From Streptomyces sp. RPA4-2 (GTDB taxonomy: Bacteria; Actinomycetota; Actinomycetes; Streptomycetales; Streptomycetaceae): DNA of 64,000 nucleotides. Positions 1 through 64,000 of this stretch are shown piece by piece. The translations under genes and the position numbers were made by a program. The notes beneath the pieces are model-generated. The model was not told the DNA's origin and searched no databases. It saw nothing but the letters and a program-made list of their open reading frames with translations. Location of the stretch: NCBI RefSeq assembly GCF_012273515.2, contig NZ_CP050975.2:8308001-8372000 (forward strand), given 5' to 3'. Numbering within the stretch: position 1 is the first letter of the stretch; each line of letters starts with the position of its first letter.

Positions 1-193
1 CATGTGGCCGGGTCCACCCAATCACCCTTCGTCGCCGCGGCACAGGGGAGAACGCACCTGTAGCGATACCTTTGTTGAAGCTTCATGAAGGGCCGGACCC
101 GGGGACTCGGGAACGGTCCGTACGTGATGGGCTTTCAACTGTTGCATGATCCATCAGTAAATCTCAGCTTTTCTCATCTGTTATCTTGATCGC

Positions 194-769
194 GTGAAGC
201 TTTCCGAATGGGCGGCGCGCAACGGTGTGCACTACCAGACCGCGTGGACGTGGGCGAAAGAGGGCCGCATGCCGGTCCCGGTGCGCCAGACGCCGTCTGG
301 TACGTGGTTGGTCGACGAGCCCGCCCCGGAGACGTCCGGCCGTGTCGTGGCGTACTGCCGGGTTTCGTCGGCGGACCAGAAGCCGGATCTTGACCGGCAG
401 GTGGCCCGCGTGGTCCAGGGGGCTACCGGGCTCGGCCTGCCGGTTGCGGAGGTCGTGACCGAGGTCGGCTCGGGGCTGAACGGGCGTCGGCGCAAGTTGC
501 ACCGCCTGCTGTCCGACCCGCGGGCCGCGGTGATCGTGGTCGAGCACCGGGACCGGCTAGCCCGGTTCGGCGTCGAGCATCTCGAAGCCGTCCTGTCCGC
601 CTCCGGGCGGCGCCTGGTTGTCCTCGACCCCACCGAGACCGCCGATGACCTGGTGCGCGACATCACCGAGGTGCTGACCTCGATGTGTGCCCTCCTGTAC
701 GGGCGGCGGGCGGCGAAGAACCGGGCCGCCCGCGCGGTGGCCGTGGCGACCGGCGAGGCTGCCGAGTGA
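194..769 (+). CDS. tnpA: IS607-family serine recombinase (TnpA)
   Basis: This 191-residue protein is the site-specific recombinase that moves the element. The N-terminus (about residues 1-40) is a MerR-like helix-turn-helix, starting MKLSEWAARNGVHYQTAW. The resolvase catalytic domain begins near residue 50 with the motif YCRVSSADQK, in which S58 is the expected nucleophile. The arginine-rich segment HRDRLARFG follows, as in small serine recombinases. Length is normal for the IS607 type. The start is GTG. Its stop overlaps the tnpB start (GTGA), so the two genes are translationally coupled. Nothing looks broken, so the enzyme is probably functional. Confidence 0.9.
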   Translation: MKLSEWAARNGVHYQTAWTWAKEGRMPVPVRQTPSGTWLVDEPAPETSGRVVAYCRVSSADQKPDLDRQVARVVQGATGLGLPVAEVVTEVGSGLNGRRRKLHRLLSDPRAAVIVVEHRDRLARFGVEHLEAVLSASGRRLVVLDPTETADDLVRDITEVLTSMCALLYGRRAAKNRAARAVAVATGEAAE

Positions 770-2223
770 AGAAATTCCAGCCACAGCCCGGGTTCCAGGT
801 TCAGGCGTTCCGGTTCGCCCTGGACCCGAACACGACTCAGGAGCACGCGCTGCGCTCGCACTGCGGCGCGGCGCGTGCCGCGTACAACTGGGCTGTCGGT
901 TGGGTGACCGCGTCGTGGTGGCAGCGCCGCGCGGAGGAGTCCTACGGCATCGCCGAGGCCGGGCTGACGCAGTGGCGGCCGTGGTCGCTGCCCGCACTGA
1001 GGAAGGCGTTCAACGAGACCAAGCACGCCGACCCCAGGTTCGCCGCCTGGTGGGAGGAGAACTCCAAAGAGGCGTACAACACCGGCCTCGCCAACGCTGC
1101 GGCGGCGTTCGACAACTACACCAAGTCCAAGCAGGGCAAGCGGCACGGCAAGCGGATGGGTACGCCCCGCTTCAAGTCGAAGCGGAAGGCCCGTCTTTCC
1201 TGCCGGTTCACGACCGGCGCGATCCGCGTGGACACGGGCGGCCGGCACGTGACGCTGCCGAGGCTGGGCACGATCCGTACCCACGAGCCCACGGTGAAGC
1301 TCCTCGCGCGCGTTGAGGCCGGGACGGCCCGGATCCTGTCCGCGACCGTGCGGCACGAGCGCGGACGCTGGTACGTCGCCTTCCAGGCCGAGGTCAAGCG
1401 CGACCTCGAACGTGTGGCGCGGCCGGACGTGGCGGTCGGCATCGACCTCGGCGTGAAGACCCTCGCGGTCATGGCCGACTCGACGGGTGAGATCCGCACC
1501 GTCGCGAACCCCGGACACTACGACCGGGCACGCAAGCAGCTGCGCCGCGCCTCTCGCATCGTCTCCCGCCGCCAGGGCCCCGACCGGCGCACCGGACAGA
1601 AGCCGTCGAAGCGGTGGGAGAAGGCCAACGCCGCCCGCAACCGCGTGCACCACCGGGTGGCGAACCTCCGCGCGGACGCCCTGCACAAGCTCACCACGAG
1701 CGTTGCGGCCGAGTACGGCACGGTCGTGATCGAGGACCTGAACGTCGCCGGGATGCTTCGCAACCGGCGCCTCGCGCGCAGGATCGCCGACGCCGGATTC
1801 GCAGAGATCCGACGCCAGCTCACCTACAAGACCCGCCAGCGCCACACCACCCACCTCGTGGCCGCGGACCGCTGGTACCCCTCCTCGAAGACCTGTTCCG
1901 GGTGCGGCGCGGTGAAAGCCAAGCTGCCGCTGCACGTCCGGACCTACGAATGCGACACCTGCGGCCTGGTCATCGACCGGGACGACAACGCCGCACTCAA
2001 CCTCGCCGCTCTCGCGGCAGCCTGCCTGACTGGTACCGGAGTGGCTGGAGAGCAGGACACCACCGAGGTGGTGTCGAAGCCTCGTGGAGCCGACCAGAAG
2101 ACCCGCGCCACCCGCACCCGCCGCAAGGCGAGCGCGGGGCGGGCAGGTGGCGCAACCCTGCCGCACCAGCGGCAGGAGGAAGCGAGAGACCGTACTCACG
2201 CCGAAGCCCTCACGCTTTGGTGA
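766..2223 (+). CDS. tnpB: TnpB RNA-guided endonuclease of the IS607 element
   Basis: This 485-residue protein belongs to the TnpB family, RNA-guided nucleases ancestral to Cas12 that cut the empty donor site and so help the element persist. The three RuvC acidic residues are visible: D227 in GIDLGVKT, E323 in VIEDLNV and D406 in DRDDNAALN. The zinc ribbon has four cysteines, C377xxC380 and C396xxC399. The N-terminal half carries the usual basic RNA-binding region. The GTG start at 766 overlaps the recombinase stop; upstream in-frame codons belong to the recombinase gene. The C-terminal tail after the NAALN motif is long and basic, and in this family the 3' end of the gene usually overlaps the guide RNA. 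All catalytic residues are present, so it is probably active. Confidence 0.93.
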   Translation: MKKFQPQPGFQVQAFRFALDPNTTQEHALRSHCGAARAAYNWAVGWVTASWWQRRAEESYGIAEAGLTQWRPWSLPALRKAFNETKHADPRFAAWWEENSKEAYNTGLANAAAAFDNYTKSKQGKRHGKRMGTPRFKSKRKARLSCRFTTGAIRVDTGGRHVTLPRLGTIRTHEPTVKLLARVEAGTARILSATVRHERGRWYVAFQAEVKRDLERVARPDVAVGIDLGVKTLAVMADSTGEIRTVANPGHYDRARKQLRRASRIVSRRQGPDRRTGQKPSKRWEKANAARNRVHHRVANLRADALHKLTTSVAAEYGTVVIEDLNVAGMLRNRRLARRIADAGFAEIRRQLTYKTRQRHTTHLVAADRWYPSSKTCSGCGAVKAKLPLHVRTYECDTCGLVIDRDDNAALNLAALAAACLTGTGVAGEQDTTEVVSKPRGADQKTRATRTRRKASAGRAGGATLPHQRQEEARDRTHAEALTLW

Positions 2224-2286
2224 CGAGACGGACCTCCCGGGCCGAAATGCCCGGAATGCTGAGAGCCGCTGAGGCTCTTAGCAACG
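2140..2286 (+). ncRNA. Probable omega RNA (reRNA) and right end of the IS607 element
   Basis: Two hairpins follow the tnpB stop: CCGGG/CCCGG at 2237-2254 and AGAGCC/GGCTCT with a five-base loop at 2262-2278. TnpB systems are known to make a guide RNA from the tnpB 3' end and right end, with the guide taken from sequence just past the element. The hairpin position fits that. The 5' limit is a guess. The predicted guide would be the sequence starting near 2287, which is the beginning of the neighbouring gene. Confidence 0.45.
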
Positions 2287-2292
2287 GGACTC

Positions 2293-3771
2293 ATGGACAG
2301 GGCACGGAGCGACGAACGCGTCGGCGGGGGCGCCGCGGGCACCGGGGACGACGGGGACGACGGGTTCGCGGAACTGCGGACGCGCGAGTTCGGCTACCTC
2401 GACGAGGGCGGCCATACCTACCTCGACCACACGGGCGCGGGTCTTCCGCCGAGGTCGCTGGTCACCGCGAGCGCGGAGCGCATCACCGGCGGGGTGTTCG
2501 GCAACCCGCACTCCGAGAGCCCGGCCTCCCGTGCCTCGGGGCTGCTGTTGGCGGAGGCCCGCGGGGCCGTCCTCGCACACTTCAACGCCGATCCCGCCGA
2601 GTACGCCGTGATCTTCACGCCCAACGCGACGGGCGCCCTGCGCCTGGTCGGCGAGGCCTATCCGTTCAGGCGCGGCAGCAGGCTCGTCATGTCGCTCGAC
2701 AACCACAACTCGGTGAACGGACTGCGGGAGTACGCGCGGGCGGGCGGCGCCGCGACGGCATACGTACCGGTGAGCGGGCCCGGCCTGCGGATCGACGAGG
2801 AACGGCTGCGCCAAGCGCTCTCCGTACGGCGCCGACGGCCCGGTCCGGCGCGCGGGCGGGGCGCATCGGGCGCGCGCGGGCTGCTGGCCTACCCGGCGCA
2901 GAGCAACTTCACCGGGGTCCGGCATCCGCTCGAATGGATCGCCAAGGCCCAGGAGCACGGCTACGACGTCCTGCTCGACGCGGCCGCGTTCGTACCGGCC
3001 AGCCCCCTCGACCTGAGCCGGTTCCACCCGGACTTCACCGTGGTCAGCTGGTACAAGGTCTTCGGTCACCCCACCGGTATCGGCAGTCTGATAGCCCGCC
3101 GGGCGGCCCTCGCCAAGCTGCGCCGCCCCTGGTTCTCCGGCGGCACCATCTTCGCGGTCAGCGCCCAGGCCCAGTGGCACGTCCTCGCCGACGACGAAGC
3201 GGCCTTCGAGGACGGCACGGTGAACTTCCTGTCCATCCCGGACGTCACCGCGGGCCTCCGGTGGATCGAGCGCCTCGGCATGGACCGGGTGCACGCCCAC
3301 GTCGCCGAGCTGACCGGCCGACTGCTCGACGGACTGCGGGCGTTACGCCACAGCGACGGCTCCCCGATGGTCAGGATCTACGGTCCCGAACAGGCCGGGG
3401 CGGCCCGTGGCGGCACCGTCGCGCTGAACCTGCTCGGAGCCGACGGCCGGATCGTCGACGAACGGATCGTCACCCGTGACAGCGCCGCCCGGGGCATCTC
3501 ACTGCGCACCGGGTGCTTCTGCAACCCGGGCGCCGGCGAAGCGGCGTTCTCCCTCCCGCTGCGCCTGCTGCGCTCGGCGGCGCGCAGCCAGGTCGGCTCA
3601 CTGGAGGACTACCTGGAACTGCTGCGCCTGCCCACGGCGGGGGCCGTACGCATCTCCCTGGGCGTCTCCTCGCAGCCCCGGGACATCGAGACGTTCCTGA
3701 CGTTCGTGACCCGGACCTACCGTGACCGGATACCGGGAGCGGCGGGGCTGGCGGCGCGGGTGGGCTGTTGA
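2293..3771 (+). CDS. Molybdenum cofactor sulfurase-like class V aminotransferase
   Basis: This 492-residue PLP enzyme resembles the NifS-like N-terminal domain of eukaryotic Moco sulfurases (ABA3/HxB), which move sulfur from cysteine. Matching blocks in order are FGNPHSESPASR (about residue 72), TPNATGALRLVGEAY, DNHNSVNGLREYA, YPAQSNFTGVRHP, LLDAAAFVP, the PLP lysine K255 in SWYKVFGHPTG, FEDGTVNFLSIPD and RTGCFCNPGAGE. C408 or C410 in the last motif is the likely persulfide carrier. The C-terminal MOSC domain of full sulfurases is absent. The ATG start is the only one available before an upstream stop at 2260, and no good ribosome site precedes it, probably because the IS607 right end lies immediately upstream. 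The next gene overlaps its stop region. Substrate is unknown. Confidence 0.8.
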   Translation: MDRARSDERVGGGAAGTGDDGDDGFAELRTREFGYLDEGGHTYLDHTGAGLPPRSLVTASAERITGGVFGNPHSESPASRASGLLLAEARGAVLAHFNADPAEYAVIFTPNATGALRLVGEAYPFRRGSRLVMSLDNHNSVNGLREYARAGGAATAYVPVSGPGLRIDEERLRQALSVRRRRPGPARGRGASGARGLLAYPAQSNFTGVRHPLEWIAKAQEHGYDVLLDAAAFVPASPLDLSRFHPDFTVVSWYKVFGHPTGIGSLIARRAALAKLRRPWFSGGTIFAVSAQAQWHVLADDEAAFEDGTVNFLSIPDVTAGLRWIERLGMDRVHAHVAELTGRLLDGLRALRHSDGSPMVRIYGPEQAGAARGGTVALNLLGADGRIVDERIVTRDSAARGISLRTGCFCNPGAGEAAFSLPLRLLRSAARSQVGSLEDYLELLRLPTAGAVRISLGVSSQPRDIETFLTFVTRTYRDRIPGAAGLAARVGC

Positions 3772-3980
3772 GAAACCGGCCCTGGGACTGGTGGGCTCGC
3801 ATGGTGAGGTATCGCGTATTCCCGGACGGATGCGGGTCGCCGTCACTCCGTGCCGACCGCGGATTGCGGGGACGAACTCGCGCCGAAGGCGACGGTGGCA
3901 TCATCCGGGCCAATCAGCTCTCGTACTCGGCTGCATGGCTGTCACGGGGGCGCGACGAGATCACGGGCGCGGTGAACTCC

Positions 3981-4439
3981 ATGATGTCGAACTTCGAGGA
4001 GACGTACGGCTACGAGCCGGGCGCGAACGAAGTCCGGGCCGCCGGCGAAGAGGATCTTCGGTCTGCCCGCGACTACGGCCGGGAGGTTCTGGGATTCGAG
4101 GATCTGCTGACGTTCTACGAGTCGATCAGGGAGGTCGTGTTGCCTGACGTGGGCAACGGCTGCTTCGTCCACCCGGCGCGCGATGTCCTGCGCAGGCTCG
4201 CGGAGGAGGGGCCGGTCTTCGTTCCGGAAGCTGATGACCCGCTGGGGATGGTGATCGCTTCGAATGGTGGGGGCGTCCTCTACGTCGCCGACTGGGGCGG
4301 TGCGATCCACCGGTCTCGGTCTGCCTCCCTGGAGGATGCGCAGTTCGACAAGGTTGCCGACGACCTGCCGCGGTTCCTTGATGACGTCCGTCGTTGCGTC
4401 GTCACTTTCGTGGAGACGGGTGTGACCGGAGACCTGTAG
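3981..4439 (+). CDS. SUKH (SMI1/KNR4)-like small protein
   Basis: This is about 152 residues from the ATG at 3981. The frame is open from 3768, but the extra N-terminal part has no protein-like character. The segment FYESIREVVLPDVGNG, then a hydrophobic strand with SNGGGVLYVADWGG, then FDKVADDLPRFLDDV near the C-terminus is the pattern of SUKH-superfamily proteins. That superfamily includes many immunity proteins of contact-dependent and polymorphic toxin systems. No toxin gene is adjacent. GTG at 3972 and ATG at 3984 are alternative starts. The SUKH call rests on pattern only. Confidence 0.6.
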   Translation: MMSNFEETYGYEPGANEVRAAGEEDLRSARDYGREVLGFEDLLTFYESIREVVLPDVGNGCFVHPARDVLRRLAEEGPVFVPEADDPLGMVIASNGGGVLYVADWGGAIHRSRSASLEDAQFDKVADDLPRFLDDVRRCVVTFVETGVTGDL

Positions 4440-4644
4440 TGATCACCGACTGTGGCCGCCGGGGGCGTATCGCCTCCAGATGCTGCCGGCTTCGGTGACC
4501 AGCTGTGTGGCGGTCTTGTCTGGCACCGAGGGACTTCGCGATGACGGGGGCCGGGGCGCGGGGCCTGGAGGACGAGTTGGCGGATCGTGGACGTCCTGCC
4601 GGGTTGTGGAGGGACGCCGATCTCGCGTGCTCCTGGAGGCACAC

Positions 4645-5469
4645 TCACACGTCGCGGCGCCTCACGACGAGCACGGCGAGTGCGAGCGTGATCAGCGGCC
4701 AGAGCGTGTACACGGTCCAGGAGCCGGGGACCGTGGCGGTGTAGCCCAGGGATCCGGGATCCGGCGCCCAGGATTGGACCAGGCGATTCCAGGCGGCCGA
4801 CACCAGCGCGTGTTTGACGTCTGCCGACCAGCGGTTGCGTTCCGAGAACATGGTGGGGAGCAACAGCAGGATGAAGATGCTGGTGACCGTGGTCCCGGCG
4901 GCATGCCGGATCAGGACGCCGAGGCTCAGACCGACCAGGGCGCAGCCCGGAGCCAGCAACGCGGATGCCACCAGCGCCCGGAACACCCCGGGGTGGGTGA
5001 TCGGAACGCCGGCATGGTGCCCGTCCAGGATGGCCTGGGAGACCAGGAAGGAACCGGTGGAGGTGGCCGTGCCGACCGCGGTCCACAGCGCGGCGGTGAC
5101 GGCCGCCTTGGCCAGTACGACGGCGCCGCGGGCGGGGACGGCCACGGTGGTGGTGCGGATCAGCCCGCTGCTGTACTCGCTCACGACGGTGAGGGCGCCC
5201 ATGCCGGCGGCGACGAGGATCAGCGTCCAGTAGCCCGCCGGCGGATAGGCGTCGTAGGGCAGGAAGTCAGGGGGGCCGGAGGGCGCGGCCTCGTCCGCCA
5301 GTGTGGCTACTGCTGTGGAGCCGACGACGAACAGGACGGTAAGGGCGATCGTCCACGGGGTGGAGCGCAGGGACCGCATCTTGATCCACTCGGAGGCGAG
5401 CAGGTCGCGGAAGCGGGCGGGCGGCCCGGCGGCGTCGGTGGCCAGGGAGAGGGAGACGAGTGCGGTCAT
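4645..5469 (-). CDS. ABC-2 type transporter permease
   Basis: This 274-residue membrane protein has a short cytoplasmic N-terminus ending in RDLLASEWIKMRSLRSTPW, typical of ABC-2 permeases paired with DrrA/BcrA-type ATPases. About six hydrophobic segments follow, including one after WTIALTVLFVVGS and a last one before the basic tail VVRRRDV. Its start codon overlaps the stop of the ATPase gene upstream (ATGA), so the two are one operon and form one exporter. The divergent two-component system at 6595-8429 suggests induced export of a toxic or antimicrobial compound. The substrate cannot be read from sequence. Confidence 0.88.
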   Translation of the reverse strand: MTALVSLSLATDAAGPPARFRDLLASEWIKMRSLRSTPWTIALTVLFVVGSTAVATLADEAAPSGPPDFLPYDAYPPAGYWTLILVAAGMGALTVVSEYSSGLIRTTTVAVPARGAVVLAKAAVTAALWTAVGTATSTGSFLVSQAILDGHHAGVPITHPGVFRALVASALLAPGCALVGLSLGVLIRHAAGTTVTSIFILLLLPTMFSERNRWSADVKHALVSAAWNRLVQSWAPDPGSLGYTATVPGSWTVYTLWPLITLALAVLVVRRRDV

Positions 5470-6386
5470 CGGGGCTCTCCTGCCGGGTATTCGACGCTGT
5501 CGGCGGTGAGTTCCATGAAGGCCGCCTCCAGTGAGGCGGTGCGGGTGGTCAGTTCGTCCAGCCGGATGCGGTTGTCGAAGGCGAGCGCCCCGATCCGGCC
5601 CGCCGGAAGCCCGGTCACGGCGAGTTTCTCGGCGCCCGCCGAGCCCTCCGGCTCGACCGAGGCGCCCGCAGCCGTCAGCACCGCTGCCAGCTCGGCGGCC
5701 TGCGGCGTCCCCACCACAACGCTGCTACGGGTACTACGGGCCGCGAAGTCCCGCAGCGGCTCGGCGGCGATGAGGCAGCCCCGACCGATGACGACCAGCT
5801 GGTCGGCGGTGTTCTCCATCTCCGACATCAGGTGGCTGGAGAGGAAGACTGTGCGCCCCTCGGCGGCCAGGCGCCGGAAGAGCCGGCGTACCCAGAGCAC
5901 GCCCTCCGGGTCCATGCCATTGATCGGCTCGTCGAACATGAGCACGGGCGGGTCGCCGAGCAGGGCGGTGGCGATACCGAGGCGCTGCTTCATGCCGAGG
6001 GAGTATTCGCCGATGCGGCGGTTCGCCACCTCGGCCAGCCCCACCTCCTGAAGCACCTCGTCCACCCGGCGCCGCGGGATGCCGTTGCTGCGGGCCAGAG
6101 CGGACAGGTGGGCGGCGGCGCTGCGTCCGCCGTGGATCTGTACGGCGTCGAGGAGGGCGCCGACGTGCCGCAGTCCGCGCGGGTGGCGGTGGAAGGGGAC
6201 ACCGCTGACGGTGGCGGTGCCGGTGGTGGGCGCGTCCAGGCCGAGGATCATCCGCAGGGTGGTGGACTTGCCGGCGCCGTTGGGGCCGAGGAATCCGGTG
6301 ACCTGGCCCGGACGCACGGTGAAGGACAGATGGTCGACGGCCGTCCTGCCGCCGTAGCGCTTGGTGAGTTCACTGACTTCGATCAC
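5466..6386 (-). CDS. ABC transporter ATP-binding protein (DrrA/BcrA type)
   Basis: This 306-residue ATPase has Walker A GPNGAGKST at residues 34-42, signature SLGMKQR at about 129-135 and Walker B VLMFDEP at 148-154, followed by the switch histidine in SSHLMSE. The C-terminal 80 residues are the extension seen in drug-exporter ATPases. A GTG start reading VIEVSELTKRYGG was chosen because family members begin there; the frame stays open upstream to 6608 but the added sequence is proline-rich and unlike a protein. It is translationally coupled to the permease and transcribed away from the histidine kinase gene. Confidence 0.9.
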   Translation of the reverse strand: MIEVSELTKRYGGRTAVDHLSFTVRPGQVTGFLGPNGAGKSTTLRMILGLDAPTTGTATVSGVPFHRHPRGLRHVGALLDAVQIHGGRSAAAHLSALARSNGIPRRRVDEVLQEVGLAEVANRRIGEYSLGMKQRLGIATALLGDPPVLMFDEPINGMDPEGVLWVRRLFRRLAAEGRTVFLSSHLMSEMENTADQLVVIGRGCLIAAEPLRDFAARSTRSSVVVGTPQAAELAAVLTAAGASVEPEGSAGAEKLAVTGLPAGRIGALAFDNRIRLDELTTRTASLEAAFMELTADSVEYPAGEPR

Positions 6387-6594
6387 GGAACCCACACTGC
6401 CGAGAGGACCCGTGTCCGGACATGGGGCCGTGGGCGGCAATCGTGCGGCTGGGTTGGCCCGCGGGCGTACGTCCCCGGGCTGATGCCGTGCCGGCGGTGG
6501 CCGGTTAGTCTCGCGGCGTGAACCCCATGACGGCCACTTTGTCGCCTGCGCGCGTCGCGCATCATGGTGTTGTTCCCGGGAGGGAAGGCCGCCG

Positions 6595-7770
6595 ATGACG
6601 AGAACCAAGGCCGTGGCCTGGGCGGGGGGTGTCTCCTACCTCCTCGTGGTGGGTCTGCTGGTGGGGGGTGCGCCGCGGGCGTCGGGCACCGTCCATGGCG
6701 TCGGGGCACTGCTGGCTGTGAGCCTGCTCGCCGGCGTGGTGCGACGGATGCCGCTGTCGGCTCTGGCCATGGCCCTCTTCGGATCCACTGCCGTGGTGGT
6801 GGGTCCTCCGAGTCCCGGCCCGGTGAGCCTGACGGCGTCGTACCAGGGCCAGTTCCTGTCGTACCTCGCGGTGGACCTCGTGCTGGGTTTCATCGTCGCC
6901 ACCTGCGTACGGCGCGCTTCGATCGTCGCGGTGGCCGTGTCCTTCGCCGTGCAGTTCCTGGTGATCGGCGTCTTCACGCACGGGGACGGCCTGGCCGTCA
7001 ACGAGGTGATCGCGCTTCTGGCGATGGCCGCGTCCTGCATGGCCGGTCAGCTGAGCCGCGAGCGCCGCGAGCACGCGGTGGTGCTACGTTCCCAAGAGGT
7101 GGCCGAGGCCGTGACCGCCGAACGGCTGCGGATCGCACGGGAGTTGCACGACATGGTCGCGCACAGCATCGGCATCATCGCCATTCAGGCCGGTGTGGGC
7201 GGCCGGGTCATCCAGACCCAGCCGGCGGAGGCGCGGGAGGCCCTGCGCGCCATCGAAGCCACCAGCAGAGAGACTCTGTCGGGCCTTCGGCGCACGCTGG
7301 TGTCACTCCGTCAGGCGGATCGGGGCGTGACCGTCTCGGAGCGGTCACCGCTCGCACCCTCGCCGGGGCTGGCGGACGTCGAACGGCTGGCGGCGGCGAC
7401 CGCGGGCGCGGGGGTACGCGTCGACCTGTGCTTCAGCGGGGAGCAACGTCTCGTGCCGGCCGACATCGACCTGTCCGTCTACCGCATCGTGCAGGAGGCG
7501 CTGACCAACGTGGTCCGGCACGCGGGCATCGGGCGTTGCCGGGTGGCCATCGGCTACGGAGACGAGGAGCTGTCCGTGGAGATCGTCGACGACGGGCGCG
7601 GCGCCACCGGGAAGGGCTCGGCCCAGGGCTTCGGCATCATCGGGATGCGGGAGCGCGTCGGTCTGCTGGGCGGCCGGCTCAGCGCCGGACCGCGCCCCGA
7701 GGGCGGCTTCCGGGTGACGGCCCGGCTGCCGCTGCCCGCACCCGTCGCAGTTCCGATGGAGGCCCGATGA
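6595..7770 (+). CDS. Sensor histidine kinase, NarL/DesK type
   Basis: This 391-residue membrane kinase has an N-terminal block of about five or six hydrophobic segments (residues 8-155) with no large extracellular domain. A HisKA_3 dimerisation domain follows, with the phospho-acceptor H185 in ARELHDMVAHSIG. The HATPase domain includes the N-box VQEALTNVVRHAG and the G-box DDGRGATGKGSAQGFGI. The architecture suits sensing stress at or in the membrane. An ATG preceded by GGGAGGGAAGG supports the start. The stop overlaps the start of the response regulator gene (ATGA), which is its partner. Confidence 0.92.
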   Translation: MTRTKAVAWAGGVSYLLVVGLLVGGAPRASGTVHGVGALLAVSLLAGVVRRMPLSALAMALFGSTAVVVGPPSPGPVSLTASYQGQFLSYLAVDLVLGFIVATCVRRASIVAVAVSFAVQFLVIGVFTHGDGLAVNEVIALLAMAASCMAGQLSRERREHAVVLRSQEVAEAVTAERLRIARELHDMVAHSIGIIAIQAGVGGRVIQTQPAEAREALRAIEATSRETLSGLRRTLVSLRQADRGVTVSERSPLAPSPGLADVERLAAATAGAGVRVDLCFSGEQRLVPADIDLSVYRIVQEALTNVVRHAGIGRCRVAIGYGDEELSVEIVDDGRGATGKGSAQGFGIIGMRERVGLLGGRLSAGPRPEGGFRVTARLPLPAPVAVPMEAR

Positions 7771-8429
7771 CCGTCCGGGTGGTGCTCGCCGACGACCAGC
7801 CGTTGGTCCGGTCCGGCCTGCGCGTGCTCATGGCCGATCACCCCGACCTGGAGGTCGTCGGTGAAGCCGCCACCGGCGCCGAGGCCGTCCGACTGGTGAG
7901 CGACACCAGCCCCGACGTCGTGGTCATGGACATCCGGATGCCCGGCATGGACGGGATCGAGGCCACCCGCCTGATCACGGCCGGTCCGGCAACCGCACGC
8001 GTCCTCGTCCTGACCACCTTCGACGAGGACGCCCACGTCTACGGCGCGCTCCGGGCCGGCGCGAGCGGGTTCGTGGTCAAGGACATGGCGCTGGACGACA
8101 TCCTCGCGGCGATCCGCGTGGTCGCCGCCGGCGACGCACTGATCGCGCCGGGCGTGACGCGCCGTCTGATCGCGGACTTCAGAGGGCGTCCCGCGCCGGC
8201 CCCCGAGCGCTCCCCCCGGCCGGTCGAGGGCATCACCGAGCGGGAACGGGAGGTGCTGACCCTGGTCGGACGTGGCCGGTCGAACACCGAGATCGCCGAG
8301 GACCTCTTCATCACGGTGGCCACCGCCAAGTCGCACGTGTCACGCCTGCTCACCAAACTGGGCGCCCGGGACCGGGTCCAACTCGTCATCACGGCCTATG
8401 AGATGGGGCTCGTCACCCCGCCTCGCTGA
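7767..8429 (+). CDS. Response regulator, LuxR/NarL family
   Basis: This is 220 residues. The receiver domain at the N-terminus starts TVRVVLADDQPLVRSGLR, with D55 in VVVMDIRMPGMDG as the phosphorylation site. Conserved T and K positions are in VLVLTTFDE and GFVVKDM. The C-terminal LuxR helix-turn-helix is TEREREVLTLVGRGRSNTEI onward. The gene is coupled to the histidine kinase by a four-base overlap. The likely target is the divergent ABC exporter, because such pairs commonly control the neighbouring transporter, but no operator repeat was identified in the 208-base intergenic region. Confidence 0.92.
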   Translation: MTVRVVLADDQPLVRSGLRVLMADHPDLEVVGEAATGAEAVRLVSDTSPDVVVMDIRMPGMDGIEATRLITAGPATARVLVLTTFDEDAHVYGALRAGASGFVVKDMALDDILAAIRVVAAGDALIAPGVTRRLIADFRGRPAPAPERSPRPVEGITEREREVLTLVGRGRSNTEIAEDLFITVATAKSHVSRLLTKLGARDRVQLVITAYEMGLVTPPR

Positions 8430-8818
8430 CGGTGTCCCCGGCCCCCGCGGTGAAGCCGGACATACCCTGTCGCTCACGTCTCGGGTACGAGCCGCCGAAG
8501 GAACAGTCGCTGAAGACGGCGTACGAGCACGCAGGGAAGATCCGGGACGTCCACGATCGTCGGCTCCTCGGCGAACTTCCGCTACTCCTCGGCCTGATCA
8601 TCGGTCAAGAACGCCACCGGCGCGGCCCGGACCGCAGCGGGGCCGCGCCCGTGATCGACGATCTTCCAGCGAATCCCTGCTCTCGTACTGATCGCCGGTC
8701 CGGCCGGCCATGATCGATCTCAGCGCCGACGGCTGTACCGATGGTCCGCGTGGCCGGAAACGGCGCGTGGGCCGAGACATGCGGGCGCCCGGCGCGCCTC
8801 CTGACGACTGGCGATCGG
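8430..8818. other. Region without a recognisable gene
   Basis: This stretch separates the response regulator and the convergent ABC gene. Short open frames exist on both strands but none resembles a known family or has a convincing ribosome site. I see no clear terminator hairpin. Confidence 0.5.
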
Positions 8819-10546
8819 TCAACGCCCCGCCCGGCTGCGCACCACGCCCTCCCGGCACTTGCGGACCAGGACCGCCCACGTCACCACCAGGAACAGCACC
8901 GCGAACCCCGCCAGGACCAGCCAGCCCCGGGCGGCCGGATGACCGAACGAGTCCCCGTACGACTCCAGCAGCGGACGGCCCAGCGGTGAGGCACCCGCGC
9001 GCCACAGCGACTCCAGGCCGACCCCGCTGCCCAGCGCCTCGAACGCCCACCGGTTGGTCATCGCCCAGCTGATCGCCTCCCCGGCCCCCGTCATCCGCGG
9101 CACCGGCACGAACGCCCCGGAGAACAGCACCTGCGGGAAGCAGAGCAGCGGCAGCATTAGCGTCGCCTGCGCCGGCTCCGTCACCGCGGCCGAGGCGAGC
9201 AGCCCCAGCGCCAGCGCGGCGGCCGAGGCCAGCACGCTCGACACGAACAGGGACCCGTACGTCGTCCACCCCGTCGCGGGCAGTCGGTCCAGCGCCCGCA
9301 GCACCACCAGCAGCAGCGCGTCCGCGAGCGCGAGCACCGGCAGCATCGTGGTCAGCTTCGACGCGAGGTACGGGCCGATCCGCAGGCCGGCCAGCCACTC
9401 GCGACGCAGCACGGGCAACTCGGCGCAGATCTGCAGCAGTCCGTAGGTCAGCCCGAAGAAGAACGCGCCGAAGGCGATCCAGAACATGATCATCGCTGTC
9501 GACCCGGGATCCGGCGCCGCGGGATCGAACGCGCCCGCGCGGAACAGCACCGCGAACATCGCCACGATCATCACCGGCGAACCTGCCAGGACCGCGGCCG
9601 ACAGACGGTTGTGCAGGAGCAGCGCGGTACCACGGCGGGTGAGCAGTGACCACTGCCGCACGGCGCCGACGCGCCGCGGACGTACGGGAGACGGTGGGGC
9701 ACCGGTCCGCCCGGCGTCCGGTGGGGCGGTCTTTCCGACGCCCGCGGGGACGGCCCGCTCGGCGCGCGCCCCGCCCGCCACCGCCCCGTAGACCTCCTCG
9801 ACCGTGCCGACCCCGAACGCACCGCGCAGCGCGCCCGGTTCACCTGCGTACGCCACCTCGCCGCCGGGCGAGAGGAACACGACCTGGTCACCGCGGAGCA
9901 GATCGGCGAGGGTGTGCGTGGTGAGCACGACGGTGGTGCCCTCCTCGGCCAGTGCGCTCAGGGTCCGCAGCAGAGCGGCCCCGGTCACCGGGTCGAGCCC
10001 GGAGGTGGGCTCGTCGAGGAACAGCGCCCGCGGCCGGGTGAGTAACTCGGCCGCGATACAGGCTCGTTTGCGCTCTCCGCCACTGAGCGCGCGTACGGGC
10101 GTCGAGGCCCGAGCGGAGAGGCCGAGCGTCTCCAGGACCCGGTCCACGCGTGCGGTGACCGCCTCGGCGGGCGTGCCCGCGGGCATCTGCAGCCCCGCCG
10201 CGTACACCAGCGTCCGGTGCAGCGGCAGCTCGCGGTGGATGATGTCCTCCTGCGGTACGAACCCGAACTCCGGCCCGGGTGAACCGGGTTGGGCTCCGTC
10301 GTGCAGGACCGCCCCCTCGGTCGGGGCGCGCAGCCCGGCCAGCGTCTGCAGGAGGACGGTCTTGCCCGCCCCGCTGCTGCCGGCGATGACGGTGAGCCGT
10401 CCGGGGGCGAGGTCGAGGGACACGTCATCCAGGACACGGCCCGCCCCGCGCACCTGCTGACTCACCGAACGCGCCTGTATGCGCGTGCCGTTGAGCGGGG
10501 GAGAGGAGGCTTCGGCGGACGAGCGTGGCTGCATGGGCGTCGGCAT
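8819..10546 (-). CDS. ABCG-like half transporter (ATPase fused to ABC-2 permease)
   Basis: This 575-residue fusion has its ATPase first and its membrane domain second. Walker A is GSSGAGKT at residues 56-63, the signature is ALSGGERKRACIA, and Walker B is ALFLDEPTSGLDP. SGGERKR and TSGLDP are the hallmarks of the ABCG/White group. The linker is rich in Pro, Gly and Ala. The C-terminal half has about six membrane segments, including FWIAFGAFFFGLTYGL and LCFPQVLFSGAFVPVPRM, typical of ABC2_membrane. The start chosen (MPTPMQPRSS) follows GC-rich sequence with no domain. The second Met four codons on is an alternative. It is transcribed away from the DUF6629 gene. The substrate is unknown. Confidence 0.88.
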   Translation of the reverse strand: MPTPMQPRSSAEASSPPLNGTRIQARSVSQQVRGAGRVLDDVSLDLAPGRLTVIAGSSGAGKTVLLQTLAGLRAPTEGAVLHDGAQPGSPGPEFGFVPQEDIIHRELPLHRTLVYAAGLQMPAGTPAEAVTARVDRVLETLGLSARASTPVRALSGGERKRACIAAELLTRPRALFLDEPTSGLDPVTGAALLRTLSALAEEGTTVVLTTHTLADLLRGDQVVFLSPGGEVAYAGEPGALRGAFGVGTVEEVYGAVAGGARAERAVPAGVGKTAPPDAGRTGAPPSPVRPRRVGAVRQWSLLTRRGTALLLHNRLSAAVLAGSPVMIVAMFAVLFRAGAFDPAAPDPGSTAMIMFWIAFGAFFFGLTYGLLQICAELPVLRREWLAGLRIGPYLASKLTTMLPVLALADALLLVVLRALDRLPATGWTTYGSLFVSSVLASAAALALGLLASAAVTEPAQATLMLPLLCFPQVLFSGAFVPVPRMTGAGEAISWAMTNRWAFEALGSGVGLESLWRAGASPLGRPLLESYGDSFGHPAARGWLVLAGFAVLFLVVTWAVLVRKCREGVVRSRAGR

Positions 10547-10832
10547 GGATGCAGGATGCCAGGGGCCGACCCGGCACGCGGCCCACCCGGGTGTCGCGCA
10601 CCGCACCGGCCCGGCCGGTTCTGGGCGACGGACCCCACGAGGCCGGTACGCCGGCCCGTATTCCGGCGGGTCGGCCGGCCCGCGAGCCGCGGTGCGGGCG
10701 CCCCGCACGGCGCGCTTACCGCACGGACATCGACCGCGGCGGCCGTGTCCATGCCGGGCAACGGCCGCGGGAGCCGTAGCGTGGGGCACCGTAGATCCGG
10801 AATACCGTGAAGGCCGACCCCATGGTGACGCG

Positions 10833-11462
10833 ATGTGTTGGAGTGCGACGGCCGACCTGGCAGCCGGTGCCGGTATCGCCGCTGTGGGAGTGGCCTGTGT
10901 GACGCGTGCGCGGCGGGCCCGGGACCTACCGTTGGCCGCGCTGCCGCTGCTGCTGGGAGCCCACCAGATCGTCGAGTCCCTGGTCTGGCACTCCGGTGGG
11001 GGAACGGGCCCCGCCACCGTCGCCTGGGCGGCCATCGCCCTTCCGCTGCTGCCCGTGTGGGTGTCGGCGGGCGTGTTGTGCGCGGCGCCCCGGCACGCCC
11101 GCCGCCGGCTCACGATCCCCCTCGTGATCGGCGTCGTCACCGCCGCCGCCCTCACGTTCGCGCTCGCGACCCGTCCGGTGCGGGCCGAGATCCGCGGCCA
11201 CACGCTCGGCTACGTGGTCGACCTGGCCCACCCGGAACTGCTCGTCAGCGGCTACCTCCTGGCCACCGTCGGCTCGCTGCTGCTCTCCGGCGACCGGCTG
11301 CTGCGACTGCTCGGGCTGCTGGTCGGCGCGGGCGCGCTGATCTGCTGGGCGCTGTGGGAGCTGGAGTTCGTTTCGACCTGGTGCGGGTTCGCCGCGGTGT
11401 GTTCGGTGGCGCTGTACGGGTGGGTGCGGCGCCGGCCGGATGCCCCGGGCCGGGGAAACTGA
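10833..11462 (+). CDS. DUF6629 family membrane protein
   Basis: This is 209 residues, almost entirely hydrophobic, with about seven predicted membrane helices. The N-terminus MCWSATADL with an early cysteine, the block LPLLLGAHQIVESLVWH and the late LEFVSTWCGFAAVCS match an actinobacterial family listed as DUF6629. No function is known for the family. The ATG was chosen because homologues begin MCWSATAD; the frame is open further upstream but that part is low-complexity. It is followed by a terminator hairpin shared with the convergent beta-galactosidase gene. Confidence 0.78.
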   Translation: MCWSATADLAAGAGIAAVGVACVTRARRARDLPLAALPLLLGAHQIVESLVWHSGGGTGPATVAWAAIALPLLPVWVSAGVLCAAPRHARRRLTIPLVIGVVTAAALTFALATRPVRAEIRGHTLGYVVDLAHPELLVSGYLLATVGSLLLSGDRLLRLLGLLVGAGALICWALWELEFVSTWCGFAAVCSVALYGWVRRRPDAPGRGN

Positions 11463-11535
11463 CGCCGCCGCCGCCGGCACCGCACGACGCGACCCGGACC
11501 CGGACGTCCCCACTCGTGTCGGCCTTCCACGAGGA

Positions 11536-11565
11536 CCGCCGTGCCCCCACGTGGGGACACGGCGG
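11536..11565. terminator. Bidirectional terminator hairpin
   Basis: CCGCCGTG and CACGGCGG flank a CCCC/GGGG stem with one mismatch and an ACGT loop. It lies between the convergent DUF6629 and beta-galactosidase genes, so it can end both transcripts. There is no T-tract, as is usual in Streptomyces. Confidence 0.6.
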
Positions 11566-11606
11566 CGGAACCCTCGAACCGGCGCGATGCCGGGTGACCG
11601 CGGGTG

Positions 11607-13667
11607 TCAGGGGGCGGGCTGTCGCAGCACGGCGACGTCCCTGGGGGAGAGGACGACGGTGCCCTCGTCGTCCGTCCGGCCGACCAGCGGCTCCCCGGCG
11701 ATCCCGGGCAGCGCCACCGTCTCGTCGGTCCGGTTGACCAGGAAGAGATAGCGGCTGCCGTCGCCGCGCCGCACGATCAGCTCGACGCTCCCGCGTGCCG
11801 CGTCCGGCAGTTCACTGCCGACACCGGCGGGCGCGAGCAGCTCCGGCAGCAGGCCGGTGAGGCCGTCGGCGCCGAGCCGGGTGGAGATGTACGCGGCCGA
11901 ACCCTGGCCCACCGTACGGCGGGTGACCGCGGGCCGGTCGGCGTACGTGCCGCTGCGGTAGTGGGCCAGCACCTCCACCGCGGGGTCGGTGACCGTGATC
12001 CGGTCGGTCCACACGGTACCGGTCGCCCCACCGCTCACGCCGTTCACACCGACCTCGACCGTGTCCGTGCCGAGCAGTGGGCCGAACTCCTCGATGCGGA
12101 TGCCGAGCAGCTCACGCAGGGCACCCGGGTAGCCGCCGAGCCAGATGTGGTCGTTCTCGTCGACGACGCCGGAGAAGTACGTCGTGACCAGGTGGCCGCC
12201 GTTCTCCACGTACCGGGTGAGTTCCTTGGCCAGCGGCGCCGGGACGACGTGCAGCACCGGCGCGATCAGGACCTCGTACCGGTCCAGTTCGGCGTGCGGG
12301 GTGACGACGTCGGCGCGGACGCCGAGGGCCAGGAGGGCGGAGTACCAGTTCAGCGCCTCCTGCCGGTAGTCGAGGAGGGAGGTCGGGTGGGAGTCCTGCT
12401 CGCTCGCCCACCAGGAGTCCCAGTCGAAGACGATGCCGACCCGGGCCGGCTCGCGGTGGGTCCCGGCGACCGGGGCCAGCGCGTCGAGGGTCTGCCCGAG
12501 GCCGGTCACGGCACGGAAGACCTCGCTGTCGGCACCGGCGTGCGGGAGCATCGCCGAGTGGTACTTCTCGGCACCGGCCGCCGACTGGCGCCACTGGAAG
12601 AAGCACACCGCGTCGGCGCCGTGCGCCACATGGACGAGCGAGTCGCGGGCGAGGTCGCCGGGCCGCTTGGCCACGTTGACGGGCTGCCAGTTGACGGCAC
12701 TGGTCGAGTGCTCCATGAGGAACCACGGACGGCCGCCGGTGATCCCGCTGACGAGGTTGGCGGAGAAGGACAGCTCGTCCCGGTCCTGCGGGCCCGGCAC
12801 CACGTAGTGGTCGTTGGAGACGAAGTCGATCTCGGCGGCCCAGTCCGTGTAGTTCATGCCCTTGGTGCCGCCCATCACCATGAAGTTCGTGGTGATGGGC
12901 ACCGCGGGCGTGAGCTCGCGCAGCACGTCGCGCTCCGCGCGCAGGTAGTCCTTGAGCGCGTCGGAGGAGAAGCGCTTGAAGTCCAGCTGCTGGGTGGGGT
13001 TCGGGTGGGTGGCGGCCAGCCGGGGCGGCAGGATCTGCTCCCAGGCGCTGTAGCGCTGTGACCAGAACGCGGTGCCCCAGGCGTGGTTGAGGGCGTCGAG
13101 CGTCGTGTAGCGCACGCGCAGCCAGTCGCGGAAGGCGCGGGCGGCGTCGTCGGAGTAGTCGTAGACGTTGTGGCAGCCCAGCTCGTTGGAGACGTGCCAG
13201 GCCACCAGCGCGGGGTGGTCCGCGTACCGCTCGGCCATCGTCCGTACCAGACGCAGCGCGTGCTCGCGGAAGACGGGCGAGGTGGGACGCCAGTGCTGTC
13301 GTGCCCCGGGCCACAGCGTCTCGCCGGAGGCGGTCACGGGGAGGATCTCCGGGTGTGCGGTGGTGAGCCAGGGCGGCGGGGACGCGGTGGCGGTGGCCAG
13401 GTCGACGCCGATGCCGCCCGCGTGCAGCAGGTCCATGATCTCGTCGAGCCAGGCGAAGTCCCACTCGTTCTCGGCCGGCTGGATGCGGGCCCAGGAGAAG
13501 ATCCCGACGGAGACGATGTTGACGCCGGCCTCACGCATCAGCCGTACGTCCTCCTCCCACACCTCGCGCGGCCACTGCTCCGGGTTGTAGTCGGCGCCGT
13601 AGGCGAGTCGGGGAGTGGGATCACCGTCCGGCCCGTGCCGCAACTGGGACAGGAGGGTGGAGATCAT
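11607..13667 (-). CDS. GH42 beta-galactosidase
   Basis: This 686-residue enzyme hydrolyses terminal beta-galactosides. The GH42 signature YGADYNPEQWP lies near residue 23. The acid/base glutamate is E162 in WHVSNELGCHN and the nucleophile is E319 in FLMEHSTSAVNW, the expected spacing for GH42. The trimerisation domain and C-terminal beta domain (ending near VVLSPRDVAVL) follow. There is no signal peptide, so it acts in the cytoplasm on sugar brought in by the adjacent ABC importer. The start at MISTLLSQLRHG is preferred; an in-frame ATG eight codons upstream is possible. It is the last gene of the importer operon and is likely repressed by the LacI protein at 17327. Confidence 0.92.
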   Translation of the reverse strand: MISTLLSQLRHGPDGDPTPRLAYGADYNPEQWPREVWEEDVRLMREAGVNIVSVGIFSWARIQPAENEWDFAWLDEIMDLLHAGGIGVDLATATASPPPWLTTAHPEILPVTASGETLWPGARQHWRPTSPVFREHALRLVRTMAERYADHPALVAWHVSNELGCHNVYDYSDDAARAFRDWLRVRYTTLDALNHAWGTAFWSQRYSAWEQILPPRLAATHPNPTQQLDFKRFSSDALKDYLRAERDVLRELTPAVPITTNFMVMGGTKGMNYTDWAAEIDFVSNDHYVVPGPQDRDELSFSANLVSGITGGRPWFLMEHSTSAVNWQPVNVAKRPGDLARDSLVHVAHGADAVCFFQWRQSAAGAEKYHSAMLPHAGADSEVFRAVTGLGQTLDALAPVAGTHREPARVGIVFDWDSWWASEQDSHPTSLLDYRQEALNWYSALLALGVRADVVTPHAELDRYEVLIAPVLHVVPAPLAKELTRYVENGGHLVTTYFSGVVDENDHIWLGGYPGALRELLGIRIEEFGPLLGTDTVEVGVNGVSGGATGTVWTDRITVTDPAVEVLAHYRSGTYADRPAVTRRTVGQGSAAYISTRLGADGLTGLLPELLAPAGVGSELPDAARGSVELIVRRGDGSRYLFLVNRTDETVALPGIAGEPLVGRTDDEGTVVLSPRDVAVLRQPAP

Positions 13668-13769
13668 GGCGGTCCTTCCGATGTGCTGCACGGGGTGGTG
13701 CGAGGTGCGTGGTGGGTGGCGGAGGGCCGCCGCTGAGCCTCCGCTCCTCAGCGGCAGCCCTCCGTGTGC

Positions 13770-15110
13770 CTACTTCTGGACGGTGAAGCCCTGCTCGTTG
13801 CCGTACTTGATCGAGGCGTCCTGCCAGGACTTCAGACCTTCGGCCAGCTTGGTGCCGGAGATGTAGGCCTTGCCGACGGTGTCGTTGAAGATCGAGTTGG
13901 CGTACTGCTGGAAGGGCAGGTACGACCAGTCGCTGCCGACGTTGGCGGCGGACTCGGCGAAGATCTTGTTGGCCTGCTGGCCGCCGAAGTAGTCGAACTT
14001 GATGTTCTGGAAGTCGGTGGACTGGAGTTCGGCCTTGGTCGCCGGGAACGCGCCTTCCTTGATGCGGCTCTGCACGCCGTCGCCGGAGTTGGCGTACTCG
14101 ACGAATGCGTAGGCGAGTTCCTTGTTCTTGCCCAGCGCGGGCAGGGCGAGGGAGCTGCCGCCGTTCTCCGCGGTCGCCTTCTCTCCCTTGGCCCACTGCG
14201 GCATCGGGGCCGCCCGCCAGTCACCGGAGGCGTTCGGCACCCCGGAGACGAAGTTGGCGGGCATCCAGGCGCCGGTGGTCAGGGTGGCGATGGTGCCGTC
14301 GCCGAGGCCCTTGTACCAGTCGTCGGTCCAGCCGTTGATGGGCGCGAGGAGCTTCTCGTCGATGAGCTTCTGCCAGGTGTCGGTGTACTTCTTGGCGCCC
14401 GCGTCCTCGAAGTTGACCGCCACCTTCGTGCCGTCGACCTTGTAGGGGCGCGAACCGGCCTGCCACAGCATGCTGGTGGTGAAGCCCGCGTCGCCGGCGT
14501 CGTTGGCGATGTACGCCTTGGGGTCGGCCTTGTGCAGCTTGCGGGCCGCGTCGACGTACTCGTCCCAGGTGGTCGGGACGGCGATCTTGTACTTGTCGAA
14601 GACCTTCTTGTTGTAGAACATCGCCATGGGGCCGGAGTCCATCGGCAGGCCGTAGACCTTGTCACCGTCGCTCACGGCGTTCCACGGACCCGGGGTGTAC
14701 TTGGAGGCGAGCTTGTCGGCGCCGTACGGGGCCAGGTCGCTGAGGCCCTTGGTGAGGGAGTACTGACTCAGCGCGAAGTACTCGACCTGGGCGACGTCGG
14801 GGACACCCTTGCCGGCCGCGATGGCGTTCGACAGAGCGGTGTAGTGCTTGTCACCGGACCGGTCGCCGACGAGGTTGACCTTGACCTTGGGGTACTTCTT
14901 CTCGAAGTCGGCGACGACCGTCTTCAGCGTGGGCTCCCAGGCCCAGACCGTGACCGACCCGCCCTTCTTGAGGGCCGCCTGGATGTCCGTGGCGGAGACG
15001 GCCTTCTGGCCGGAGCTGCTGTCGTCGGAGCCTCCGCAGGCGGTCGCCCCCAGGGCGAGGACGGAGAGGAGGGTGAAGCCGCGCAGCAGGCGGCCGGTGG
15101 TTCTGCGCAT
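13770..15110 (-). CDS. Sugar ABC transporter substrate-binding lipoprotein
   Basis: This 446-residue protein is exported and lipid-anchored. Its signal peptide ends in the lipobox LGATAC with C25, followed by GGSDDSSSGQ. The body is a family 1 solute-binding protein, with blocks such as KKYPKVKVNLVGDRSGD, MDSGPMAMFYNKKVFDKY, TTWDEYVDAARKL and LALPALGKNKELAYAFVEYA. The start was set at MRRTTGRLLRG, which gives a normal signal peptide and has GGAAG upstream; an ATG 13 codons earlier is also in frame. It sits downstream of the two permease genes and upstream of the beta-galactosidase, so the likely ligand is a galactoside. Confidence 0.9.
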   Translation of the reverse strand: MRRTTGRLLRGFTLLSVLALGATACGGSDDSSSGQKAVSATDIQAALKKGGSVTVWAWEPTLKTVVADFEKKYPKVKVNLVGDRSGDKHYTALSNAIAAGKGVPDVAQVEYFALSQYSLTKGLSDLAPYGADKLASKYTPGPWNAVSDGDKVYGLPMDSGPMAMFYNKKVFDKYKIAVPTTWDEYVDAARKLHKADPKAYIANDAGDAGFTTSMLWQAGSRPYKVDGTKVAVNFEDAGAKKYTDTWQKLIDEKLLAPINGWTDDWYKGLGDGTIATLTTGAWMPANFVSGVPNASGDWRAAPMPQWAKGEKATAENGGSSLALPALGKNKELAYAFVEYANSGDGVQSRIKEGAFPATKAELQSTDFQNIKFDYFGGQQANKIFAESAANVGSDWSYLPFQQYANSIFNDTVGKAYISGTKLAEGLKSWQDASIKYGNEQGFTVQK

Positions 15111-15227
15111 GGAGGTGCTTCCACTTCTTCGTGGGCGGGACTTCTTCATGGGTGGGACAGAGGGGAGCAGGAAGAGATGAGGCTGCGGGGGGCGGCGGCC
15201 TGAGGCCGGGCTATTCCTTGACGCTGC

Positions 15228-16205
15228 TTAGGCGGCGAGCCCGGACTGCCAGTACTTCTGCAGCAGCAGGAACGCGGCGATCAGCGGCACGATGGTGAGC
15301 AGCGAACCGGTGATCACCAGGTTGAAGATCACGTCGCCGCCGATCGTCTGGGCCTGGGAGTTCCACGCGTCCAGGCCCAGTGTCAGGGGGTACCACTTCG
15401 GGTCCTTCAGCATGATCAGCGGCAGGAAGTAGTTGTTCCAGGTCGCGACCGTGGTGAACAGCAGGACGGTCACGGTGCCGGGGGCGAGCAGGGGCAGGGC
15501 CACCTGGAAGAAGGTGCGGATCTCGCCCGCTCCGTCGATGCGGGCGGCCTCCATCAGTTCGGTGGGGATGGCCTCGCTGGCGAAGACCCACATCAGATAC
15601 AGACCGAAGGGCGACACGAGCGAGGGGATGATCACCGCCCAGGGCGTGTCGGTCAGCCCCATCTTGCTGAACATCAGGAAGGTCGGTACCGCCAGGGCGG
15701 TGCCGGGCACGGCGACGGCACCGATGACCACGGCGAAGACGGCGCGCTTTCCGGGGAACTTGAACTTCGCCAGCGCGTAGCCGCCCAGGATCGCCAGGAG
15801 GGTGGCGCCGCCGGCGCCGAGCACGACGTACAGCAGGGTGTTCAGCAGCCACCGGACGAAGATGCCGTCGTGGTACGTGAACGTGTCGTGGATGTTGCTC
15901 CAGAGAGCGAACTTGTGGCTGAACCACAGTCCGGACGAGTTGGCGAGTCCGTCCTGGGTCTTGGTGGCGCTGATGACCAGCCACAGCAGGGGCACCACCG
16001 TGTAGACCAGGATCAAGCCGGTGAGCACGGTCAGCAGAATGCTGCGCTTGGGGCGCCTGGGCACGTCCTTGCGGCGGGTGCGCAGGCGGGGCGTGCCCTT
16101 GGAGGCGCCGCCGGCTTCGGCGGGTGCGGAGTGGGAGCCGGTGGTGACGGGGCTGCTCGTGCTGCTCGTGCTGCTCGTGCTGCTCGTGCTGCTCGTGCTG
16201 CTCAT
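15228..16205 (-). CDS. Sugar ABC transporter permease, MalG type
   Basis: This 325-residue inner-membrane permease has six membrane helices and the EAA loop PTELMEAARIDGAGEIRTF that docks the ATPase. The N-terminus is a low-complexity Ser-Thr tract coded by a 9-bp tandem repeat. The stop is suspicious: the frame ends SGLAA at TAA, whereas this family normally ends with a few more residues of the type AGSVK. The scar GCTTAGGC at 15226-15233 replaces the expected GCCGGC. Restoring that site would continue the frame through GSVKE to a stop at 15211. The start MSSTSS lies four bases after the MalF stop. No ATPase is in the locus, so a shared MsiK-type ATPase probably energises it. Confidence 0.87.
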   Translation of the reverse strand: MSSTSSTSSTSSTSSTSSPVTTGSHSAPAEAGGASKGTPRLRTRRKDVPRRPKRSILLTVLTGLILVYTVVPLLWLVISATKTQDGLANSSGLWFSHKFALWSNIHDTFTYHDGIFVRWLLNTLLYVVLGAGGATLLAILGGYALAKFKFPGKRAVFAVVIGAVAVPGTALAVPTFLMFSKMGLTDTPWAVIIPSLVSPFGLYLMWVFASEAIPTELMEAARIDGAGEIRTFFQVALPLLAPGTVTVLLFTTVATWNNYFLPLIMLKDPKWYPLTLGLDAWNSQAQTIGGDVIFNLVITGSLLTIVPLIAAFLLLQKYWQSGLAA

Positions 16206-16207
16206 CG
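16154..16207 (-). repeat. 9-bp tandem repeat at the start of the malG-type gene
   Basis: Five perfect copies of CTGCTCGTG and one variant cover the first codons of the permease and encode repeated Ser-Ser-Thr. Loss or gain of units keeps the frame. Confidence 0.9.
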
Positions 16208-16209
16208 GG

Positions 16210-17136
16210 TTACGCTCCCTTGCGCATGCCGCGGAGCTGCACGACATAGGCGATGACCATGGTGATCAGCCCCATGATGATGGCGACCGCCGCGGAGTAG
16301 TTGTGCTGCTGCCCGTTGAAGGACAGTGAGTACGTGTAGAAGTTCGGGGTGTAGTCCGTCGTGATGGCGTTGCGCGCCAGCGGCCGCAGGATGCTCGGCT
16401 CGTTGAACAGCTGGAAGCTGCCGATGATCGAGAAGATCGTCGCGATGACCAGGGCGCCGCGGATCGCGGGGAGTTTGATGGCCGTGATGACGCGGATCTG
16501 TCCGGCGCCGTCGATCTCCGCCGCCTCGTACAGGGACTGCGGGATCACCCGCAGCGCCGAGTAGAAGATCAGCATGTTGTAGCCGACGAACTCCCAGGTG
16601 ACGATGTTGCCGATCGACGCCAGGATCAGGTTCGAGGAGAGCGGGTCGGGCAGGGTGACGTCGAAGGCGCTGTTGATGTCGCCGACCAGGCCGAACCGGG
16701 TGCCGTACATGAAGCCCCACATCAGGGTGGCGACCACGGCGGGCACCGCGTACGGCAGGAAGATCGAGATCCGGAAGAAGTCCCGGCCGTACAGGCGGCC
16801 GCTGTCCAGGGTGAGTGCCACGAACAGGGCGATGCCGAGCATGATCGGCACCTGGATCACCAGGAACAGGGAGACACGGGCCAGGGAGTCCCAGAACTGC
16901 TGGTCCTGCAGTGCCTGTTGGTAGTTGTCGAGGCCGACGAAGGACGTGCCGCCGATGAGCTTGTCGCGGAAGAGGCTGAGATAGATCGAATAGGCGATCG
17001 GTGCCAGGAAGACGAAGGCGAAGACCACCGCGAAGGGGCCGATGAACCCCCAGCCTGTCCAGGAGCGGCGGTCCCGTTTACCCGGAGGCCTCTCCGGACG
17101 CCGTGTCACGGCCGCGGGGGGTTGAAGCGTCGTCAT
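16210..17136 (-). CDS. Sugar ABC transporter permease, MalF type
   Basis: This 308-residue permease has six helices and the EAA loop PQSLYEAAEIDGAGQIRVI. The start MTTLQPPAAVTRR is preceded by GAGGAA seven bases upstream, and the in-frame ATG 13 codons earlier is not needed. It is the first gene of the operon malF-type, malG-type, binding protein, beta-galactosidase. The promoter region shared with the LacI gene contains two operators. Downstream, MalG begins four bases after the stop. Having the binding protein third rather than first is less usual for this importer class. Confidence 0.9.
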   Translation of the reverse strand: MTTLQPPAAVTRRPERPPGKRDRRSWTGWGFIGPFAVVFAFVFLAPIAYSIYLSLFRDKLIGGTSFVGLDNYQQALQDQQFWDSLARVSLFLVIQVPIMLGIALFVALTLDSGRLYGRDFFRISIFLPYAVPAVVATLMWGFMYGTRFGLVGDINSAFDVTLPDPLSSNLILASIGNIVTWEFVGYNMLIFYSALRVIPQSLYEAAEIDGAGQIRVITAIKLPAIRGALVIATIFSIIGSFQLFNEPSILRPLARNAITTDYTPNFYTYSLSFNGQQHNYSAAVAIIMGLITMVIAYVVQLRGMRKGA

Positions 17137-17183
17137 GTCGTTCCTCGCTCGTCCATCTCGGAACCGGCGGAGCACGCCGTCGC

Positions 17184-17201
17184 GATGTTTGCGTAAACAT
17201 C
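17184..17201. promoter_or_regulatory. LacI-family operator, copy 1
   Basis: GATGTTTGCGTAAACATC is a near-perfect palindrome with a central CG, the form bound by LacI/GalR dimers. It lies 48 bases upstream of the MalF-type start. Confidence 0.75.
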
Positions 17202-17227
17202 AGCCGCGGAAAGGGCCCTGGCCTGTT

Positions 17228-17243
17228 ATGTTTACGTAAACAT
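17228..17243. promoter_or_regulatory. LacI-family operator, copy 2
   Basis: ATGTTTACGTAAACAT is a perfect 16-bp palindrome and shares its arms with the copy at 17184. The centres are about 43 bp apart, four helical turns, so two dimers would sit on the same DNA face. It is closer to the regulator gene and probably mediates autoregulation. Confidence 0.8.
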
Positions 17244-17326
17244 CTGATGGCGGCATGTCTACACTGCGCCAATGTCGGTGGTCAAGAGTCGCCGAAATAA
17301 CGGCTTCTCGGGAGCAGGGGAGACGG

Positions 17327-18448
17327 GTGGACACTGCGGACAGCGGGTCGACGGACCTCGATCGGGCCCGTACGCGCACGGGAAAGCGGCCGGGGCGTCG
17401 TACGCAGGGCGCGTCCATGGCGGACGTCGCGCGGCTGGCCGGCGTCTCGTCGCAGACGGTCTCCCGGGTGTCCAACGGCTACGACGGTGTCAACGAGGAG
17501 ACCCGCCAGCAGGTACTGGCAGCGATGAAGGAGCTGGGGTACCGGCCCAACAGCGCGGCCCGGGCCCTGAAACGCGGTGAGTTCCGCACCATCGGCGTCA
17601 TCACCTTCAACCTCTCCACCACGGGCAACATGCGCACCCTGGAGGCGATCGCCACCTCCGCGGCGCAGGACGGCTACGCCGTCACCCTCCTGCCCGTCGC
17701 CGTCCCCACCCAGGACGAGGTACGGGGTGCCTTCTCCCGGCTCGGCGAGCTCGCCGTCGACGCCGTCATCGCCATCATGGAAGTGCACCTCCTCGACGCG
17801 GCGACCATCTCCCTGCCTCCCCATGTACAGGTCGTCGTCGCCGACTCCGACGCCGGCGACCGCTACGCCGTGGTCGACACCGACCAGGCGGGCGGAGCCC
17901 GTGCCGCCGTACGGCACCTGCTGGACCTCGGCCATCGCACGGTCTGGCACCTCGCGGGACCGGAGGAGTCGTTCGCGGCGCAGCGCCGCGCCGACGCGTG
18001 GAACGCCGCCCTGACCGAGGAGGGGCGCGTCGCACCGCCCCTCGTGCGGGGCGACTGGTCGGCGGAGTCCGGCTACCGCGCGGGTCTGCTCCTCGCGGAC
18101 GAGCGGGACTGCACGGCGGTGTTCGCCGCCAACGACCAGATGGCACTCGGGCTCCTGAGGGCCCTGCACGAGCGGGGCCGGAGGATTCCCGAGGACGTCA
18201 GCGTCATCGGCTTCGACGACATCCCGGAGGCCGGTTCCTTCCTGCCGCCGCTGACCACGGTGCACCAGGACTTCGCCGAGGTGGGACGCCTCTGCGTCGA
18301 GGGCGTCCTGCGTCGGATGCATCTGGACGCGACGGAACACGGCACCACCCTCGTCCCCACCAAGCTCGTGGTGCGCGCCAGCACCGCGCCGCCTCCCACC
18401 GGGGAATTGCGCGACGGGGACTCGAGGGTGTCGCTCGACGCCGGGTGA
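17327..18448 (+). CDS. LacI-family transcriptional repressor of the beta-galactosidase locus
   Basis: This is 373 residues. The helix-turn-helix MADVARLAGVSSQTVSRVSN lies at residues 31-50, followed by the hinge ELGYRPNSAARALKRGEFRT. The rest is a periplasmic-binding-like sugar sensor, with FAANDQMALGLLRALHERG and DVSVIGFDDIPEAGSFLPP as family blocks. The GTG at 17327 is preceded by GGGGAG; the frame is open to 17255 but homologues do not need that part. It diverges from the importer operon, with two palindromic operators between them, and most likely represses both directions until a galactoside binds. Confidence 0.92.
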   Translation: MDTADSGSTDLDRARTRTGKRPGRRTQGASMADVARLAGVSSQTVSRVSNGYDGVNEETRQQVLAAMKELGYRPNSAARALKRGEFRTIGVITFNLSTTGNMRTLEAIATSAAQDGYAVTLLPVAVPTQDEVRGAFSRLGELAVDAVIAIMEVHLLDAATISLPPHVQVVVADSDAGDRYAVVDTDQAGGARAAVRHLLDLGHRTVWHLAGPEESFAAQRRADAWNAALTEEGRVAPPLVRGDWSAESGYRAGLLLADERDCTAVFAANDQMALGLLRALHERGRRIPEDVSVIGFDDIPEAGSFLPPLTTVHQDFAEVGRLCVEGVLRRMHLDATEHGTTLVPTKLVVRASTAPPPTGELRDGDSRVSLDAG

Positions 18449-18552
18449 GACCTGTCTGCGGGAGGGGGCACCACGCCGCGTGGGTCCCCGCCTCTCGTGC
18501 GAGGTGGGTATTCGAGTGCGATCTTTCCGTGGCCGTCGGTACCGTGCCTGGC

Positions 18553-19104
18553 ATGGACGTGACGTTCACCAAGGTGTCCGGGCGCCGCTACCGCATGACC
18601 GTCGTGCGGGAACACGGACCGCAACTGGCACCGCGACAGGGTCCGGGCTACGACGACCACCTGCCGCATGACGCCGTGCACTTCCTGGTCGAGGCCGAGG
18701 CGGGCCTGTCCGGCGGCGTCTTCGGCCGGATCGCGGCCGGGCGGAACAACCTCTTCTGGGCGGTCGATCCCGTCGAGCGGAAACGTCAGGCGCGCCGGGA
18801 GGCCAAGCGGCCACCGAGCCCGGCCGAGCGCGCTGACATGGCCCGTTCCGAGACCCTCGCCTCGCTGTGCGATCCGTTGTGGCGACTGCGGTCGGGGCAG
18901 CGCTCGGACCTTCCCGAATGGTTCTCATCGATCGCGGCGGACCTCGACTCCGCAGCGCTCGTCGAGCGCATCCTGGTCCGGCTGGACGCGTTCGCCGCGC
19001 GCTGGTACGCGCTGCCGGTGGGTGACGGCATCACGCTGTCGTGGCCGGGCACCACGGCGGGGGCGCGCCGCGTCGGGAGGACCGGGCATCTGCCGTCAAG
19101 CTGA
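18553..19104 (+). CDS. Conserved hypothetical protein
   Basis: This 183-residue soluble protein has no signal peptide or membrane helix. The N-terminal half has the block RYRMTVVREHGPQLAPRQG and DDHLPHDAVHFLVEAEAGL, then GGVFGRIAAGRNNLFW, and the C-terminal half is helical. Similar proteins occur widely in Streptomyces as unnamed hypotheticals, in my recollection, but no function is known to me. The ATG gives the conserved start. The C-terminal end runs into the truncated ABC gene on the other strand, so the last residues may not be native. Confidence 0.7.
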   Translation: MDVTFTKVSGRRYRMTVVREHGPQLAPRQGPGYDDHLPHDAVHFLVEAEAGLSGGVFGRIAAGRNNLFWAVDPVERKRQARREAKRPPSPAERADMARSETLASLCDPLWRLRSGQRSDLPEWFSSIAADLDSAALVERILVRLDAFAARWYALPVGDGITLSWPGTTAGARRVGRTGHLPSS

Positions 19105-19108
19105 GGCG

Positions 19109-19273
19109 CACGGGCTCGGCGGTGGTCTTGCCGCCGTCGTTCGGATCGAGCAGGGAGAAAACGGTGCCGGCCGGCACCGCCAGGTCGATGCCGTCGAGGA
19201 CCGTCTTGTCCCCGTAGGCCTTGCGCATCCCCTTGGCCGCGATGGCGTGTGAGTGCGATGTCGATGTCGTCAT
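19109..19273 (-). pseudogene. Truncated ABC transporter ATPase (N-terminal fragment)
   Basis: About 50 residues match the start of a DrrA-type ATPase: AIAAKGMRKAYGDKTVLDGI and AVPAGTVFSLL. The Walker A that should read GPNGAGKTT instead reads DPNDGGKTT, and the family sequence stops soon after. The gene is both cut and mutated, so it is dead. Confidence 0.8.
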
Positions 19274-20050
19274 GCCCCAGAGGTTGCGGCAGCCGCATCC
19301 AGCGCGGCTTCACGATGGTTTCAGCGCCCTGGAACCGGGCGGTGGAAGGCAATGCCGCATTGCCTCCCTGCCGTTGCTGCCTCAGCGCCCGGCGAATCGG
19401 CAAACACCGGCGTCGACATTCGGAGCAGTGGTCAGCGGGGCGGCATCAGGCCCGATACGGAGGCCGGCACGCCCGCGGGAAGAGGGAGACCGGGTGGTGT
19501 GGATGGCTCGCGTGACGCCGTGGCGTCGTACGAGCCTGCCGCACCACCCAGCCGCATCCGGGATGCAACCGGCTGGTGAATCGTCCTCCTCCGCGAAGAG
19601 GCCCATCGCAGCAGCGCGATCAAGGCCTTGATACGTAAGACCGGCTGCCACGCTCCTCGATGGAGGGAGGGCAGCCCACCTACTCGGATGGCCTCAGTAA
19701 TTCACTTCAGCGAATCTGACACAATGCTCTTGGCGTGAGGCCACCCATTCGGCGGAGCGCGAGGATGGAAACAGGGACGTCGTACCACCGGGCGGTTCGC
19801 CTTCGCCGACTCTTCCCGGTCGCTGACGTAAAATTTGCTGATGAAACGTTCCGGCACTCGTCCGGTCCTAACCCACCCCGCACTGCCGTGACAGTCGTAG
19901 CCCGGTGGCAGCCCCCTGTCCGTCGCGCACGGCAGCTGACCGCAGGTTGCGGAAGGGGACAGCCGGAGGATGTGGCAGGCCGCCGGTCAGGCCCTTGGGA
20001 GCCTCCCGGGCCGCACGAATGACGTGCCTTCGGTCGTCTCCCTGGGCAGC
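19274..20050. other. Region without a recognisable gene
   Basis: This stretch of nearly 800 bases lies between the ABC remnant and the terminator of the first giant repeat gene. Only short, compositionally unconvincing open frames are present on either strand. No RNA gene, transposon end or long repeat was recognised. Confidence 0.5.
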
Positions 20051-20086
20051 CCTGTATCCCGGCCGGAACACCGGCCGGGATACAGG
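20051..20086 (-). terminator. Strong terminator hairpin of the leftward giant gene
   Basis: CCTGTATCCCGGCCGG and its exact complement form a 16-bp perfect stem around an AACA loop, 18 bases beyond the stop at 20105. Confidence 0.85.
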
Positions 20087-20104
20087 GGCTGTGCCCCGGG
20101 AGGC

Positions 20105-23100
20105 TCACATGTAGGTGAAGTTCACCGGGTTGCTGGGACCTGAGGCCGTGTTGACGACGACGTTCACCGTGCCGGCGCTGTGGGGTGGACTCGTGACGGT
20201 CACGAACGTCCCGAAGGACTGCGACACGATGGTGGCCGGGACGCCGCCGAACGTGACCGAGGTGACGCCGTTGAGGTTGGAACCGACGAGCAGGACGCTC
20301 GTGCCGCCGACGGTCGACCCGGAGCTCGGGATCGCAGCCACGAGATTCGGGGGAAGGCTCGCGGACACGGTCTGGGTCACGGCGGGTGAGGTCGAGCCGT
20401 TGTAGCTACCGCTTCCGCCGTACACGGCGGTCAGCGAGTGACTCCCCACGCTCAGGCTGGAGGTCGTGAACGTGGCCACCCCTCCGGAGAGCGCCCCGGT
20501 GCCCAACAGGGTCGCGCCGTCGAAGAACGACACGGTTCCCGTCGGAGTCCCGCCGCCGGGGGCCACTGCCGCGACGGTGGCCGTCAGAGTCACCGCCTGG
20601 CCGGACCCCGAGGGGTTCGGCGAGGCGGTGAGGGCCGTGCTGGTGTTGGCCTTGTTGACCGTTTGTGTGTCGATGAGGGAGGTGGAGGTGTTGTAGTTGG
20701 CGCTGCCGTTGTAGGTGGCGGTGAGTGGGTGGCTGCCGACGGTGAGGGTGGAGGTGGTGAGGGTGGCGACGCCTCCGGTGAGGGTGCTGGTGCCGATGAG
20801 GGTGGCGCCGTCGAAGAAGGAGACGGTTCCGGTGGGGGTGCCGGTTCCGGGTGCGGTGGCGGTGACGGTGGCCGTGAGGACCTTCGGCTGGCCGAAGACG
20901 GAGGGGTCGGGGGTCGAGGTGAGCGTGGTGCTGGTGTTGGCCTTGTTGACTGTCTGTGTGTCGATGAGGGAGGTGGAAGTGTTGTAGCTGGCGCTGCCGT
21001 TGTAGGTGGCGGTGAGTGCGTGGCTGCCGACGCTGAGGGTGGAGGTGGTCAGCGTGGCGACGCCTCCGGTGAGGGTGCTGGTGCCGATCAGGGTCGCGCC
21101 GTCGAAGAACGAGACCGTCCCGGTGGGGATGCCGGTTCCGGGTGCGGTGGCGGTGACGGTGGCCGTGAGGACCTTCGGCTGGCCGAAGACGGAGGGGTCG
21201 GGGGTCGAGGTGAGCGTGGTGCTGGTACCGGCTTTGTTGACCGTTTGTGTGTCGATGAGGGAGGTGGAGGTGTTGTAGCTGGCGCTGCCCCCGTAGGTGG
21301 CGGTGAGTGGGTGGCTGCCGACGCTGAGGGTGGAGGTGGTCAGCGTGGCGACGCCTCCGGTGAGGGTGCTGGTGCCGATCAGTGTCGCGCCGTCGAAGAA
21401 CGAGACCGTCCCGGTGGGTGTGCCGGTTCCGGGTGCGGTGGCGGTGACGGTGGCCGTGAGGACCTTCGGCTGGCCGAAGACGGACGGGTCGGGGGCCGAG
21501 GTCAGCGTGGTGCTGGTACCGGCTTTGTTGACCGTCTGTGTGTCGATGAGGGATGTGGAGGTGTTGTAGTTGGCGCTGCCCCCGTAGGTGGCGGTGAGTG
21601 CGTGGCTGCCGACGCTGAGGGTGGAGGTGGTGAGGGTGGCGACGCCTCCGGTGAGGGTGGTAGTGCCGATGAGGGTCGCGCCGTCGAAGAACGAGACCGT
21701 TCCGGTGGGGATGCCGGTTCCGGGTGCGGTGGCGGTGACGGTGGCCGTGAGGACCTTCGGCTGACCGAACACGGACGGGTCGGGAGCCGACGTCAGGACG
21801 GTGGCCGTGTTGGCCGGGTTCACCGTCTGCGTATCAACGGGGGATGTGGAGGTGTTGTAGTTGGCGCTGCCGTTGTAGACAGCGGTGAGCGCATGGCTGC
21901 CGACGCCCAACGTGCCGGTGGTCAAGGTGGCGACACCCCCGGACAGCACGGCGGTGCCCAGCAGCGTGGCGCCGTCGAAGAACGACACCGTCCCGTTCGC
22001 CGTGCCCCCGCCCGGAGCGGTGACCGCCACCGTGGCGGTGAGGACCTTGCCTTGGCCGAAGACGGAGGGGTCGGGGGCCGAGGTGAGCGTGGTGCTGGTG
22101 TTGGCCTTGCTGACCGTCTGGGTGTCGATGGGCGAGGTCGATCCGTTGTAGCTGGCGCTGCCCCCGTAGACCGCGGTGAGTGCGTGGCTGCCGACGCTGA
22201 GGGTGGACGTGGTCAGCGTGGCGGCGCCTCCGGTGAGGGTGCCGGTGCCGATGAGGGTGGCGCCGTCGAAGAACGAGACCGTTCCGGTGGGTGTGCCGGT
22301 TCCGGGTGCGGTGGCGGTGACGGTGGCCGTGAGGACCTTCGGTTGGCCGAAGACGGAGGGGTCGGGGGCCGAGGTCAGGGCAGTGCTGGTACCGGCTTTG
22401 TTCACTGTCTGGGTGTCGACGGGGGATGTCGATCCGTTGTAGCTGGCGCTGCCGTTGTAGGTGGCGGTGAGTGGGTGGCTGCCGACGGTGAGGGTGGAGG
22501 TGGTGAGGGTGGCGGTGCCGGCGGTGAGGGTGCTGGTGCCGATGAGGGTGGCGCCGTCGAAGAACGAGACCGTCCCGGTGGGTGTGCCGGTTCCGGGTGC
22601 GGTGGCGGTGACGGTGGCCGTGAGGATCTTCGGTTGGCCGAAGACGGAGGGGTCGGGGGCGGAGGTCAGGGCAGTGCTGGTACCGGCTTTGTTGACCGTC
22701 TGGGTGTCGATGGGCGAGGTCGATCCGTTGTAGCTGGCGCTGCCCCCGTAGACCGCGGTGAGTGCGTGGCTGCCGACGGTGAGGGTGGCGGTGGTCAGCG
22801 TGGCGACGCCTCCGGTGAGGGCGCTGGTGCCGATGAGGGTGGCGCCGTCGAAGAACGAGACCGTCCCGGTGGGGATGCCGGTTCCGGGTACGACCACGGT
22901 GACTGCTGCGGTCAGAGTCTTCGTCTGGCCGAACACCGCCGGATCCGGTACTGAGACCAGGGCGGTGGTGGTGTTGGCCTTGTTGACGCTTTGGGTGTCG
23001 GTGGGGGAGGTGGATCCGTTGTGGTTGGCGCTGCCGTTGTAGGTGGCGGTGAGTGGGTGGCTGCCGACGGTGAGGGTGGTGGTGGTGAGGGTGGCGACGC

Positions 23101-24809
23101 TTAGGCGGTGAGGGTGCTGGTGCCGATGAGGGTGGCGCCGTCGAAGAACGACACGGTCCCGGTGGGAGTACCCGCTCCTGGTGCGACTGCGGTGACCGTG
23201 GCTGTCAGGACCTTGGCCTCACCGAAGGCGGAGGGGTCGGGGGCGGAGGTGAGTGTGGTGGTCGTGTTCGCCGCGCTCACTGTCTGCGTGTCGATGGGCG
23301 AGGTCGATCCGTTGTGGTTGGTGCTGCCGTTGTAGGTGGCGGTGAGTGGATGGCTGCCGACGGTGAGGGTGGAGGTGGTGAGGGTGGCGGTGCTTAGAGC
23401 GGTGAGGGTGCTGGTGCCGATGAGGGTGGCGCCGTCGAAGAACGACACGGTCCCGGTGGGAGTACCCGCTCCTGGTGCGACTGGGGTGACCGTGGCTGTC
23501 AGGACCTTGGCCTCACCGAAGGCGGAGGGTCGGGGGCGGAGGTGAGTGTGGTGGTCGTGTTCGCCGCGTTCACTGTCTGCGTGTCGACGGGGGACGTTGA
23601 TCCGTTGAAGTCTCCATCGCCGCTATAGACAGCGGTCAACGGATGGCTGCCGACGGTGAGGGTGGAGGTGGTGAGGGTGGCGGTGCTTAAGCGGTGAGGG
23701 TGGTGGTGCCGATGGGGGTGGCGCCGTCGAAGAAGGTGACGGTGCCGGTGGGGGTGCTTAAGCGTCGGAGGTGACGGTGGCGGTGAGGGTTTTGGTTTGG
23801 CCGAAGACGGAGGGGTCGGGGGTGGAGGTGAGGGTGGTGGTGGTGGGGAAGGGGATGGTTTCGGTGACGCTGACGGTGTTGTCGCTGTTGTTGGTGACGT
23901 AGGCGTGGGTGCCGTCGGGGGTGAGGGCGATGCCGAAGGGCCCATGCCGACGGGGAGGGTGAAGGTGACGGTGTTGGTGGTGGTGTCGATGATGCTGACG
24001 GTGTTGTCGCCGTTGTTGGTGATGTAGGCGAAGAGTCCGTTGGGGGAGATCGCTACGTTGGTCGGTGCGCTGCCGACGGGGATGGTGGTGGTGACGGTGT
24101 TGGTGGTGGTGTCGATGACGCTGACGGTGTTGTCGCCGTTGTTGGTGACGTAGATGGTCAGGCCGTTGGGGGTGGCTGCCGCTCCGGTCGGTGAGGTGCC
24201 GACGGGGATGGTGGTGGTGACGGTGTTGGTGGTGGTGTCGATGACGGAGACGGTGTTGTCGCTGACGTTGGTGACGTAGACGGTCAGGCCGTTGGGGGTG
24301 ACGGTGACCCCGAATGGTGCGCTGCCGACGGGGATGGTGGTGGTGACGGTGTTGGTGGTGGTGTCGATGACGCTGACGGTGTTGTCGCCGACGTTGGTGA
24401 CGTAGACGGTCAGGCCGTTGGGGGTGGCTGCCGCTCCGGTCGGTGAGGTGCCGACTGGGATGGTGGTGGTGACGGTGTTGGTGGTGGTGTCGATGACGGA
24501 GACGGTGTTGTCGCTGACGTTGGTGACGTAGACGGTCAGGCCGTTGGGGGTGATGGCCACCCCTAACGGTGAGGTGCCGACGGGGATGGTGGTGGTGACG
24601 GTGTTGGTGGTGGTGTTGATGACGGAGACGGTGTTGTCGCCCTCGTTGGTGACGTAGGCGAACAGGCCGTTGGGGGTGATGGCCACCCCGGTCGGGAAGT
24701 TGCCTACGGGCACGGTCGGGTCGAGCAGTGCTGTTACCGGTGTCCGTCGGTATGCGAGCTGTCCGATTCCGAGCAGCTGTCGCCACTTCGACTGAAAACT
24801 CTTGGCCAT
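20105..24809 (-). CDS. Giant YVTN beta-propeller / Ig-like repeat / IPT-TIG protein (frame interrupted)
   Basis: Read as one gene this encodes about 1,560 residues. It starts MAKSFQSKWRQLLGIGQLAY at 24809 after a clear AAGGGGTG site. Seven YVTN-type blades of 42 residues follow (motif YVTNxGDNTVSVIDTTTNT), then 12 Ig-like domains of about 97 residues (group 3 bacterial Ig, motif GTVSFFDGATLIG and VGSHALTAVY), then an IPT/TIG domain ending NPVNFTYM. No signal peptide or anchor is visible. The frame is broken by lost G residues near 23940 and 23527 and by scars at 23756, 23685 and 23099; a scar at 23392 adds three bases in frame. These look like sequencing errors, because the mirror gene is intact at most of these sites. 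Such domains suggest an extracellular adhesive or scaffold role, which is inference. Confidence 0.75.
20370..23830 (-). repeat. Array of 12 Ig-like repeats, 291-bp period
   Basis: Each unit begins near DPSVFGQ and ends near STSPIDTQTV. Successive units are spaced 291 bases apart (97 residues) and are nearly identical at the DNA level, so unequal recombination is likely. Confidence 0.9.
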
Positions 24810-25076
24810 GACGCACCCCTTGATCGTGATGCGGGTTGTCTGGACGGTCGACCTGGGTGCCGGGTATTTCACGGCATCCAGGTGTGTCCGGAAAACCTTC
24901 CAAGGGAGTTGCCCACTCGGCAGGGCCACTGGCTATTTCGGCCAGCACATGCGACGGCCCATCCCCCGGGAAGGATGGGCAACCCACCGAGTCCAATACC
25001 AGAAGTAACGCACCGATCCCCGCAAGCGGACAGACACAGAGACCCATATTCACTCCAAAGGACTAACCCAAGACGC
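23470..25076 (-). repeat. Left arm of a large inverted repeat
   Basis: This sequence is the near-exact reverse complement of 26048-27665. It covers 267 bases upstream of the giant gene start and its propeller-coding half plus the first Ig-like unit. Differences are a few substitutions and small indels. Confidence 0.9.
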
Positions 25077-26047
25077 CGTCCAGCAAGAGTGGGAATCGAC
25101 AAGGCGACGCTCACCGTGGTGAGTGACCTGGGCACCTCCACTTCTGGGTGATCACATGCACGCACGCCATGCTCACAGAAAGCGTGAGCAGTTGAGGCCG
25201 AGCAAGGACGCCCGATTGCGATCTCTGCAGGACGGCAGGCGACGGGCGGCGTCGATTATCTCGGTCGAGTCCCGTCGCTTGTTCACCGTGGCGGTTCGGG
25301 GCCCAGGAGACTTCACGGTGGCATGCGATCTGTTGGCAAGGCAGTCGCCGATCGGCTACTCATCCCGCTGACAGCCGGTAGGTAACTCGGCGTGCCTACT
25401 TGGACTTTGAATACCGCCTGCCCCCCGCCGGCAGAGCCGATCCGCATGCACCTGGACCAGCACGCTCAACTTTCCGGAGGCGACAGTCCGCTGACGGAGT
25501 TGCCGACGCCTCACGTCGGCATCACGTCATTGAGGAGTGAGCTGGCGCTTGCGGCACCCTTCACACCGACGTCTCAGCGCCACTGCTTTGAGGGCGCCTA
25601 CCGTGTGCAGATTCGTCGTGCATGAGTCAATGGATCGCCTTTTCAGCAGAGATGAGCTCAGTCGAGAAGGGCCTGATGGCTCGGTGGGGCACACGCCACC
25701 GTGAGTCGTAATGATCTTTGGCGTGGTCGGAGTGCGGTCGGCCGTCATGTGCTGCGGCGACGACGTCGACTTCAAGTTCAAGCCGGCCCGATACGCCGGG
25801 AGATCCTGCGTCGCAGGAGATCGCCGGCCAGCAGCAAGGGGGAAGCCTCGAGCCGCTCCTCCAAAGACCCATCGACGACGTCCGCCAGTTGGTAGCCGCC
25901 CTCCAACTCTGCATCGAGAAGAGGGGCGACCGCCCCATCGGTCGGCCACTTGGTCGGCGTTAACTGCTCATCGCGACCAGCCGGTGTGTGACAACCCTCA
26001 GGGCGAGAGATCAGCTCCATTGAGTCGGCGTGACGCCTTGGGCAACC
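25077..26047. other. Unique spacer between the inverted repeat arms
   Basis: This 971-base stretch lies between the two promoters of the giant genes. Several open frames of 60-140 codons exist but none matches a family I know. One leftward stretch at about 25780-25960 (TKWPTDGAVAPLLDAELEGG) has protein-like composition but no clear start. No transposase or recombinase is visible. Confidence 0.5.
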
Positions 26048-27665
26048 GCGTCTTGGGTTAGTCCTTTGGAGTGAATATGGGTCTCTGTGTCTGTCCGCTT
26101 GCGGGGATCGGTGCGTTACTTCTGGTATTGGACTCGGTGGGTTGCCCATCCTTCCCGGGGGATGGGCCGTCGCATGTGCTGGCCGAAATAGCCAGTGGCC
26201 CTGCCGAGTGGGCAACTCCCTTGGAAGGTTTTCCGGACACACCTGGATGCCGTGAAAAACCCGGCACCCAGGTCGACCGTCCAGACAACCCGCATCACGA
26301 TCAAGGGGTGCGTCATGGCCAAGAGTTTTCAGTCGAAGTGGCGACAGCTGCTCGGAATCGGACAGCTCGCATACCGACGGACACCGGTAACAGCACTGCT
26401 CGACCCGACCGTGCCCGTAGGCAACTTCCCGACCGGGGTGGCCATCACCCCCAACGGCCTGTTCGCCTACGTCACCAACGAGGGCGACAACACCGTCTCC
26501 GTCATCAACACCACCACCAACACCGTCACCACCACCATCCCCGTCGGCACCTCACCGTTAGGGGTGGCCATCACCCCCAACGGCCTGACCGTCTACGTCA
26601 CCAACGTCAGCGACAACACCGTCTCCGTCATCGACACCACCACCAACACCGTCACCACCACCATCCCCGTCGGCACCTCACCGACCGGAGCGGCAGCCAC
26701 CCCCAACGGCCTGACCGTCTACGTCACCAACGTCGGCGACAACACCGTCAGCGTCATCGACACCACCACCAACACCGTCACCACCACCATCCCCGTCGGC
26801 AACGCACCATTCGGGGTCACCGTCACCCCCAACGGCCTGACCGTCTACGTCACCAACGTCAGCGACAACACCGTCAGCGTCATCGACACCACCACCAACA
26901 CCGTCACCACCACCATCCCCGTCGGCACCTCACCGACCGGAGCGGCAGCCACCCCCAACGGCCTGACCATCTACGTCACCAACAACGGCGACAACACCGT
27001 CAGCATCATCGACACCACCACCAACACCGTCACCACCACCATCCCCGTCGGCAGCGCACCGACCAACGTAGCGATCTCCCCCAACGGACTCTTCGCCTAC
27101 ATCACCAACAACGGCGACAACACCGTCAGCATCATCGACACCACCACCAACACCGTCACCTTCACCCTCCCCGTCGGCATGGGCCCCTTCGGCATCGCCC
27201 TCACCCCCGACGGCACCCACGCCTACGTCACCAACAACAGCGACAACACCGTCAGCGTCACCGAAACCATCCCCTTCCCCACCACCACCACCCTCACCTC
27301 CACCCCCGACCCCTCCGTCTTCGGCCAAACCAAAACCCTCACCGCCACCGTCACCTCCGACGCTTAAGCACCCCCACCGGCACCGTCACCTTCTTCGACG
27401 GCGCCACCCCCATCGGCACCACCACCCTCACCGCTCTAAGCACCGCCACCCTCACCACCACCACCCTCACCGCTCTAAGCAGCCATCCGTTGACCGCTGT
27501 CTATAGCGGCGATGGAGACTTCAACGGCTCGACGTCCCCCGTCGACACGCAGACAGTGAACGCGGCGAACACGACCACCACACTCACCTCCGCCCCCGAC
27601 CCCTCCGCCTTCGGTGAGGCCAAGGTCCTGACAGCCACGGTCACCCCAGTCGCACCAGGAACGGG
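26048..27665 (+). repeat. Right arm of a large inverted repeat
   Basis: This is the mirror of 23470-25076. The outer promoter-side boundary is sharp at 26048. Toward the gene body the two copies diverge gradually after the first Ig-like units rather than ending at one base. Confidence 0.9.
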
Positions 27666-30600
27666 TACTCCCACCGGGACCGTGTCGTTCTTCGACGGCG
27701 CCACCCTCATCGGCACCAGCACCCTCACCGCCGGCACCGCCACCCTCACCACCTCCACCCTCACCGTCGGCAGCCATCCACTCACCGCCACCTACAACGG
27801 CAGCGCCAGCTACAACGGATCGACCTCGCCCATCGACACCCAGACCGTGAGCGCGGCGAACACGACCACCACGCTCACCTCCGCCCCCGACCCCTCCGTG
27901 TTCGGTGAGGCCAAGGTCCTGACAGCCACGGTCACCCCAGTCGCACCAGGAACGGGTACTCCCACCGGGACCGTGTCGTTCTTCGACGGCGCCACCCTCA
28001 TCGGCACCAGCACCCTCACCGCCGGCACCGCCACCCTCACCACCACCACCCTCACCGTCGGCAGCCATCCGTTGACTGCTGTCTATGGAGGGGATGGGGA
28101 CTTCAACGGATCCACGTCGCCCGTCGACACACAGGTCGTGACCGCGGCGGACACGACCACCACGCTCACGTCGGCTCCTGACCCGTCCTCCTTCGGTCAG
28201 GCGAAGATCCTCACCGCCACAGTGTCAGTCGTCCCACCCGGAGTGGGTACTCCGACCGGGACGGTGTCGTTCTTCGACGGCGCGACCCTGATCGGCACCA
28301 GCACCCTCACCGGAGGCGTCGCCACCCTCACCACCTCCACCCTCACCGTCGGCAGCCATCCGTTGACTGCTGTCTATGGCGGCGATGGTGACTTCAACGG
28401 CTCGACGTCCCCTGTTGACACGCAGACGGTGAATGCGGCGGACACGACCACGACGCTCACGTCGGCTCCTGACCCGTCATCCTTCGGTGAGGGCAAGGTG
28501 CTGACGGCGACGGTCACCGCTGTGGCGCCGGGAGTGGGTTCTCCGAGCGGGACGGTGTCGTTCTTCGATGGCGCGACGCTGATCGGGACCGGCACTCTGG
28601 CCGGTGGTGTTGCGACGCTGACCACGTCCACGCTGAGCGTCGGCAGCCACGCTCTCACCGCCGTCTATGGCGGGGATGGTGACTTCAATGGTTCCACGTC
28701 GCCCGTGGATACGCAGACCGTGACCGCAGCGGACACGACCACCACCCTCACCTCCGCCCCTGACCCGTCATCCTTCGGTGAGGGCAAGGTCCTGACAGCG
28801 ACGGTCACCGCAGTCGCACCAGGAGCGGGTACTCCGACCGGGACGGTGTCGTTCTTCGACGGCGCGGCTCTGATCGGCACCGGCACCCTCGCCGCCGGCG
28901 TCGCCACCCTCACCACCTCCACTCTCAGCGTCGGCAGCCATCCGTTGACTGCTGTCTATGGCGGCGATGGTGACTTCAACGGCTCGACGTCCCCTGTTGA
29001 CACGCAGACGGTGAATGCGGCGGACACGACCACGACGCTCACGTCGGCTCCTGACCCGTCCTCCTTCGGTCAGGCGAAGATCCTCACCGCCACAGTGTCA
29101 GTCGTCCCACCCGGAGTGGGTTCTCCCACCGGGACCGTGTCGTTCTTCGACGGCGCGGCTCTGATCGGGACCGGCACTCTGGCCGGTGGTGTGGCGACGC
29201 TGACCACGTCCACGCTGAGCGTCGGCAGCCACACTCTCACCGCCGTCTATGGCGGGAGTGGTGACTTCAATGGTTCGACGTCGCCTGTTGATACGCAGAC
29301 GGTGAGTGCGGCGGACACGACCACGACGCTCACGTCGGCTCCTGATCCGTCCGTGTTCGGTGAGGGCAAGGTGCTGACGGCCACGGTGGCTGCTGTGGCG
29401 CCGGGAGCGGGTGTTCCGAGCGGGACGGTGTCGTTCTTCGATGGCGCGACGTTGCTGGGCACCGGGACTCTCGCCGGTGGTGTGGCGACGCTGACCACGT
29501 CCACGTTCAGTGTCGGCAGTCATCCGTTGACTGCCGTGTATGGCGGGAGTGGTGACTTCAGCGGTTCGACGTCTCCGGTGGACACGCAGACGGTGAATGC
29601 GGCTGATACGACGACGTTCCTCACGTCGGCTCCTGATCCGTCCGTGTTCGGTGAGGGCAAGGTGCTGACGGCCACGGTGGCTGCTGTGGCGCCGGGAGCG
29701 GGTGTTCCGAGCGGGACGGTGTCGTTCTTCGATGGCGCGACGCTGATCGGGACCGGCACTCTGGCCGGTGGTGTTGCGACGCTGGCCACGTCCACGCTGA
29801 GCGTCGGCAGCCACGCTCTCACCGCTGTCTATGGCGGGAGTGGTGACTTCAATGGTTCCACGTCGCCCGTCGATGCACAGACGGTGAGTGCGGCGGACAC
29901 GACCACGACGCTCACGTCGGCTCCTGATCCGTCCGTGTTCGGCGAGGCCAAGGTTCTGACCGCTACGGTCACGGTCGTCGCCCCTGGAGCAGGTACGCCG
30001 ACCGGGACGGTGTCGTTCTTCGACGGGGCCACCCTCCTCGGCACCGGCACCCTCGCCGGCGGCGTGGCAACCCTCACCACCTCCTCTCTGAGCGTCGGAA
30101 GCCATGCGTTGACCGCCGTCTACGGTGGAAGCCCCGACTTCAACGTCTCGACGTCTCCGGTGGATTCGCAGAGCGTGAACGCGGCCGACACCACCACTGC
30201 ACTCACCTCGGTGCCCGACCCGTCAGCATTCGGCGAAGCCAAGGTGCTGACTGCGACCGTCACGCCCGTTGCTCCAGGAGGTGGTACTCCGACCGGGTCG
30301 GTCTCCTTCCTCGACGGTGCCACGTTGGTCGGGACCGCCACTCTTGTCGGCGGAGTCGCGACTCTCACCACCTCGTTCCTCGGCGTCGGCAGCCACCCGC
30401 TCACCGCGGTCTATGGGGGGAGTGTCGGCTTCAATGGTTCGACGTCTCCGGTGGACACGCAGACGGTCACTGCGGCTGATACGACGACGGTCCTCACGTC
30501 GGCTCCGGATCCGTCGGTGTTCGGTCAGGGGAAGGTGTTGACGGCTACGGTGGCTGTCGTCGCTCCGGGGGCGGGTGTTCCGAGTGGGACGGTGTCGTTC

Positions 30601-33093
30601 TTCGATGGTGCGACGCTGCTGGGTACGGGCACTCTTTCCGGGGGTGCGGCGACGTTCGCCATCTCGACGCTGAGTGTTGGGAGTCATGCGCTCACTGCGG
30701 TCTATGGGGGGAGTGTCGGCTTCAATGGTTCGACGTCTCCGGTGGATCCGCAGACGGTCACTGCGGCTGACAGCAGCACGGTCCTCACGTCGGCGCCGGA
30801 TCCGTCGGTGTTCGGTCAGGGGAAGGTGTTGACGGCCACGGTGGCTGTTGTGTCGCCGGGAGCGGGTGTTCCGAGTGGGACGGTGTCGTTCTTCGATGGT
30901 GCGACGCTGCTGGGTACGGGCACTCTCTCCGGGGGTGTGGCGACGTTCACCACCGCCACGCTGAGTGTTGGGAGTCATGCGCTCACCGCGGTCTATGGGG
31001 GGAGTGTCAACTTCAATGGTTCGACGTCTCCGGTGGACACGCAGACGGTGAACGTGGCTGCCACGACGACGGTCCTCACGTCGGCGCCGGATCCGTCGGT
31101 GTTCGGTCAGGGGAAGGTGTTGACGGCCACGGTCACTGTCGTCGCTCCTGGGACGGGTGTTCCGAGTGGGACGGTGTCGTTCTTCGATGGTGCGACGCTG
31201 CTGGGTACGGGCACTCTCTCCGGGGGTGTGGCGACGTTCACCACCGCCACGCTGAACGCCGGGAGCCATGGGCTCACCGCCGTTTACGGGGGGAGTGGCA
31301 CCCACAACGGCTCCACGTCGCCGGTGGATGTGCAGTCGGTCAACAAGGCCAACACCACGACGAGCGTGTCCTCTTCGCCGAATCCGTCGGTGTTCGGGCA
31401 GCCGGTGGTCTTGACGGCAATCGTCGCGGCGGTCGCTCCGGGGGGTGGCACGCCGACCGGAACGGTGACGTTCTTCATCGGCGGTATCCCCCAGACGCCG
31501 GCGACCCTCACCGGGGGAGTGGCCACATTCACCACCACCACTCTCGGCGTCGGCACCCGCACGGTCAGGGCCACCTACAACGGGAGCAGCAACTACAACA
31601 CCTCCACCTCCAGCACCATCAACCAGACGGTGACCAAAGCCAACACGTCCACGGCATTGGCGTCGGCTCCGGACCCGTCGGTGTTCGGCCAGGCGAAGGT
31701 GCTGACTGCCACCGTCACGCCCGTAGCTCCAGGAGGTGGTACTCCGACCGGGGCCGTGTCCTTCTTCGAAGGCGCCACGCTGCTCGGGACCGCCACTCTT
31801 GTCGGCGGAATCGCCGCCCTGACCACGTCAGCCTTCACCGTCGGCAGTCACTCCCTGACCGCTGTATACGGCGGAAGCGGCAATCACAACGCGTCCACCT
31901 CCCCGGTGGATCCGCAGACGGTCACTGCGGCTGACAGCAGCACGGTCCTCACGTCGGCGCCGGATCCGTCGGTGTTCGGTCAGGGGAAGGTGTTGACGGC
32001 CACGGTGGCTGTTGTGTCGCCGGGAGCGGGTGTTCCGAGTGGGACGGTGTCGTTCTTCGACGGTGCGACGCTGCTGGGTACGGGCGCTCTCTCCGGGGGT
32101 GTGGCGACGTTCGCCATCTCCACGCTGAGTGTTGGGAGTCATGCGCTCACCGCGGTCTATGGGGGGAGTGTCAACTTCAATGGTTCGACGTCTCCGGTGG
32201 ACACGCAGACGGTGAACGTGGCTGCCACGACGACGGTCCTCACGTCGGCGCCGGATCCGTCGGTGTTCGGTCAGGGGAAGGTGTTGACGGCCACGGTGGC
32301 TGTCGTCGCTCCTGGGACGGGTGTTCCGAGTGGGACGGTGTCGTTCTTCGATGGTGCGACGCTGCTGGGTACGGGCACTCTTTCCGGGGGTGTGGCGACG
32401 TTCACCACCGCCACGCTGAACGCCGGGAGTCATGCGCTCACTGCGGTTTACGGGGGGAGTGGCACCCATAACGGCTCCACGTCGCCGGTGGATGTGCAGA
32501 CGGTCAACAAGGCCAACACCACGACGAGCGTGTCCTCTTCGCCGAATCCGTCGGTGTTCGGGCAGCCGGTGGTCTTGACGGCAATCGTCGCGGCGGTCGC
32601 TCCGGGGGGTGGCACGCCGACCGGAACGGTGACGTTCTTCATCGGCGGTATCCCCCAGACGCCGGCGACCCTCACCGGGGGAGTGGCCACATTCACCACC
32701 TCGACACAGAGCGTCGGAGCACACTCCGTCAGGGCCACCTACAACGGGAGCAGCAACTACAACACCTCGACCTCCAGCACCATCAGCCAGACGGTGACCA
32801 AGGCCAACACCAGCACGGCTCTGTCCTCTGCGCCGAACCCGTCGCTCTCCGGCCAGCCGGTGACCTTGACTGCGACCGTCACCCCAGTTGCCCCCGGCGG
32901 AGGCACACCCACCGGAGCCGTCTCGTTCTTCGACGGGGCCACCTTGCTCGGCACCGGCGGGCTCTCCGCGGGAGTCGCCACGTTCACCACGTCCACGCTG
33001 AGTGTCGGCAGCCATTCCCTGACTGCCGTGTACAGCGGAAGCGGCAGTCACAACGCCAGCACCTCGCCGGTGGTCACTCAAACGGTGAGCTGA
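26315..33093 (+). CDS. Giant YVTN beta-propeller / Ig-like repeat protein (frame interrupted)
   Basis: Read as one gene this encodes about 2,258 residues. The N-terminus MAKSFQSKWRQLLGIGQLAY and the seven 42-residue YVTN blades match the leftward gene almost exactly. Twenty Ig-like domains follow, each with the FGxxKVLTATV and GTVSFFDGATL motifs; units 15 and 19 have the variant TFFIGGIPQTP. There is no IPT domain, no signal peptide and no anchor; it ends SPVVTQTVS. The ATG has AAGGGGTG upstream. A two-base scar (GCTTAAGC at 27362) stops the frame at 27367; restoring GCCGGC there joins it to the long downstream frame, which is open to 33093. Two more scars at 27433 and 27472 are in frame. Alternative: a propeller protein and a separate Ig-like protein. 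Confidence 0.77.
27290..33090 (+). repeat. Array of 20 Ig-like repeats
   Basis: Units of about 285-297 bases code for group 3 bacterial Ig-like domains. Positions 30760 and 31924 start blocks that are almost identical over some 870 bases, offset by 1,164 bases (four units), showing a higher-order duplication. Confidence 0.88.
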
Positions 33094-33102
33094 CGGCCTG
33101 AA

Positions 33103-33146
33103 CGTCCGTGCCCCGGCCGGCTTTGGGCGGTGCCGGGACACGGACG
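33103..33146 (+). terminator. Terminator hairpin of the rightward giant gene
   Basis: CGTCCGTGCCCCGGC pairs with GCCGGGACACGGACG with one mismatch, starting ten bases after the stop. Confidence 0.75.
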
Positions 33147-33308
33147 GTGCGCGTGCATGACGTCGGTTTCCAAGACCTGGGCACGGTCTCGGAAACCGGC
33201 GTCGTCGTGCGCGGACCGATGGCCCGTGTGGCAGCTCTGATGAGTTGCAGCAGACATGTGCGGTCGGCCGCTGTCCGTGCCATCAGGGCGACGGTACCGA
33301 GCTGCCCG

Positions 33309-33342
33309 TCAGCCCCGTCAGCCCCGTCAGCCCCGTCGGCCT
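33309..33342. repeat. Short CAGCCCCGT tandem repeat
   Basis: About three and a half copies of a 9-bp unit lie in the intergenic region between two terminator hairpins. Confidence 0.7.
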
Positions 33343-33356
33343 CCGCCACGAGTACC

Positions 33357-33392
33357 CCGCATGCCACCCGGTCGCGAACGGGTGGCATGCGG
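33357..33392 (-). terminator. Terminator hairpin of the small secreted protein gene
   Basis: CCGCATGCCACCC and GGGTGGCATGCGG form a perfect 13-bp stem with a ten-base loop, 48 bases beyond the stop at 33441. Confidence 0.8.
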
Positions 33393-33440
33393 CTTGGCGT
33401 AGTCCTGCTCCTGAGGGCTCATCGGGTGGTGGGAACCGAC

Positions 33441-33809
33441 TCAGCGGACGACGTGGCTGCAGACGGCGTAGACCGTCAGGCCGCCTGTGCCGTTCGAGAA
33501 GGCGACGCCCACCCAACCCCGGCCGTCAGAGGTGGGGTACGTCCCCTGGAGGACACCGTTGGGCGTGTACGCCCCGCCGCCGACCACTCGCGTGAAGTTC
33601 GGGCAGTGGACCGTCTGGGGGACACCGTCAGGGGCGGTGGAGAAGTGCCGAGTAACGATTCGGCTGTCGTAGGCGGCCTCGACGCCGGCACGCCCGCTGC
33701 TGACAGTGGGGTTGGTAGGGGGCGTGCCCTGAGCATGGGCGCTGAGGCCGGTGCCCAGGAACGCCGCCGCGGTCATTGCACCGACGGCGAGAATACGCGT
33801 GCTCCGCAT
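33441..33809 (-). CDS. Small secreted protein, unknown function
   Basis: This is 122 residues with a Sec signal peptide: basic MRSTR, a hydrophobic core ILAVGAMTAAAFLGTG, and a likely cleavage after SAHA. The mature part has two cysteines (VHCPNF and AVCSHVV), so one disulfide is possible, and a Gly-rich beta pattern with GRGWVGVAFSNG. The ATG is preceded by GGAGGAAG. A terminator follows. I do not recognise the family. Confidence 0.75.
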   Translation of the reverse strand: MRSTRILAVGAMTAAAFLGTGLSAHAQGTPPTNPTVSSGRAGVEAAYDSRIVTRHFSTAPDGVPQTVHCPNFTRVVGGGAYTPNGVLQGTYPTSDGRGWVGVAFSNGTGGLTVYAVCSHVVR

Positions 33810-34185
33810 GTCTTCCTCCACTTTTTGCCGCAAAGAGGTTCATCCGAACCATCCGTGAGATTAGCGGCATGTGCATATGCATGCCGCCTATGCATGGGCC
33901 AGTTGGAGCAGTGGGCCAGGCCGACCCCGTCCGGGTCGAGCTGCCCGAGGGCGCCGCCTGCCGGCAGCGTGGGACGGGCTTCTTCGCCCGGGCGGCGTAC
34001 CCCGTGCTTTCACGCGGACGCGCTCGAAGCCGTCCCCGACCTCGATGCCGTGCAGGGTGTTCACCGACATGTGCGAGGCGTATCCGGCGGGCGACCGCGC
34101 GAGCGGCGTGGCGGAGCGGCTCAGCACCACCCTCGGGGCCACCACCCGATGCGATGGAACGTCGATTCGAATGCGGACGACCCAG
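33810..34185. other. Region without a confident gene, upstream of an ATPase-domain remnant
   Basis: Both strands have overlapping open frames here but none can be followed through a known domain. The rightward strand may be the decayed upstream part of the HATPase gene whose end lies at 34401. Confidence 0.4.
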
Positions 34186-34401
34186 ACGGACCCTGATCTC
34201 GTCCACCACAGCACAGACGTTGGCGATCTGGAACAGGGCGCCTTCGTCCTTCCTGTGCGCCACGCACGCACAGTCGACGAAGGTGGACACGGCCTGTTCA
34301 TCGTCGCTCAACTCGCCCAAAGATGGGGCACCCGCTACACCGCGGGAGGCGAGACCGTCTGGAGCGAACAGGCCCTACCTCACTCCGGCCTCCCCTCATG
34401 A
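34186..34401 (+). pseudogene. Remnant of an RsbW/SpoIIE-type ATP-binding domain
   Basis: The last 70 residues of this frame match the C-terminal end of HATPase_c_2 domains: DEGGHGLFIVAQLAQRWGTR followed by YTAGGETVWSEQAL. In Streptomyces this end is common in SpoIIE-type phosphatase/anti-sigma regulators. No intact upstream domain (N-box, PP2C or PAS) is found, so this is a 5'-truncated or frameshifted relic. Confidence 0.65.
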
Positions 34402-34636
34402 CGTTCCCGAGGCGGCCGCTGCCCGTCCTTGGCCAGGCTGGACGGCTCCCGATCGGGCAACAGGTCCACTGGTCGGAGGGTCTGGACATCGACCAGAAAT
34501 CAGACAACGGGGATACGACTGCTGGCGGGTCACGGCCAGGATGGCGATGTCGTCCTGATGGCCGCCCCCTGTAAGCGCCTTCGCTGTCAGCTGCGACACG
34601 GGTCGGCTTCCCGTCGTTCCGTCCCACCGGATGCTT

Positions 34637-35122
34637 TCAGCGGGACGGACGCACTGCTGTCGACGAGAGGTTGGGGCAGCAACCGTTGAGGATTGAGGAC
34701 AGGGCGCTCTTCTCGGCGGAGTCGACCGAGAGTCCGTAGTAGTACGTCACCTGGACCCAGGCATGGGCGTAGGTGCAGCGGGCGGGCCACCAGGTGGCAG
34801 GGTCCTGGTCGCCCCCGGACTGGTTGACGTTGTCGGTGACCGCGAGAAGGTGGAGGCGAGTGAGGTCGTTGGCGAGCGACTGTCGCTTGGAGGTGGCCCA
34901 GTTGTCGGCTCCTGAATCCCACGCCTCGGCAAGGGGGATGAGGTGGTCGATGTCGATGTCGGATGAGGCGGACCAGGTGGCTCCGTCGTAGGGGGAGTGC
35001 CGGCTGCCGCTCGTGGCGGCACAGGAGGAGTTGGTGACGACGTTGGTGCCGTCGCGCTTGAGGATTCTGCGGCTTCCGCCGGACGGGCCCTTCGAAAAGA
35101 CCCTCGCCTGGCGTGCGATCAA
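34637..35122 (-). CDS. HNH endonuclease family protein, N-terminally truncated
   Basis: This is about 161 residues. The core RDGTNVVTNSSCAATSGS, then DIDIDHLIPLAEAWDSGA and LAVTDNVNQSGGDQDPATWW, is the DUF1524/HNH nuclease found in secreted actinobacterial proteins. The DHLIPL histidine is the catalytic base and the C-terminal YYYGLSVDSAEKSAL is conserved. Family members begin with a signal peptide and about 60 more residues, which are missing here; the frame starts at a poor TTG. The gene therefore looks cut at its 5' end and may be inactive or unsecreted. Confidence 0.75.
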   Translation of the reverse strand: MIARQARVFSKGPSGGSRRILKRDGTNVVTNSSCAATSGSRHSPYDGATWSASSDIDIDHLIPLAEAWDSGADNWATSKRQSLANDLTRLHLLAVTDNVNQSGGDQDPATWWPARCTYAHAWVQVTYYYGLSVDSAEKSALSSILNGCCPNLSSTAVRPSR

Positions 35123-35147
35123 GCGCCAGGCAGTCGCGTACGGCGAA

Positions 35148-35843
35148 TCAGTCGTTGTCGTTGTAAAAGGTGATGCCGTTCCAGTCTGTGACGCACGAGC
35201 GGCTCAGGAAGATCCAGCCGATCGCGCTGTCGCGGACGACGATCGCGGGGTTGGACCCGTTCGTCGTGAAGCGATACATCACGGTGGACCCTGGATTGCC
35301 TGCCACGTCGCGCAGTGAACCGTCGCTGTATGCACTGGTCGTGTAGTAGTTGTAGTACGCCGTGCAGGCTGGGTTGACCGTGATTGCGGTGCCGTCCGTT
35401 GCCGCGTGCGCGGCTGCGTTGAAGTTGTATCCGATCGTTCGGCGGTGCGAGATGTTGTCCTTGGTCGCGTCGCTGCACGACTCCGCGACGGACGCGGTCG
35501 GGCTGGAGCCGAGGGCGCCGGGCGGGATCCAGCCACAGATGTTGTTGCCGCCCAAGCTGCGCCCGTAGTGGTAGTTGCTGGCGGCGGTCTGGTGGACGTC
35601 GAAGGACGAGCTGGCCATGGCGGTGCCGACCCAGTAGCCGCAGACCTTGTTCTGGATCCAGGTGCCGGCCGGGATGGTGCCGGAGTTGTTGCACCCGGTC
35701 GGCTTAGGCGAGTTCGGCTGGACGGTGTACCTGTTGACGTTCGCCTGGGAGGAGGTGGGGAGCAGGCCGACGAGCGCGGCCGCCGCGGCGAGGGTGATGG
35801 CGGCGCGTGCGCGGCGTCGGAGGGTCGTGCCGATCGTGGTCAT
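35148..35843 (-). CDS. Secreted protein, unknown function
   Basis: This is 231 residues with a Sec signal peptide (MTTIGTTLRRRARAAITLAA and a hydrophobic core, cleavage probably after SSQA). The mature protein has six cysteines (GCNNSG, KVCGYW, NICGW, ESCSDA, PACTAY, SRSCVTD), suggesting three disulfides. It is rich in Tyr, Asn and Ser, as in extracellular beta proteins. The start is fixed by GAAGGAG nine bases upstream. The family is not recognised. It lies with two other secreted-protein genes on the same strand. Confidence 0.75.
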   Translation of the reverse strand: MTTIGTTLRRRARAAITLAAAAALVGLLPTSSQANVNRYTVQPNSPKPTGCNNSGTIPAGTWIQNKVCGYWVGTAMASSSFDVHQTAASNYHYGRSLGGNNICGWIPPGALGSSPTASVAESCSDATKDNISHRRTIGYNFNAAAHAATDGTAITVNPACTAYYNYYTTSAYSDGSLRDVAGNPGSTVMYRFTTNGSNPAIVVRDSAIGWIFLSRSCVTDWNGITFYNDND

Positions 35844-36404
35844 CACTGCAACTCCTTCGTGCCGGAGGGATGGTGCGGTGGGAAGCCGCAGCCGCAGGTG
35901 GTGACAGCGGGCCCCATGGGCGCGGCTGACCGAGACGGACGGTGCGGCTGCCGCCAAGCGCGCGGCCAAGCCCTCGGAGAACGGGGTTGACCATGTGAGT
36001 TTGTCTCCTCTGCTGGATTCCGATAACTGCCGACTGCTGTACGGAGGCATCGACATATCTGACCGCGGGGGCCTGACTGTGCAGGGGCTGACCTGCCCCG
36101 CACGCGTGGTCGGCCGCTGCACTCGCGGTGCCGGTCAAGCGACCAACGCCTGTCAGGTGTGCGATCCGGCGGCGCCGTATGCGCCGTAAATGCGGAGGTC
36201 ACCACTCTTGCGGCGGGATGTGGACCTTGGCTGGGAGTGCTCCAGGGCGATCGTGGCGGCGACGATCGCCCCTACGGCAAGGACCCGTTCTGAGGCGCTG
36301 AACGGCCATCAACTCCTCGACGACGGGAAGAAGGTTCGCCGCCCGCAGGAGGTGTCCGCGCAGGTGAACTGGCGGACCCGCAGGCGTGGGTTCTGAGCCC
36401 CGGC
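35844..36404. other. Region without a recognisable gene
   Basis: This stretch of about 560 bases lies between two leftward secreted-protein genes. It presumably holds the promoter of the 35148-35843 gene. No protein family, RNA gene or transposon end was recognised. Confidence 0.5.
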
Positions 36405-36430
36405 GTGCCCCGTCCGCCGGACGGGGGCAC
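36405..36430 (-). terminator. Terminator hairpin of the M15-like gene
   Basis: GTGCCCCGTCC pairs with GGACGGGGGCAC with one bulged base, 15 bases beyond the stop at 36445. Confidence 0.65.
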
Positions 36431-36444
36431 TTCTGTCTGCCGGC

Positions 36445-36969
36445 TCAGCAGCCGCCGCAGTTGTAGTAGAGGACGTCCCAGTGGTTGCCCTCGTCGGCGT
36501 AGATGTTTCCGGAGCCGGACTGGTACTGGGGAGCGCCGTCACCACGGAGCCCTATGTAGCTGAAGGTGGTGTGGATGTAGTTGGTGAGACACGTGGACTT
36601 GCCGTAGTCGAGCTTGTAGCCGTTCCAGTGTGAGTACGTACCGCTGGCGTGCCCGGTCTCGGTGCCGCCGGTGATGTTGAGCGCGCAGCCGGTGGCGCTC
36701 TTCAGGGTCTGGGCCCCCTGGGCGGTGGCGAGGTTGAGCTGATCGAAGGACGTGCAGGTGGCGTTGTTCCGGTTCGAGCAGCCGCCGGAGGACGACCAGG
36801 TGATACCGGACGAGCTGAACCGGGACGTGGCCTGTGCGTGCGTGAGCTTGGTGACGGCGTGAGCCTCGGTGGCGCCGCTGCCGAAGGCGCCGACGCCGGG
36901 GACGAACAGGGCGCCGAGGACGAGGGCGAGCACGGACAGGGCCGAGCGCAGTTTCGGGCGATGCAACAT
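36445..36969 (-). CDS. Secreted M15-like zinc peptidase
   Basis: This is 174 residues with a signal peptide (MLHRPKLRSALSVLALVLGA, cleavage probably after EAHA). The mature part contains SHWNGYKLD, matching the HxxGxxxD zinc motif of M15 DD-peptidases, and EGNHWDVLYY near the end, matching the ExxH motif. Six cysteines are present, with a closing CGGC. The M15 family cuts cell-wall peptides, so a role in murein turnover or lysis of other cells is plausible, but the match is by motif only. GGAGGAA eight bases before the ATG fixes the start. Confidence 0.68.
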   Translation of the reverse strand: MLHRPKLRSALSVLALVLGALFVPGVGAFGSGATEAHAVTKLTHAQATSRFSSSGITWSSSGGCSNRNNATCTSFDQLNLATAQGAQTLKSATGCALNITGGTETGHASGTYSHWNGYKLDYGKSTCLTNYIHTTFSYIGLRGDGAPQYQSGSGNIYADEGNHWDVLYYNCGGC

Positions 36970-37377
36970 AGGGGGATTCCTCCTGCTCATGACAACTTTG
37001 GGGACGGGGCTGCCGCATGGTGGAGCAGGGAGATAGTGCCCGAGTGCTACGCGCGTCACAAGAGCCAGCCCGAACGAGTTGGCCATTGAGGTTGAACTTG
37101 TTTGATCCGCCGTCAGAGGGTCACAGTTCGAGCGACGCCGACAAAGCTGCTGAGCACCACCGATGGCGCCGAGGGGCGGACGGAGGTCCGTCGGGAGCAG
37201 GGGCGTTGAACCGGAAGTCTTCAGGGGCGACGTTGGTGTCCGCGTTGGCGGTCAGGTTCACATGAACTGCCAGTTCGTTGCCGGGCAGCTGGTCGCGGCT
37301 CAGTTCGGTAGCCATGATCAGGCTGGCGGTGGAGTCGCGGACCGCGACCTGGGGCCCCGCACCATGCGGTAGGCGCC
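36970..37377. other. Region without a recognisable gene
   Basis: This holds the promoter side of the M15-like gene and then sequence with only short, unconvincing open frames up to the oxidoreductase remnant. Confidence 0.5.
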
Positions 37378-37569
37378 ATGGACGACGCCTCGTACGCGCC
37401 CGGATCCGCGGTGCAACTCGCCCTGAAGGACATCGAACTGGCCGCGGCGCCGCCACCCCCAGCCCTCTGCTCCAGGCCGTACGAGACCGTCTCGAAGCGA
37501 CCGTCGCAGCCGGCCACGACAACGACGACCTCGCCGCCGTCGACTACTTGAGGAAGTCGTCGTCGTAGT
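37378..37569 (+). pseudogene. C-terminal remnant of an NAD(P)-dependent oxidoreductase
   Basis: The frame starting MDDASYAPGSAVQLALKDIE continues, after a frameshift near 37450, as LLQAVRDRLEATVAAGHDND and DLAAVDYLRKS. Together these resemble the dimerisation end of 6-phosphogluconate/3-hydroxyisobutyrate dehydrogenase-like enzymes. The catalytic and NAD-binding parts are absent. Confidence 0.6.
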
Positions 37570-37659
37570 CCGTACGGGGCCGTCGTTCCGGTCCCGGGTC
37601 TCCTTGCTTCTACGGAATTCCTTGGCAGCCACCCGTCGACCTGAACAGGCCACTGAATG

Positions 37660-38380
37660 GTGACTACTTCGATCATCGTCGGAGGAAGCAGCGGACTGGG
37701 CCGCGCCGTAGCCCAGCGATTCGCCGACCGTGGAGACACTCCTCATCACCAGCCTCACGACGGCGCACGCCGACACGGTGGCCAACGAAATCGGCGGTCT
37801 GACCAGAGGCCTGGCCGTTGACCTGTCGCAGCCGGAGACGATCGCCGCCGCGCTCGGCGATGTGCGCGAGGTCGACAACCTGGTGATCACAGCGAACGCG
37901 GCCACCGCGGACATCGCCTGACCGGCTCGTGACCAGGTGATGGGAGATGTCCGACGAGCAGTGGGACGCCATCCTCGACGTGCACCTCAAGGCGCCGTTC
38001 CGCATTCTGCGCGCCGCCCAGCCGCACATCTCCCGCCTGGCGAAGGCGGAGAAGGCGCGCGGCGAGGCAGTGCACCGCAAGGTCGTCAACATCTCCTCGG
38101 CCGCGGGGTGAAGGGCAACGTCGGCCACCAACTACTCCTCCGCCAAGATGGGCGTGATCGGGCTGACCAAGTCCCTGGCCAAGGAGTGGGGCCGATACAA
38201 CGTGAACGCGGTCGCGTACGGCCTGCTCCGCACCCGCCTCACCGAGGCGTCCGCCGGCGGCGACGCCAGCATCGACATCCAGGTCCGCAAGCTGCCCGTG
38301 GGCGTCAACCCCGGCCTGCCCGCCCAGACCCGTGCACCGCCCTTACGCCCGCCCGCACCGGAACGCGAAGAGAGGCAGCT
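37660..38380 (+). pseudogene. Broken short-chain dehydrogenase/reductase
   Basis: Pieces of an SDR appear in order but in different frames. First is the nucleotide-binding start SIIVGGSSGLGRAVAQRFAD, then AVDLSQPETIAAALGDV. From about 37944 comes SDEQWDAILDVHLKAPFRIL with VVNISSAAG, and from 38130 NYSSAKMGVIGLTKSLAKEW. The active-site Tyr-x-x-x-Lys (YSSAK) survives. At least two frameshifts separate the parts, so no functional enzyme is made. The halves may come from different SDR genes. Confidence 0.75.
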
Positions 38381-38397
38381 CATGACCGCCGCCCGCA

Positions 38398-38655
38398 AGC
38401 GAGTTCACGAAGGCGGCGAACGCTGCGGTCCTCGACCAGCTGGCCTTCGACGACGAACGCGACTTCGCCGATACGAGCCGCGGACGGATCGCCCCGCTCC
38501 CGGACGGCGGAGTGATCCGCGACGGACGCGGGGAGATCGTCTTCGACAGCACGGTCTTCGACTATGTCGACGGACCTGCCCTGGACACGGTCAATCCGAG
38601 CCTGTGGCGCCAGTCCCGCATCATCAAGCACGCCGGTCTCCTCCAGGTACTGGCG
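38398..38655 (+). pseudogene. N-terminal fragment of an alkyl sulfatase (BDS1/SdsA type)
   Basis: The frame reads TKAANAAVLDQLAFDDERDF, IAPLPDGGVIRDGRGEIVFD and DTVNPSLWRQSRIIKHAGL, the conserved start of metallo-beta-lactamase-fold alkyl sulfatases. The zinc-binding core and the rest of the enzyme (about 550 residues) are missing. Confidence 0.7.
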
Positions 38656-38779
38656 CAGAGCACTTGTTCCGCAGGTGTCGTATTCCTGGGCAGGAGGGTC
38701 CGTCAGCTCCCTCGGTACGTGGCGCTGGGCCGAGCGAATTCGCTGGTCGGCATGGGGGGCAATACGGGATGCTGCACGG

Positions 38780-39364
38780 GTGATCGAGCGAGAAGCTGCC
38801 GTTCGCGCTGTCGAAGGACAGTTGGAGCGCGACTATCAGCAGTGGCGGGCTGTGAGTGTGGACGCGATGCGGATGGCTGTGGTCCGTGTCGAGGAGCACG
38901 AACTGGTGTGGATCGTCTCCTGGCAGTCCGAGGAGTTCGTACGCACTCGGAACTCGAAGTACATGCTGATTGGTAATGGGCCGTACCTGGTCGACCGCGT
39001 GGACGGGGGACTGCATCAGATCGGCGTCGTCTCCGCGAAAACAGGGGAGTGGGAGATCGACTACCGGGTCCGGATACGTGGGCTGCCGGTGCGGACCGCA
39101 GTAGACGACCTGCACGATGCGCTCTGTGGGGTCGCCGCTACGCACGGACGCATGCACGCTGTGCGGACACTGCGCCAGAGGTTGCCGATGCTCTCGCCGG
39201 CGGAGGCCATCGAGTACGTGAGCGCGCTGCTGGACGGTGATGCGCCCGCGCGCCTCGTGGCCGTTGCCACCAACGAACTCGTGGAGTCTTTCAACCCGGT
39301 ACTTGCAGTGGAGACCATCCCGAGCGGGGCTGCGATCCGAGCCCATCAGAGACCCGAGGGATGA
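38780..39364 (+). CDS. Imm35/YrhB-like immunity domain protein
   Basis: This is about 194 residues from a GTG. The segment MAVVRVEEHELVWIVSWQSE, then MLIGNGPYLVDRVDGGLHQ, matches the Imm35 (YrhB-like) fold of small immunity proteins in toxin systems. The C-terminal part (RMHAVRTLRQRLPMLSPAEA) may be an extra helical domain. The frame is open back to 38564, but that part overlaps the alkyl sulfatase fragment. No toxin gene is next to it. Its end overlaps the convergent DUF3885 gene by 19 bases. Confidence 0.65.
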   Translation: MIEREAAVRAVEGQLERDYQQWRAVSVDAMRMAVVRVEEHELVWIVSWQSEEFVRTRNSKYMLIGNGPYLVDRVDGGLHQIGVVSAKTGEWEIDYRVRIRGLPVRTAVDDLHDALCGVAATHGRMHAVRTLRQRLPMLSPAEAIEYVSALLDGDAPARLVAVATNELVESFNPVLAVETIPSGAAIRAHQRPEG

Positions 39365-39924
39365 CTGGAAAGCCAGTCGCCATGTCGATCGCGCATCCGG
39401 TCCCGTTCCTCGGACGTGGCAAGGAAGACGTCGGCGCCACCGTCGTAGGGGTGGTGGACGCGCTGCATCCGGCTGTCGGTGATGAGGACGCCCGCCACCT
39501 TGTCATCGGCAATGTCTCGGAGCAGCTCGTCGATGCAGCCACGCCGCCAGGGCCGGCGGGCGGTGAAGAGGTGGCAGTACGTGCGGAACTCAGGGTCAGG
39601 ATCGTCCCCCACCAGCAGGCTCTGCCAATACCCCGTGACGGGTTGCGATGGCGGACCCTCGGCTTCGGTCGTCCAAAGCGGTGTGATCACATACACGTCC
39701 GCACCAGCGAACAACTCATCGAGGACGGTGTTGTAACGCTCCAGTACGACGGTGTACTCGCTCTCGTCCTCCGCGTATCGCTTTGACTCCGGCAGGCTGT
39801 GAAAACGTACCCAGACACCTCGATACGGGTCACGGAGCTTGTACCCTACTGGAGGGCAATTAGGCCAATTCTGATGCCACAGCTCCGTCAGATCCGCCTG
39901 CCCGTCTCCAGACACCCGCCGCAC
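39346..39924 (-). CDS. DUF3885 family protein
   Basis: This is 192 residues. LTELWHQNWPNCPPVGYKLR followed by VWVRFHSLPESKRYAEDESE is the characteristic start of DUF3885 proteins. Later blocks are YNTVLDELFAGADVYVIT and DVFLATSEERDRMRDRHGDW. The GTG start has GAGAGGATGA upstream. The family has no assigned function, though members are often found near toxin/immunity loci. It is transcribed against the Imm35-like gene. Confidence 0.78.
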   Translation of the reverse strand: MRRVSGDGQADLTELWHQNWPNCPPVGYKLRDPYRGVWVRFHSLPESKRYAEDESEYTVVLERYNTVLDELFAGADVYVITPLWTTEAEGPPSQPVTGYWQSLLVGDDPDPEFRTYCHLFTARRPWRRGCIDELLRDIADDKVAGVLITDSRMQRVHHPYDGGADVFLATSEERDRMRDRHGDWLSSHPSGL

Positions 39925-40074
39925 TCATCCTCTCGCATATGTACCCACCGACGTCCATGATGTCGGGTCTCACCCACGAGAGAAACCGACTTCTTAGCTG
40001 TAGCTTCGCCGGCCGCTGATGAGCCGGTCCAGTCGCGCTTGACGAATTTCGTCCAGTCCGTCGCGCTGGTCCCG

Positions 40075-40764
40075 ATGAGGGCGGCGGACGAGCAGCGCAA
40101 GGAATGGGCTGGCCTCGTTTCGCACCAGCAAGGCAAGATCGGCCGTGTGATACGTGATCCTCGTGACGATGCCGAGTTGTCGGCCCTGGTTCGTCGCTAT
40201 GTCACGCCCGGGCGGCGATATCTGAATCTCGGCGGCAGCTTGCTGCGCATGAAAAGTCCTGAGTACGACCGATTCATGCGAGACCTCTGTGAGGACGCGG
40301 GACTCATCACCCCGCATGAGATCGCCACGCTTCTTGAGGGCAGTTGGAGAGAACGGAGAACTGCGGCTTGGCTCGTAGCTGTCTCCCGCCAGACCGAGTT
40401 CCGTGAGTGCCTCGGAGAACTCCTGCTGGCCAGCGAGGTCTGCTGTGTCGGGCTGGCCTACAGCGTGGCCCTGGCCAGTTTCGGAACGGCGCGCGACGCT
40501 GATCTGCTCGCCGCCTACCTTGATCGCTACCTCTGCCGCCCTGACCTCGCTTACGACCAAACCGTCGTCATGGGCGCTCTCCAGTTCATCGACCTGAACC
40601 TTGGAGGTGGTCAAGCCGACCGCTTCCGGGAACCGGGTGGCCTATGGCAGCAGTGGCTCCAAGATGCACCTCACATGCAGGGCGACTCGGACCCCACCCC
40701 CTTCTTCTTGAGCCTCATTCGTCGGCTTTGCGCGTTCGTCGACGAATGCACCGAGGCGCTATGA
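40075..40764 (+). CDS. DUF6000 family protein
   Basis: This is 229 residues from the ATG (an in-frame TTG lies 12 codons upstream). Conserved blocks are LVRRYVTPGRRYLNLGGSLL, RFMRDLCEDAGLITPHE, LLEGSWRERRTAAWLVAVSR, RECLGELLLASEV and AAYLDRYLCRPDLAYDQ. The protein is all-helical and soluble. Function is unknown; DUF6000 proteins occur in variable actinobacterial regions. It is followed closely by an IS630 transposase relic. Confidence 0.75.
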   Translation: MRAADEQRKEWAGLVSHQQGKIGRVIRDPRDDAELSALVRRYVTPGRRYLNLGGSLLRMKSPEYDRFMRDLCEDAGLITPHEIATLLEGSWRERRTAAWLVAVSRQTEFRECLGELLLASEVCCVGLAYSVALASFGTARDADLLAAYLDRYLCRPDLAYDQTVVMGALQFIDLNLGGGQADRFREPGGLWQQWLQDAPHMQGDSDPTPFFLSLIRRLCAFVDECTEAL

Positions 40765-40814
40765 CCGCCGCATCTCGTGGTGGTCTCTCTGGACCATGGC
40801 CGCCGCCGGGACTG

Positions 40815-41306
40815 CACTCCGGTCGTGCGGGTGCGCGGCCGCGGTCCGGGCGAGTGTCGATGGCGGGCATGACCTGCTACAAGGCTGGTGAACGGGCCCG
40901 GCTGTTCTATGCGGTCCGGGAGTACAGCGGGCGCAGGGGCCAGCCGAAGGGCTTCGGCCGGCGGGACTTCCGTGATCTGATCGTCCGGTCCCGCATTCAG
41001 CTGGGTGGCCCGATCGTGTGGGCCTGGGACAACGTCCGACTGCACCTGACGAAGCCGCTGGGCGATTTCATCCACGCAAACGCCGAATGGCTCACCGTCG
41101 TTCAGCTGCCCACGTACGCGCCCGACCTCAACCCAACGGAGGGTGTGTGGTCCCTGGTCAAGCGCGACATCGGCAACCTCGCCGCCGCCGCCGCCAGCCT
41201 CAGCCAAGTCACCCGCGCGGTCAAGCGTCGGCTCAAGAAGCTCCAGTACCGGTCGGACGTGGTCGACGGCTGTCTCGCCGGCACCGGCTTGGCCCTGGGC
41301 GCGTGA
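40815..41306 (+). pseudogene. IS630-family transposase, 5'-truncated
   Basis: The surviving part starts around MAGMTCYKAGERARLFYAVR and includes the second and third catalytic residues of the DDE set, in VWAWDNVRLH and APDLNPTEGVWSLVKRDIG. The N-terminal helix-turn-helix and first Asp are gone, so it cannot transpose by itself. Confidence 0.85.
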
Positions 41307-41393
41307 CTCCTCCATGCCGGGTCCTGACTGTGTCGCGCATCCGGTGATCGGAGACGATGCAGCCCACACCAGCGCACGAAAGCGAGCAACTTC

Positions 41394-41864
41394 ATGACGG
41401 AGCCCGCTCCGATGGACCTTATCCACCTCGCCGATCCGGATGGGGACCGCTGCATCGTTCGCATCACGGGACGGTTCCAGCCGGGCGTACTGACCGGCCA
41501 CGACATCCTGCACGCGGACGTGCTGGCCTCCGCGAGTTTCGTCGACGCCCGGCTCGACCTTTACCTCTTCCAGCATGACCTGGACTCCTGGGAGCAGGAG
41601 CTGTCCAACCTGGGACCAGGCAAGACAGCCAGCATCGGCGGAGACCGCGGCCTGAGCCTCGATATCCACATGCACGAAGACGGCTGGCTGTCGATCCAGG
41701 TCAGCGACCCGGACCGCCTTACGACGCTCCTGGGAACCCGGCCCCAGGGAGACTGGATCGCCGAGCACCGCGGGCGCCTGGAACAGGTCCGGCTGACCTG
41801 GCCCCACGAAGTCATCGAGACGGCCCCAGGAGCCTACGAGTGGAGCCCCAACCGCAAGCGCTGA
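41394..41864 (+). CDS. DUF5959 family protein
   Basis: This is 156 residues. MDLIHLADPDGDRCIVRITG, VLTGHDILHADVLASASFVD, GKTASIGGDRGLSLDIHMHE and a closing ETAPGAYEWSPNRKR match a Streptomyces family known as DUF5959. It has no signal peptide or membrane segment. The beta-strand pattern resembles small binding or immunity proteins, but no function is established. It has its own ATG and sits between two transposon genes. Confidence 0.7.
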   Translation: MTEPAPMDLIHLADPDGDRCIVRITGRFQPGVLTGHDILHADVLASASFVDARLDLYLFQHDLDSWEQELSNLGPGKTASIGGDRGLSLDIHMHEDGWLSIQVSDPDRLTTLLGTRPQGDWIAEHRGRLEQVRLTWPHEVIETAPGAYEWSPNRKR

Positions 41865-41899
41865 TCACCTGATCCAAGCACCCGACAACACGCTTTCAA

Positions 41900-43400
41900 G
41901 TTCCTTACGTTGTTGGTGGGTTGATTCCGGTCACTCGTACGATCGGGAGACCCAGGGGCGCTGGGTATGGCTGTCAAGTTCATGCCGCAGGAGTGGCTTC
42001 TACTGATTGGCCGCCCGGTGTCCTGCGACGACTCGGCCACTGATTGGGATGCGCGCGGCAAGATCGCTTGGTAAGGACACGCTGGCGAGGTCGTCTGCTG
42101 GGACTCGAACAGAAACGACTCCGGAGGTGACTGTGCCTGAACTGTGGGCCGGTATGGATGCGGGCAAGGCCGAGCATCACTGCGTGGTGATCGACGCGGA
42201 GGGCCAGCGCAGACTGTCACGGCGGGTGGCCAACGACGAGACCGCGTTGATGGAAGTGATCACAGATGTCCTCGCATTGAGCGAGGGGGAGCCGGTGACC
42301 TGGGCGATCGACCTCAATGCCGGCGGGGCCGCGCTGATGATCGCCTTGCTGACCGGCAACGGGCAGCAGGTCCTCTACATTCCCGGCCGCACCGTCCACC
42401 ACGCTTCCGGCTCCTACCGGGGCGACGGGAAGAGCGATGCGAAGGACGCTTTCATCATCGCGGACCAGGCCCGCATGCGGCGCGATCTCCAGCCGCTGCA
42501 CCACGGCGACGCCATCGCCGTGGACTTGCGCATCCTCACCTCTCGCCGCCTGGACCTGGCCGCGGACCGCACGAGGGCGATCAACCGGATGCGGGCCCAG
42601 CTGCTGGGATACTTCCCGGCCCTGGAGCGGGCCTTCGACTACAGCACTTCGAAGGCGTCTTTGGTCCTGCTGACCGGCTACCAGACGCCGGCCGCTCTGC
42701 GTCGGGCTGGCAGGAACCGCCTGGCCGTCTGGTTGAAGAACCGCAAGGTCCGCAACTACAGGCTCGTCGCGGCCACCGCTGTCGAGGTCGCCGAGGCCCA
42801 GCACACTGCCGTTCCCGGAGAGAAGCTGGCCGCAGCCGTCGTGGCCAGGCTGGCGAGGGAGGTGATGGCCCTGGACGAGGAGATCGCCGAGACCGACGCC
42901 CTGGTCGAGGGCCGGTTCCGCGACCACCCGCACGCCGAGGTCATCCTGAGCATGCCCGGCATCGGCTCCGTCCTGGGCGCCGAGTTCATCGCCCACACCG
43001 GCGGCGACATGCGCGTATTCGGCACCGCCGACCGTCTCGCCGGTGTCGCCGGCCTGGCGCCCGTCCCGAAGGACTCGGGACGGATCAGCGGCAATATGCA
43101 CCGACCTCGTCGCTACTGCCGTCGCCTGATGCGGGTCTTCTACATGTCCGCCCAGGTCGCGGCCCGATGCTGCCCAGTCTCCAAGGCGTTCTACGAACGC
43201 AAGAGGGCCGAGAAGAAGACCCATAAGCAGGCCGTCATCGCTCTCGCACGCCGCCGCCTGAACGTCCTGTGGGCACTCCTACGCGACGGTCGTCTCTTCG
43301 AGGGCAGCCCGCCGTTGCGCGCTGCCAACCTTGGCTGAGGTAGCTACCATCAGTCACGCGCCAGGCGTTGACAACCACATTGGGAATCAGTAGCTGCCGA
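41900..43400 (+). mobile_element. IS110-family insertion sequence
   Basis: A single intact IS110 transposase gene lies between about 230 bases of left and 60 bases of right noncoding sequence. IS110 elements lack clear inverted repeats, so the ends are approximate. The left noncoding part is large enough for the bridge RNA that IS110 transposases are known to use. Confidence 0.65.
42133..43338 (+). CDS. IS110-family transposase (DEDD recombinase)
   Basis: This is 401 residues. The RuvC-like DEDD domain shows D9 in AGMDAGKAEHH, D60 in TWAIDLNAGG (Asp where many relatives have Glu), and D102 and D105 in KSDAKDAFIIADQAR. The C-terminal transposase_20 domain includes MPGIGSVLGAEFIAHTGG, DRLAGVAGLAPVPKDSG and the serine-containing region beyond. 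The GTG start is preceded by GGAGGTGA; the frame is open to 42007 but the added part is the element's noncoding end. The gene is full length and probably active. Confidence 0.9.
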   Translation: MPELWAGMDAGKAEHHCVVIDAEGQRRLSRRVANDETALMEVITDVLALSEGEPVTWAIDLNAGGAALMIALLTGNGQQVLYIPGRTVHHASGSYRGDGKSDAKDAFIIADQARMRRDLQPLHHGDAIAVDLRILTSRRLDLAADRTRAINRMRAQLLGYFPALERAFDYSTSKASLVLLTGYQTPAALRRAGRNRLAVWLKNRKVRNYRLVAATAVEVAEAQHTAVPGEKLAAAVVARLAREVMALDEEIAETDALVEGRFRDHPHAEVILSMPGIGSVLGAEFIAHTGGDMRVFGTADRLAGVAGLAPVPKDSGRISGNMHRPRRYCRRLMRVFYMSAQVAARCCPVSKAFYERKRAEKKTHKQAVIALARRRLNVLWALLRDGRLFEGSPPLRAANLG

Positions 43401-43514
43401 CCGGCTGACGCGAGCCGGATCATCGGCGTCCGTGGCTGGGGCCTGTCCGACGGGTCGTGTGGGCAGGCCAGAGTGCCTTGACTTAGTGGTTGCTGCTGAA
43501 CGAAGGAAGTCAAT

Positions 43515-43795
43515 TCAGTCGATCCGGCCCTCCGCATCGGCGTCGGTCTGGACGGCCCGCAGGATTCTCTCCCACGTGCAGTCCGCCGACCACCTTCGAT
43601 GACGATCGTGAACCGTCTTCCAGCTACCGAACCAGGGAGGCAGGTCCCGCCGAGGGAGACCGGTCCGCTGCCGGAACAGAATCCCGTTGATCAAACGACC
43701 GTGGCATTGCCAGCGTCCACCCCACCCACGACTCGCTTAAGCAAGTGCGGCTCCAGCCGAGCCCACTCTTCATCGGAGAGATCCCCCCGCCCCAT
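43515..43795 (-). pseudogene. IS5-family transposase fragment (DUF4096 part)
   Basis: The N-terminus MGRGDLSDEEWARLEPHL is followed, after a two-base scar GCTTAAGC at 43735, by the rest of the domain: GRLINGILFRQRTGLPRRDL and KTVHDRHRRWSADCTWERIL. Replacing the scar by GCCGGC restores the family reading LPASRGWGG. The fragment ends at about residue 93, before the DDE catalytic part. Confidence 0.8.
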
Positions 43796-43964
43796 GACCC
43801 ACGGAACGAGTTTCCAACCGAAGCGTCACACGGCCCATCGGACACGACCTAGCCGACGTGGACGCGGGGTCGTTTGCCTCATGTCGGACAGGCCCTGCAG
43901 CATCCACGCCCGTAAGCGGTGAACGTCTCGGCCAGCCCTTGCCGTCGCTGTCGGGAGAGGTGTT

Positions 43965-44326
43965 TCAGGCGTGAGTGCGCAAGGTCATGTCGTACGCCGT
44001 CTCGCGGCTGTCCTGGGCGACCGTGATGCGGACGAGGAGGACCTGCGCCTCTGGAGGCGGGGCGGGCCGGCCGGTGAGGGAACCTTCGGTGCGGATTCCG
44101 TCAGGGCTCGGGCCGTAGGCGCCGCCCAGTCGAGGTATTCGTTGCCCAGGTCGTCCTTCGCCTCCAGGAAGGGCAGAAAGGGGGGCGCGGCGCTGTCGGC
44201 GTCGGGCACGGCCGGAGTGATCGAGTAGTGGATGGTGAAGGAGTCGTCCTGCAGTTTCAGTTTGCGGATCGTCAGCTCGTAGCCGCCGTCGAGGATCGGC
44301 AGGGTGAGGAGGGGAGCCCTGGTCAC
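43965..44326 (-). CDS. Small conserved protein, frameshifted by one missing G
   Basis: Read literally the frame stops at 43985 with an Arg/Ser-rich tail. Adding one G near 44123, in the run after CTCGACTGG, gives a 120-residue protein with a sensible end: GGAYGPSPDGIRTEGSL, PPPEAQVLLVRITVAQDSRE and a stop at 43965. The N-terminus LLTLPILDGGYELTIRKLKL and SFTIHYSITPAVPDAD is beta-rich. Function is unknown to me. It is last in an apparent four-gene leftward operon with a GNAT, bL37 and SDR gene. The missing base may be a sequencing error or a real mutation. Confidence 0.65.
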
Positions 44327-44378
44327 TTCGGATCTCTTTCCTGCGCGCGGTGTCTGGGGCCGTGCGGTGGTGTGGCTT

Positions 44379-45155
44379 CTATGCGGTGAGGCGGTCGTGC
44401 CGCGTGGGACTTCCCGTCACGTAGTGGACGTACTCGCGCTCCAGTCGGAAGCCGGCGGTCCAGGCGAGCAGGCGACTGGGGCGGTTGTCGCGGGAGCAGG
44501 ACCAGCTCGGGGTGTGGCCGCGGGCCGCGATGTCCGTGCACAGGGCGGTGACGCAGGCGATGGCCAGGTGTTCGCGCCGGTGCTCGGGGACCGTGACGCA
44601 GGCGATGTCCTCGTATCTGCTGCTCAGGAGGTGGGCGCAGGCGACGGCGAGGATGTGGTCCTTGTGGAACGCGGCCCAGCCGAGACCGGAGGCCGCGAGA
44701 GCGGTCGGTCCGCCCCATGTGCCGTGGATCCAAGCTGTGTCAGTGCCGAGTTCGGCGAGGGCCGGGGCGTGCTCGGGCGTCAGCCGTCGCAGCGTCACGC
44801 CCCAAGGGAGACGGGGTGTGGAGGTGGGCGATGTGCGTTGGGTGTACACCATGCGCTCCCACGGGATGACCTGGTCGAATGCGGTGCCGAGGGCGGGGAG
44901 GAAGCGGTCGGGTGCGTCGATGCAGCAGTCGGCCAGCGGCGTGAGGTCCCCGGCGGTGAGGGCATCCGGGTCACCGCGCAGCAGGGCGTGGTCACCGCAG
45001 CGTACGGCGACGGTGCGTGGGTGCACCGCCCGGTCGGCCCACCATTGCCCGGTTCCGGTCGCCAGGGCGTGTTCGGCGAGGGCGGCGGGGCCGGGCGCCG
45101 CGGCGGGGAACCACCGGGAGAGGGCGGGAAGTTGGCGGGGGAGGAGTTGGATCAC
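44379..45155 (-). CDS. GNAT family N-acetyltransferase
   Basis: This is about 258 residues. The N-terminal half is a variable substrate domain. The C-terminal GNAT core has ILAVACAHLLSSRYEDIACV (strand 4), then VPEHRREHLAIACVTALCTD (the acetyl-CoA loop region), and SWSCSRDNRPSRLLAWTAGF (late helix), ending REYVHYV. The arrangement resembles FR47-like acetyltransferases. The GTG at 45155 has AAAGG upstream; a GTG at 45170 is also possible. The acceptor is unknown. A ribosomal-protein gene lies just upstream in the same operon, so a ribosomal substrate is possible but speculative. Confidence 0.78.
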   Translation of the reverse strand: MIQLLPRQLPALSRWFPAAAPGPAALAEHALATGTGQWWADRAVHPRTVAVRCGDHALLRGDPDALTAGDLTPLADCCIDAPDRFLPALGTAFDQVIPWERMVYTQRTSPTSTPRLPWGVTLRRLTPEHAPALAELGTDTAWIHGTWGGPTALAASGLGWAAFHKDHILAVACAHLLSSRYEDIACVTVPEHRREHLAIACVTALCTDIAARGHTPSWSCSRDNRPSRLLAWTAGFRLEREYVHYVTGSPTRHDRLTA

Positions 45156-45214
45156 GGGGTTGCCTTTCACTGGGTCGGGGCGACCCCGGTGTGTGGTGGG
45201 GTCGCCCCTGGGGC

Positions 45215-45292
45215 TCAGCTCTGACCGGCCTTGCGGCCGTGGTTCGCCTTCTTCTTGCGGCGGGCCCTCTTCTTGCGGGCGCGCTTCGACAT
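45215..45292 (-). CDS. Small ribosomal-type protein bL37
   Basis: This 25-residue protein begins MSKRARKKRARRKK and contains KANHGRK, closely matching the tiny actinobacterial 50S protein bL37, whose mycobacterial form has the same KRxRKKR start and ANHGK motif. It is almost all basic residues, as expected for rRNA binding. The ATG at 45292 has GGAG nine bases upstream; an in-frame ATG two codons earlier is possible. It lies 31 bases downstream of an SDR gene and upstream of a GNAT gene, all leftward. Confidence 0.8.
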   Translation of the reverse strand: MSKRARKKRARRKKKANHGRKAGQS

Positions 45293-45323
45293 GGGCATCA
45301 ACTCCATGGTGTGGAAGAGAAGT

Positions 45324-46142
45324 TCAAGCGGTGCGGCCGACGAGCAGGTCGGCGAGTCTGTTGAGGCGTTTGACCGTGCGGTCCTCGGTGGCGGCCGGGG
45401 CCGGTTCGACGCGTTCGGCGCGGTCGTAGTAGGCGCCGTTGACGATCTCGACGGCCGGGTCGCAGAGGCGTACCACGTTCGTCGCGCCCTCGGCCGGCGT
45501 GACGCCTTCGTGCGCGTACAGGGGCATCAGTGCCGTGTCGCAGATGCCGGGGTGGACGGAGACCGCGGTGACGCGGGGGTCGGCGGCGAAGACGGTGAGC
45601 GCCAGTTGCGACTGGGCGTAGGCGGCGAGCCGGGAGTAGCGGCGGGCGCGGTTCGGGTCGTTCCACTGGATGTTCGCGGTGCGGTGCAGGGACGACGAGA
45701 CGTTGACGACCCGGCCGCCGGGGTCGCTGGTGAGTGCCGGTTCCAGCAGGCACGTCAGGAGGTAGTGGGCGAGGAAGTTGACCTGGAAGGCGATCTCGTT
45801 GCCGTCTGTGGTGACGGTGTGCCGCTCGGGCGCCGCGATGCCCGCGTTGTTGACGAGGACGTCGAGGTGCGGGTGCTCGGCGACGACACGGTTCGCCAGG
45901 GACTCGACCTCGTCGAGGTGGGTGAAGTCGGCGGCGAAGGGGCGGAGTCGGGCGGCGTCGATGCCCACCGTGGCGACCAGGCGGTCGGCAGCGGCGCGCG
46001 CCTCCTCGTCGGTGCGGCCGTGCAGCAGCACGGTGGTACCGCGTTCGGCGAGCTGCCGGGCGGTCTCCAGGCCGATGCCGGAGGTGGCCCCCGTGACGAG
46101 GACGGTGCGGCCGGGAAGAGGGGAGAGATCGTGGTCAGACAT
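45324..46142 (-). CDS. SDR family oxidoreductase with altered catalytic Lys
   Basis: This is 272 residues. The nucleotide-binding motif TGATSGIGLETARQLAERG lies near residue 18 and VLVNNAGIA near 95. The active-site serine is in VVNVSSSLHR. The catalytic Tyr is Y175 in AAYAQSQLAL, but the Lys expected four residues on is Q179. The family is close to retinol-dehydrogenase/WWOX-like SDRs that act on hydrophobic substrates. Loss of the Lys may reduce activity. It is the first gene of a leftward operon with bL37, GNAT and a small protein. Confidence 0.85.
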   Translation of the reverse strand: MSDHDLSPLPGRTVLVTGATSGIGLETARQLAERGTTVLLHGRTDEEARAAADRLVATVGIDAARLRPFAADFTHLDEVESLANRVVAEHPHLDVLVNNAGIAAPERHTVTTDGNEIAFQVNFLAHYLLTCLLEPALTSDPGGRVVNVSSSLHRTANIQWNDPNRARRYSRLAAYAQSQLALTVFAADPRVTAVSVHPGICDTALMPLYAHEGVTPAEGATNVVRLCDPAVEIVNGAYYDRAERVEPAPAATEDRTVKRLNRLADLLVGRTA

Positions 46143-46453
46143 GGTCCATCCGGGGTTGTGGGCACGTCGGCGGCCCCTGCGCGGGGACGCCGAACATGTG
46201 CGGATACGAAGAACGGGACGCCGGAACGAATCACGGCGCCCCGAGGGCTACGGACGACGCGTCGGCGTCAGCGGAGAGCGGACGCGGGCGTTGCCGGGCA
46301 GCGAGGCGCACAACGGGCCGCGCCGGGACTCGGCGGCCGGTCGAAGAGAAGCCATGCGCTGTTCACGGGTCCCATGGAACCCGTCCCGCAAGTCCCGGAC
46401 AAGCACAACTCCCCTTCTCTGACGCGCCCCTGACGTGCCCAGACCCCCTCTTG
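46143..46453. other. Region without a recognisable gene
   Basis: This is the promoter side of the SDR operon followed by GC-rich sequence without a convincing frame, ending at a terminator hairpin. Confidence 0.5.
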
Positions 46454-46484
46454 ACGGGCTCCGCACGCCAGGGGGAGCCCGTCA
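46452..46484 (-). terminator. Terminator hairpin after the kdpB remnant
   Basis: GACGGGCTCC and GGAGCCCGTC form a ten-base stem overlapping the stop of the kdpB fragment, read leftward and followed by a purine-rich run. Confidence 0.65.
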
Positions 46485-46605
46485 TCCCAGCTCGGGCACT
46501 GTGGAGATCAGCAGGTCGATCAGCTTGATGCCGATGAAGGGCGGGACGAGTCCGCCGAGGCCGTACAGCAGGAGGTTGCGCAGCAGCTTCCTGCGGGCCT
46601 TCCAC
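46482..46605 (-). pseudogene. kdpB: C-terminal fragment of the potassium-transporting ATPase KdpB
   Basis: The last residues RKLLRNLLLYGLGG and PPFIGIKLIDLLIS match the final membrane helix of KdpB, which in E. coli ends with the very similar [20 protein letters not shown]. Nothing else of the roughly 680-residue pump is present; upstream the strand runs into a nitroreductase remnant. This is a relic of a kdp operon. Confidence 0.7.
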
Positions 46606-46649
46606 CCCGGATCCGTGGCGCGTCCGCGACGCCCGCGCAGTTCGGCGGT

Positions 46650-46727
46650 GTCCCTGAACCCGCCGCCCAGGACCTGCTGTTCCGCGAGGCCCGCACCGCG
46701 AACACGTTCACCGACGAGCCGGTGACT
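46650..46727 (+). pseudogene. N-terminal fragment of a nitroreductase
   Basis: The reading PAAQDLLFREARTANTFTDE followed by PVT is the characteristic start of RutE-type nitroreductases. It stops at an ISL3 fragment on the other strand. Confidence 0.6.
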
Positions 46728-46730
46728 GCG

Positions 46731-46872
46731 GCGCCTGACCTGCGAGAGCATCTTGTTGGCGAGCTGACGATGTGGAAGTGGTCCACGACCACGACGGTGC
46801 CCGGGAGCCCGGTGCACGGCGGCCCGGTAGGTGGTGGACAGGCCGATCGCGACGTACCGGATGTTCTTTCTC
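46731..46872 (-). pseudogene. ISL3-family transposase fragment
   Basis: In shifting frames the strand reads YVAIGLSTTYRAAVHRA, GTVVVVDHFHIV and QLANKMLSQVRRR. The second contains the DHFH motif around a catalytic Asp of ISL3 transposases. Only some 45 residues survive. Confidence 0.65.
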
Positions 46873-46940
46873 CACCCACGAGCATCCGGGGCCGTGCCGA
46901 ATGCCTGATGGCAATCGGCCAGGTGTGGTTCGCTGCTCGG

Positions 46941-47516
46941 ATGACTCAGGACTTGGAGATCGTCACATTCGAATCCGCCGAGGCATTCGAGGCATGGCTC
47001 GGCGAGAACCACGCCGTCTCGCCCGGCGTCTGGCTCAAGCTTCGCAAGAAGGGCCCCGGAATCGTCGCTCTGGACTACGCCCAGGCACTCGAGGTGGCAC
47101 TCTGCTACGGCTGGATCGACGGCCAGAAGGCCAAGTTCGACGACCAGTGGTGGCTCCAGCGGTTCACTCCGCGCAAGCCGAGCAGCAAGTGGTCCAAGGT
47201 CAACCGGGACAAGGTGGCCGCCCTCATCGAGCAGGGCCGGATGCATCCGCCGGGGCAGGCCGAGGTCGACCGCGCCAAGGCGGACGGCCGCTGGGAGGCG
47301 GCCTACGACGGCGCGAAAACCGCAGCGGTGCCGGAGGACCTCATGGCGGCCCTGACCGCCGACCCGGCCGCGGCGGCGTTCTTCGAGACACTGGACCGGC
47401 AGAACCGCTTCGCGATCCTGTACCGGATCCAGGACGCCAAGAAGGCCGAGACCCGGGCGCGCCGGATCGAGAAGTACGTAGCGATGCTGGCGAAGGGCGA
47501 GAAGCTGCACCCGTAG
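46941..47516 (+). CDS. YdeI/OmpD-associated family protein
   Basis: This is 191 residues. EIVTFESAEAFEAWLGENHA, VWLKLRKKGPG, ALEVALCYGWIDGQKAKFDD and RFTPRKPSSKWSKVNRDKV are the standard blocks of this family. The C-terminal half contains the YdeI helical domain, ending KAETRARRIEKYVAMLAKGE. It is soluble, and some relatives are linked to peptide-antibiotic resistance, but the biochemical role is not established. The ATG at 46941 begins MTQDLEIV; the upstream open frame is IS debris. Confidence 0.85.
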   Translation: MTQDLEIVTFESAEAFEAWLGENHAVSPGVWLKLRKKGPGIVALDYAQALEVALCYGWIDGQKAKFDDQWWLQRFTPRKPSSKWSKVNRDKVAALIEQGRMHPPGQAEVDRAKADGRWEAAYDGAKTAAVPEDLMAALTADPAAAAFFETLDRQNRFAILYRIQDAKKAETRARRIEKYVAMLAKGEKLHP

Positions 47517-48241
47517 TCGCGGAGAGGAACCGGTCCGTGATGCCGGGGCTCCTGGCGCGCGCCTGTGGACCCGACAGCAGCCACCAACCGCCGTCGCTGA
47601 GCGTGTTGGAACGTCAGGGATCCTAAGCAGGCGGCCCGCTCAAGATCGAAGGCCCGCGTTTCACCCCCTTCCGCCGATCCGGGCCGGGGCGCGCGCTGAG
47701 GGCGGGACTGCGGAGCTTGCTGGGAGCGGCGGAGAACATGGGGGCCTTCGTGCCTCGGTGGGGAGCTGGGCCCAGGCGCACGGAGGCACGCCGGCGGTCG
47801 GTCCGGCTGACAGAGCGTGTGGTGGCTGCCGGGCCCTGCGGTGCCGGGGTCACGGCACCGCAGGGCTGAGCACGGGCGTCGGCGGCGCGATGACGATGAG
47901 AACGCCGCCGCGTGCTCGGCCGCCGGGAAGCCATGCGGATGCCCTCGGGCGAGGAAGGCATCCGAGGGTGCTTCCGGGGTGAAGCCGTCATGCCACTGAC
48001 GTCCGAGGTCTCCCCGGCGGCCGAGGGGAAATCTAGCCGGGCCGCACCTGCCAACCGCCCGGTCGAGCGCGGAATTTGCGCTTCTCTTACGGCCGGTCGG
48101 GGGCGACGTCAAGGTGCCGTCAAGGTCACCTGAGAAGGCGTCAGGAGATCATCAACGGACGACGTCGGTGGCCGAAGCCGGTCTCAGACTGAGCGGCACG
48201 GGGACACGGGCGACCGTCCGTGGCGTGACGTTGGAGGGCTC
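47517..48241. other. Region without a recognisable gene
   Basis: About 725 bases between the YdeI-type gene and a membrane-protein gene. Apart from one strong hairpin at 47834-47865 no feature was recognised; frames on both strands are short or low-complexity. Confidence 0.5.
47834..47865. terminator. Strong hairpin, probable terminator
   Basis: CCCTGCGGTGCCG and its exact complement form a 13-bp stem with a six-base loop. It is 318 bases past the YdeI-type stop, so it may instead belong to an unrecognised transcript. Confidence 0.6.
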
Positions 48242-49816
48242 GTGACTATCACGGCCGGTACCACGCGCAGTCCTGAGGCGGGGGCCGGGACCAGCGCACA
48301 GCCACAGCGCAGACCGGTCGCCCGACCCGGGGGTGGACCCGGGCCGCGGCCCGGAGGGGGGCCGTGGCCCGGTGGCCCGGAGCGTCGCCTCCGTCGCGAG
48401 ACCGTGGCCGCGTGGGCCGCTCTGCGCCGCCGCTACTGGGCATTTCTGCCCGCGCGGTTGCGTCTCCTGCGCGGGGCCACGGTCTCGCTCGCCGTCGCCC
48501 TGGCCCTGTTGCTCGCGCTGGCCGGGCTCGCTGCGACCAGCAACTGGGACACTGTCGCCGGCCGCGACGCGACGCGCACCACCAGCGCCGCCAACCTCGA
48601 CCTCGCCCTGAACGACATGGACGCGCAGGCCGCCAACATCCTGCTGTCCAGCGGCGACGCGGGCAAAGGACGTCTGGCGACGCCGTACGAGAAGGCGGTC
48701 GGTTTCTACGGAGGCGCGCGCCGCGCGATCGGTCACGACCTGCGCACGCTCGCCGTCGCCGCCCAGGGCGACCGCTCCGACGAACACACCGTGGAGTCCC
48801 TGACCGACGACTTCGCCGAGTACCAGGAGCTGATAGGCCGTGCCCTGGAGAACGACGGCCGCACCGGTGGCAAACCGGCCGCGCTCGCGGACTACCGCAA
48901 GGCCACCGACCTGCTGCAGAACCACCTCCTGCCAGGCGCACGGAAGCTGGTGGACTCCAACAACAGCGCGTTCAACACGCGATACACACATGCCCGTTCG
49001 ACCCTGGCAACCCAGCTTGCCGTCGCCGTCGTCCTCGGCGTACTGCTCCTCGTCTCGCTCGGCGTCCTCCAGTGGTACCTGGCCCGCCGTTTCCGCCGGA
49101 TCCTCAACCCCGGCGTCCTGGCCGCGACGGTGTGCGCGGTGCTCGCCGTCCTTCTCGGTGTCCAGGCGCTGTCGGCCACCGCCGAGCATCTGCGCGGGGC
49201 ACGACGTGATGCGTTCGACTCCGTCGTCGCGCTCTCCCGCGCCCGCGCGATCGCCTACGACGCGAACGCCGACGAGAGCCGCTATCTCCTCGACCCCGAG
49301 CGCCGGGATCGGTACGCGCAGGCCTTTCTGGCCAAGTCGCAGGAGTTGTACGGGCTCAAGGGCGCGACGCTCACCACGTACGACGACGGGTTGGCCACGA
49401 CGTGGCAGTCATACGGCTCCGACCACGGCGACCTGCGCTTCACCGGCGAGTTTCGGCGAGAACTCGACAACATCACCTTCGCCGGCGAGCGTGCCGCGGC
49501 GGAGAATACGGTCGAGACGTACGCCATGTACCAGCGCGACGACCGCAAGATCCGTGCCCTGGTTGGGCAGGGCAAGGAGCGTGAGGCCGTCGCGTTCTGC
49601 ATGGGCTGGGAGGCGGGCACGTCGAACGCGCACTTCGGGGCGTGGATGACGGCACTGGACAAGGTGACGGACATCAACCGCCAGCACTTCACCGCCTCGG
49701 TTCAGGCCGGCCGCTCGGCAGTGGGGGATCTGCTGCCCGGGGCTCTGGGAGCCCTCGTCTCGGCGGCTGCGCTCACCGCCCTCGGGTTGCGGCCGCGCCT
49801 TGCCGAGTTCCGCTGA
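48242..49816 (+). CDS. Large membrane protein with two extracellular helical domains
   Basis: This is 524 residues. A Pro/Gly-rich cytoplasmic start of about 50 residues precedes four predicted membrane helices, near 78-98 (ATVSLAVALALLLALAGLA), 245-266, 283-303 and 500-516. Helical domains of about 145 and 195 residues lie outside between helices 1-2 and 3-4, in the style of four-helix-bundle sensor domains. No kinase, HAMP or methyl-accepting domain follows. The GTG has GGAGGG five bases upstream. Function unknown; it may sense or signal with partners encoded elsewhere. Confidence 0.75.
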   Translation: MTITAGTTRSPEAGAGTSAQPQRRPVARPGGGPGPRPGGGPWPGGPERRLRRETVAAWAALRRRYWAFLPARLRLLRGATVSLAVALALLLALAGLAATSNWDTVAGRDATRTTSAANLDLALNDMDAQAANILLSSGDAGKGRLATPYEKAVGFYGGARRAIGHDLRTLAVAAQGDRSDEHTVESLTDDFAEYQELIGRALENDGRTGGKPAALADYRKATDLLQNHLLPGARKLVDSNNSAFNTRYTHARSTLATQLAVAVVLGVLLLVSLGVLQWYLARRFRRILNPGVLAATVCAVLAVLLGVQALSATAEHLRGARRDAFDSVVALSRARAIAYDANADESRYLLDPERRDRYAQAFLAKSQELYGLKGATLTTYDDGLATTWQSYGSDHGDLRFTGEFRRELDNITFAGERAAAENTVETYAMYQRDDRKIRALVGQGKEREAVAFCMGWEAGTSNAHFGAWMTALDKVTDINRQHFTASVQAGRSAVGDLLPGALGALVSAAALTALGLRPRLAEFR

Positions 49817-50087
49817 AGCGCGGACTCGCTCACCAGGTAGGGGAACGGGTTCCCCGTGTTCAGCCGCGATCCTTGGCCGCCCATGGCGTCACGCGGCCAA
49901 ATGGCCGGGGAAGATGTGGGGTTGTGCTGGGCAGTCGGTCGGCCCGATGTGTGGCTCGCCTGCTGGGAGTTGCTTCGTCAGGAGCCGTACCGAAGGCGAC
50001 CGGCCGGCCGGCGTCATCGCTGCCGCCCCGCCGGCCCGGCTGCCGAATCGCCCGCCGGCCGAACCCCCAGGCCGGCACACCCCAAGA

Positions 50088-51680
50088 TCAATCGCGGGGT
50101 GGCGCGTAAGCGTCCGCGAGTCGCGCCTCCTCCAGGTCCAGCGAGCGTTGCAGGCGGCGGCGGGTCGTGTCGCTGATGCGGTGGTGGTCGTACAGGCGCT
50201 GGAGCTCGGCCTCCTCGACCGTGATCAGGTCGCGTCGTAGCTGGCGGTAGGTGAGGTCGGCGGATTCCGTCGGAGCGCCGTCGCCGTCGGCCTGCCCGAG
50301 GCGATCGCTCGCGTCGTCGAGGCGGGCCGTCAGGCCCCGGCGGAGGCGGTCGAGGACGACGTCGGGGACGGCCTCCAGTTCGGAGATCTCGTCCAGGCGG
50401 CTCAGGCCCGCGTTCGCCAGGCTGCAGCGGGCCGCGGCCTCCTCACGTTCGGTGTGGTCGGGTTCGAGGGCGATGCCCGAGCGGCGGACGACGGAAGCCA
50501 GTGTGAAGCCCTGGACGACGAGCGTGACGACCACGACCGAGGTGGTCAGGACGAGGACGAGGGGGCGTTCCGAGAGAGCGTCCCCGGCCTTCGTGGTCAC
50601 CGGAATGGACAGGGCGGCGGCCAAGGGGACTACGCCCCGAGTGCCCGCCCAGGTCAGTACGACCGGCACCCGCCAGTTCATACGCTGGATCCCGCCCTTG
50701 CGCTGCACCACGGCCGACAGGGGCGCCAGCCACAGCATGCGCATGGTGATCAGCGTGGCGGCGACGGCGAGCGCGTACAGCGGCCAGGCCCGACTGCCGT
50801 CGGACAGGGCCCGCACCTGGGCCGGCAGCGCCAGCCCGATGAGCGAGAACACCACGCTCTCCAGAAGGAAGACCACCGTTCCGTAGACGGCGTGCAGTTG
50901 GAGGCGAATGCGCGCGTTGGTGAGGCGGTCGCCCCGGCCGCCGAGGACGACCCCGGCCACCACGACGGAGGTGACACCCGAGGCGTGCGCGGCCTCGGCC
51001 AGGACGTAGGCCGCATACGGGGTGACGAGGGCGATCACGGTCTCCAGGACGGGGTCCTCGGTGCGCCGCCGGATGAGCGTCACCACGCCCGCGACCGCGG
51101 CACCGATGACCATGCCGCCACCCGCCAGCAGCGCGAACTCTCCCGCTGCCGAACCCCAGCCAACGGCCGCCGATGCCACGGCGATGCTCACCGCGACCCG
51201 AAAGAGGACGAGGGAGGTCGCGTCATTGAAGAGGCTCTCGGCCTGGACCAGCACCTGGACCTTGGGCGGCAGCGCCAGCCGTCTGCCGAGCGCGGTGACC
51301 GCCACCGGGTCGGTGCTCGCGAGCACCGCGCCCAGTACGAACGCCATCTGCCACGACAGGGGCGTGACCAGGGAGGCGACCGCCCCGACCGCGGCCGCCG
51401 AGGCCAGGACGAGCCCTATCGACAGCACCCCGACCGGTTTCCACACGGCGCGCAGCTCGCGCCAGGGCAGTTCCTCGGCACTCGCGTACAGGAGTGGCGG
51501 CAGTACGACGAGGCCGACGATCTCGGGGCTGATCTGGATCTCCGGCGTGCCCGGCAGCAGTGCGACGGCGAGGCCCGCGACCACGAGCAGGGAGGGCGCG
51601 GGGATCCGCCAGCGGCGCGCGAAGGTGGCCACCACGGTGGCGAGGACCACGAGAGCCAGGACTGTCCCTACACTGCGCAT
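50088..51680 (-). CDS. Na+/H+ antiporter, CPA1 (NhaP) family
   Basis: This is 530 residues with about 12 membrane helices. The ion-binding ND motif is in AESLFNDATSLVLF, and the earlier STDPVAVTALG and PPLLYASAEELPWRELR are typical of NhaP/NHE-like exchangers, as is TWAGTRGVVPLAAALSIP. A cytoplasmic tail of about 120 residues follows, with helical, acidic sequence (EREEAAARCSLANAGLSRLD). It exchanges Na+ or K+ for H+ across the membrane. Divergent from kdpD, which suggests a shared role in cation balance. Confidence 0.92.
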   Translation of the reverse strand: MRSVGTVLALVVLATVVATFARRWRIPAPSLLVVAGLAVALLPGTPEIQISPEIVGLVVLPPLLYASAEELPWRELRAVWKPVGVLSIGLVLASAAAVGAVASLVTPLSWQMAFVLGAVLASTDPVAVTALGRRLALPPKVQVLVQAESLFNDATSLVLFRVAVSIAVASAAVGWGSAAGEFALLAGGGMVIGAAVAGVVTLIRRRTEDPVLETVIALVTPYAAYVLAEAAHASGVTSVVVAGVVLGGRGDRLTNARIRLQLHAVYGTVVFLLESVVFSLIGLALPAQVRALSDGSRAWPLYALAVAATLITMRMLWLAPLSAVVQRKGGIQRMNWRVPVVLTWAGTRGVVPLAAALSIPVTTKAGDALSERPLVLVLTTSVVVVTLVVQGFTLASVVRRSGIALEPDHTEREEAAARCSLANAGLSRLDEISELEAVPDVVLDRLRRGLTARLDDASDRLGQADGDGAPTESADLTYRQLRRDLITVEEAELQRLYDHHRISDTTRRRLQRSLDLEEARLADAYAPPRD

Positions 51681-51914
51681 GCCATCCCTTTGGTCATGAG
51701 AAGGAGACCTTGTGGCTCCCTGCCGACCAGACTTCCCGGCACACCGCTTTCACCCTATCGGGCCAGGGCCCGTCAAAGCAGTGTCAACGTCCATGTGACG
51801 GGCGCCAAGGATGCGTCAATGAGCGCGCCGAGCGACTCGCACAAGCGCTTCGGTAGGGGTGCAACCCTTCCCTGCGGGGAATTGATCTCCAGTGAGCGGA
51901 GCGCCTCGGCTGCG

Positions 51915-51998
51915 ATGAGTGACGTACGGACCGATATGAGTGACGTACGGACCGGCGGGGGTGAGGTACGGCCCGGTGCGGGTGATGTACGGCCCGGT
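51915..51998 (+). repeat. 21-bp tandem repeat at the kdpD start
   Basis: Four 21-base units (51915, 51936, 51957, 51978) encode MSDVRTD, MSDVRTG, GGEVRPG and AGDVRPG. The first two are nearly identical and both begin with ATG. Confidence 0.88.
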
Positions 51999-54479
51999 CT
52001 GCTGAAGGTCTACCTGGGGGCGGCCCCGGGGGTCGGCAAGACCTACCGCATGCTCGACGAGGGGCGACGCAGGGCGGCGCGCGGCGCCGATGTGGTGGTG
52101 GGATTCGTGGAGTGCCACGGGCGCCAGGGCACGGAGGCGATGCTCGACGGCCTGGAGGTCATCCGGCGTGCGCCCTGCGCCTATCGTGGCGGGGAGTTCG
52201 AGGAGATGGACCTGGCCGCGGTCCTCGCGCGGCGTCCGCAGGTCGCGCTGGTGGATGAGTTCGCCCACAGCAACGTGCCGGGAGGCGGTCGCAACCCCAA
52301 GCGATGGCAGGACATCGAGGAGCTGCTCGCCGCCGGGATCGACGTCATCACGGCGCTCAACATCCAGCACCTGGAGTCCCTCAACGACGTCGTCGAGAAG
52401 ATCACGCGGGTGCCGCAGCGCGAGACGGTGCCCGACGAGGTCGTACGACGGGCGCAGCAGATCGAGCTCGTGGACATTCCGCCGGAGGGGCTGCGCCGCC
52501 GGATGGCGCACGGCAACATCTACGCGCCCGAGAAGGTCGATGCCGCCCTCGCCAACTACTTCCGCCCCGGCAACCTGACCGCCCTGCGTCAGCTCGCCCT
52601 GCTGTGGGTCGCCGACCGGGTCGATGAGGCGCTGCAGTCGTACCGCTCCGAGCACGGCATCGGCGGGGTGTGGGAGACCCGGGAGCGGGTCGTGGTCGCG
52701 CTCACCGGGGGGCCCGAGGGAGACACCCTCATCCGGCGGGCCGCGCGCATCGCCGACCGGTCGGCCGGCGGCGATCTGCTCGCCGTACACGTGACCCGCA
52801 GCGACGGTCTCGCCGCGGGTGCCTCGTACGCTTCCCTGGCCCGGCAGCGGCGGCTCATCGATGACCTCGGCGGGAGCTACCACTCGGTCGTCGGTAACGA
52901 CGTGGCCACCGCCCTGGTCGAGTTCGCCCGCGTGGAGAACGCCACCCAACTCGTCCTGGGCACCAGCCGCCGCGGCCGCCTCGAACGCTTCGTCACCGGG
53001 CGCGGCACCGGCGAGACGGTCGTCGGCCTCTCCGGCGACATCGACATCCACACGGTCACGCACGAACGCGCCGGACGCGGCACGCTGCTGCCCTCCCGCC
53101 GCCGTACCCTCTCGACCGTACGCAGAATCGCGGGCCCGGTGGCCGGACTGCTGCTGCCCGTGGCACTCACCCTGCTGCTGAATCCGGACACGGCACGCGA
53201 CAGGCTCAACCTCACCAGCGAGGCTCTGCTCTTCCTGCTCACTGTGGTGGGTGTGGCCTGCATAGGCGGGGTTGTGTCGGCGGTGATCGCGTCGGTGACG
53301 GCGTCGCTGCTGCTCAACTACTGGTTCATCCCGCCCGTCGGCCGGTTCACCCTCGACGATCCGAACGCGTTGCTGGCTCTTGCGGTCTTCGCGGTGGTGG
53401 CCGCCGTGGTCGCCGGTGTCGTCGATCGCTCCCTGCGCCTGTCGCGGCGCTCGGCCCGGGCCACCGCGGAGGCGGAGACCATGTCGTCGCTCGCCGGCAC
53501 CATCGTGCGCGGGGGTGCGACGATCCCGGCGCTGGTGGAACGGACCCGCGAGACGTTCGGGATGGACTCCGCGGAGCTGGTGGACGAGCCGCCCGGAGAG
53601 GACGGCGTCACGGCCGTACCCGCGGGGCCCGGCGCCTTCCTGGTCTTGCGCGGTCGCACTCTTCCGTCGTCCGAGCGGCGCGTCCTTGCGGCCTTCGCCG
53701 CGCACGTGGGGTCGGCGGTCGAGCGGGCCCGGCTCGCGGAGGCCGCCGCCGAGGTGGAGCCGGTCCGGGCGGCCGATCGGATGCGTACGGCGTTGTTGCG
53801 GGCGGTCGGTCACGACCTGCGGACCCCGCTCGCCGCCGGCTGGGCGGCCGTCGCCTCGCTGCGCAGCCGTGACGTCGAGTTCTCCGCCGCGGACCGCGAC
53901 GAACTCCTCGCCACCGCGGACGAGTCGATGGCCAAGCTGAACCGGCTGGTGGAGAACCTGCTCGACCTCAGCCGTCTTCAGGCGGGGGTGCTCACGCTGA
54001 ACCTGCGGGCTACGGCATTGGAAGAGGTTCTCCCGGCCGCGCTGGCCGACACCTCCGAAGTCGAGGTGGGGGACCTGGTGGAGGTTCCCGCCGTGCTGGC
54101 CGATCCGCCCTTGCTCGAGCGGGTGATCGCCAACCTCGTCGCCAACGCCGCCCGGCACAGTCCGGCCGGGCGCAAGGTGCTGCTGACCGCCAGCGCCCAC
54201 GCGGGCCGCGTCGAAGTCCGTGTCGTCGACCGGGGCCCCGGTCTGCCGCCCACCGACCGCGAGCGCCTCTTCGAACCCTTCCAGCGCCTCGGCGACACCG
54301 ACAACGCCACCGGACTCGGTCTGGGCCTGGCACTCTCGCGGGGCCTGACCGAGGCGATGGACGGCACGCTCACCCCGGAGGACACTCCTGGCGGGGGCCT
54401 GACCATGGTGCTGTCGCTGCCCTTCGCCGAGCGGGCGGAGCAGCCTGGTGGTACGCAGAGCGTAGGAGGCAGCGTATGA
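51915..54479 (+). CDS. kdpD: KdpD-type sensor histidine kinase
   Basis: This is 854 residues from the ATG at 51915. After a four-unit repeat come the KdpD domain with Walker A APGVGKT (K42), FVECHGRQGTEAML and DEFAHSNVPGGGRNPKRWQD, then a UspA-like domain (LVLGTSRRGRLERFVTGRGT). Four membrane helices (about residues 405-500, including NYWFIPPVGRFTLDDPNALL) and a GAF-like region follow. The kinase has H633 in AVGHDLRTPLAAG, N-box NLVANAARHSPAG and GLGLGLALSRG. KdpD controls K+ uptake by sensing K+ and turgor with the regulator KdpE. No KdpE or kdpFABC genes are in the window. In-frame ATGs at 51936 and 51819 are alternatives. Confidence 0.9.
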   Translation: MSDVRTDMSDVRTGGGEVRPGAGDVRPGLLKVYLGAAPGVGKTYRMLDEGRRRAARGADVVVGFVECHGRQGTEAMLDGLEVIRRAPCAYRGGEFEEMDLAAVLARRPQVALVDEFAHSNVPGGGRNPKRWQDIEELLAAGIDVITALNIQHLESLNDVVEKITRVPQRETVPDEVVRRAQQIELVDIPPEGLRRRMAHGNIYAPEKVDAALANYFRPGNLTALRQLALLWVADRVDEALQSYRSEHGIGGVWETRERVVVALTGGPEGDTLIRRAARIADRSAGGDLLAVHVTRSDGLAAGASYASLARQRRLIDDLGGSYHSVVGNDVATALVEFARVENATQLVLGTSRRGRLERFVTGRGTGETVVGLSGDIDIHTVTHERAGRGTLLPSRRRTLSTVRRIAGPVAGLLLPVALTLLLNPDTARDRLNLTSEALLFLLTVVGVACIGGVVSAVIASVTASLLLNYWFIPPVGRFTLDDPNALLALAVFAVVAAVVAGVVDRSLRLSRRSARATAEAETMSSLAGTIVRGGATIPALVERTRETFGMDSAELVDEPPGEDGVTAVPAGPGAFLVLRGRTLPSSERRVLAAFAAHVGSAVERARLAEAAAEVEPVRAADRMRTALLRAVGHDLRTPLAAGWAAVASLRSRDVEFSAADRDELLATADESMAKLNRLVENLLDLSRLQAGVLTLNLRATALEEVLPAALADTSEVEVGDLVEVPAVLADPPLLERVIANLVANAARHSPAGRKVLLTASAHAGRVEVRVVDRGPGLPPTDRERLFEPFQRLGDTDNATGLGLGLALSRGLTEAMDGTLTPEDTPGGGLTMVLSLPFAERAEQPGGTQSVGGSV

Positions 54480-54546
54480 GCCCCGAAAGGCGTACCAGGA
54501 CGCGGGGCTCGGAGCCGGCGCGTCGAGCGAGGGAGGTGACGGCGTG

Positions 54547-55296
54547 ATGACCGGTTATCCGCTCCGGGACCGGCTCGCCCTGGTGGCGGGCCTTGTGGCC
54601 CCCTTCCTGGTGGCGCTCGTCCTGGTGCCCTTCCGTACGGATCTCTCGCGTACGAACGCGGCGCTGATCCTGGTCGTGGTGGTCGTCGCGGTAGCCGCCC
54701 TCGGGAACCGTCTGGCAGGCGCGCTCGCGGCGCTTTCGGCCGCGGCCTGGTTCGACTTCTTCCTCACCCGTCCGTACCAGACCTTCGACATCACCGCGTC
54801 CGGCGACATCGAGACGGGCGTCCTGCTGCTGATTGTCGGCCTGATCGTGTCCCAGCTCGCCGCCCGCGCACGCCGCCTCGAAGTGATCACCGTGACGGAC
54901 GCGGGTTACCTCGCCCGTCTCCATGAGACGGCCGACCTCGCCCAGTCGGCGAAGTCCTCGGACACCGTGGTCGACCACGTCCGTCGCGAACTGACCGAAC
55001 TGCTCGATCTGCGCGGCTGCCGCTTCGAGTACGGCACCCTCATGGGGCAGCCGCCACGCCTGGAACAGAACGGGAACGTGGCGGTCGGGCGGCGGCGCTG
55101 GGACGTCGACGCGAGCGGCTGGCCGGACGGCGAGATCGAGCTGCGTACGTACGGCAACGGCCAGTACCGCGGCCGCTTCATGCTCACCCCCGGTCCGGGC
55201 CCCGTGCCCCCGCTCCAGGCCCGTCTGGTCGCGGTCACCCTCGCGGACCAGACGGGCGCGGCCCTCAACGCGGCGGGACCGGCGAAGGACGGCTGA
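54547..55296 (+). CDS. DUF4118 membrane sensor-like protein
   Basis: This is 249 residues. Four membrane helices with the DUF4118 pattern (AAWFDFFLTRPYQTFDITAS, like the NYWFxPP region of KdpD) lie at about residues 10-105. A GAF-like cytosolic domain follows (TVVDHVRRELTELLDLRGCR) and ends in LVAVTLADQTGAAL. It is in effect the sensor part of KdpD without the kinase. The ATG follows GGGAGGTGA, and the gene is 67 bases after kdpD on the same strand, so the two are co-transcribed and may interact. A GTG one codon earlier is also possible. Confidence 0.82.
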   Translation: MTGYPLRDRLALVAGLVAPFLVALVLVPFRTDLSRTNAALILVVVVVAVAALGNRLAGALAALSAAAWFDFFLTRPYQTFDITASGDIETGVLLLIVGLIVSQLAARARRLEVITVTDAGYLARLHETADLAQSAKSSDTVVDHVRRELTELLDLRGCRFEYGTLMGQPPRLEQNGNVAVGRRRWDVDASGWPDGEIELRTYGNGQYRGRFMLTPGPGPVPPLQARLVAVTLADQTGAALNAAGPAKDG

Positions 55297-55350
55297 CACC
55301 GGGGAGTGCGGGGGCGTGCGATGCCAGGGCAGCGGTCACGTCGGCACGGC

Positions 55351-55415
55351 TGACGGACGCATACGGGACGAGATGACGGACGCATACGGGACGAGATGAC
55401 GGACGCATACGGAAC
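55351..55415 (+). repeat. 23-bp tandem repeat upstream of the TrkA-N gene
   Basis: Copies of TGACGGACGCATACGGGACG plus three bases start at 55351, 55374 and 55397; the third is partial. They lie 60 bases before the next gene start. Confidence 0.88.
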
Positions 55416-55477
55416 GTTGACGCCGAACCGTTGCCCACCCGGAACCGGGTGCGTCCGCGCTGCCGTTCTTGACTGGT

Positions 55478-56884
55478 GTGACGTCAACTCTGCACCTCCG
55501 TACGGAACTTGGCCTCCGCTCCCAGCACATGGTGATCTGCGGCGACGACGGGCTCGCACACCGGCTCGCCGTCGAACTGGACGCCGTGTGCGGCGAGGCC
55601 GTCACCGTCGTATTACGCTCCCGGCGCGACGAGTACGGCGCGGAGATCGCCGCACTGCACCGGGAACCGCACTCGCCCATCGAGCTGCTGGTGTCGGCGC
55701 ACCCGGATGAACAGACCCTGCGGGCAGCGGGCGTGCAGCGGGCCGCGGCCCTCGCGCTGACCTATCGCGACGACCAGGTCAACATGACCGCGGCGCTCAT
55801 GGCCAGGGGCCTCAACCCCTCCATACGCCTGGTCATCCGCATGTTCAACCGTGAGCGCGGCCGTCACTTGGAGCGCCTTCTCGACCGCGCGGCCGCCGAG
55901 TTCACGGGCGGGGGCGACGACGATCCCCGGCCGGACATGTCCACCACGGTACTGTCCGACGCCGACACCGCCGTACCCGAACTGGTGGCCGCCGCCACGG
56001 TCGGCCACGGCCACACCCTCCAGATCGAGGGAAAGGTATTCCGCGGCGTCGTGCGGCCCGCCGGGTCGGCGTCCCGATCGACCGATCTGGCCACGCTCGC
56101 GGTGCTTTCCGGCGCGCACGAGGACGACCCGGCGAGCGAGGACAGACGGGCGGCGCCGACGAGGAGGCCCGCGGCCGCCCGGGGCAGCCGGGAGGCGGTG
56201 ACCACCGAGGCGTCGTGGGGGTCGACTGCGCCGGTGAGGGCCTTCCAGACCTCGGGCGCGCCGACGGCGGCGGTGCCCTGGATGATGTCGACGACCGCGA
56301 TAGCGGCGCGCGGGAACACGAGCACGGCCGTCACCGCGACGGCGCCCGTCCTGGAGGTGATGGCCCGTGAGCTGACGGCGGGGGCTGTTGCGGTGACGGC
56401 CATGGCGCCACTTCGTCAGGGCGTCGACGAGCGCGGTCGACGTAGGCCTGCATGGACTTCGGGCCGCCGAACATCCAGATGCCGTCCGGCAGTCGGTGCG
56501 AGGCGGACACGCGGTGACCGGTCTCCGGAGAGCCGTCACCGTGTGTCCACCGTCCGCGAGTCCGCCTGCCGCCCCCTGCACCGGTCTCTTGGCGCCGGGA
56601 CCGGTCGTGTGGTGCGGTCAGTAACGATCCAGGATCATCTGGGTCTTGAGGATGTCGCCGTGGTACAGCCAGCCGTGGCTCTCCGCGACGTTCACGGCGT
56701 CGGTGTGAAGCTTCGTGGCGTCGCTGTAGCTGTCTGTCTTGAAGGACACCTCGACGATGTACTCGGTGCCCGAACCGCTCGCGCCGACGACTGGCAGCAC
56801 CTCGATGCTCGCATCGTCCGAGGCCTCCCACGCGCCGCCCCACACCTGCGAGGTGACCGGGCCGTGGACCCGGGACGCCTGTAG
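55478..56884 (+). CDS. TrkA-N (RCK-like) NAD-binding protein, C-terminally truncated
   Basis: Residues up to about 220 form one TrkA-N/RCK-like unit: SQHMVICGDDGLAHRLAVEL, then HPDEQTLRAAGVQRAAAL, RDDQVNMTAALMARGLN and a C-terminal part with VPELVAAATVGHGHTLQIEG. Such domains bind nucleotide and gate K+ channels or transporters. After about 56145 the open frame runs on to 56884 but no longer looks like protein; on the opposite strand a FecCD permease start and then a secreted-protein gene occupy that DNA. The native gene, which in relatives has a second TrkA-N unit, has therefore lost its end. GTG at 55478 is preferred; TTG at 55469 is possible. Confidence 0.62.
   Translation: MTSTLHLRTELGLRSQHMVICGDDGLAHRLAVELDAVCGEAVTVVLRSRRDEYGAEIAALHREPHSPIELLVSAHPDEQTLRAAGVQRAAALALTYRDDQVNMTAALMARGLNPSIRLVIRMFNRERGRHLERLLDRAAAEFTGGGDDDPRPDMSTTVLSDADTAVPELVAAATVGHGHTLQIEGKVFRGVVRPAGSASRSTDLATLAVLSGAHEDDPASEDRRAAPTRRPAAARGSREAVTTEASWGSTAPVRAFQTSGAPTAAVPWMMSTTAIAARGNTSTAVTATAPVLEVMARELTAGAVAVTAMAPLRQGVDERGRRRPAWTSGRRTSRCRPAVGARRTRGDRSPESRHRVSTVRESACRPLHRSLGAGTGRVVRSVTIQDHLGLEDVAVVQPAVALRDVHGVGVKLRGVAVAVCLEGHLDDVLGARTARADDWQHLDARIVRGLPRAAPHLRGDRAVDPGRL
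56150..56403 (-). pseudogene. N-terminal fragment of a FecCD siderophore permease
   Basis: From about 56340 the strand reads AAIAVVDIIQGTAAVGAPEV, then WKALTGAVDPHDASVVTASR and LPRAAAGLLVGAARLSSLAG, the first-helix region and LPR-G-L-VG block of iron-chelate ABC permeases. It breaks off at the junction with the TrkA-N gene near 56150. The remaining some 250 residues and the partner genes are absent. Confidence 0.6.
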
Positions 56885-57484
56885 CGTGGTCTTGCCCCAG
56901 TTCGAGGAGCTCCAGTCCTCCAGCTTGCCGGGGATGTCGCCGACGACCCAGCCCAGCCCGGTACTCGCGCTCGGCAGGGCTGTGCCGGAGTAGCCCGAGG
57001 CACTGTGCGACTTCTCGTTGCTGAAGCTCAGGGTCTGCTTGGAGTAGCCCCAGTCGACCTCCGCGTCGTAGTTGGTGTCGCTACTGCTGAAGCCGGCGGT
57101 GTTGGCGGTGCTCAGGGCTGCGTTGATGTCGCCGCCGGTGACCGGGAAGCGCTTCTTGTAGCTCTCCTCGAACGACGAGCCGCTCTTGTGACGGAGCCGG
57201 ACGTCCCAGCCCTGGCCGTTCAGTCCCAGCGCGCTGTTGTCGAAGTACTCGTAGGAACGGGCCTTGGCGGAACCGCTGATGCCGAAGGCGGACTTCACGG
57301 CGGCGAGCGGGTTGTGCGAGGAGTCCAGCGCTGCGGTGGTGAGGTTGATCTTCACTTCGTACGTGGGAACCGCATTGGAGGCGGCCTGCGCGGGGGTCGT
57401 AGTGGCGAACAGCGACGCGGAGGCGGCCAGGGCGATCGCGGCGGCGATGGGGTGGAGCCGGGCGATGCGGTGAGTGATCGTCAT
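56618..57484 (-). CDS. Secreted protein with CYTH-like features
   Basis: This is 288 residues with a signal peptide (MTITHRIARLHPIAAAIALA, cleavage probably after AQAA). The mature part alternates beta strands with charged residues: TYEVKINLTTAALD, SYEYFDNSALGLNGQGWDVR, EESYKKRFPVTGGD, AEVDWGYSKQTLSFSNEK and EYIVEVSFKTDSYSDATKL. This resembles the CYTH/triphosphate-tunnel barrel, but the match is by pattern and an extracellular member would be unusual. The start was set at the signal peptide; the longer open frame upstream is not protein-like. Confidence 0.65.
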   Translation of the reverse strand: MTITHRIARLHPIAAAIALAASASLFATTTPAQAASNAVPTYEVKINLTTAALDSSHNPLAAVKSAFGISGSAKARSYEYFDNSALGLNGQGWDVRLRHKSGSSFEESYKKRFPVTGGDINAALSTANTAGFSSSDTNYDAEVDWGYSKQTLSFSNEKSHSASGYSGTALPSASTGLGWVVGDIPGKLEDWSSSNWGKTTLQASRVHGPVTSQVWGGAWEASDDASIEVLPVVGASGSGTEYIVEVSFKTDSYSDATKLHTDAVNVAESHGWLYHGDILKTQMILDRY

Positions 57485-57885
57485 GGGGAGGAGGATCGCC
57501 AGCGAGAGTGATCTCCGCCCGACCGGCGGGTGCGTTCCGGGTGAACGGCTGAGTGCGCGCCGGCCGATTCGTGGACCACCCGTGAAATATCCCGGTTGCG
57601 GGTTTGGACCAAGCAAGGTCCGCACTGGTGCGTCGACTTGGAGCGGGCGGTCGCTGGCCGAGCTGTCAGCACCCCGCGGTTCCCGCCGCGTTGACACGCG
57701 CGAAGTCGGAGGGGAGGGCGAACGACTGGGCAGTACGAGAAGTGCCGGATCTGCCCGCCCCAGGCACCATAGGTGTAGCCGGCGCGAGTGCGCGGCCGGA
57801 TCCGGGACGAGTTCATCGCACCGTCGTGCAACACCGGGCCGTCGTGGCTGTCACCACCTCTTCCCGCACGGAGATCCACTCGCTC

Positions 57886-58236
57886 ATGTCCACGACACGC
57901 ACCACCACGCTGCGCCGGGCCGGCGTCGTCGCCGCCCTGGCCGCCGCCGATGGCGTTCTCTCCTTCCGTGTCCCCGATGAGGAGGACACGGCGAGCACCA
58001 TCAAGGTGCAGGTCTTCCTGCCCACCGACCATCCCGTGTTGGGCGTGCTCGTCTCGCCCCAGGGCGGCTGGACCGCCAACGTGACGAACACGAAGCTGAA
58101 GACTCCGGTGAAGACCGACGAGGGCACCAGGGTCCACACCATGACCATGAGCACGCCGCAAGTGCGTACTGAATCGGTGGAGCGGGAGAGCCGAGAGATC
58201 AATGTTGTGTGCACAATCTGCGTGGCGGCGTCATGA
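57886..58236 (+). pseudogene. Degenerate YcnI-like (DUF1775) protein
   Basis: The start MSTTRTTTLRRAGVVAALAA matches YcnI signal peptides, and FRVPDEEDTASTIKVQVFLP, DHPVLGV and GGWTANVTNTKLKTPV match the family's domain. The end of the signal peptide and the N-terminal copper-binding His of the mature protein are deleted, and after about residue 85 the family sequence is lost. It is probably not functional. Confidence 0.65.
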
Positions 58237-58797
58237 GTAGGCGACCAACGCGTACTGGCTCACCCAATCCCGCGCGTCGCGGTCGTACGCGTGGAATGCT
58301 CACAGGTGCAGGGGGCCGCCGTGCGGAAGGGACACGAACCGGTGCCGCTGCCCCGCGCCGTCGTACTCCTCACCGGTGGCCGGGGACACCGGCTCCAGCA
58401 GCGCCCTGCCTGATCCTCACGCCAAATCCGTGCCGGGTCGCCCCCCAGGGCGCTGGCCCCGGTAGCCGGCCGATGCACGGTGAATGGCCGAGCCGGTTCG
58501 CCGAACCCGTCGCCGCCCAGGTGAAACCGAGCGATCACAGCGTGTTCCGGAGGTGACTCTGTCAAATCAGAGAGTGCGTTCTGCATGGCAGCACACTGCC
58601 ACCCGGCACCAACAGTGCCCCCTGCCCGTATCCGATGCGGCTCGCGGTCGACATCCGCCTTGTAAGTTCGATCGCTGCGCGATGCGAAGTGCCGGAACGA
58701 GGCCCGCCGGTCGCTCGCACATCCGGCTCCAGCCACCGCCGTGTGCCGACGTTCACCGTCGTTGATGTCAGTTGGTGATGTCAGACGGACGGACGGT
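58237..58797. other. Region with a decayed copy of the 61047 gene start
   Basis: From 58586 leftward to about 58488 the strand reads MQNALSDLTE and PPEHAVIARFHLGGDGFGEP, nearly the same as the start of the gene at 61047-61391. Beyond that the similarity is lost. The rest of this 560-base stretch shows no recognisable gene. Confidence 0.6.
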
Positions 58798-59343
58798 CTA
58801 CGCGCTGACGGCCAACTCTCGTGCGCGCTCGCGAGCTTGGGATCTCAGTTCCTTGAGGCGGCTGTGGAACGGGTTGTGGCGATTCTGGTCGAGGTTCAGC
58901 GGCAGATCGAGTTGAGAGATGAGCTCCGACTCCAGCGTCCACGGTTCGTCGTGCTCAAGCCAGCACACCCGGGCGTTCTCTGCCATCCACTGACTGAGGA
59001 CGGCTTCCCCGACCTTGCCGAAGGTCATACGCGTCCCGCTTCCCACCCGACGAAGCTCGATCCCGAGCAGACAACCGAGGGTGAGGCGAAGCGTTGATCC
59101 GGCCGCGTTGCCCCGGTAGTGGTAGCGCACGCGCTTGCGCAGGTTCTGCGTGCTGGTCCGGTTCGCCATGTACCGCGGGGCTATGCCGACGTAGAGCAGG
59201 CGCCCGGCAGCGAGATCCGCACAGGGCGCTTGTTCGAAGTGCCAGCCGTAGACCCCAGCCGCGGCCGGCACCGGGCTAGGACGCGACAAGACCTCCTGCG
59301 CCGACCACAGTCGATCCGGTGCGGTGAGAGCGGCATGGCCCAC
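58798..59343 (-). CDS. GIY-YIG nuclease domain protein
   Basis: This is 181 residues. The GIY-YIG core is visible as AGVYGWHF (about residue 28) and RLLYVGIAP, followed by the conserved Arg in QNLRKRVRYHYRGNAAGSTL and the late Glu in FGKVGEAVLSQWMAEN. The C-terminal part LPLNLDQNRHNPFHSRLKEL is shared by related stand-alone actinobacterial proteins. A GTG start with GGAGG six bases upstream. The cellular role is unknown. Confidence 0.85.
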   Translation of the reverse strand: MGHAALTAPDRLWSAQEVLSRPSPVPAAAGVYGWHFEQAPCADLAAGRLLYVGIAPRYMANRTSTQNLRKRVRYHYRGNAAGSTLRLTLGCLLGIELRRVGSGTRMTFGKVGEAVLSQWMAENARVCWLEHDEPWTLESELISQLDLPLNLDQNRHNPFHSRLKELRSQARERARELAVSA

Positions 59344-59444
59344 GAAGCCTCCAAGGTCGGCGGACTGATGAGCGCAGGGTACTAACGACCTCGGGGAAAA
59401 TGGAGGTCGGGACGTGCTGGCCTGGCGGTTCGGCTGGTGTGTGA

Positions 59445-60422
59445 TCAGCAGGTGCTGTTGCGGACGAGGGCGAGTTCGGTGCTTGTCCGGCGTCGGGTGG
59501 GGCGCTGCGCGGACCGGTCGGAGACCAGCCCGGCGATCGCCAGATGTGTCTCGGCGTAGATTTCACGGCGTCCGGTGAAGCGCCGCAGGGGTGCCCACTG
59601 CCGAAGCTCGGCGTTGGTGTGCTCGACGCAGATCCGGGCCGAGGACTGGCGCCGCCGCGCTTCGCTCCAGGCCCGCTTGTCGCCGTCGCACGCGTCGTCC
59701 TTCGGCTTCTTCGGCGGGGCGGTGACCTGGTCGGGGAACTCCTTGGCCAGTCCTGCATACCCGGCATCGGCCTGGGACTTCACCGATGGGTGGAGGCGGA
59801 GTTGTTCGGCGATGCCCTCGGTGCGTACGGCAGTCTGGTCGTGTATCCGGCCGGGTCGCACGACCCCGGACAGCAGGATGCGGCCCTGCCCGTCGCTGAA
59901 TGTGGTGGTCTTGACCGTGTTCTGGCGGCGCTTGCCCGAGACGAAGGCTCGGCGCCCGGGTCGGCCCGCCTGTGGGCGCCTGACCTGATTCTCGGCGTCA
60001 TCGAGTCGAGGCTCGATGCCTTCGGCCTCGGCGTAGGCAAAGAGATCCTCCAGTGTCCGCAGTCTCATTCCGGGCCGGTCGGGCACTGCGAAGCCGCGGG
60101 CCGCGAGCAACGGACGGACCTGTCGGATCGCCGTCGAAACGGTCGAGCGGTCGACGTCGTACAGCTCGGCCAGGACCTCGTGCGGCAGCTGATGGCGCAG
60201 GTGTACCAGGGTGAACAACAGCCGGTCGCAGAAGACCAGCTTCGGCTTGCGCCCGGCACCGGCCGCCCTGCGGCGTTCACCGCCCCTGGCTTCGCGAAGT
60301 CCGGACTGACGTGCCGCCTCCCACGGGGCGGCGAGTTCGGCGAACAACTCGCCGAAGTGTGCGCGGGAGACACCGGACAGGGCCGGATGGGAACAGGCCG
60401 CGCGGGCCCAGGTCAGCTTCAC
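59445..60422 (-). CDS. IS5-like transposase (DDE_Tnp_4 type)
   Basis: This is 325 residues. An N-terminal helix-turn-helix (LPHEVLAELYDVDRSTVSTA) is followed by a DDE domain: KRRQNTVKTTTFSDGQGRIL, GRIHDQTAVRTEGI with a catalytic Asp, DAGYAGLAKEF, and SARICVEHTNAELRQWAPL carrying the final Glu. It looks full length. It starts at GTG. Terminal inverted repeats were not identified by eye, so element ends are not given. Confidence 0.82.
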   Translation of the reverse strand: MKLTWARAACSHPALSGVSRAHFGELFAELAAPWEAARQSGLREARGGERRRAAGAGRKPKLVFCDRLLFTLVHLRHQLPHEVLAELYDVDRSTVSTAIRQVRPLLAARGFAVPDRPGMRLRTLEDLFAYAEAEGIEPRLDDAENQVRRPQAGRPGRRAFVSGKRRQNTVKTTTFSDGQGRILLSGVVRPGRIHDQTAVRTEGIAEQLRLHPSVKSQADAGYAGLAKEFPDQVTAPPKKPKDDACDGDKRAWSEARRRQSSARICVEHTNAELRQWAPLRRFTGRREIYAETHLAIAGLVSDRSAQRPTRRRTSTELALVRNSTC

Positions 60423-60497
60423 AACTCACCCAACCCGCACGGCCCTTCTCATGTCACGGCCAAATCAGCCGGAACGTCGCCGCGAGCGGCAGCCGCT

Positions 60498-60875
60498 TCA
60501 CATGGGTTCAACCAGAGCCGCCCGCCACTCCGGGCGCGGATCAGCCCCAACACTCGTCCAGTACTCCCGGCCACGCACGATCCGTCCCTGCTGGACGGTC
60601 CAGAATGAGGCCGCGCGGAACACGCCGAACTCGTCATGCGGCACCTCGACCTCGGAGACCACCTCGTTGCCGTCAGCCACGATCCGCAGTACCCGAATCG
60701 ACCAGCCCCCCGGGTATTCGCTGTTCACCGCGACGAAGTTCTTGTTGCCGACGATGCGCTCCGCGCTGATCGGCCACTCGACCACGACGTCCTCCGCGAC
60801 CAAGTCGGCGACAGCTGACCAATCGCGCGCCTGGATCCGATCCCACAATGCCTCGACCACTCCTGAAGAGTCCAT
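60498..60875 (-). CDS. SnoaL-like / NTF2-fold protein
   Basis: This is 125 residues. EALWDRIQARDWSAVADLVA, VVVEWPISAERIVG, and ASFWTVQQGRIVRGREYW are the classic pattern of the SnoaL-like NTF2 fold, a small alpha-beta barrel used by isomerases, hydrolases and many uncharacterised proteins. There is no signal peptide. The ATG at 60875 gives the conserved start MDSSGVVEALW, with AAGGGTG upstream. Confidence 0.85.
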   Translation of the reverse strand: MDSSGVVEALWDRIQARDWSAVADLVAEDVVVEWPISAERIVGNKNFVAVNSEYPGGWSIRVLRIVADGNEVVSEVEVPHDEFGVFRAASFWTVQQGRIVRGREYWTSVGADPRPEWRAALVEPM

Positions 60876-61046
60876 GGGGGCACCCTTGCACGGGTCACTG
60901 ACATCCTGGCCCTGGGGCCCCGGGCGGCCTGGCACGCCGACCCCCAAGCAGCAGCCCCCGCACTGCCGCTAATAGATCCCAAGGTCGTAAGATCCTTCGT
61001 TGTCGCAGACGCCTTCCGTGTCCAACTCGTATAACCACACGTGCGC

Positions 61047-61391
61047 TCAAAGCTCGATGCGCTCACTCGCGACATCGTCGGCGGGTTCTCCGTAGCGCAG
61101 GACAACGTGTGCTGGTCGAAACGGGAGCGCACGCAAGTGGGGCTCCATCACCCGGTAAAGAGCTTTTGCTTCAGGGCCGTGAGCGAAGATCACAACCTCA
61201 CCGCCACCAAACTCATTACCGTCGACCTCGCCGACACCAGCGGCTCGGACGGCGGCCCCCGCCGATCGCTCGGCTGCAAAGACCAGCGACCACTGGTCAG
61301 GCTCGCTGAGATCATCGCCGCCCAAATGGAAGCGAGCGATCACGGCATGCTCCGGGGGTGTCTCCGGCAGGTCGAAGAGTGCGATCTGCAT
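61047..61391 (-). CDS. Small hypothetical protein
   Basis: This is 114 residues starting MQIALFDLPETPPEHAVIAR. It is soluble, with alternating hydrophobic stretches (GGGEVVIFAHGPEAKALYRV and ALPFRPAHVVLRYG). A nearly identical but broken start is found at 58488-58586. No family was recognised. Confidence 0.6.
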   Translation of the reverse strand: MQIALFDLPETPPEHAVIARFHLGGDDLSEPDQWSLVFAAERSAGAAVRAAGVGEVDGNEFGGGEVVIFAHGPEAKALYRVMEPHLRALPFRPAHVVLRYGEPADDVASERIEL

Positions 61392-61769
61392 GACGGCACT
61401 CTCCCACCAAGCTCTGACAGTTGATCTCCGCCCCGAGTATCCGAGCCTCGGGTACCAGCAGTGCCAGCAGACGCCGGCCTTGTAAGGGCGGACGTGGTCG
61501 GCGGCATAGTTCCCCAGGTCGCATCAGCTGTAGCGACGACCCAGGGGAACAGTGCATCTCGACTGCGACGAGCCGTCATTGACCGTGGTTGACCGCACGA
61601 GAGAGACGGCCCGGCAGCCCATGCCTGGCTTTCAGGGGCGGGCAGTCGGCCTGGCCTTGCGGATCTTGACCTCGCCTGCGTCGGGAAACGGGTACCCGCC
61701 GGGCCGGAACCGGTGTAACGACGCGCTCTTCGCCCAGCCCACGGTGCGGAGTCCCGGTAGGTAGCCGCC
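61392..61769. other. Region without a recognisable gene
   Basis: This lies between two divergent hypothetical genes and presumably contains both promoters. No motif or RNA gene was recognised. Confidence 0.5.
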
Positions 61770-62579
61770 ATGCTCGATCAGCCTGTCCTCGACCCGTACA
61801 CGATGTGGCGGCTCGCCCTCGCCGAGGTGGACCGGATCTTCGCCTCCCCTCCGGAGCTCGACCGGCCGGTGGAGGGGTGCACTCGTTGCTTCACGGAAGC
61901 GGAACTGCGCATCCTCGGCGGTGATCCGCGGGATGTGCCGGATGACGTCCTCGAAGGCTTCATGGGCAAGGTCGTCGATCACTGGGACGCGGACCAGTAC
62001 CCGGTCCTGTGGCGCCGCCTCATACCGCGTGCCTTGCGTAACTGGGGCCCGGAAAGCCCTGGCACCAACCCGTCCCATGAGCTCCGCGGTCTCGGCCGGT
62101 ACGGGGCCGAACTGATCAGCTGGCCGGTCGCCGAGCGCACCGCGGTCGAGCAGGCGTTCCGGGCACTGCTCACCCTCGCCCTCACCGGCGGCCGGTCCCC
62201 GGCGGACATCCGCGACCTCGTGGAAGGCGTCGCCCACGCCACGGGCGGCCTGGAGCCATGGCTGGACCACATCGCCGGCCTCTCCGGCCCCGCCGCGGAT
62301 GTCGGCCTCGTCCGACTGGCACTGGGCTGGGGGACGGATTTCCTGTGGGAGGAGTTCGATTTCACATGGTGGTACGACGGCGACCCGCGAATCGTCGCCG
62401 ACTGGCTGCTCACGCAGCGACCCCGCATCGCCTCCTTCACGGCACGCCACCCACGCTGCAAGAACGCCGCCGACGCACTCATCGCGATCTCCCACCTTCA
62501 AGAAAGTGACTGGAGCCCATGGCTCTACCCCTACGGCCCGCGCCCGCGTCCTCTCCTCCACCTGGCCACCAGCGGGTGA
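61770..62579 (+). CDS. Conserved hypothetical protein
   Basis: This is 269 residues, soluble. The N-terminal third has RPVEGCTRCFTEAELRILGG with a CxxC pair; the remainder is helical and rich in Trp, with LIPRALRNWGPESPGTNPSH, TGGLEPWLDHIAGLSG and WLLTQRPRIASFTARHPRCK. Related Streptomyces proteins exist in my recollection but have no named function. The ATG at 61770 gives the usual start; a hairpin terminator follows. Confidence 0.7.
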   Translation: MLDQPVLDPYTMWRLALAEVDRIFASPPELDRPVEGCTRCFTEAELRILGGDPRDVPDDVLEGFMGKVVDHWDADQYPVLWRRLIPRALRNWGPESPGTNPSHELRGLGRYGAELISWPVAERTAVEQAFRALLTLALTGGRSPADIRDLVEGVAHATGGLEPWLDHIAGLSGPAADVGLVRLALGWGTDFLWEEFDFTWWYDGDPRIVADWLLTQRPRIASFTARHPRCKNAADALIAISHLQESDWSPWLYPYGPRPRPLLHLATSG

Positions 62580-62605
62580 AGTCCTCGCTTTCGACTGGTG
62601 CGACG

Positions 62606-62641
62606 GCCGGACAGAGATGCTGGTGTAGGCCTCTGTCCGGC
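62606..62641 (+). terminator. Terminator hairpin
   Basis: GCCGGACAGAG and CTCTGTCCGGC form a perfect 11-bp stem, 26 bases after the stop at 62579. Confidence 0.8.
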
Positions 62642-62914
62642 GCCGTAGATGTCAGAAGCCTTCTGATCCGTAGCTCTAGCCAGTTCGGTCAACGACGGTC
62701 ATTCCGGTCGCTCTGATGCCTCTCAGGGACGTCGATGGGCGGGGGCAGTCGCTGGAGTTTCGGTACCGCGCTGCTGTACCGCTTGCTTCGCTGCCAGATT
62801 CCGGGCGTGAGCTTCACGTCGCAGCCGCCGTTCGTAGTCGGCGATCTGACGGGCGACGGGAACGCCGGTGGAAGTTCGGATCAACCGCTCCTGACGCGCG
62901 CCCGGGGTGGTGTG
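62642..62914. other. Remainder of the intergenic region, no gene seen
   Basis: With the hairpin this completes 335 bases between convergent genes. Nothing further was recognised. Confidence 0.5.
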
Positions 62915-63748
62915 TCATCTGTAGGAGGGAAGTTGGGTAGCGTCATGCACCAGGCCGAGGAACCGAGAGTCGCCCGCAGCCGCCATCAGTTCCTTCCCTG
63001 TGATCGGGGAGGAACCCGAGTTGCCCACGCCCGGGTAAACGTTGAAGACGACATCGCTGTTCGCGTAGACGAAGGCGACCTCGGTGGACATGACATCAGG
63101 CGATCTGACGAACAAGCGAAGCGACGTGGCCTTGATACCGCCCAACAGAGTGACGTTCTCACAGCTCCCACCCTTGGTGAGGCTCCAGGAGCAAGGCCTT
63201 GGGCCGGGGCCACCGTCGGAGGGCCGCACGGAGAGGACGACGTAGAACACCTTGCCGCCTTCTGTCTCGCCTTGGTACTCCGCCTCGTTAGAGTAGACCG
63301 GACGGATCAGGCCGACAGTGTCCGGCAGAAGCTGGTCGAGTAGAACTGCCGCCTTCTGCTGGAACTCTGCCCGTCGAGTCCGCTCGACCGCCGTCAGACC
63401 CTCCAGGATCTGCTCCTCCCGAGCCGTCGAATACCAGTGGACCGGTGTGCGGTAGGGCTTCGGCTGGACCAGTCCGGGCGACTCGTGTGGCGAGGTCGCG
63501 GCGGGACGGACCGTCGAGCGGGCGCCGTCCCCACCGGAGAGCGTCAAGGAGGCGACCACTACCGCCCCGGCTGCACAAGCGCTCCCGGCGGCGATCGCGA
63601 GACGGGCACGCGCCTTGCGGCGCCGGCCCTGGGTGACTGCGGCGGACACCAGGCCGTGCAACGAGGGCAGCTCCGCCACCGCACTTTCCATCGCATCGCG
63701 GACCAGTAGGGTGCTGTGGCGGTCTTCTTCGGTGATGTTGTCCTTCAT
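62915..63748 (-). CDS. Membrane protein paired with a SigE-type sigma factor
   Basis: This is 277 residues. A cytoplasmic start of about 45 residues (VRDAMESAVAELPSLHGLVS) precedes one membrane helix (RLAIAAGSACAAGAVVVASL) and an extracellular domain of about 200 residues with two cysteines (RPCSWSLTKGGSCENV). The layout resembles single-pass anti-sigma-like proteins, but no zinc-binding ZAS motif is present. Its ATG has GAGGAA upstream, overlapping the sigma gene end nine bases away, so both are one operon. Confidence 0.75.
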   Translation of the reverse strand: MKDNITEEDRHSTLLVRDAMESAVAELPSLHGLVSAAVTQGRRRKARARLAIAAGSACAAGAVVVASLTLSGGDGARSTVRPAATSPHESPGLVQPKPYRTPVHWYSTAREEQILEGLTAVERTRRAEFQQKAAVLLDQLLPDTVGLIRPVYSNEAEYQGETEGGKVFYVVLSVRPSDGGPGPRPCSWSLTKGGSCENVTLLGGIKATSLRLFVRSPDVMSTEVAFVYANSDVVFNVYPGVGNSGSSPITGKELMAAAGDSRFLGLVHDATQLPSYR

Positions 63749-63757
63749 GGCGGTTCC

Positions 63758-64000
63758 TCAGCTCCCCGTGGCGTAGATGTGGGATTCGTCCAGTTGGGTG
63801 CGCAGCTTTGCCAGAGAGCGTGAGCACTGACTTTTGACCGTGGATTCGCTGCACTTCAAGAGCTCGGCGACGGACTCGACGCTCTGGTCCTCCCAGTACC
63901 GCAACACGACCATGGCCCGTGCTCTGGGGGGCAACCCGGCCAGTGCCGACATCAGCGTCACCCGCAGGTCGGTGTGGTCGGGCGCGGGCCGGGGGTCGGG
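63758..64000 (-). CDS. SigE-family RNA polymerase sigma factor, partial
   Basis: Only the C-terminal 80 residues are inside the window; the gene continues past the right edge. Region 4 is clear: LMSALAGLPPRARAMVVLRY, WEDQSVESVAELLKCSESTV and KSQCSRSLAKLR, the -35-recognition helix-turn-helix of group 4 sigma factors of the SigE type. The downstream membrane protein is probably its regulator or partner. Confidence 0.88.
   Translation of the reverse strand, partial: PDPRPAPDHTDLRVTLMSALAGLPPRARAMVVLRYWEDQSVESVAELLKCSESTVKSQCSRSLAKLRTQLDESHIYATGS

Follow-up and report, generated by a model that had tools for sequence, protein, structure and literature searches.

Two giant genes of Streptomyces sp. 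RPA4-2 stand head to head within the window (the whole stretch of 64,000 nucleotides that was analysed), each consisting of a beta-propeller part followed by a long array of Ig-like units. Their 5' ends form the arms of a large inverted repeat (Table 1). The reverse-strand gene is referred to here as the short gene and the forward-strand gene as the long gene.

Table 1. Coordinates (window positions) of the gene pair, its repeat arms and neighboring features.
Feature	Position	Strand	Remark
Left arm of inverted repeat	23080..25079	-	short gene's leader, propeller and first Ig-like units
Right arm of inverted repeat	26045..28045	+	long gene's leader, propeller and first Ig-like units
Spacer between arms	25080..26044	.	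965 bp
Short-gene propeller, ATG 24809 to first frame change	23942..24809	-	reading-frame analysis
Short gene's open part, Ig-like units and C-terminal IPT/TIG domain	20105..22936	-	943 aa from internal GTG
Long-gene seven-blade YVTN propeller frame	26315..27367	+	ends at TAA inside GCTTAAGC
Long-gene Ig-like array, frame other than propeller's	27370..33093	+	20 units in all, two GGIPQ-type
Conserved leader element, short gene	24959..25015	-	sequence comparison
Conserved leader element, long gene	26109..26165	+	sequence comparison
GCTTAAGC at frame change of + copy	27362..27369	+	word occurrence
GCTTAAGC in - copy	23756-23763 and 23685-23692	-	word occurrence
IS110 transposase	42007-43338		flank ORF scan
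DDE_3 ORF	40644-41306		flank ORF scan

Aligned with each other, the arms are 98.06% identical over 2006 columns (28 mismatches, 11 gap columns), and 8 of the 39 differing columns fall in the leader and propeller. Counted in bins of 100 columns from the inner edges (25079 and 26045), every one of the first 20 bins has 92–100 matching columns, past which the likeness falls to 71/100 and then to 54 of the last 84. Chance is far exceeded at such length and identity, and the inverted repeat is real. An earlier note on this DNA had given its arms a minimum of 1.6 kb, and they extend to about 2.0 kb; the spacer, described there as unique and 971 bp long, measures 965 bp by alignment. From the start codons, ATG at 24809 (-) and 26315 (+), to the arm edges runs a leader of about 270 bp within each arm, in agreement with the 267 bp of shared upstream sequence noted before.

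The seven-blade propeller is confirmed in the long gene's copy, where TIGR02276 matches seven stretches (297.7 bits; curated cut-off 27.85), corresponding to seven YVTN repeats, and the best PDB match of the propeller is 1L0Q, a surface layer protein (E 5.5e-101). The domain calls behind it hold as well: PF16640 (Big_3_5) scores 614.8 bits in P0003 against a gathering score of 35.5, and the short gene has an IPT/TIG domain (PF01833) at residues 867-942 of P0003, with 35.8 bits against 20.9. The arrays are unequal, as previously claimed, since unit counts and the TIG match give 12 units plus IPT/TIG in the short gene (10 found by pattern, 2 implied by doubled spacing) and 20 units in the long gene. 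No export signal or anchor was seen by eye, the N-terminus being MAKSFQSKWRQLLGIG. The products may be surface or extracellular fibres, in which the propeller would be carried on stalks of two lengths. Known YVTN beta-propeller proteins (TIGR02276; 1L0Q) share the seven repeats, whereas here 12–28 Big_3_5 units lie behind them, one gene has an IPT/TIG domain and the genes form a head-to-head pair. Predicted Streptomyces proteins labeled 'Ig-like domain repeat protein' or 'beta strand repeat-containing protein' share both propeller and Big_3_5; the matches listed include those of S. scopuliridis (62%), S. sasae (98%) and S. kaempferi (64%).

The search for further genomes with the divergent pair, suggested by the earlier note, found it in Streptomyces sp. 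Ag109_O5-1 (L058), the only genome apart from the source with the pair on a single contig. There the genes are again head to head, with uninterrupted stop-to-stop frames of 1591 and 3085 residues and with arms that run for 755 nt at 95% and then onward at 79%; in S. bungoensis the two genes are present too, each on its own contig. A full-length match to the IPT tail (residues 3-167 of 167, at least 79%; 100% in the source window) occurs in 3 of 8 genomes, namely the source, Ag109_O5-1 and S. bungoensis, and long-type tails without IPT are found in the same three and, less similar, in others. The IPSSG motif of the IPT domain is present in 3/3 short genes and in no long gene, and GGIPQ units number two per gene in both complete long genes and zero in the three short genes. 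The last Ig units are not sorted by gene, that of the source short gene being closest to that of the Ag109_O5-1 long gene (87%). As to the earlier idea that repeat number varies, this is so between species for the long gene (20 units in the source, 28 in Ag109_O5-1), but not for the short gene, which has 12 in both complete cases. By blastn, no synteny with Ag109_O5-1 was found in the flanks (about 11 kb on each side) or in the spacers, the best match between the latter being 19 bp (E 0.019). The retention of the same two tails in another Streptomyces suggests that the head-to-head pair is old.

Other candidates were set aside. In G003, a long gene lies at the end of contig C13 and another array opens C18, with the two unjoined and the tail of the C18 array lacking the IPT motif; G003 was not counted, and likewise G394 (S. 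rhizoryzae). G094 has a head-to-head propeller pair whose arms are 70-78% alike and without the leader element, and was not counted either, while G075 has two divergent leader elements, the second of them without a recognised propeller gene following it.

The propeller DNA of the two source arms is identical at 984 of 989 positions (99.5%), compared with 73-76% between the source and Ag109_O5-1. In a tree of the leader plus 480 nt (8 rows), the two source arms are grouped with support 100/100, and three by-gene groupings were rejected (p-AU 1e-127, 8e-4 and 2e-67; 7 rows, without G075). Because the source arms are far more alike than they are to those of Ag109_O5-1, with tails still distinct, homologous gene conversion from one arm to the other is indicated in the source. 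Taken as a whole, the explanation we favor, at a probability of about 0.65, is an old head-to-head pair, one gene short with an IPT/TIG tail and the other long, whose 5' ends would have been kept alike by gene conversion. The leader and propeller of one gene would be overwritten by those of the other through homologous conversion between the inverted arms, and as an outcome the upstream control region and the propeller would stay common to both genes, whereas arrays and tails would diverge. Recombination between the arms, as anticipated in the earlier note, is supported by the homogenised 5' arms together with tails that are distinct in the way seen in Ag109_O5-1. Concerted evolution by gene conversion is known from gene pairs borne on palindromes, and in them too the arms are closer to each other than to those of related species; here, however, only the 5' parts are homogenised, not the arrays or tails. 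The locus appears to be one in which gene conversion across an inverted repeat keeps giant repeat proteins uniform at their regulatory and propeller end as the stalks drift apart.

In Ag109_O5-1, the propeller DNA of the short and long genes matches at 873 of 1030 positions (by block.97.95.89.73.83.78.77), and this similarity gradient suggests conversion there too. It is the whole basis of the suggestion, because both Ag109_O5-1 copies form one supported group with the S. bungoensis short copy, without internal resolution, and the S. bungoensis copy (.89-.97) and the Ag109_O5-1 long copy are equally near to the Ag109_O5-1 short copy over the initial 450 nt.

Had the 5' half of one gene been duplicated in inverted orientation only recently in this lineage, without any older pair, the propellers would also be 99.5% alike, but this is unlikely, since Ag109_O5-1 has the pair with both kinds of tail and S. 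bungoensis has both genes. Separate duplications with a later exchange of tails keep a small residual likelihood.

The earlier note had treated each gene as continuous, whereas propeller and array are out of frame in both copies as assembled. The 2340-aa forward ORF (26071-33093) translates the propeller in the wrong frame; its true frame meets a stop at 27365-27367, the array being in another frame, and in the reverse copy several frame shifts lie between positions 23941 and about 23050. Elsewhere in the genome, the codon phase changes at 24 of 27 GCTTAAGC sites (the first-listed of 95, all below 2.6 Mb) compared with 2 of 53 control-word sites (Fisher p 5e-15), and with a 210-bp frame window at 20/27 compared with 3/42. 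Control sites within the 64-kb window showed a phase change in 27 of 89 cases (7/64 and 1/41 with filters), the high rate probably being due to genes that begin and end there. The word itself shows no genome-wide enrichment (95 occurrences, 113 for its backward control). Since GCTTAAGC coincides with codon-phase changes elsewhere in the genome, the forward break is likely an assembly error, and the breaks in both copies may mostly be such errors; the reverse copy has further indels away from the word. A pseudogene pair in decay, to which the broken frames of both copies could point, is improbable, given that the forward break falls on an assembly-error-like word and that the array frames are open over 5.7 kb (+) and 2.8 kb (-). 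For users of this genome, GCTTAAGC can be flagged as a word accompanying reading-frame breaks in this assembly.

A locus of phase or antigen variation, where inverting the spacer or changing the array would alter display, had also been proposed, and the long inverted arms near each other and the unequal long arrays of the two species would suit it. Invertible phase-variation loci likewise have a spacer flanked by inverted repeats, but here the gene starts lie in the arms and not, with a switched start or control region, in the invertible segment. With leaders and start codons placed inside near-identical arms, inversion would be nearly silent, both genes keeping practically the same 5' half. 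The short array is also constant between the complete cases, and the 16 flank ORFs scanned include no site-specific recombinase, the only recombination-type genes being two transposase ORFs at distances of 7.5 and 9 kb. A switch by inversion is not supported, and a variable locus in general is quite improbable. An assembly artefact, in which an arm was collapsed or duplicated, is highly improbable, since suspect words and indels do occur in exactly this region but the arms differ at 39 alignment columns, the arrays are unequal in length and tail, and the same layout recurs in another species that was assembled independently.

Each leader holds a conserved element of about 60 bp, with the core AACCGGTGGGCnGCCCATCC followed after about 5 bases by cGGGG. 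Of 392 Streptomyces genomes, 73 contain it, and it precedes propeller, IPT/TIG and secreted-type genes (for one class of the last, the label 'beta-helix' was dropped, two members having no Pfam match). We tentatively propose that the element is a control site, acting either as DNA or as leader RNA and hardly present outside the genus, and that it defines a so far undescribed regulon in which propeller, IPT/TIG and secreted-type proteins are joined by an anti-sigma-like ATPase, with gene conversion keeping the two sites and propellers of the pair identical. The element would place both genes under control common to other surface-type genes, and its occurrence upstream of several such families makes their joint regulation directly testable. 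Among the matches listed in a full-text literature search, no title or abstract beginning concerned the pair or the element, and an earlier account in print may exist.

Rfam gave 0 matches at the gathering score in 19000-37500, and 0 at E<=1 for the leaders of L058 and L059; no terminator was found in the spacer region and no sigma-70-like promoter, the one promoter type scanned for, in 24700-26400. Visual inspection of the element suggested a hairpin and a pseudoknot as possibilities. RNAalifold on 126 rows, duplicates included, gave three weak pairs, two of them with double change (-1.74 kcal/mol). The element also occurs in tandem, twice ahead of single genes (G026, G229 and G260), an arrangement that would suit a DNA site.

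The inverted repeat claimed in the earlier note is real. Its inner edges, at 25079 and 26045, enclose a spacer of 965 bp, and the arms agree at 98.06% identity over 2006 columns, of which 39 differ, 8 of them within the leader and propeller. Per 100-column bin from the inner edge, the match is 92–100 in all of the first 20 bins, and past these it falls to 71/100 and then to 54 of the last 84 columns. The window lies at 8.308–8.372 Mb of a single 9.86-Mb contig; among the 40 of 211 candidates scored, the next long genome matches to an arm are the Ig units of both arrays (66–82%), and the rest of the genome is matched by short or weak pieces only.

Coordinates of the features (window positions unless a locus, L, is named)
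Feature	Position	Strand	Remark
Left arm	23080-25079		~2.0 kb
Right arm	26045-28045		~2.0 kb
Leader element, ~60 bp	24959-25015	-	short-gene arm
Leader element, ~60 bp	26109-26165	+	long-gene arm
Start codon ATG	24809	-	short gene
Start codon ATG	26315	+	long gene
GCTTAAGC words tied to codon-phase change	23685, 23756, 27362, 43735; L041-L044, L127-L146
DDE_3 transposase-type ORF	40644-41306
IS110 transposase ORF	42007-43338
Leader element in other genomes	L153-L242
HATPase_c_2 gene behind element	L226 1788-2276
HATPase_c_2 gene behind element	L227 1883-2305
HATPase_c_2 gene behind element	L225 26-538	-

The head-to-head arrangement of two giant propeller/Ig genes is real, and their proposed domain content stands: the plus-strand (long-gene) propeller has seven YVTN repeats, its best PDB match being the surface layer protein 1L0Q (E 5.5e-101), both arrays are built of Big_3_5 units, numbering 12 in the minus-strand gene (10 by pattern, two implied from doubled spacing) and 20 in the plus-strand gene, and the minus-strand gene ends C-terminally in IPT/TIG. 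The suggested search for other genomes with the divergent pair, a species-collection scan with the plus-strand propeller that returned 37 loci (80 pattern stretches) from close relatives only, found one, in Streptomyces sp. Ag109_O5-1. There, stop-to-stop frames of 1591 residues (with the IPT/TIG end) and 3085 residues diverge from inverted arms alike at 95% over 755 nt and onward at 79%; its flanks and spacer have no similarity of note to those of the window. Across the genus, the propeller was matched at E <= 1e-40 in 113/392 genomes, all matches listed being partial except the window's own. Among such genes in protein searches, those of S. scopuliridis and S. sasae are named 'Ig-like domain repeat protein', while in S. 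kaempferi the name is 'beta strand repeat-containing protein'. In a further genome (G094), an 18-kb stretch present base-for-base at the same coordinates on two contigs holds a head-to-head pair of propeller genes without homogenised arms.

The two genes keep their identities at their far ends. Residues 3–167 of the window's short-gene tail, searched in eight chosen genomes, were matched at >=79% in three, namely its own, Ag109_O5-1 (81%) and S. bungoensis (79%), and S. rhizoryzae gave 49% over residues 2–148; the same three carry long-type tails, and less similar ones occur in other genomes. S. bungoensis carries the two genes on separate contigs, and its short-gene contig starts inside the leader. 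The IPT motif occurs in 3/3 short genes and in none of the long genes read, and GGIPQ units, an Ig-like type, number two in each of two complete long genes and zero in three short genes. Array sizes are 12 and 12 for the short gene and 20 and 28 for the long gene across species, with at least 12 units in the S. bungoensis short gene, which includes a run of N.

The window copies agree in 99.5% of their propeller DNA and the Ag109_O5-1 copies in 84.8%, the latter along a gradient that falls from.97 at the propeller start to.77 at its end; between the window and Ag109_O5-1 the figure is 73–76%. A tree of the leader plus 480 nt joined the window's copies at 100/100, and three groupings by gene were rejected. 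Arms alike within a genome, together with matching tails, point to gene conversion of the 5' arms in the window, across roughly 2.0 kb. The Ag109_O5-1 arms were probably converted over about 0.75 kb; here the case rests on the gradient, because its copies fall together with the S. bungoensis short copy in a single supported group whose internal branching order is not resolved. The last Ig units, however, do not sort by gene, which counts against conversion. Our verdict is that the pair's 5' ends have apparently been kept alike through gene conversion.

The pair had also been read as a possible surface-variation locus switching by spacer inversion, and such a switch was not demonstrated. Because the leader and start codons sit within the arms, a crossover would invert the spacer only and exchange 5' parts that hardly differ. 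The stretch 24700–26400 yielded no sigma-70-like promoter. Two of the 16 flank ORFs scanned are of transposase type; near them lies an ORF with an Imm35 immunity-protein domain (38564–39364), and another ORF (34637–35122, minus strand) matches the GmrSD C-terminal domain.

As assembled, neither gene is continuous, contrary to the earlier note: propeller and array frames differ. The plus-strand ORF (26071–33093, 2340 aa) reads the propeller part out of frame, and the true propeller frame ends at a stop (27365–27367) within the word GCTTAAGC, the array following in another frame; the minus-strand copy has several frame changes between 23941 and about 23050, some away from GCTTAAGC. The relatives' genes have uninterrupted frames. 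Genome-wide, the word shows no excess (95 sites vs 113 for the backward control). At 27 of these 95 sites, taken from those listed first, none of them inside the window or beyond 2.6 Mb, codon phase changed at 24/27 vs 2/53 control sites, the word GCCGGC in the same stretches (frame window 150; Fisher p 5e-15), the shift being two at 15 of the 24. With a frame window of 210 the counts were 20/27 vs 3/42, and under a strict filter at 150, 4/5 vs 0/29. Inside the window, a stretch with gene starts, gene ends and the arrays, control sites change phase at 27/89 (7/64 and 1/41 with filters). These phase changes point to a putative word-linked assembly error in this genome, and we infer that most frame breaks in the pair are probably assembly errors; a literature search for such an error found no paper.

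The shared leader element is the most novel part of the locus. Leaders were aligned from both window copies, the Ag109_O5-1 pair, S. bungoensis, Streptantibioticus ferralitis, S. orinoci and one more genome (G075), and a sequence-only model was built on 12 cores. It matched 73/392 genomes of the genus, this one included (E <= 0.01 per genome, up to ~4 false genomes expected), the two matches here being the two arms. In the class sample it matched 2/296 genomes, this one and one more of the genus, in 1/114 genera (E <= 0.001). Streptantibioticus, another genus by name, also carries it, and the element is thus nearly, not strictly, confined to the genus. It had no Rfam match, and consensus folding did not support an RNA structure, though one may be present. 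Other propeller genes, too, have a half-motif nearby.

Behind 98 distinct element places (126 matches with duplicates), the next gene, classed by short motifs with starts from a simple score, was IPT/TIG at 32 (six of these being doubled elements ahead of a single gene), YVTN propeller at 16, secreted-type CSEtALV at nine, small secreted-type and MLTP type at six each, RWVNG type at four, MPFIQQ type at three and outside any class at 22. Of the 16 propeller cases, 12 belong to the element model or have a twin in it, and a single IPT case belongs to it; the other classes do not depend on the model. Pfam, run on seven downstream genes, gave TIG for the IPT member and the MLTP member and no match for the other five. 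Neighbouring elements within 3 kb, among 150 places listed, form 22 pairs: 12 divergent (the window's own included), nine tandem and one convergent (divergent vs convergent, p 0.003). No gene was recognised behind the second element in about half of the divergent pairs; one such element lies at 8778–8833 (minus strand) of locus L054. In three genomes (G003, G217, G327) the element stands 270–475 nt before a HATPase_c_2 gene, which we take to be anti-sigma-like.
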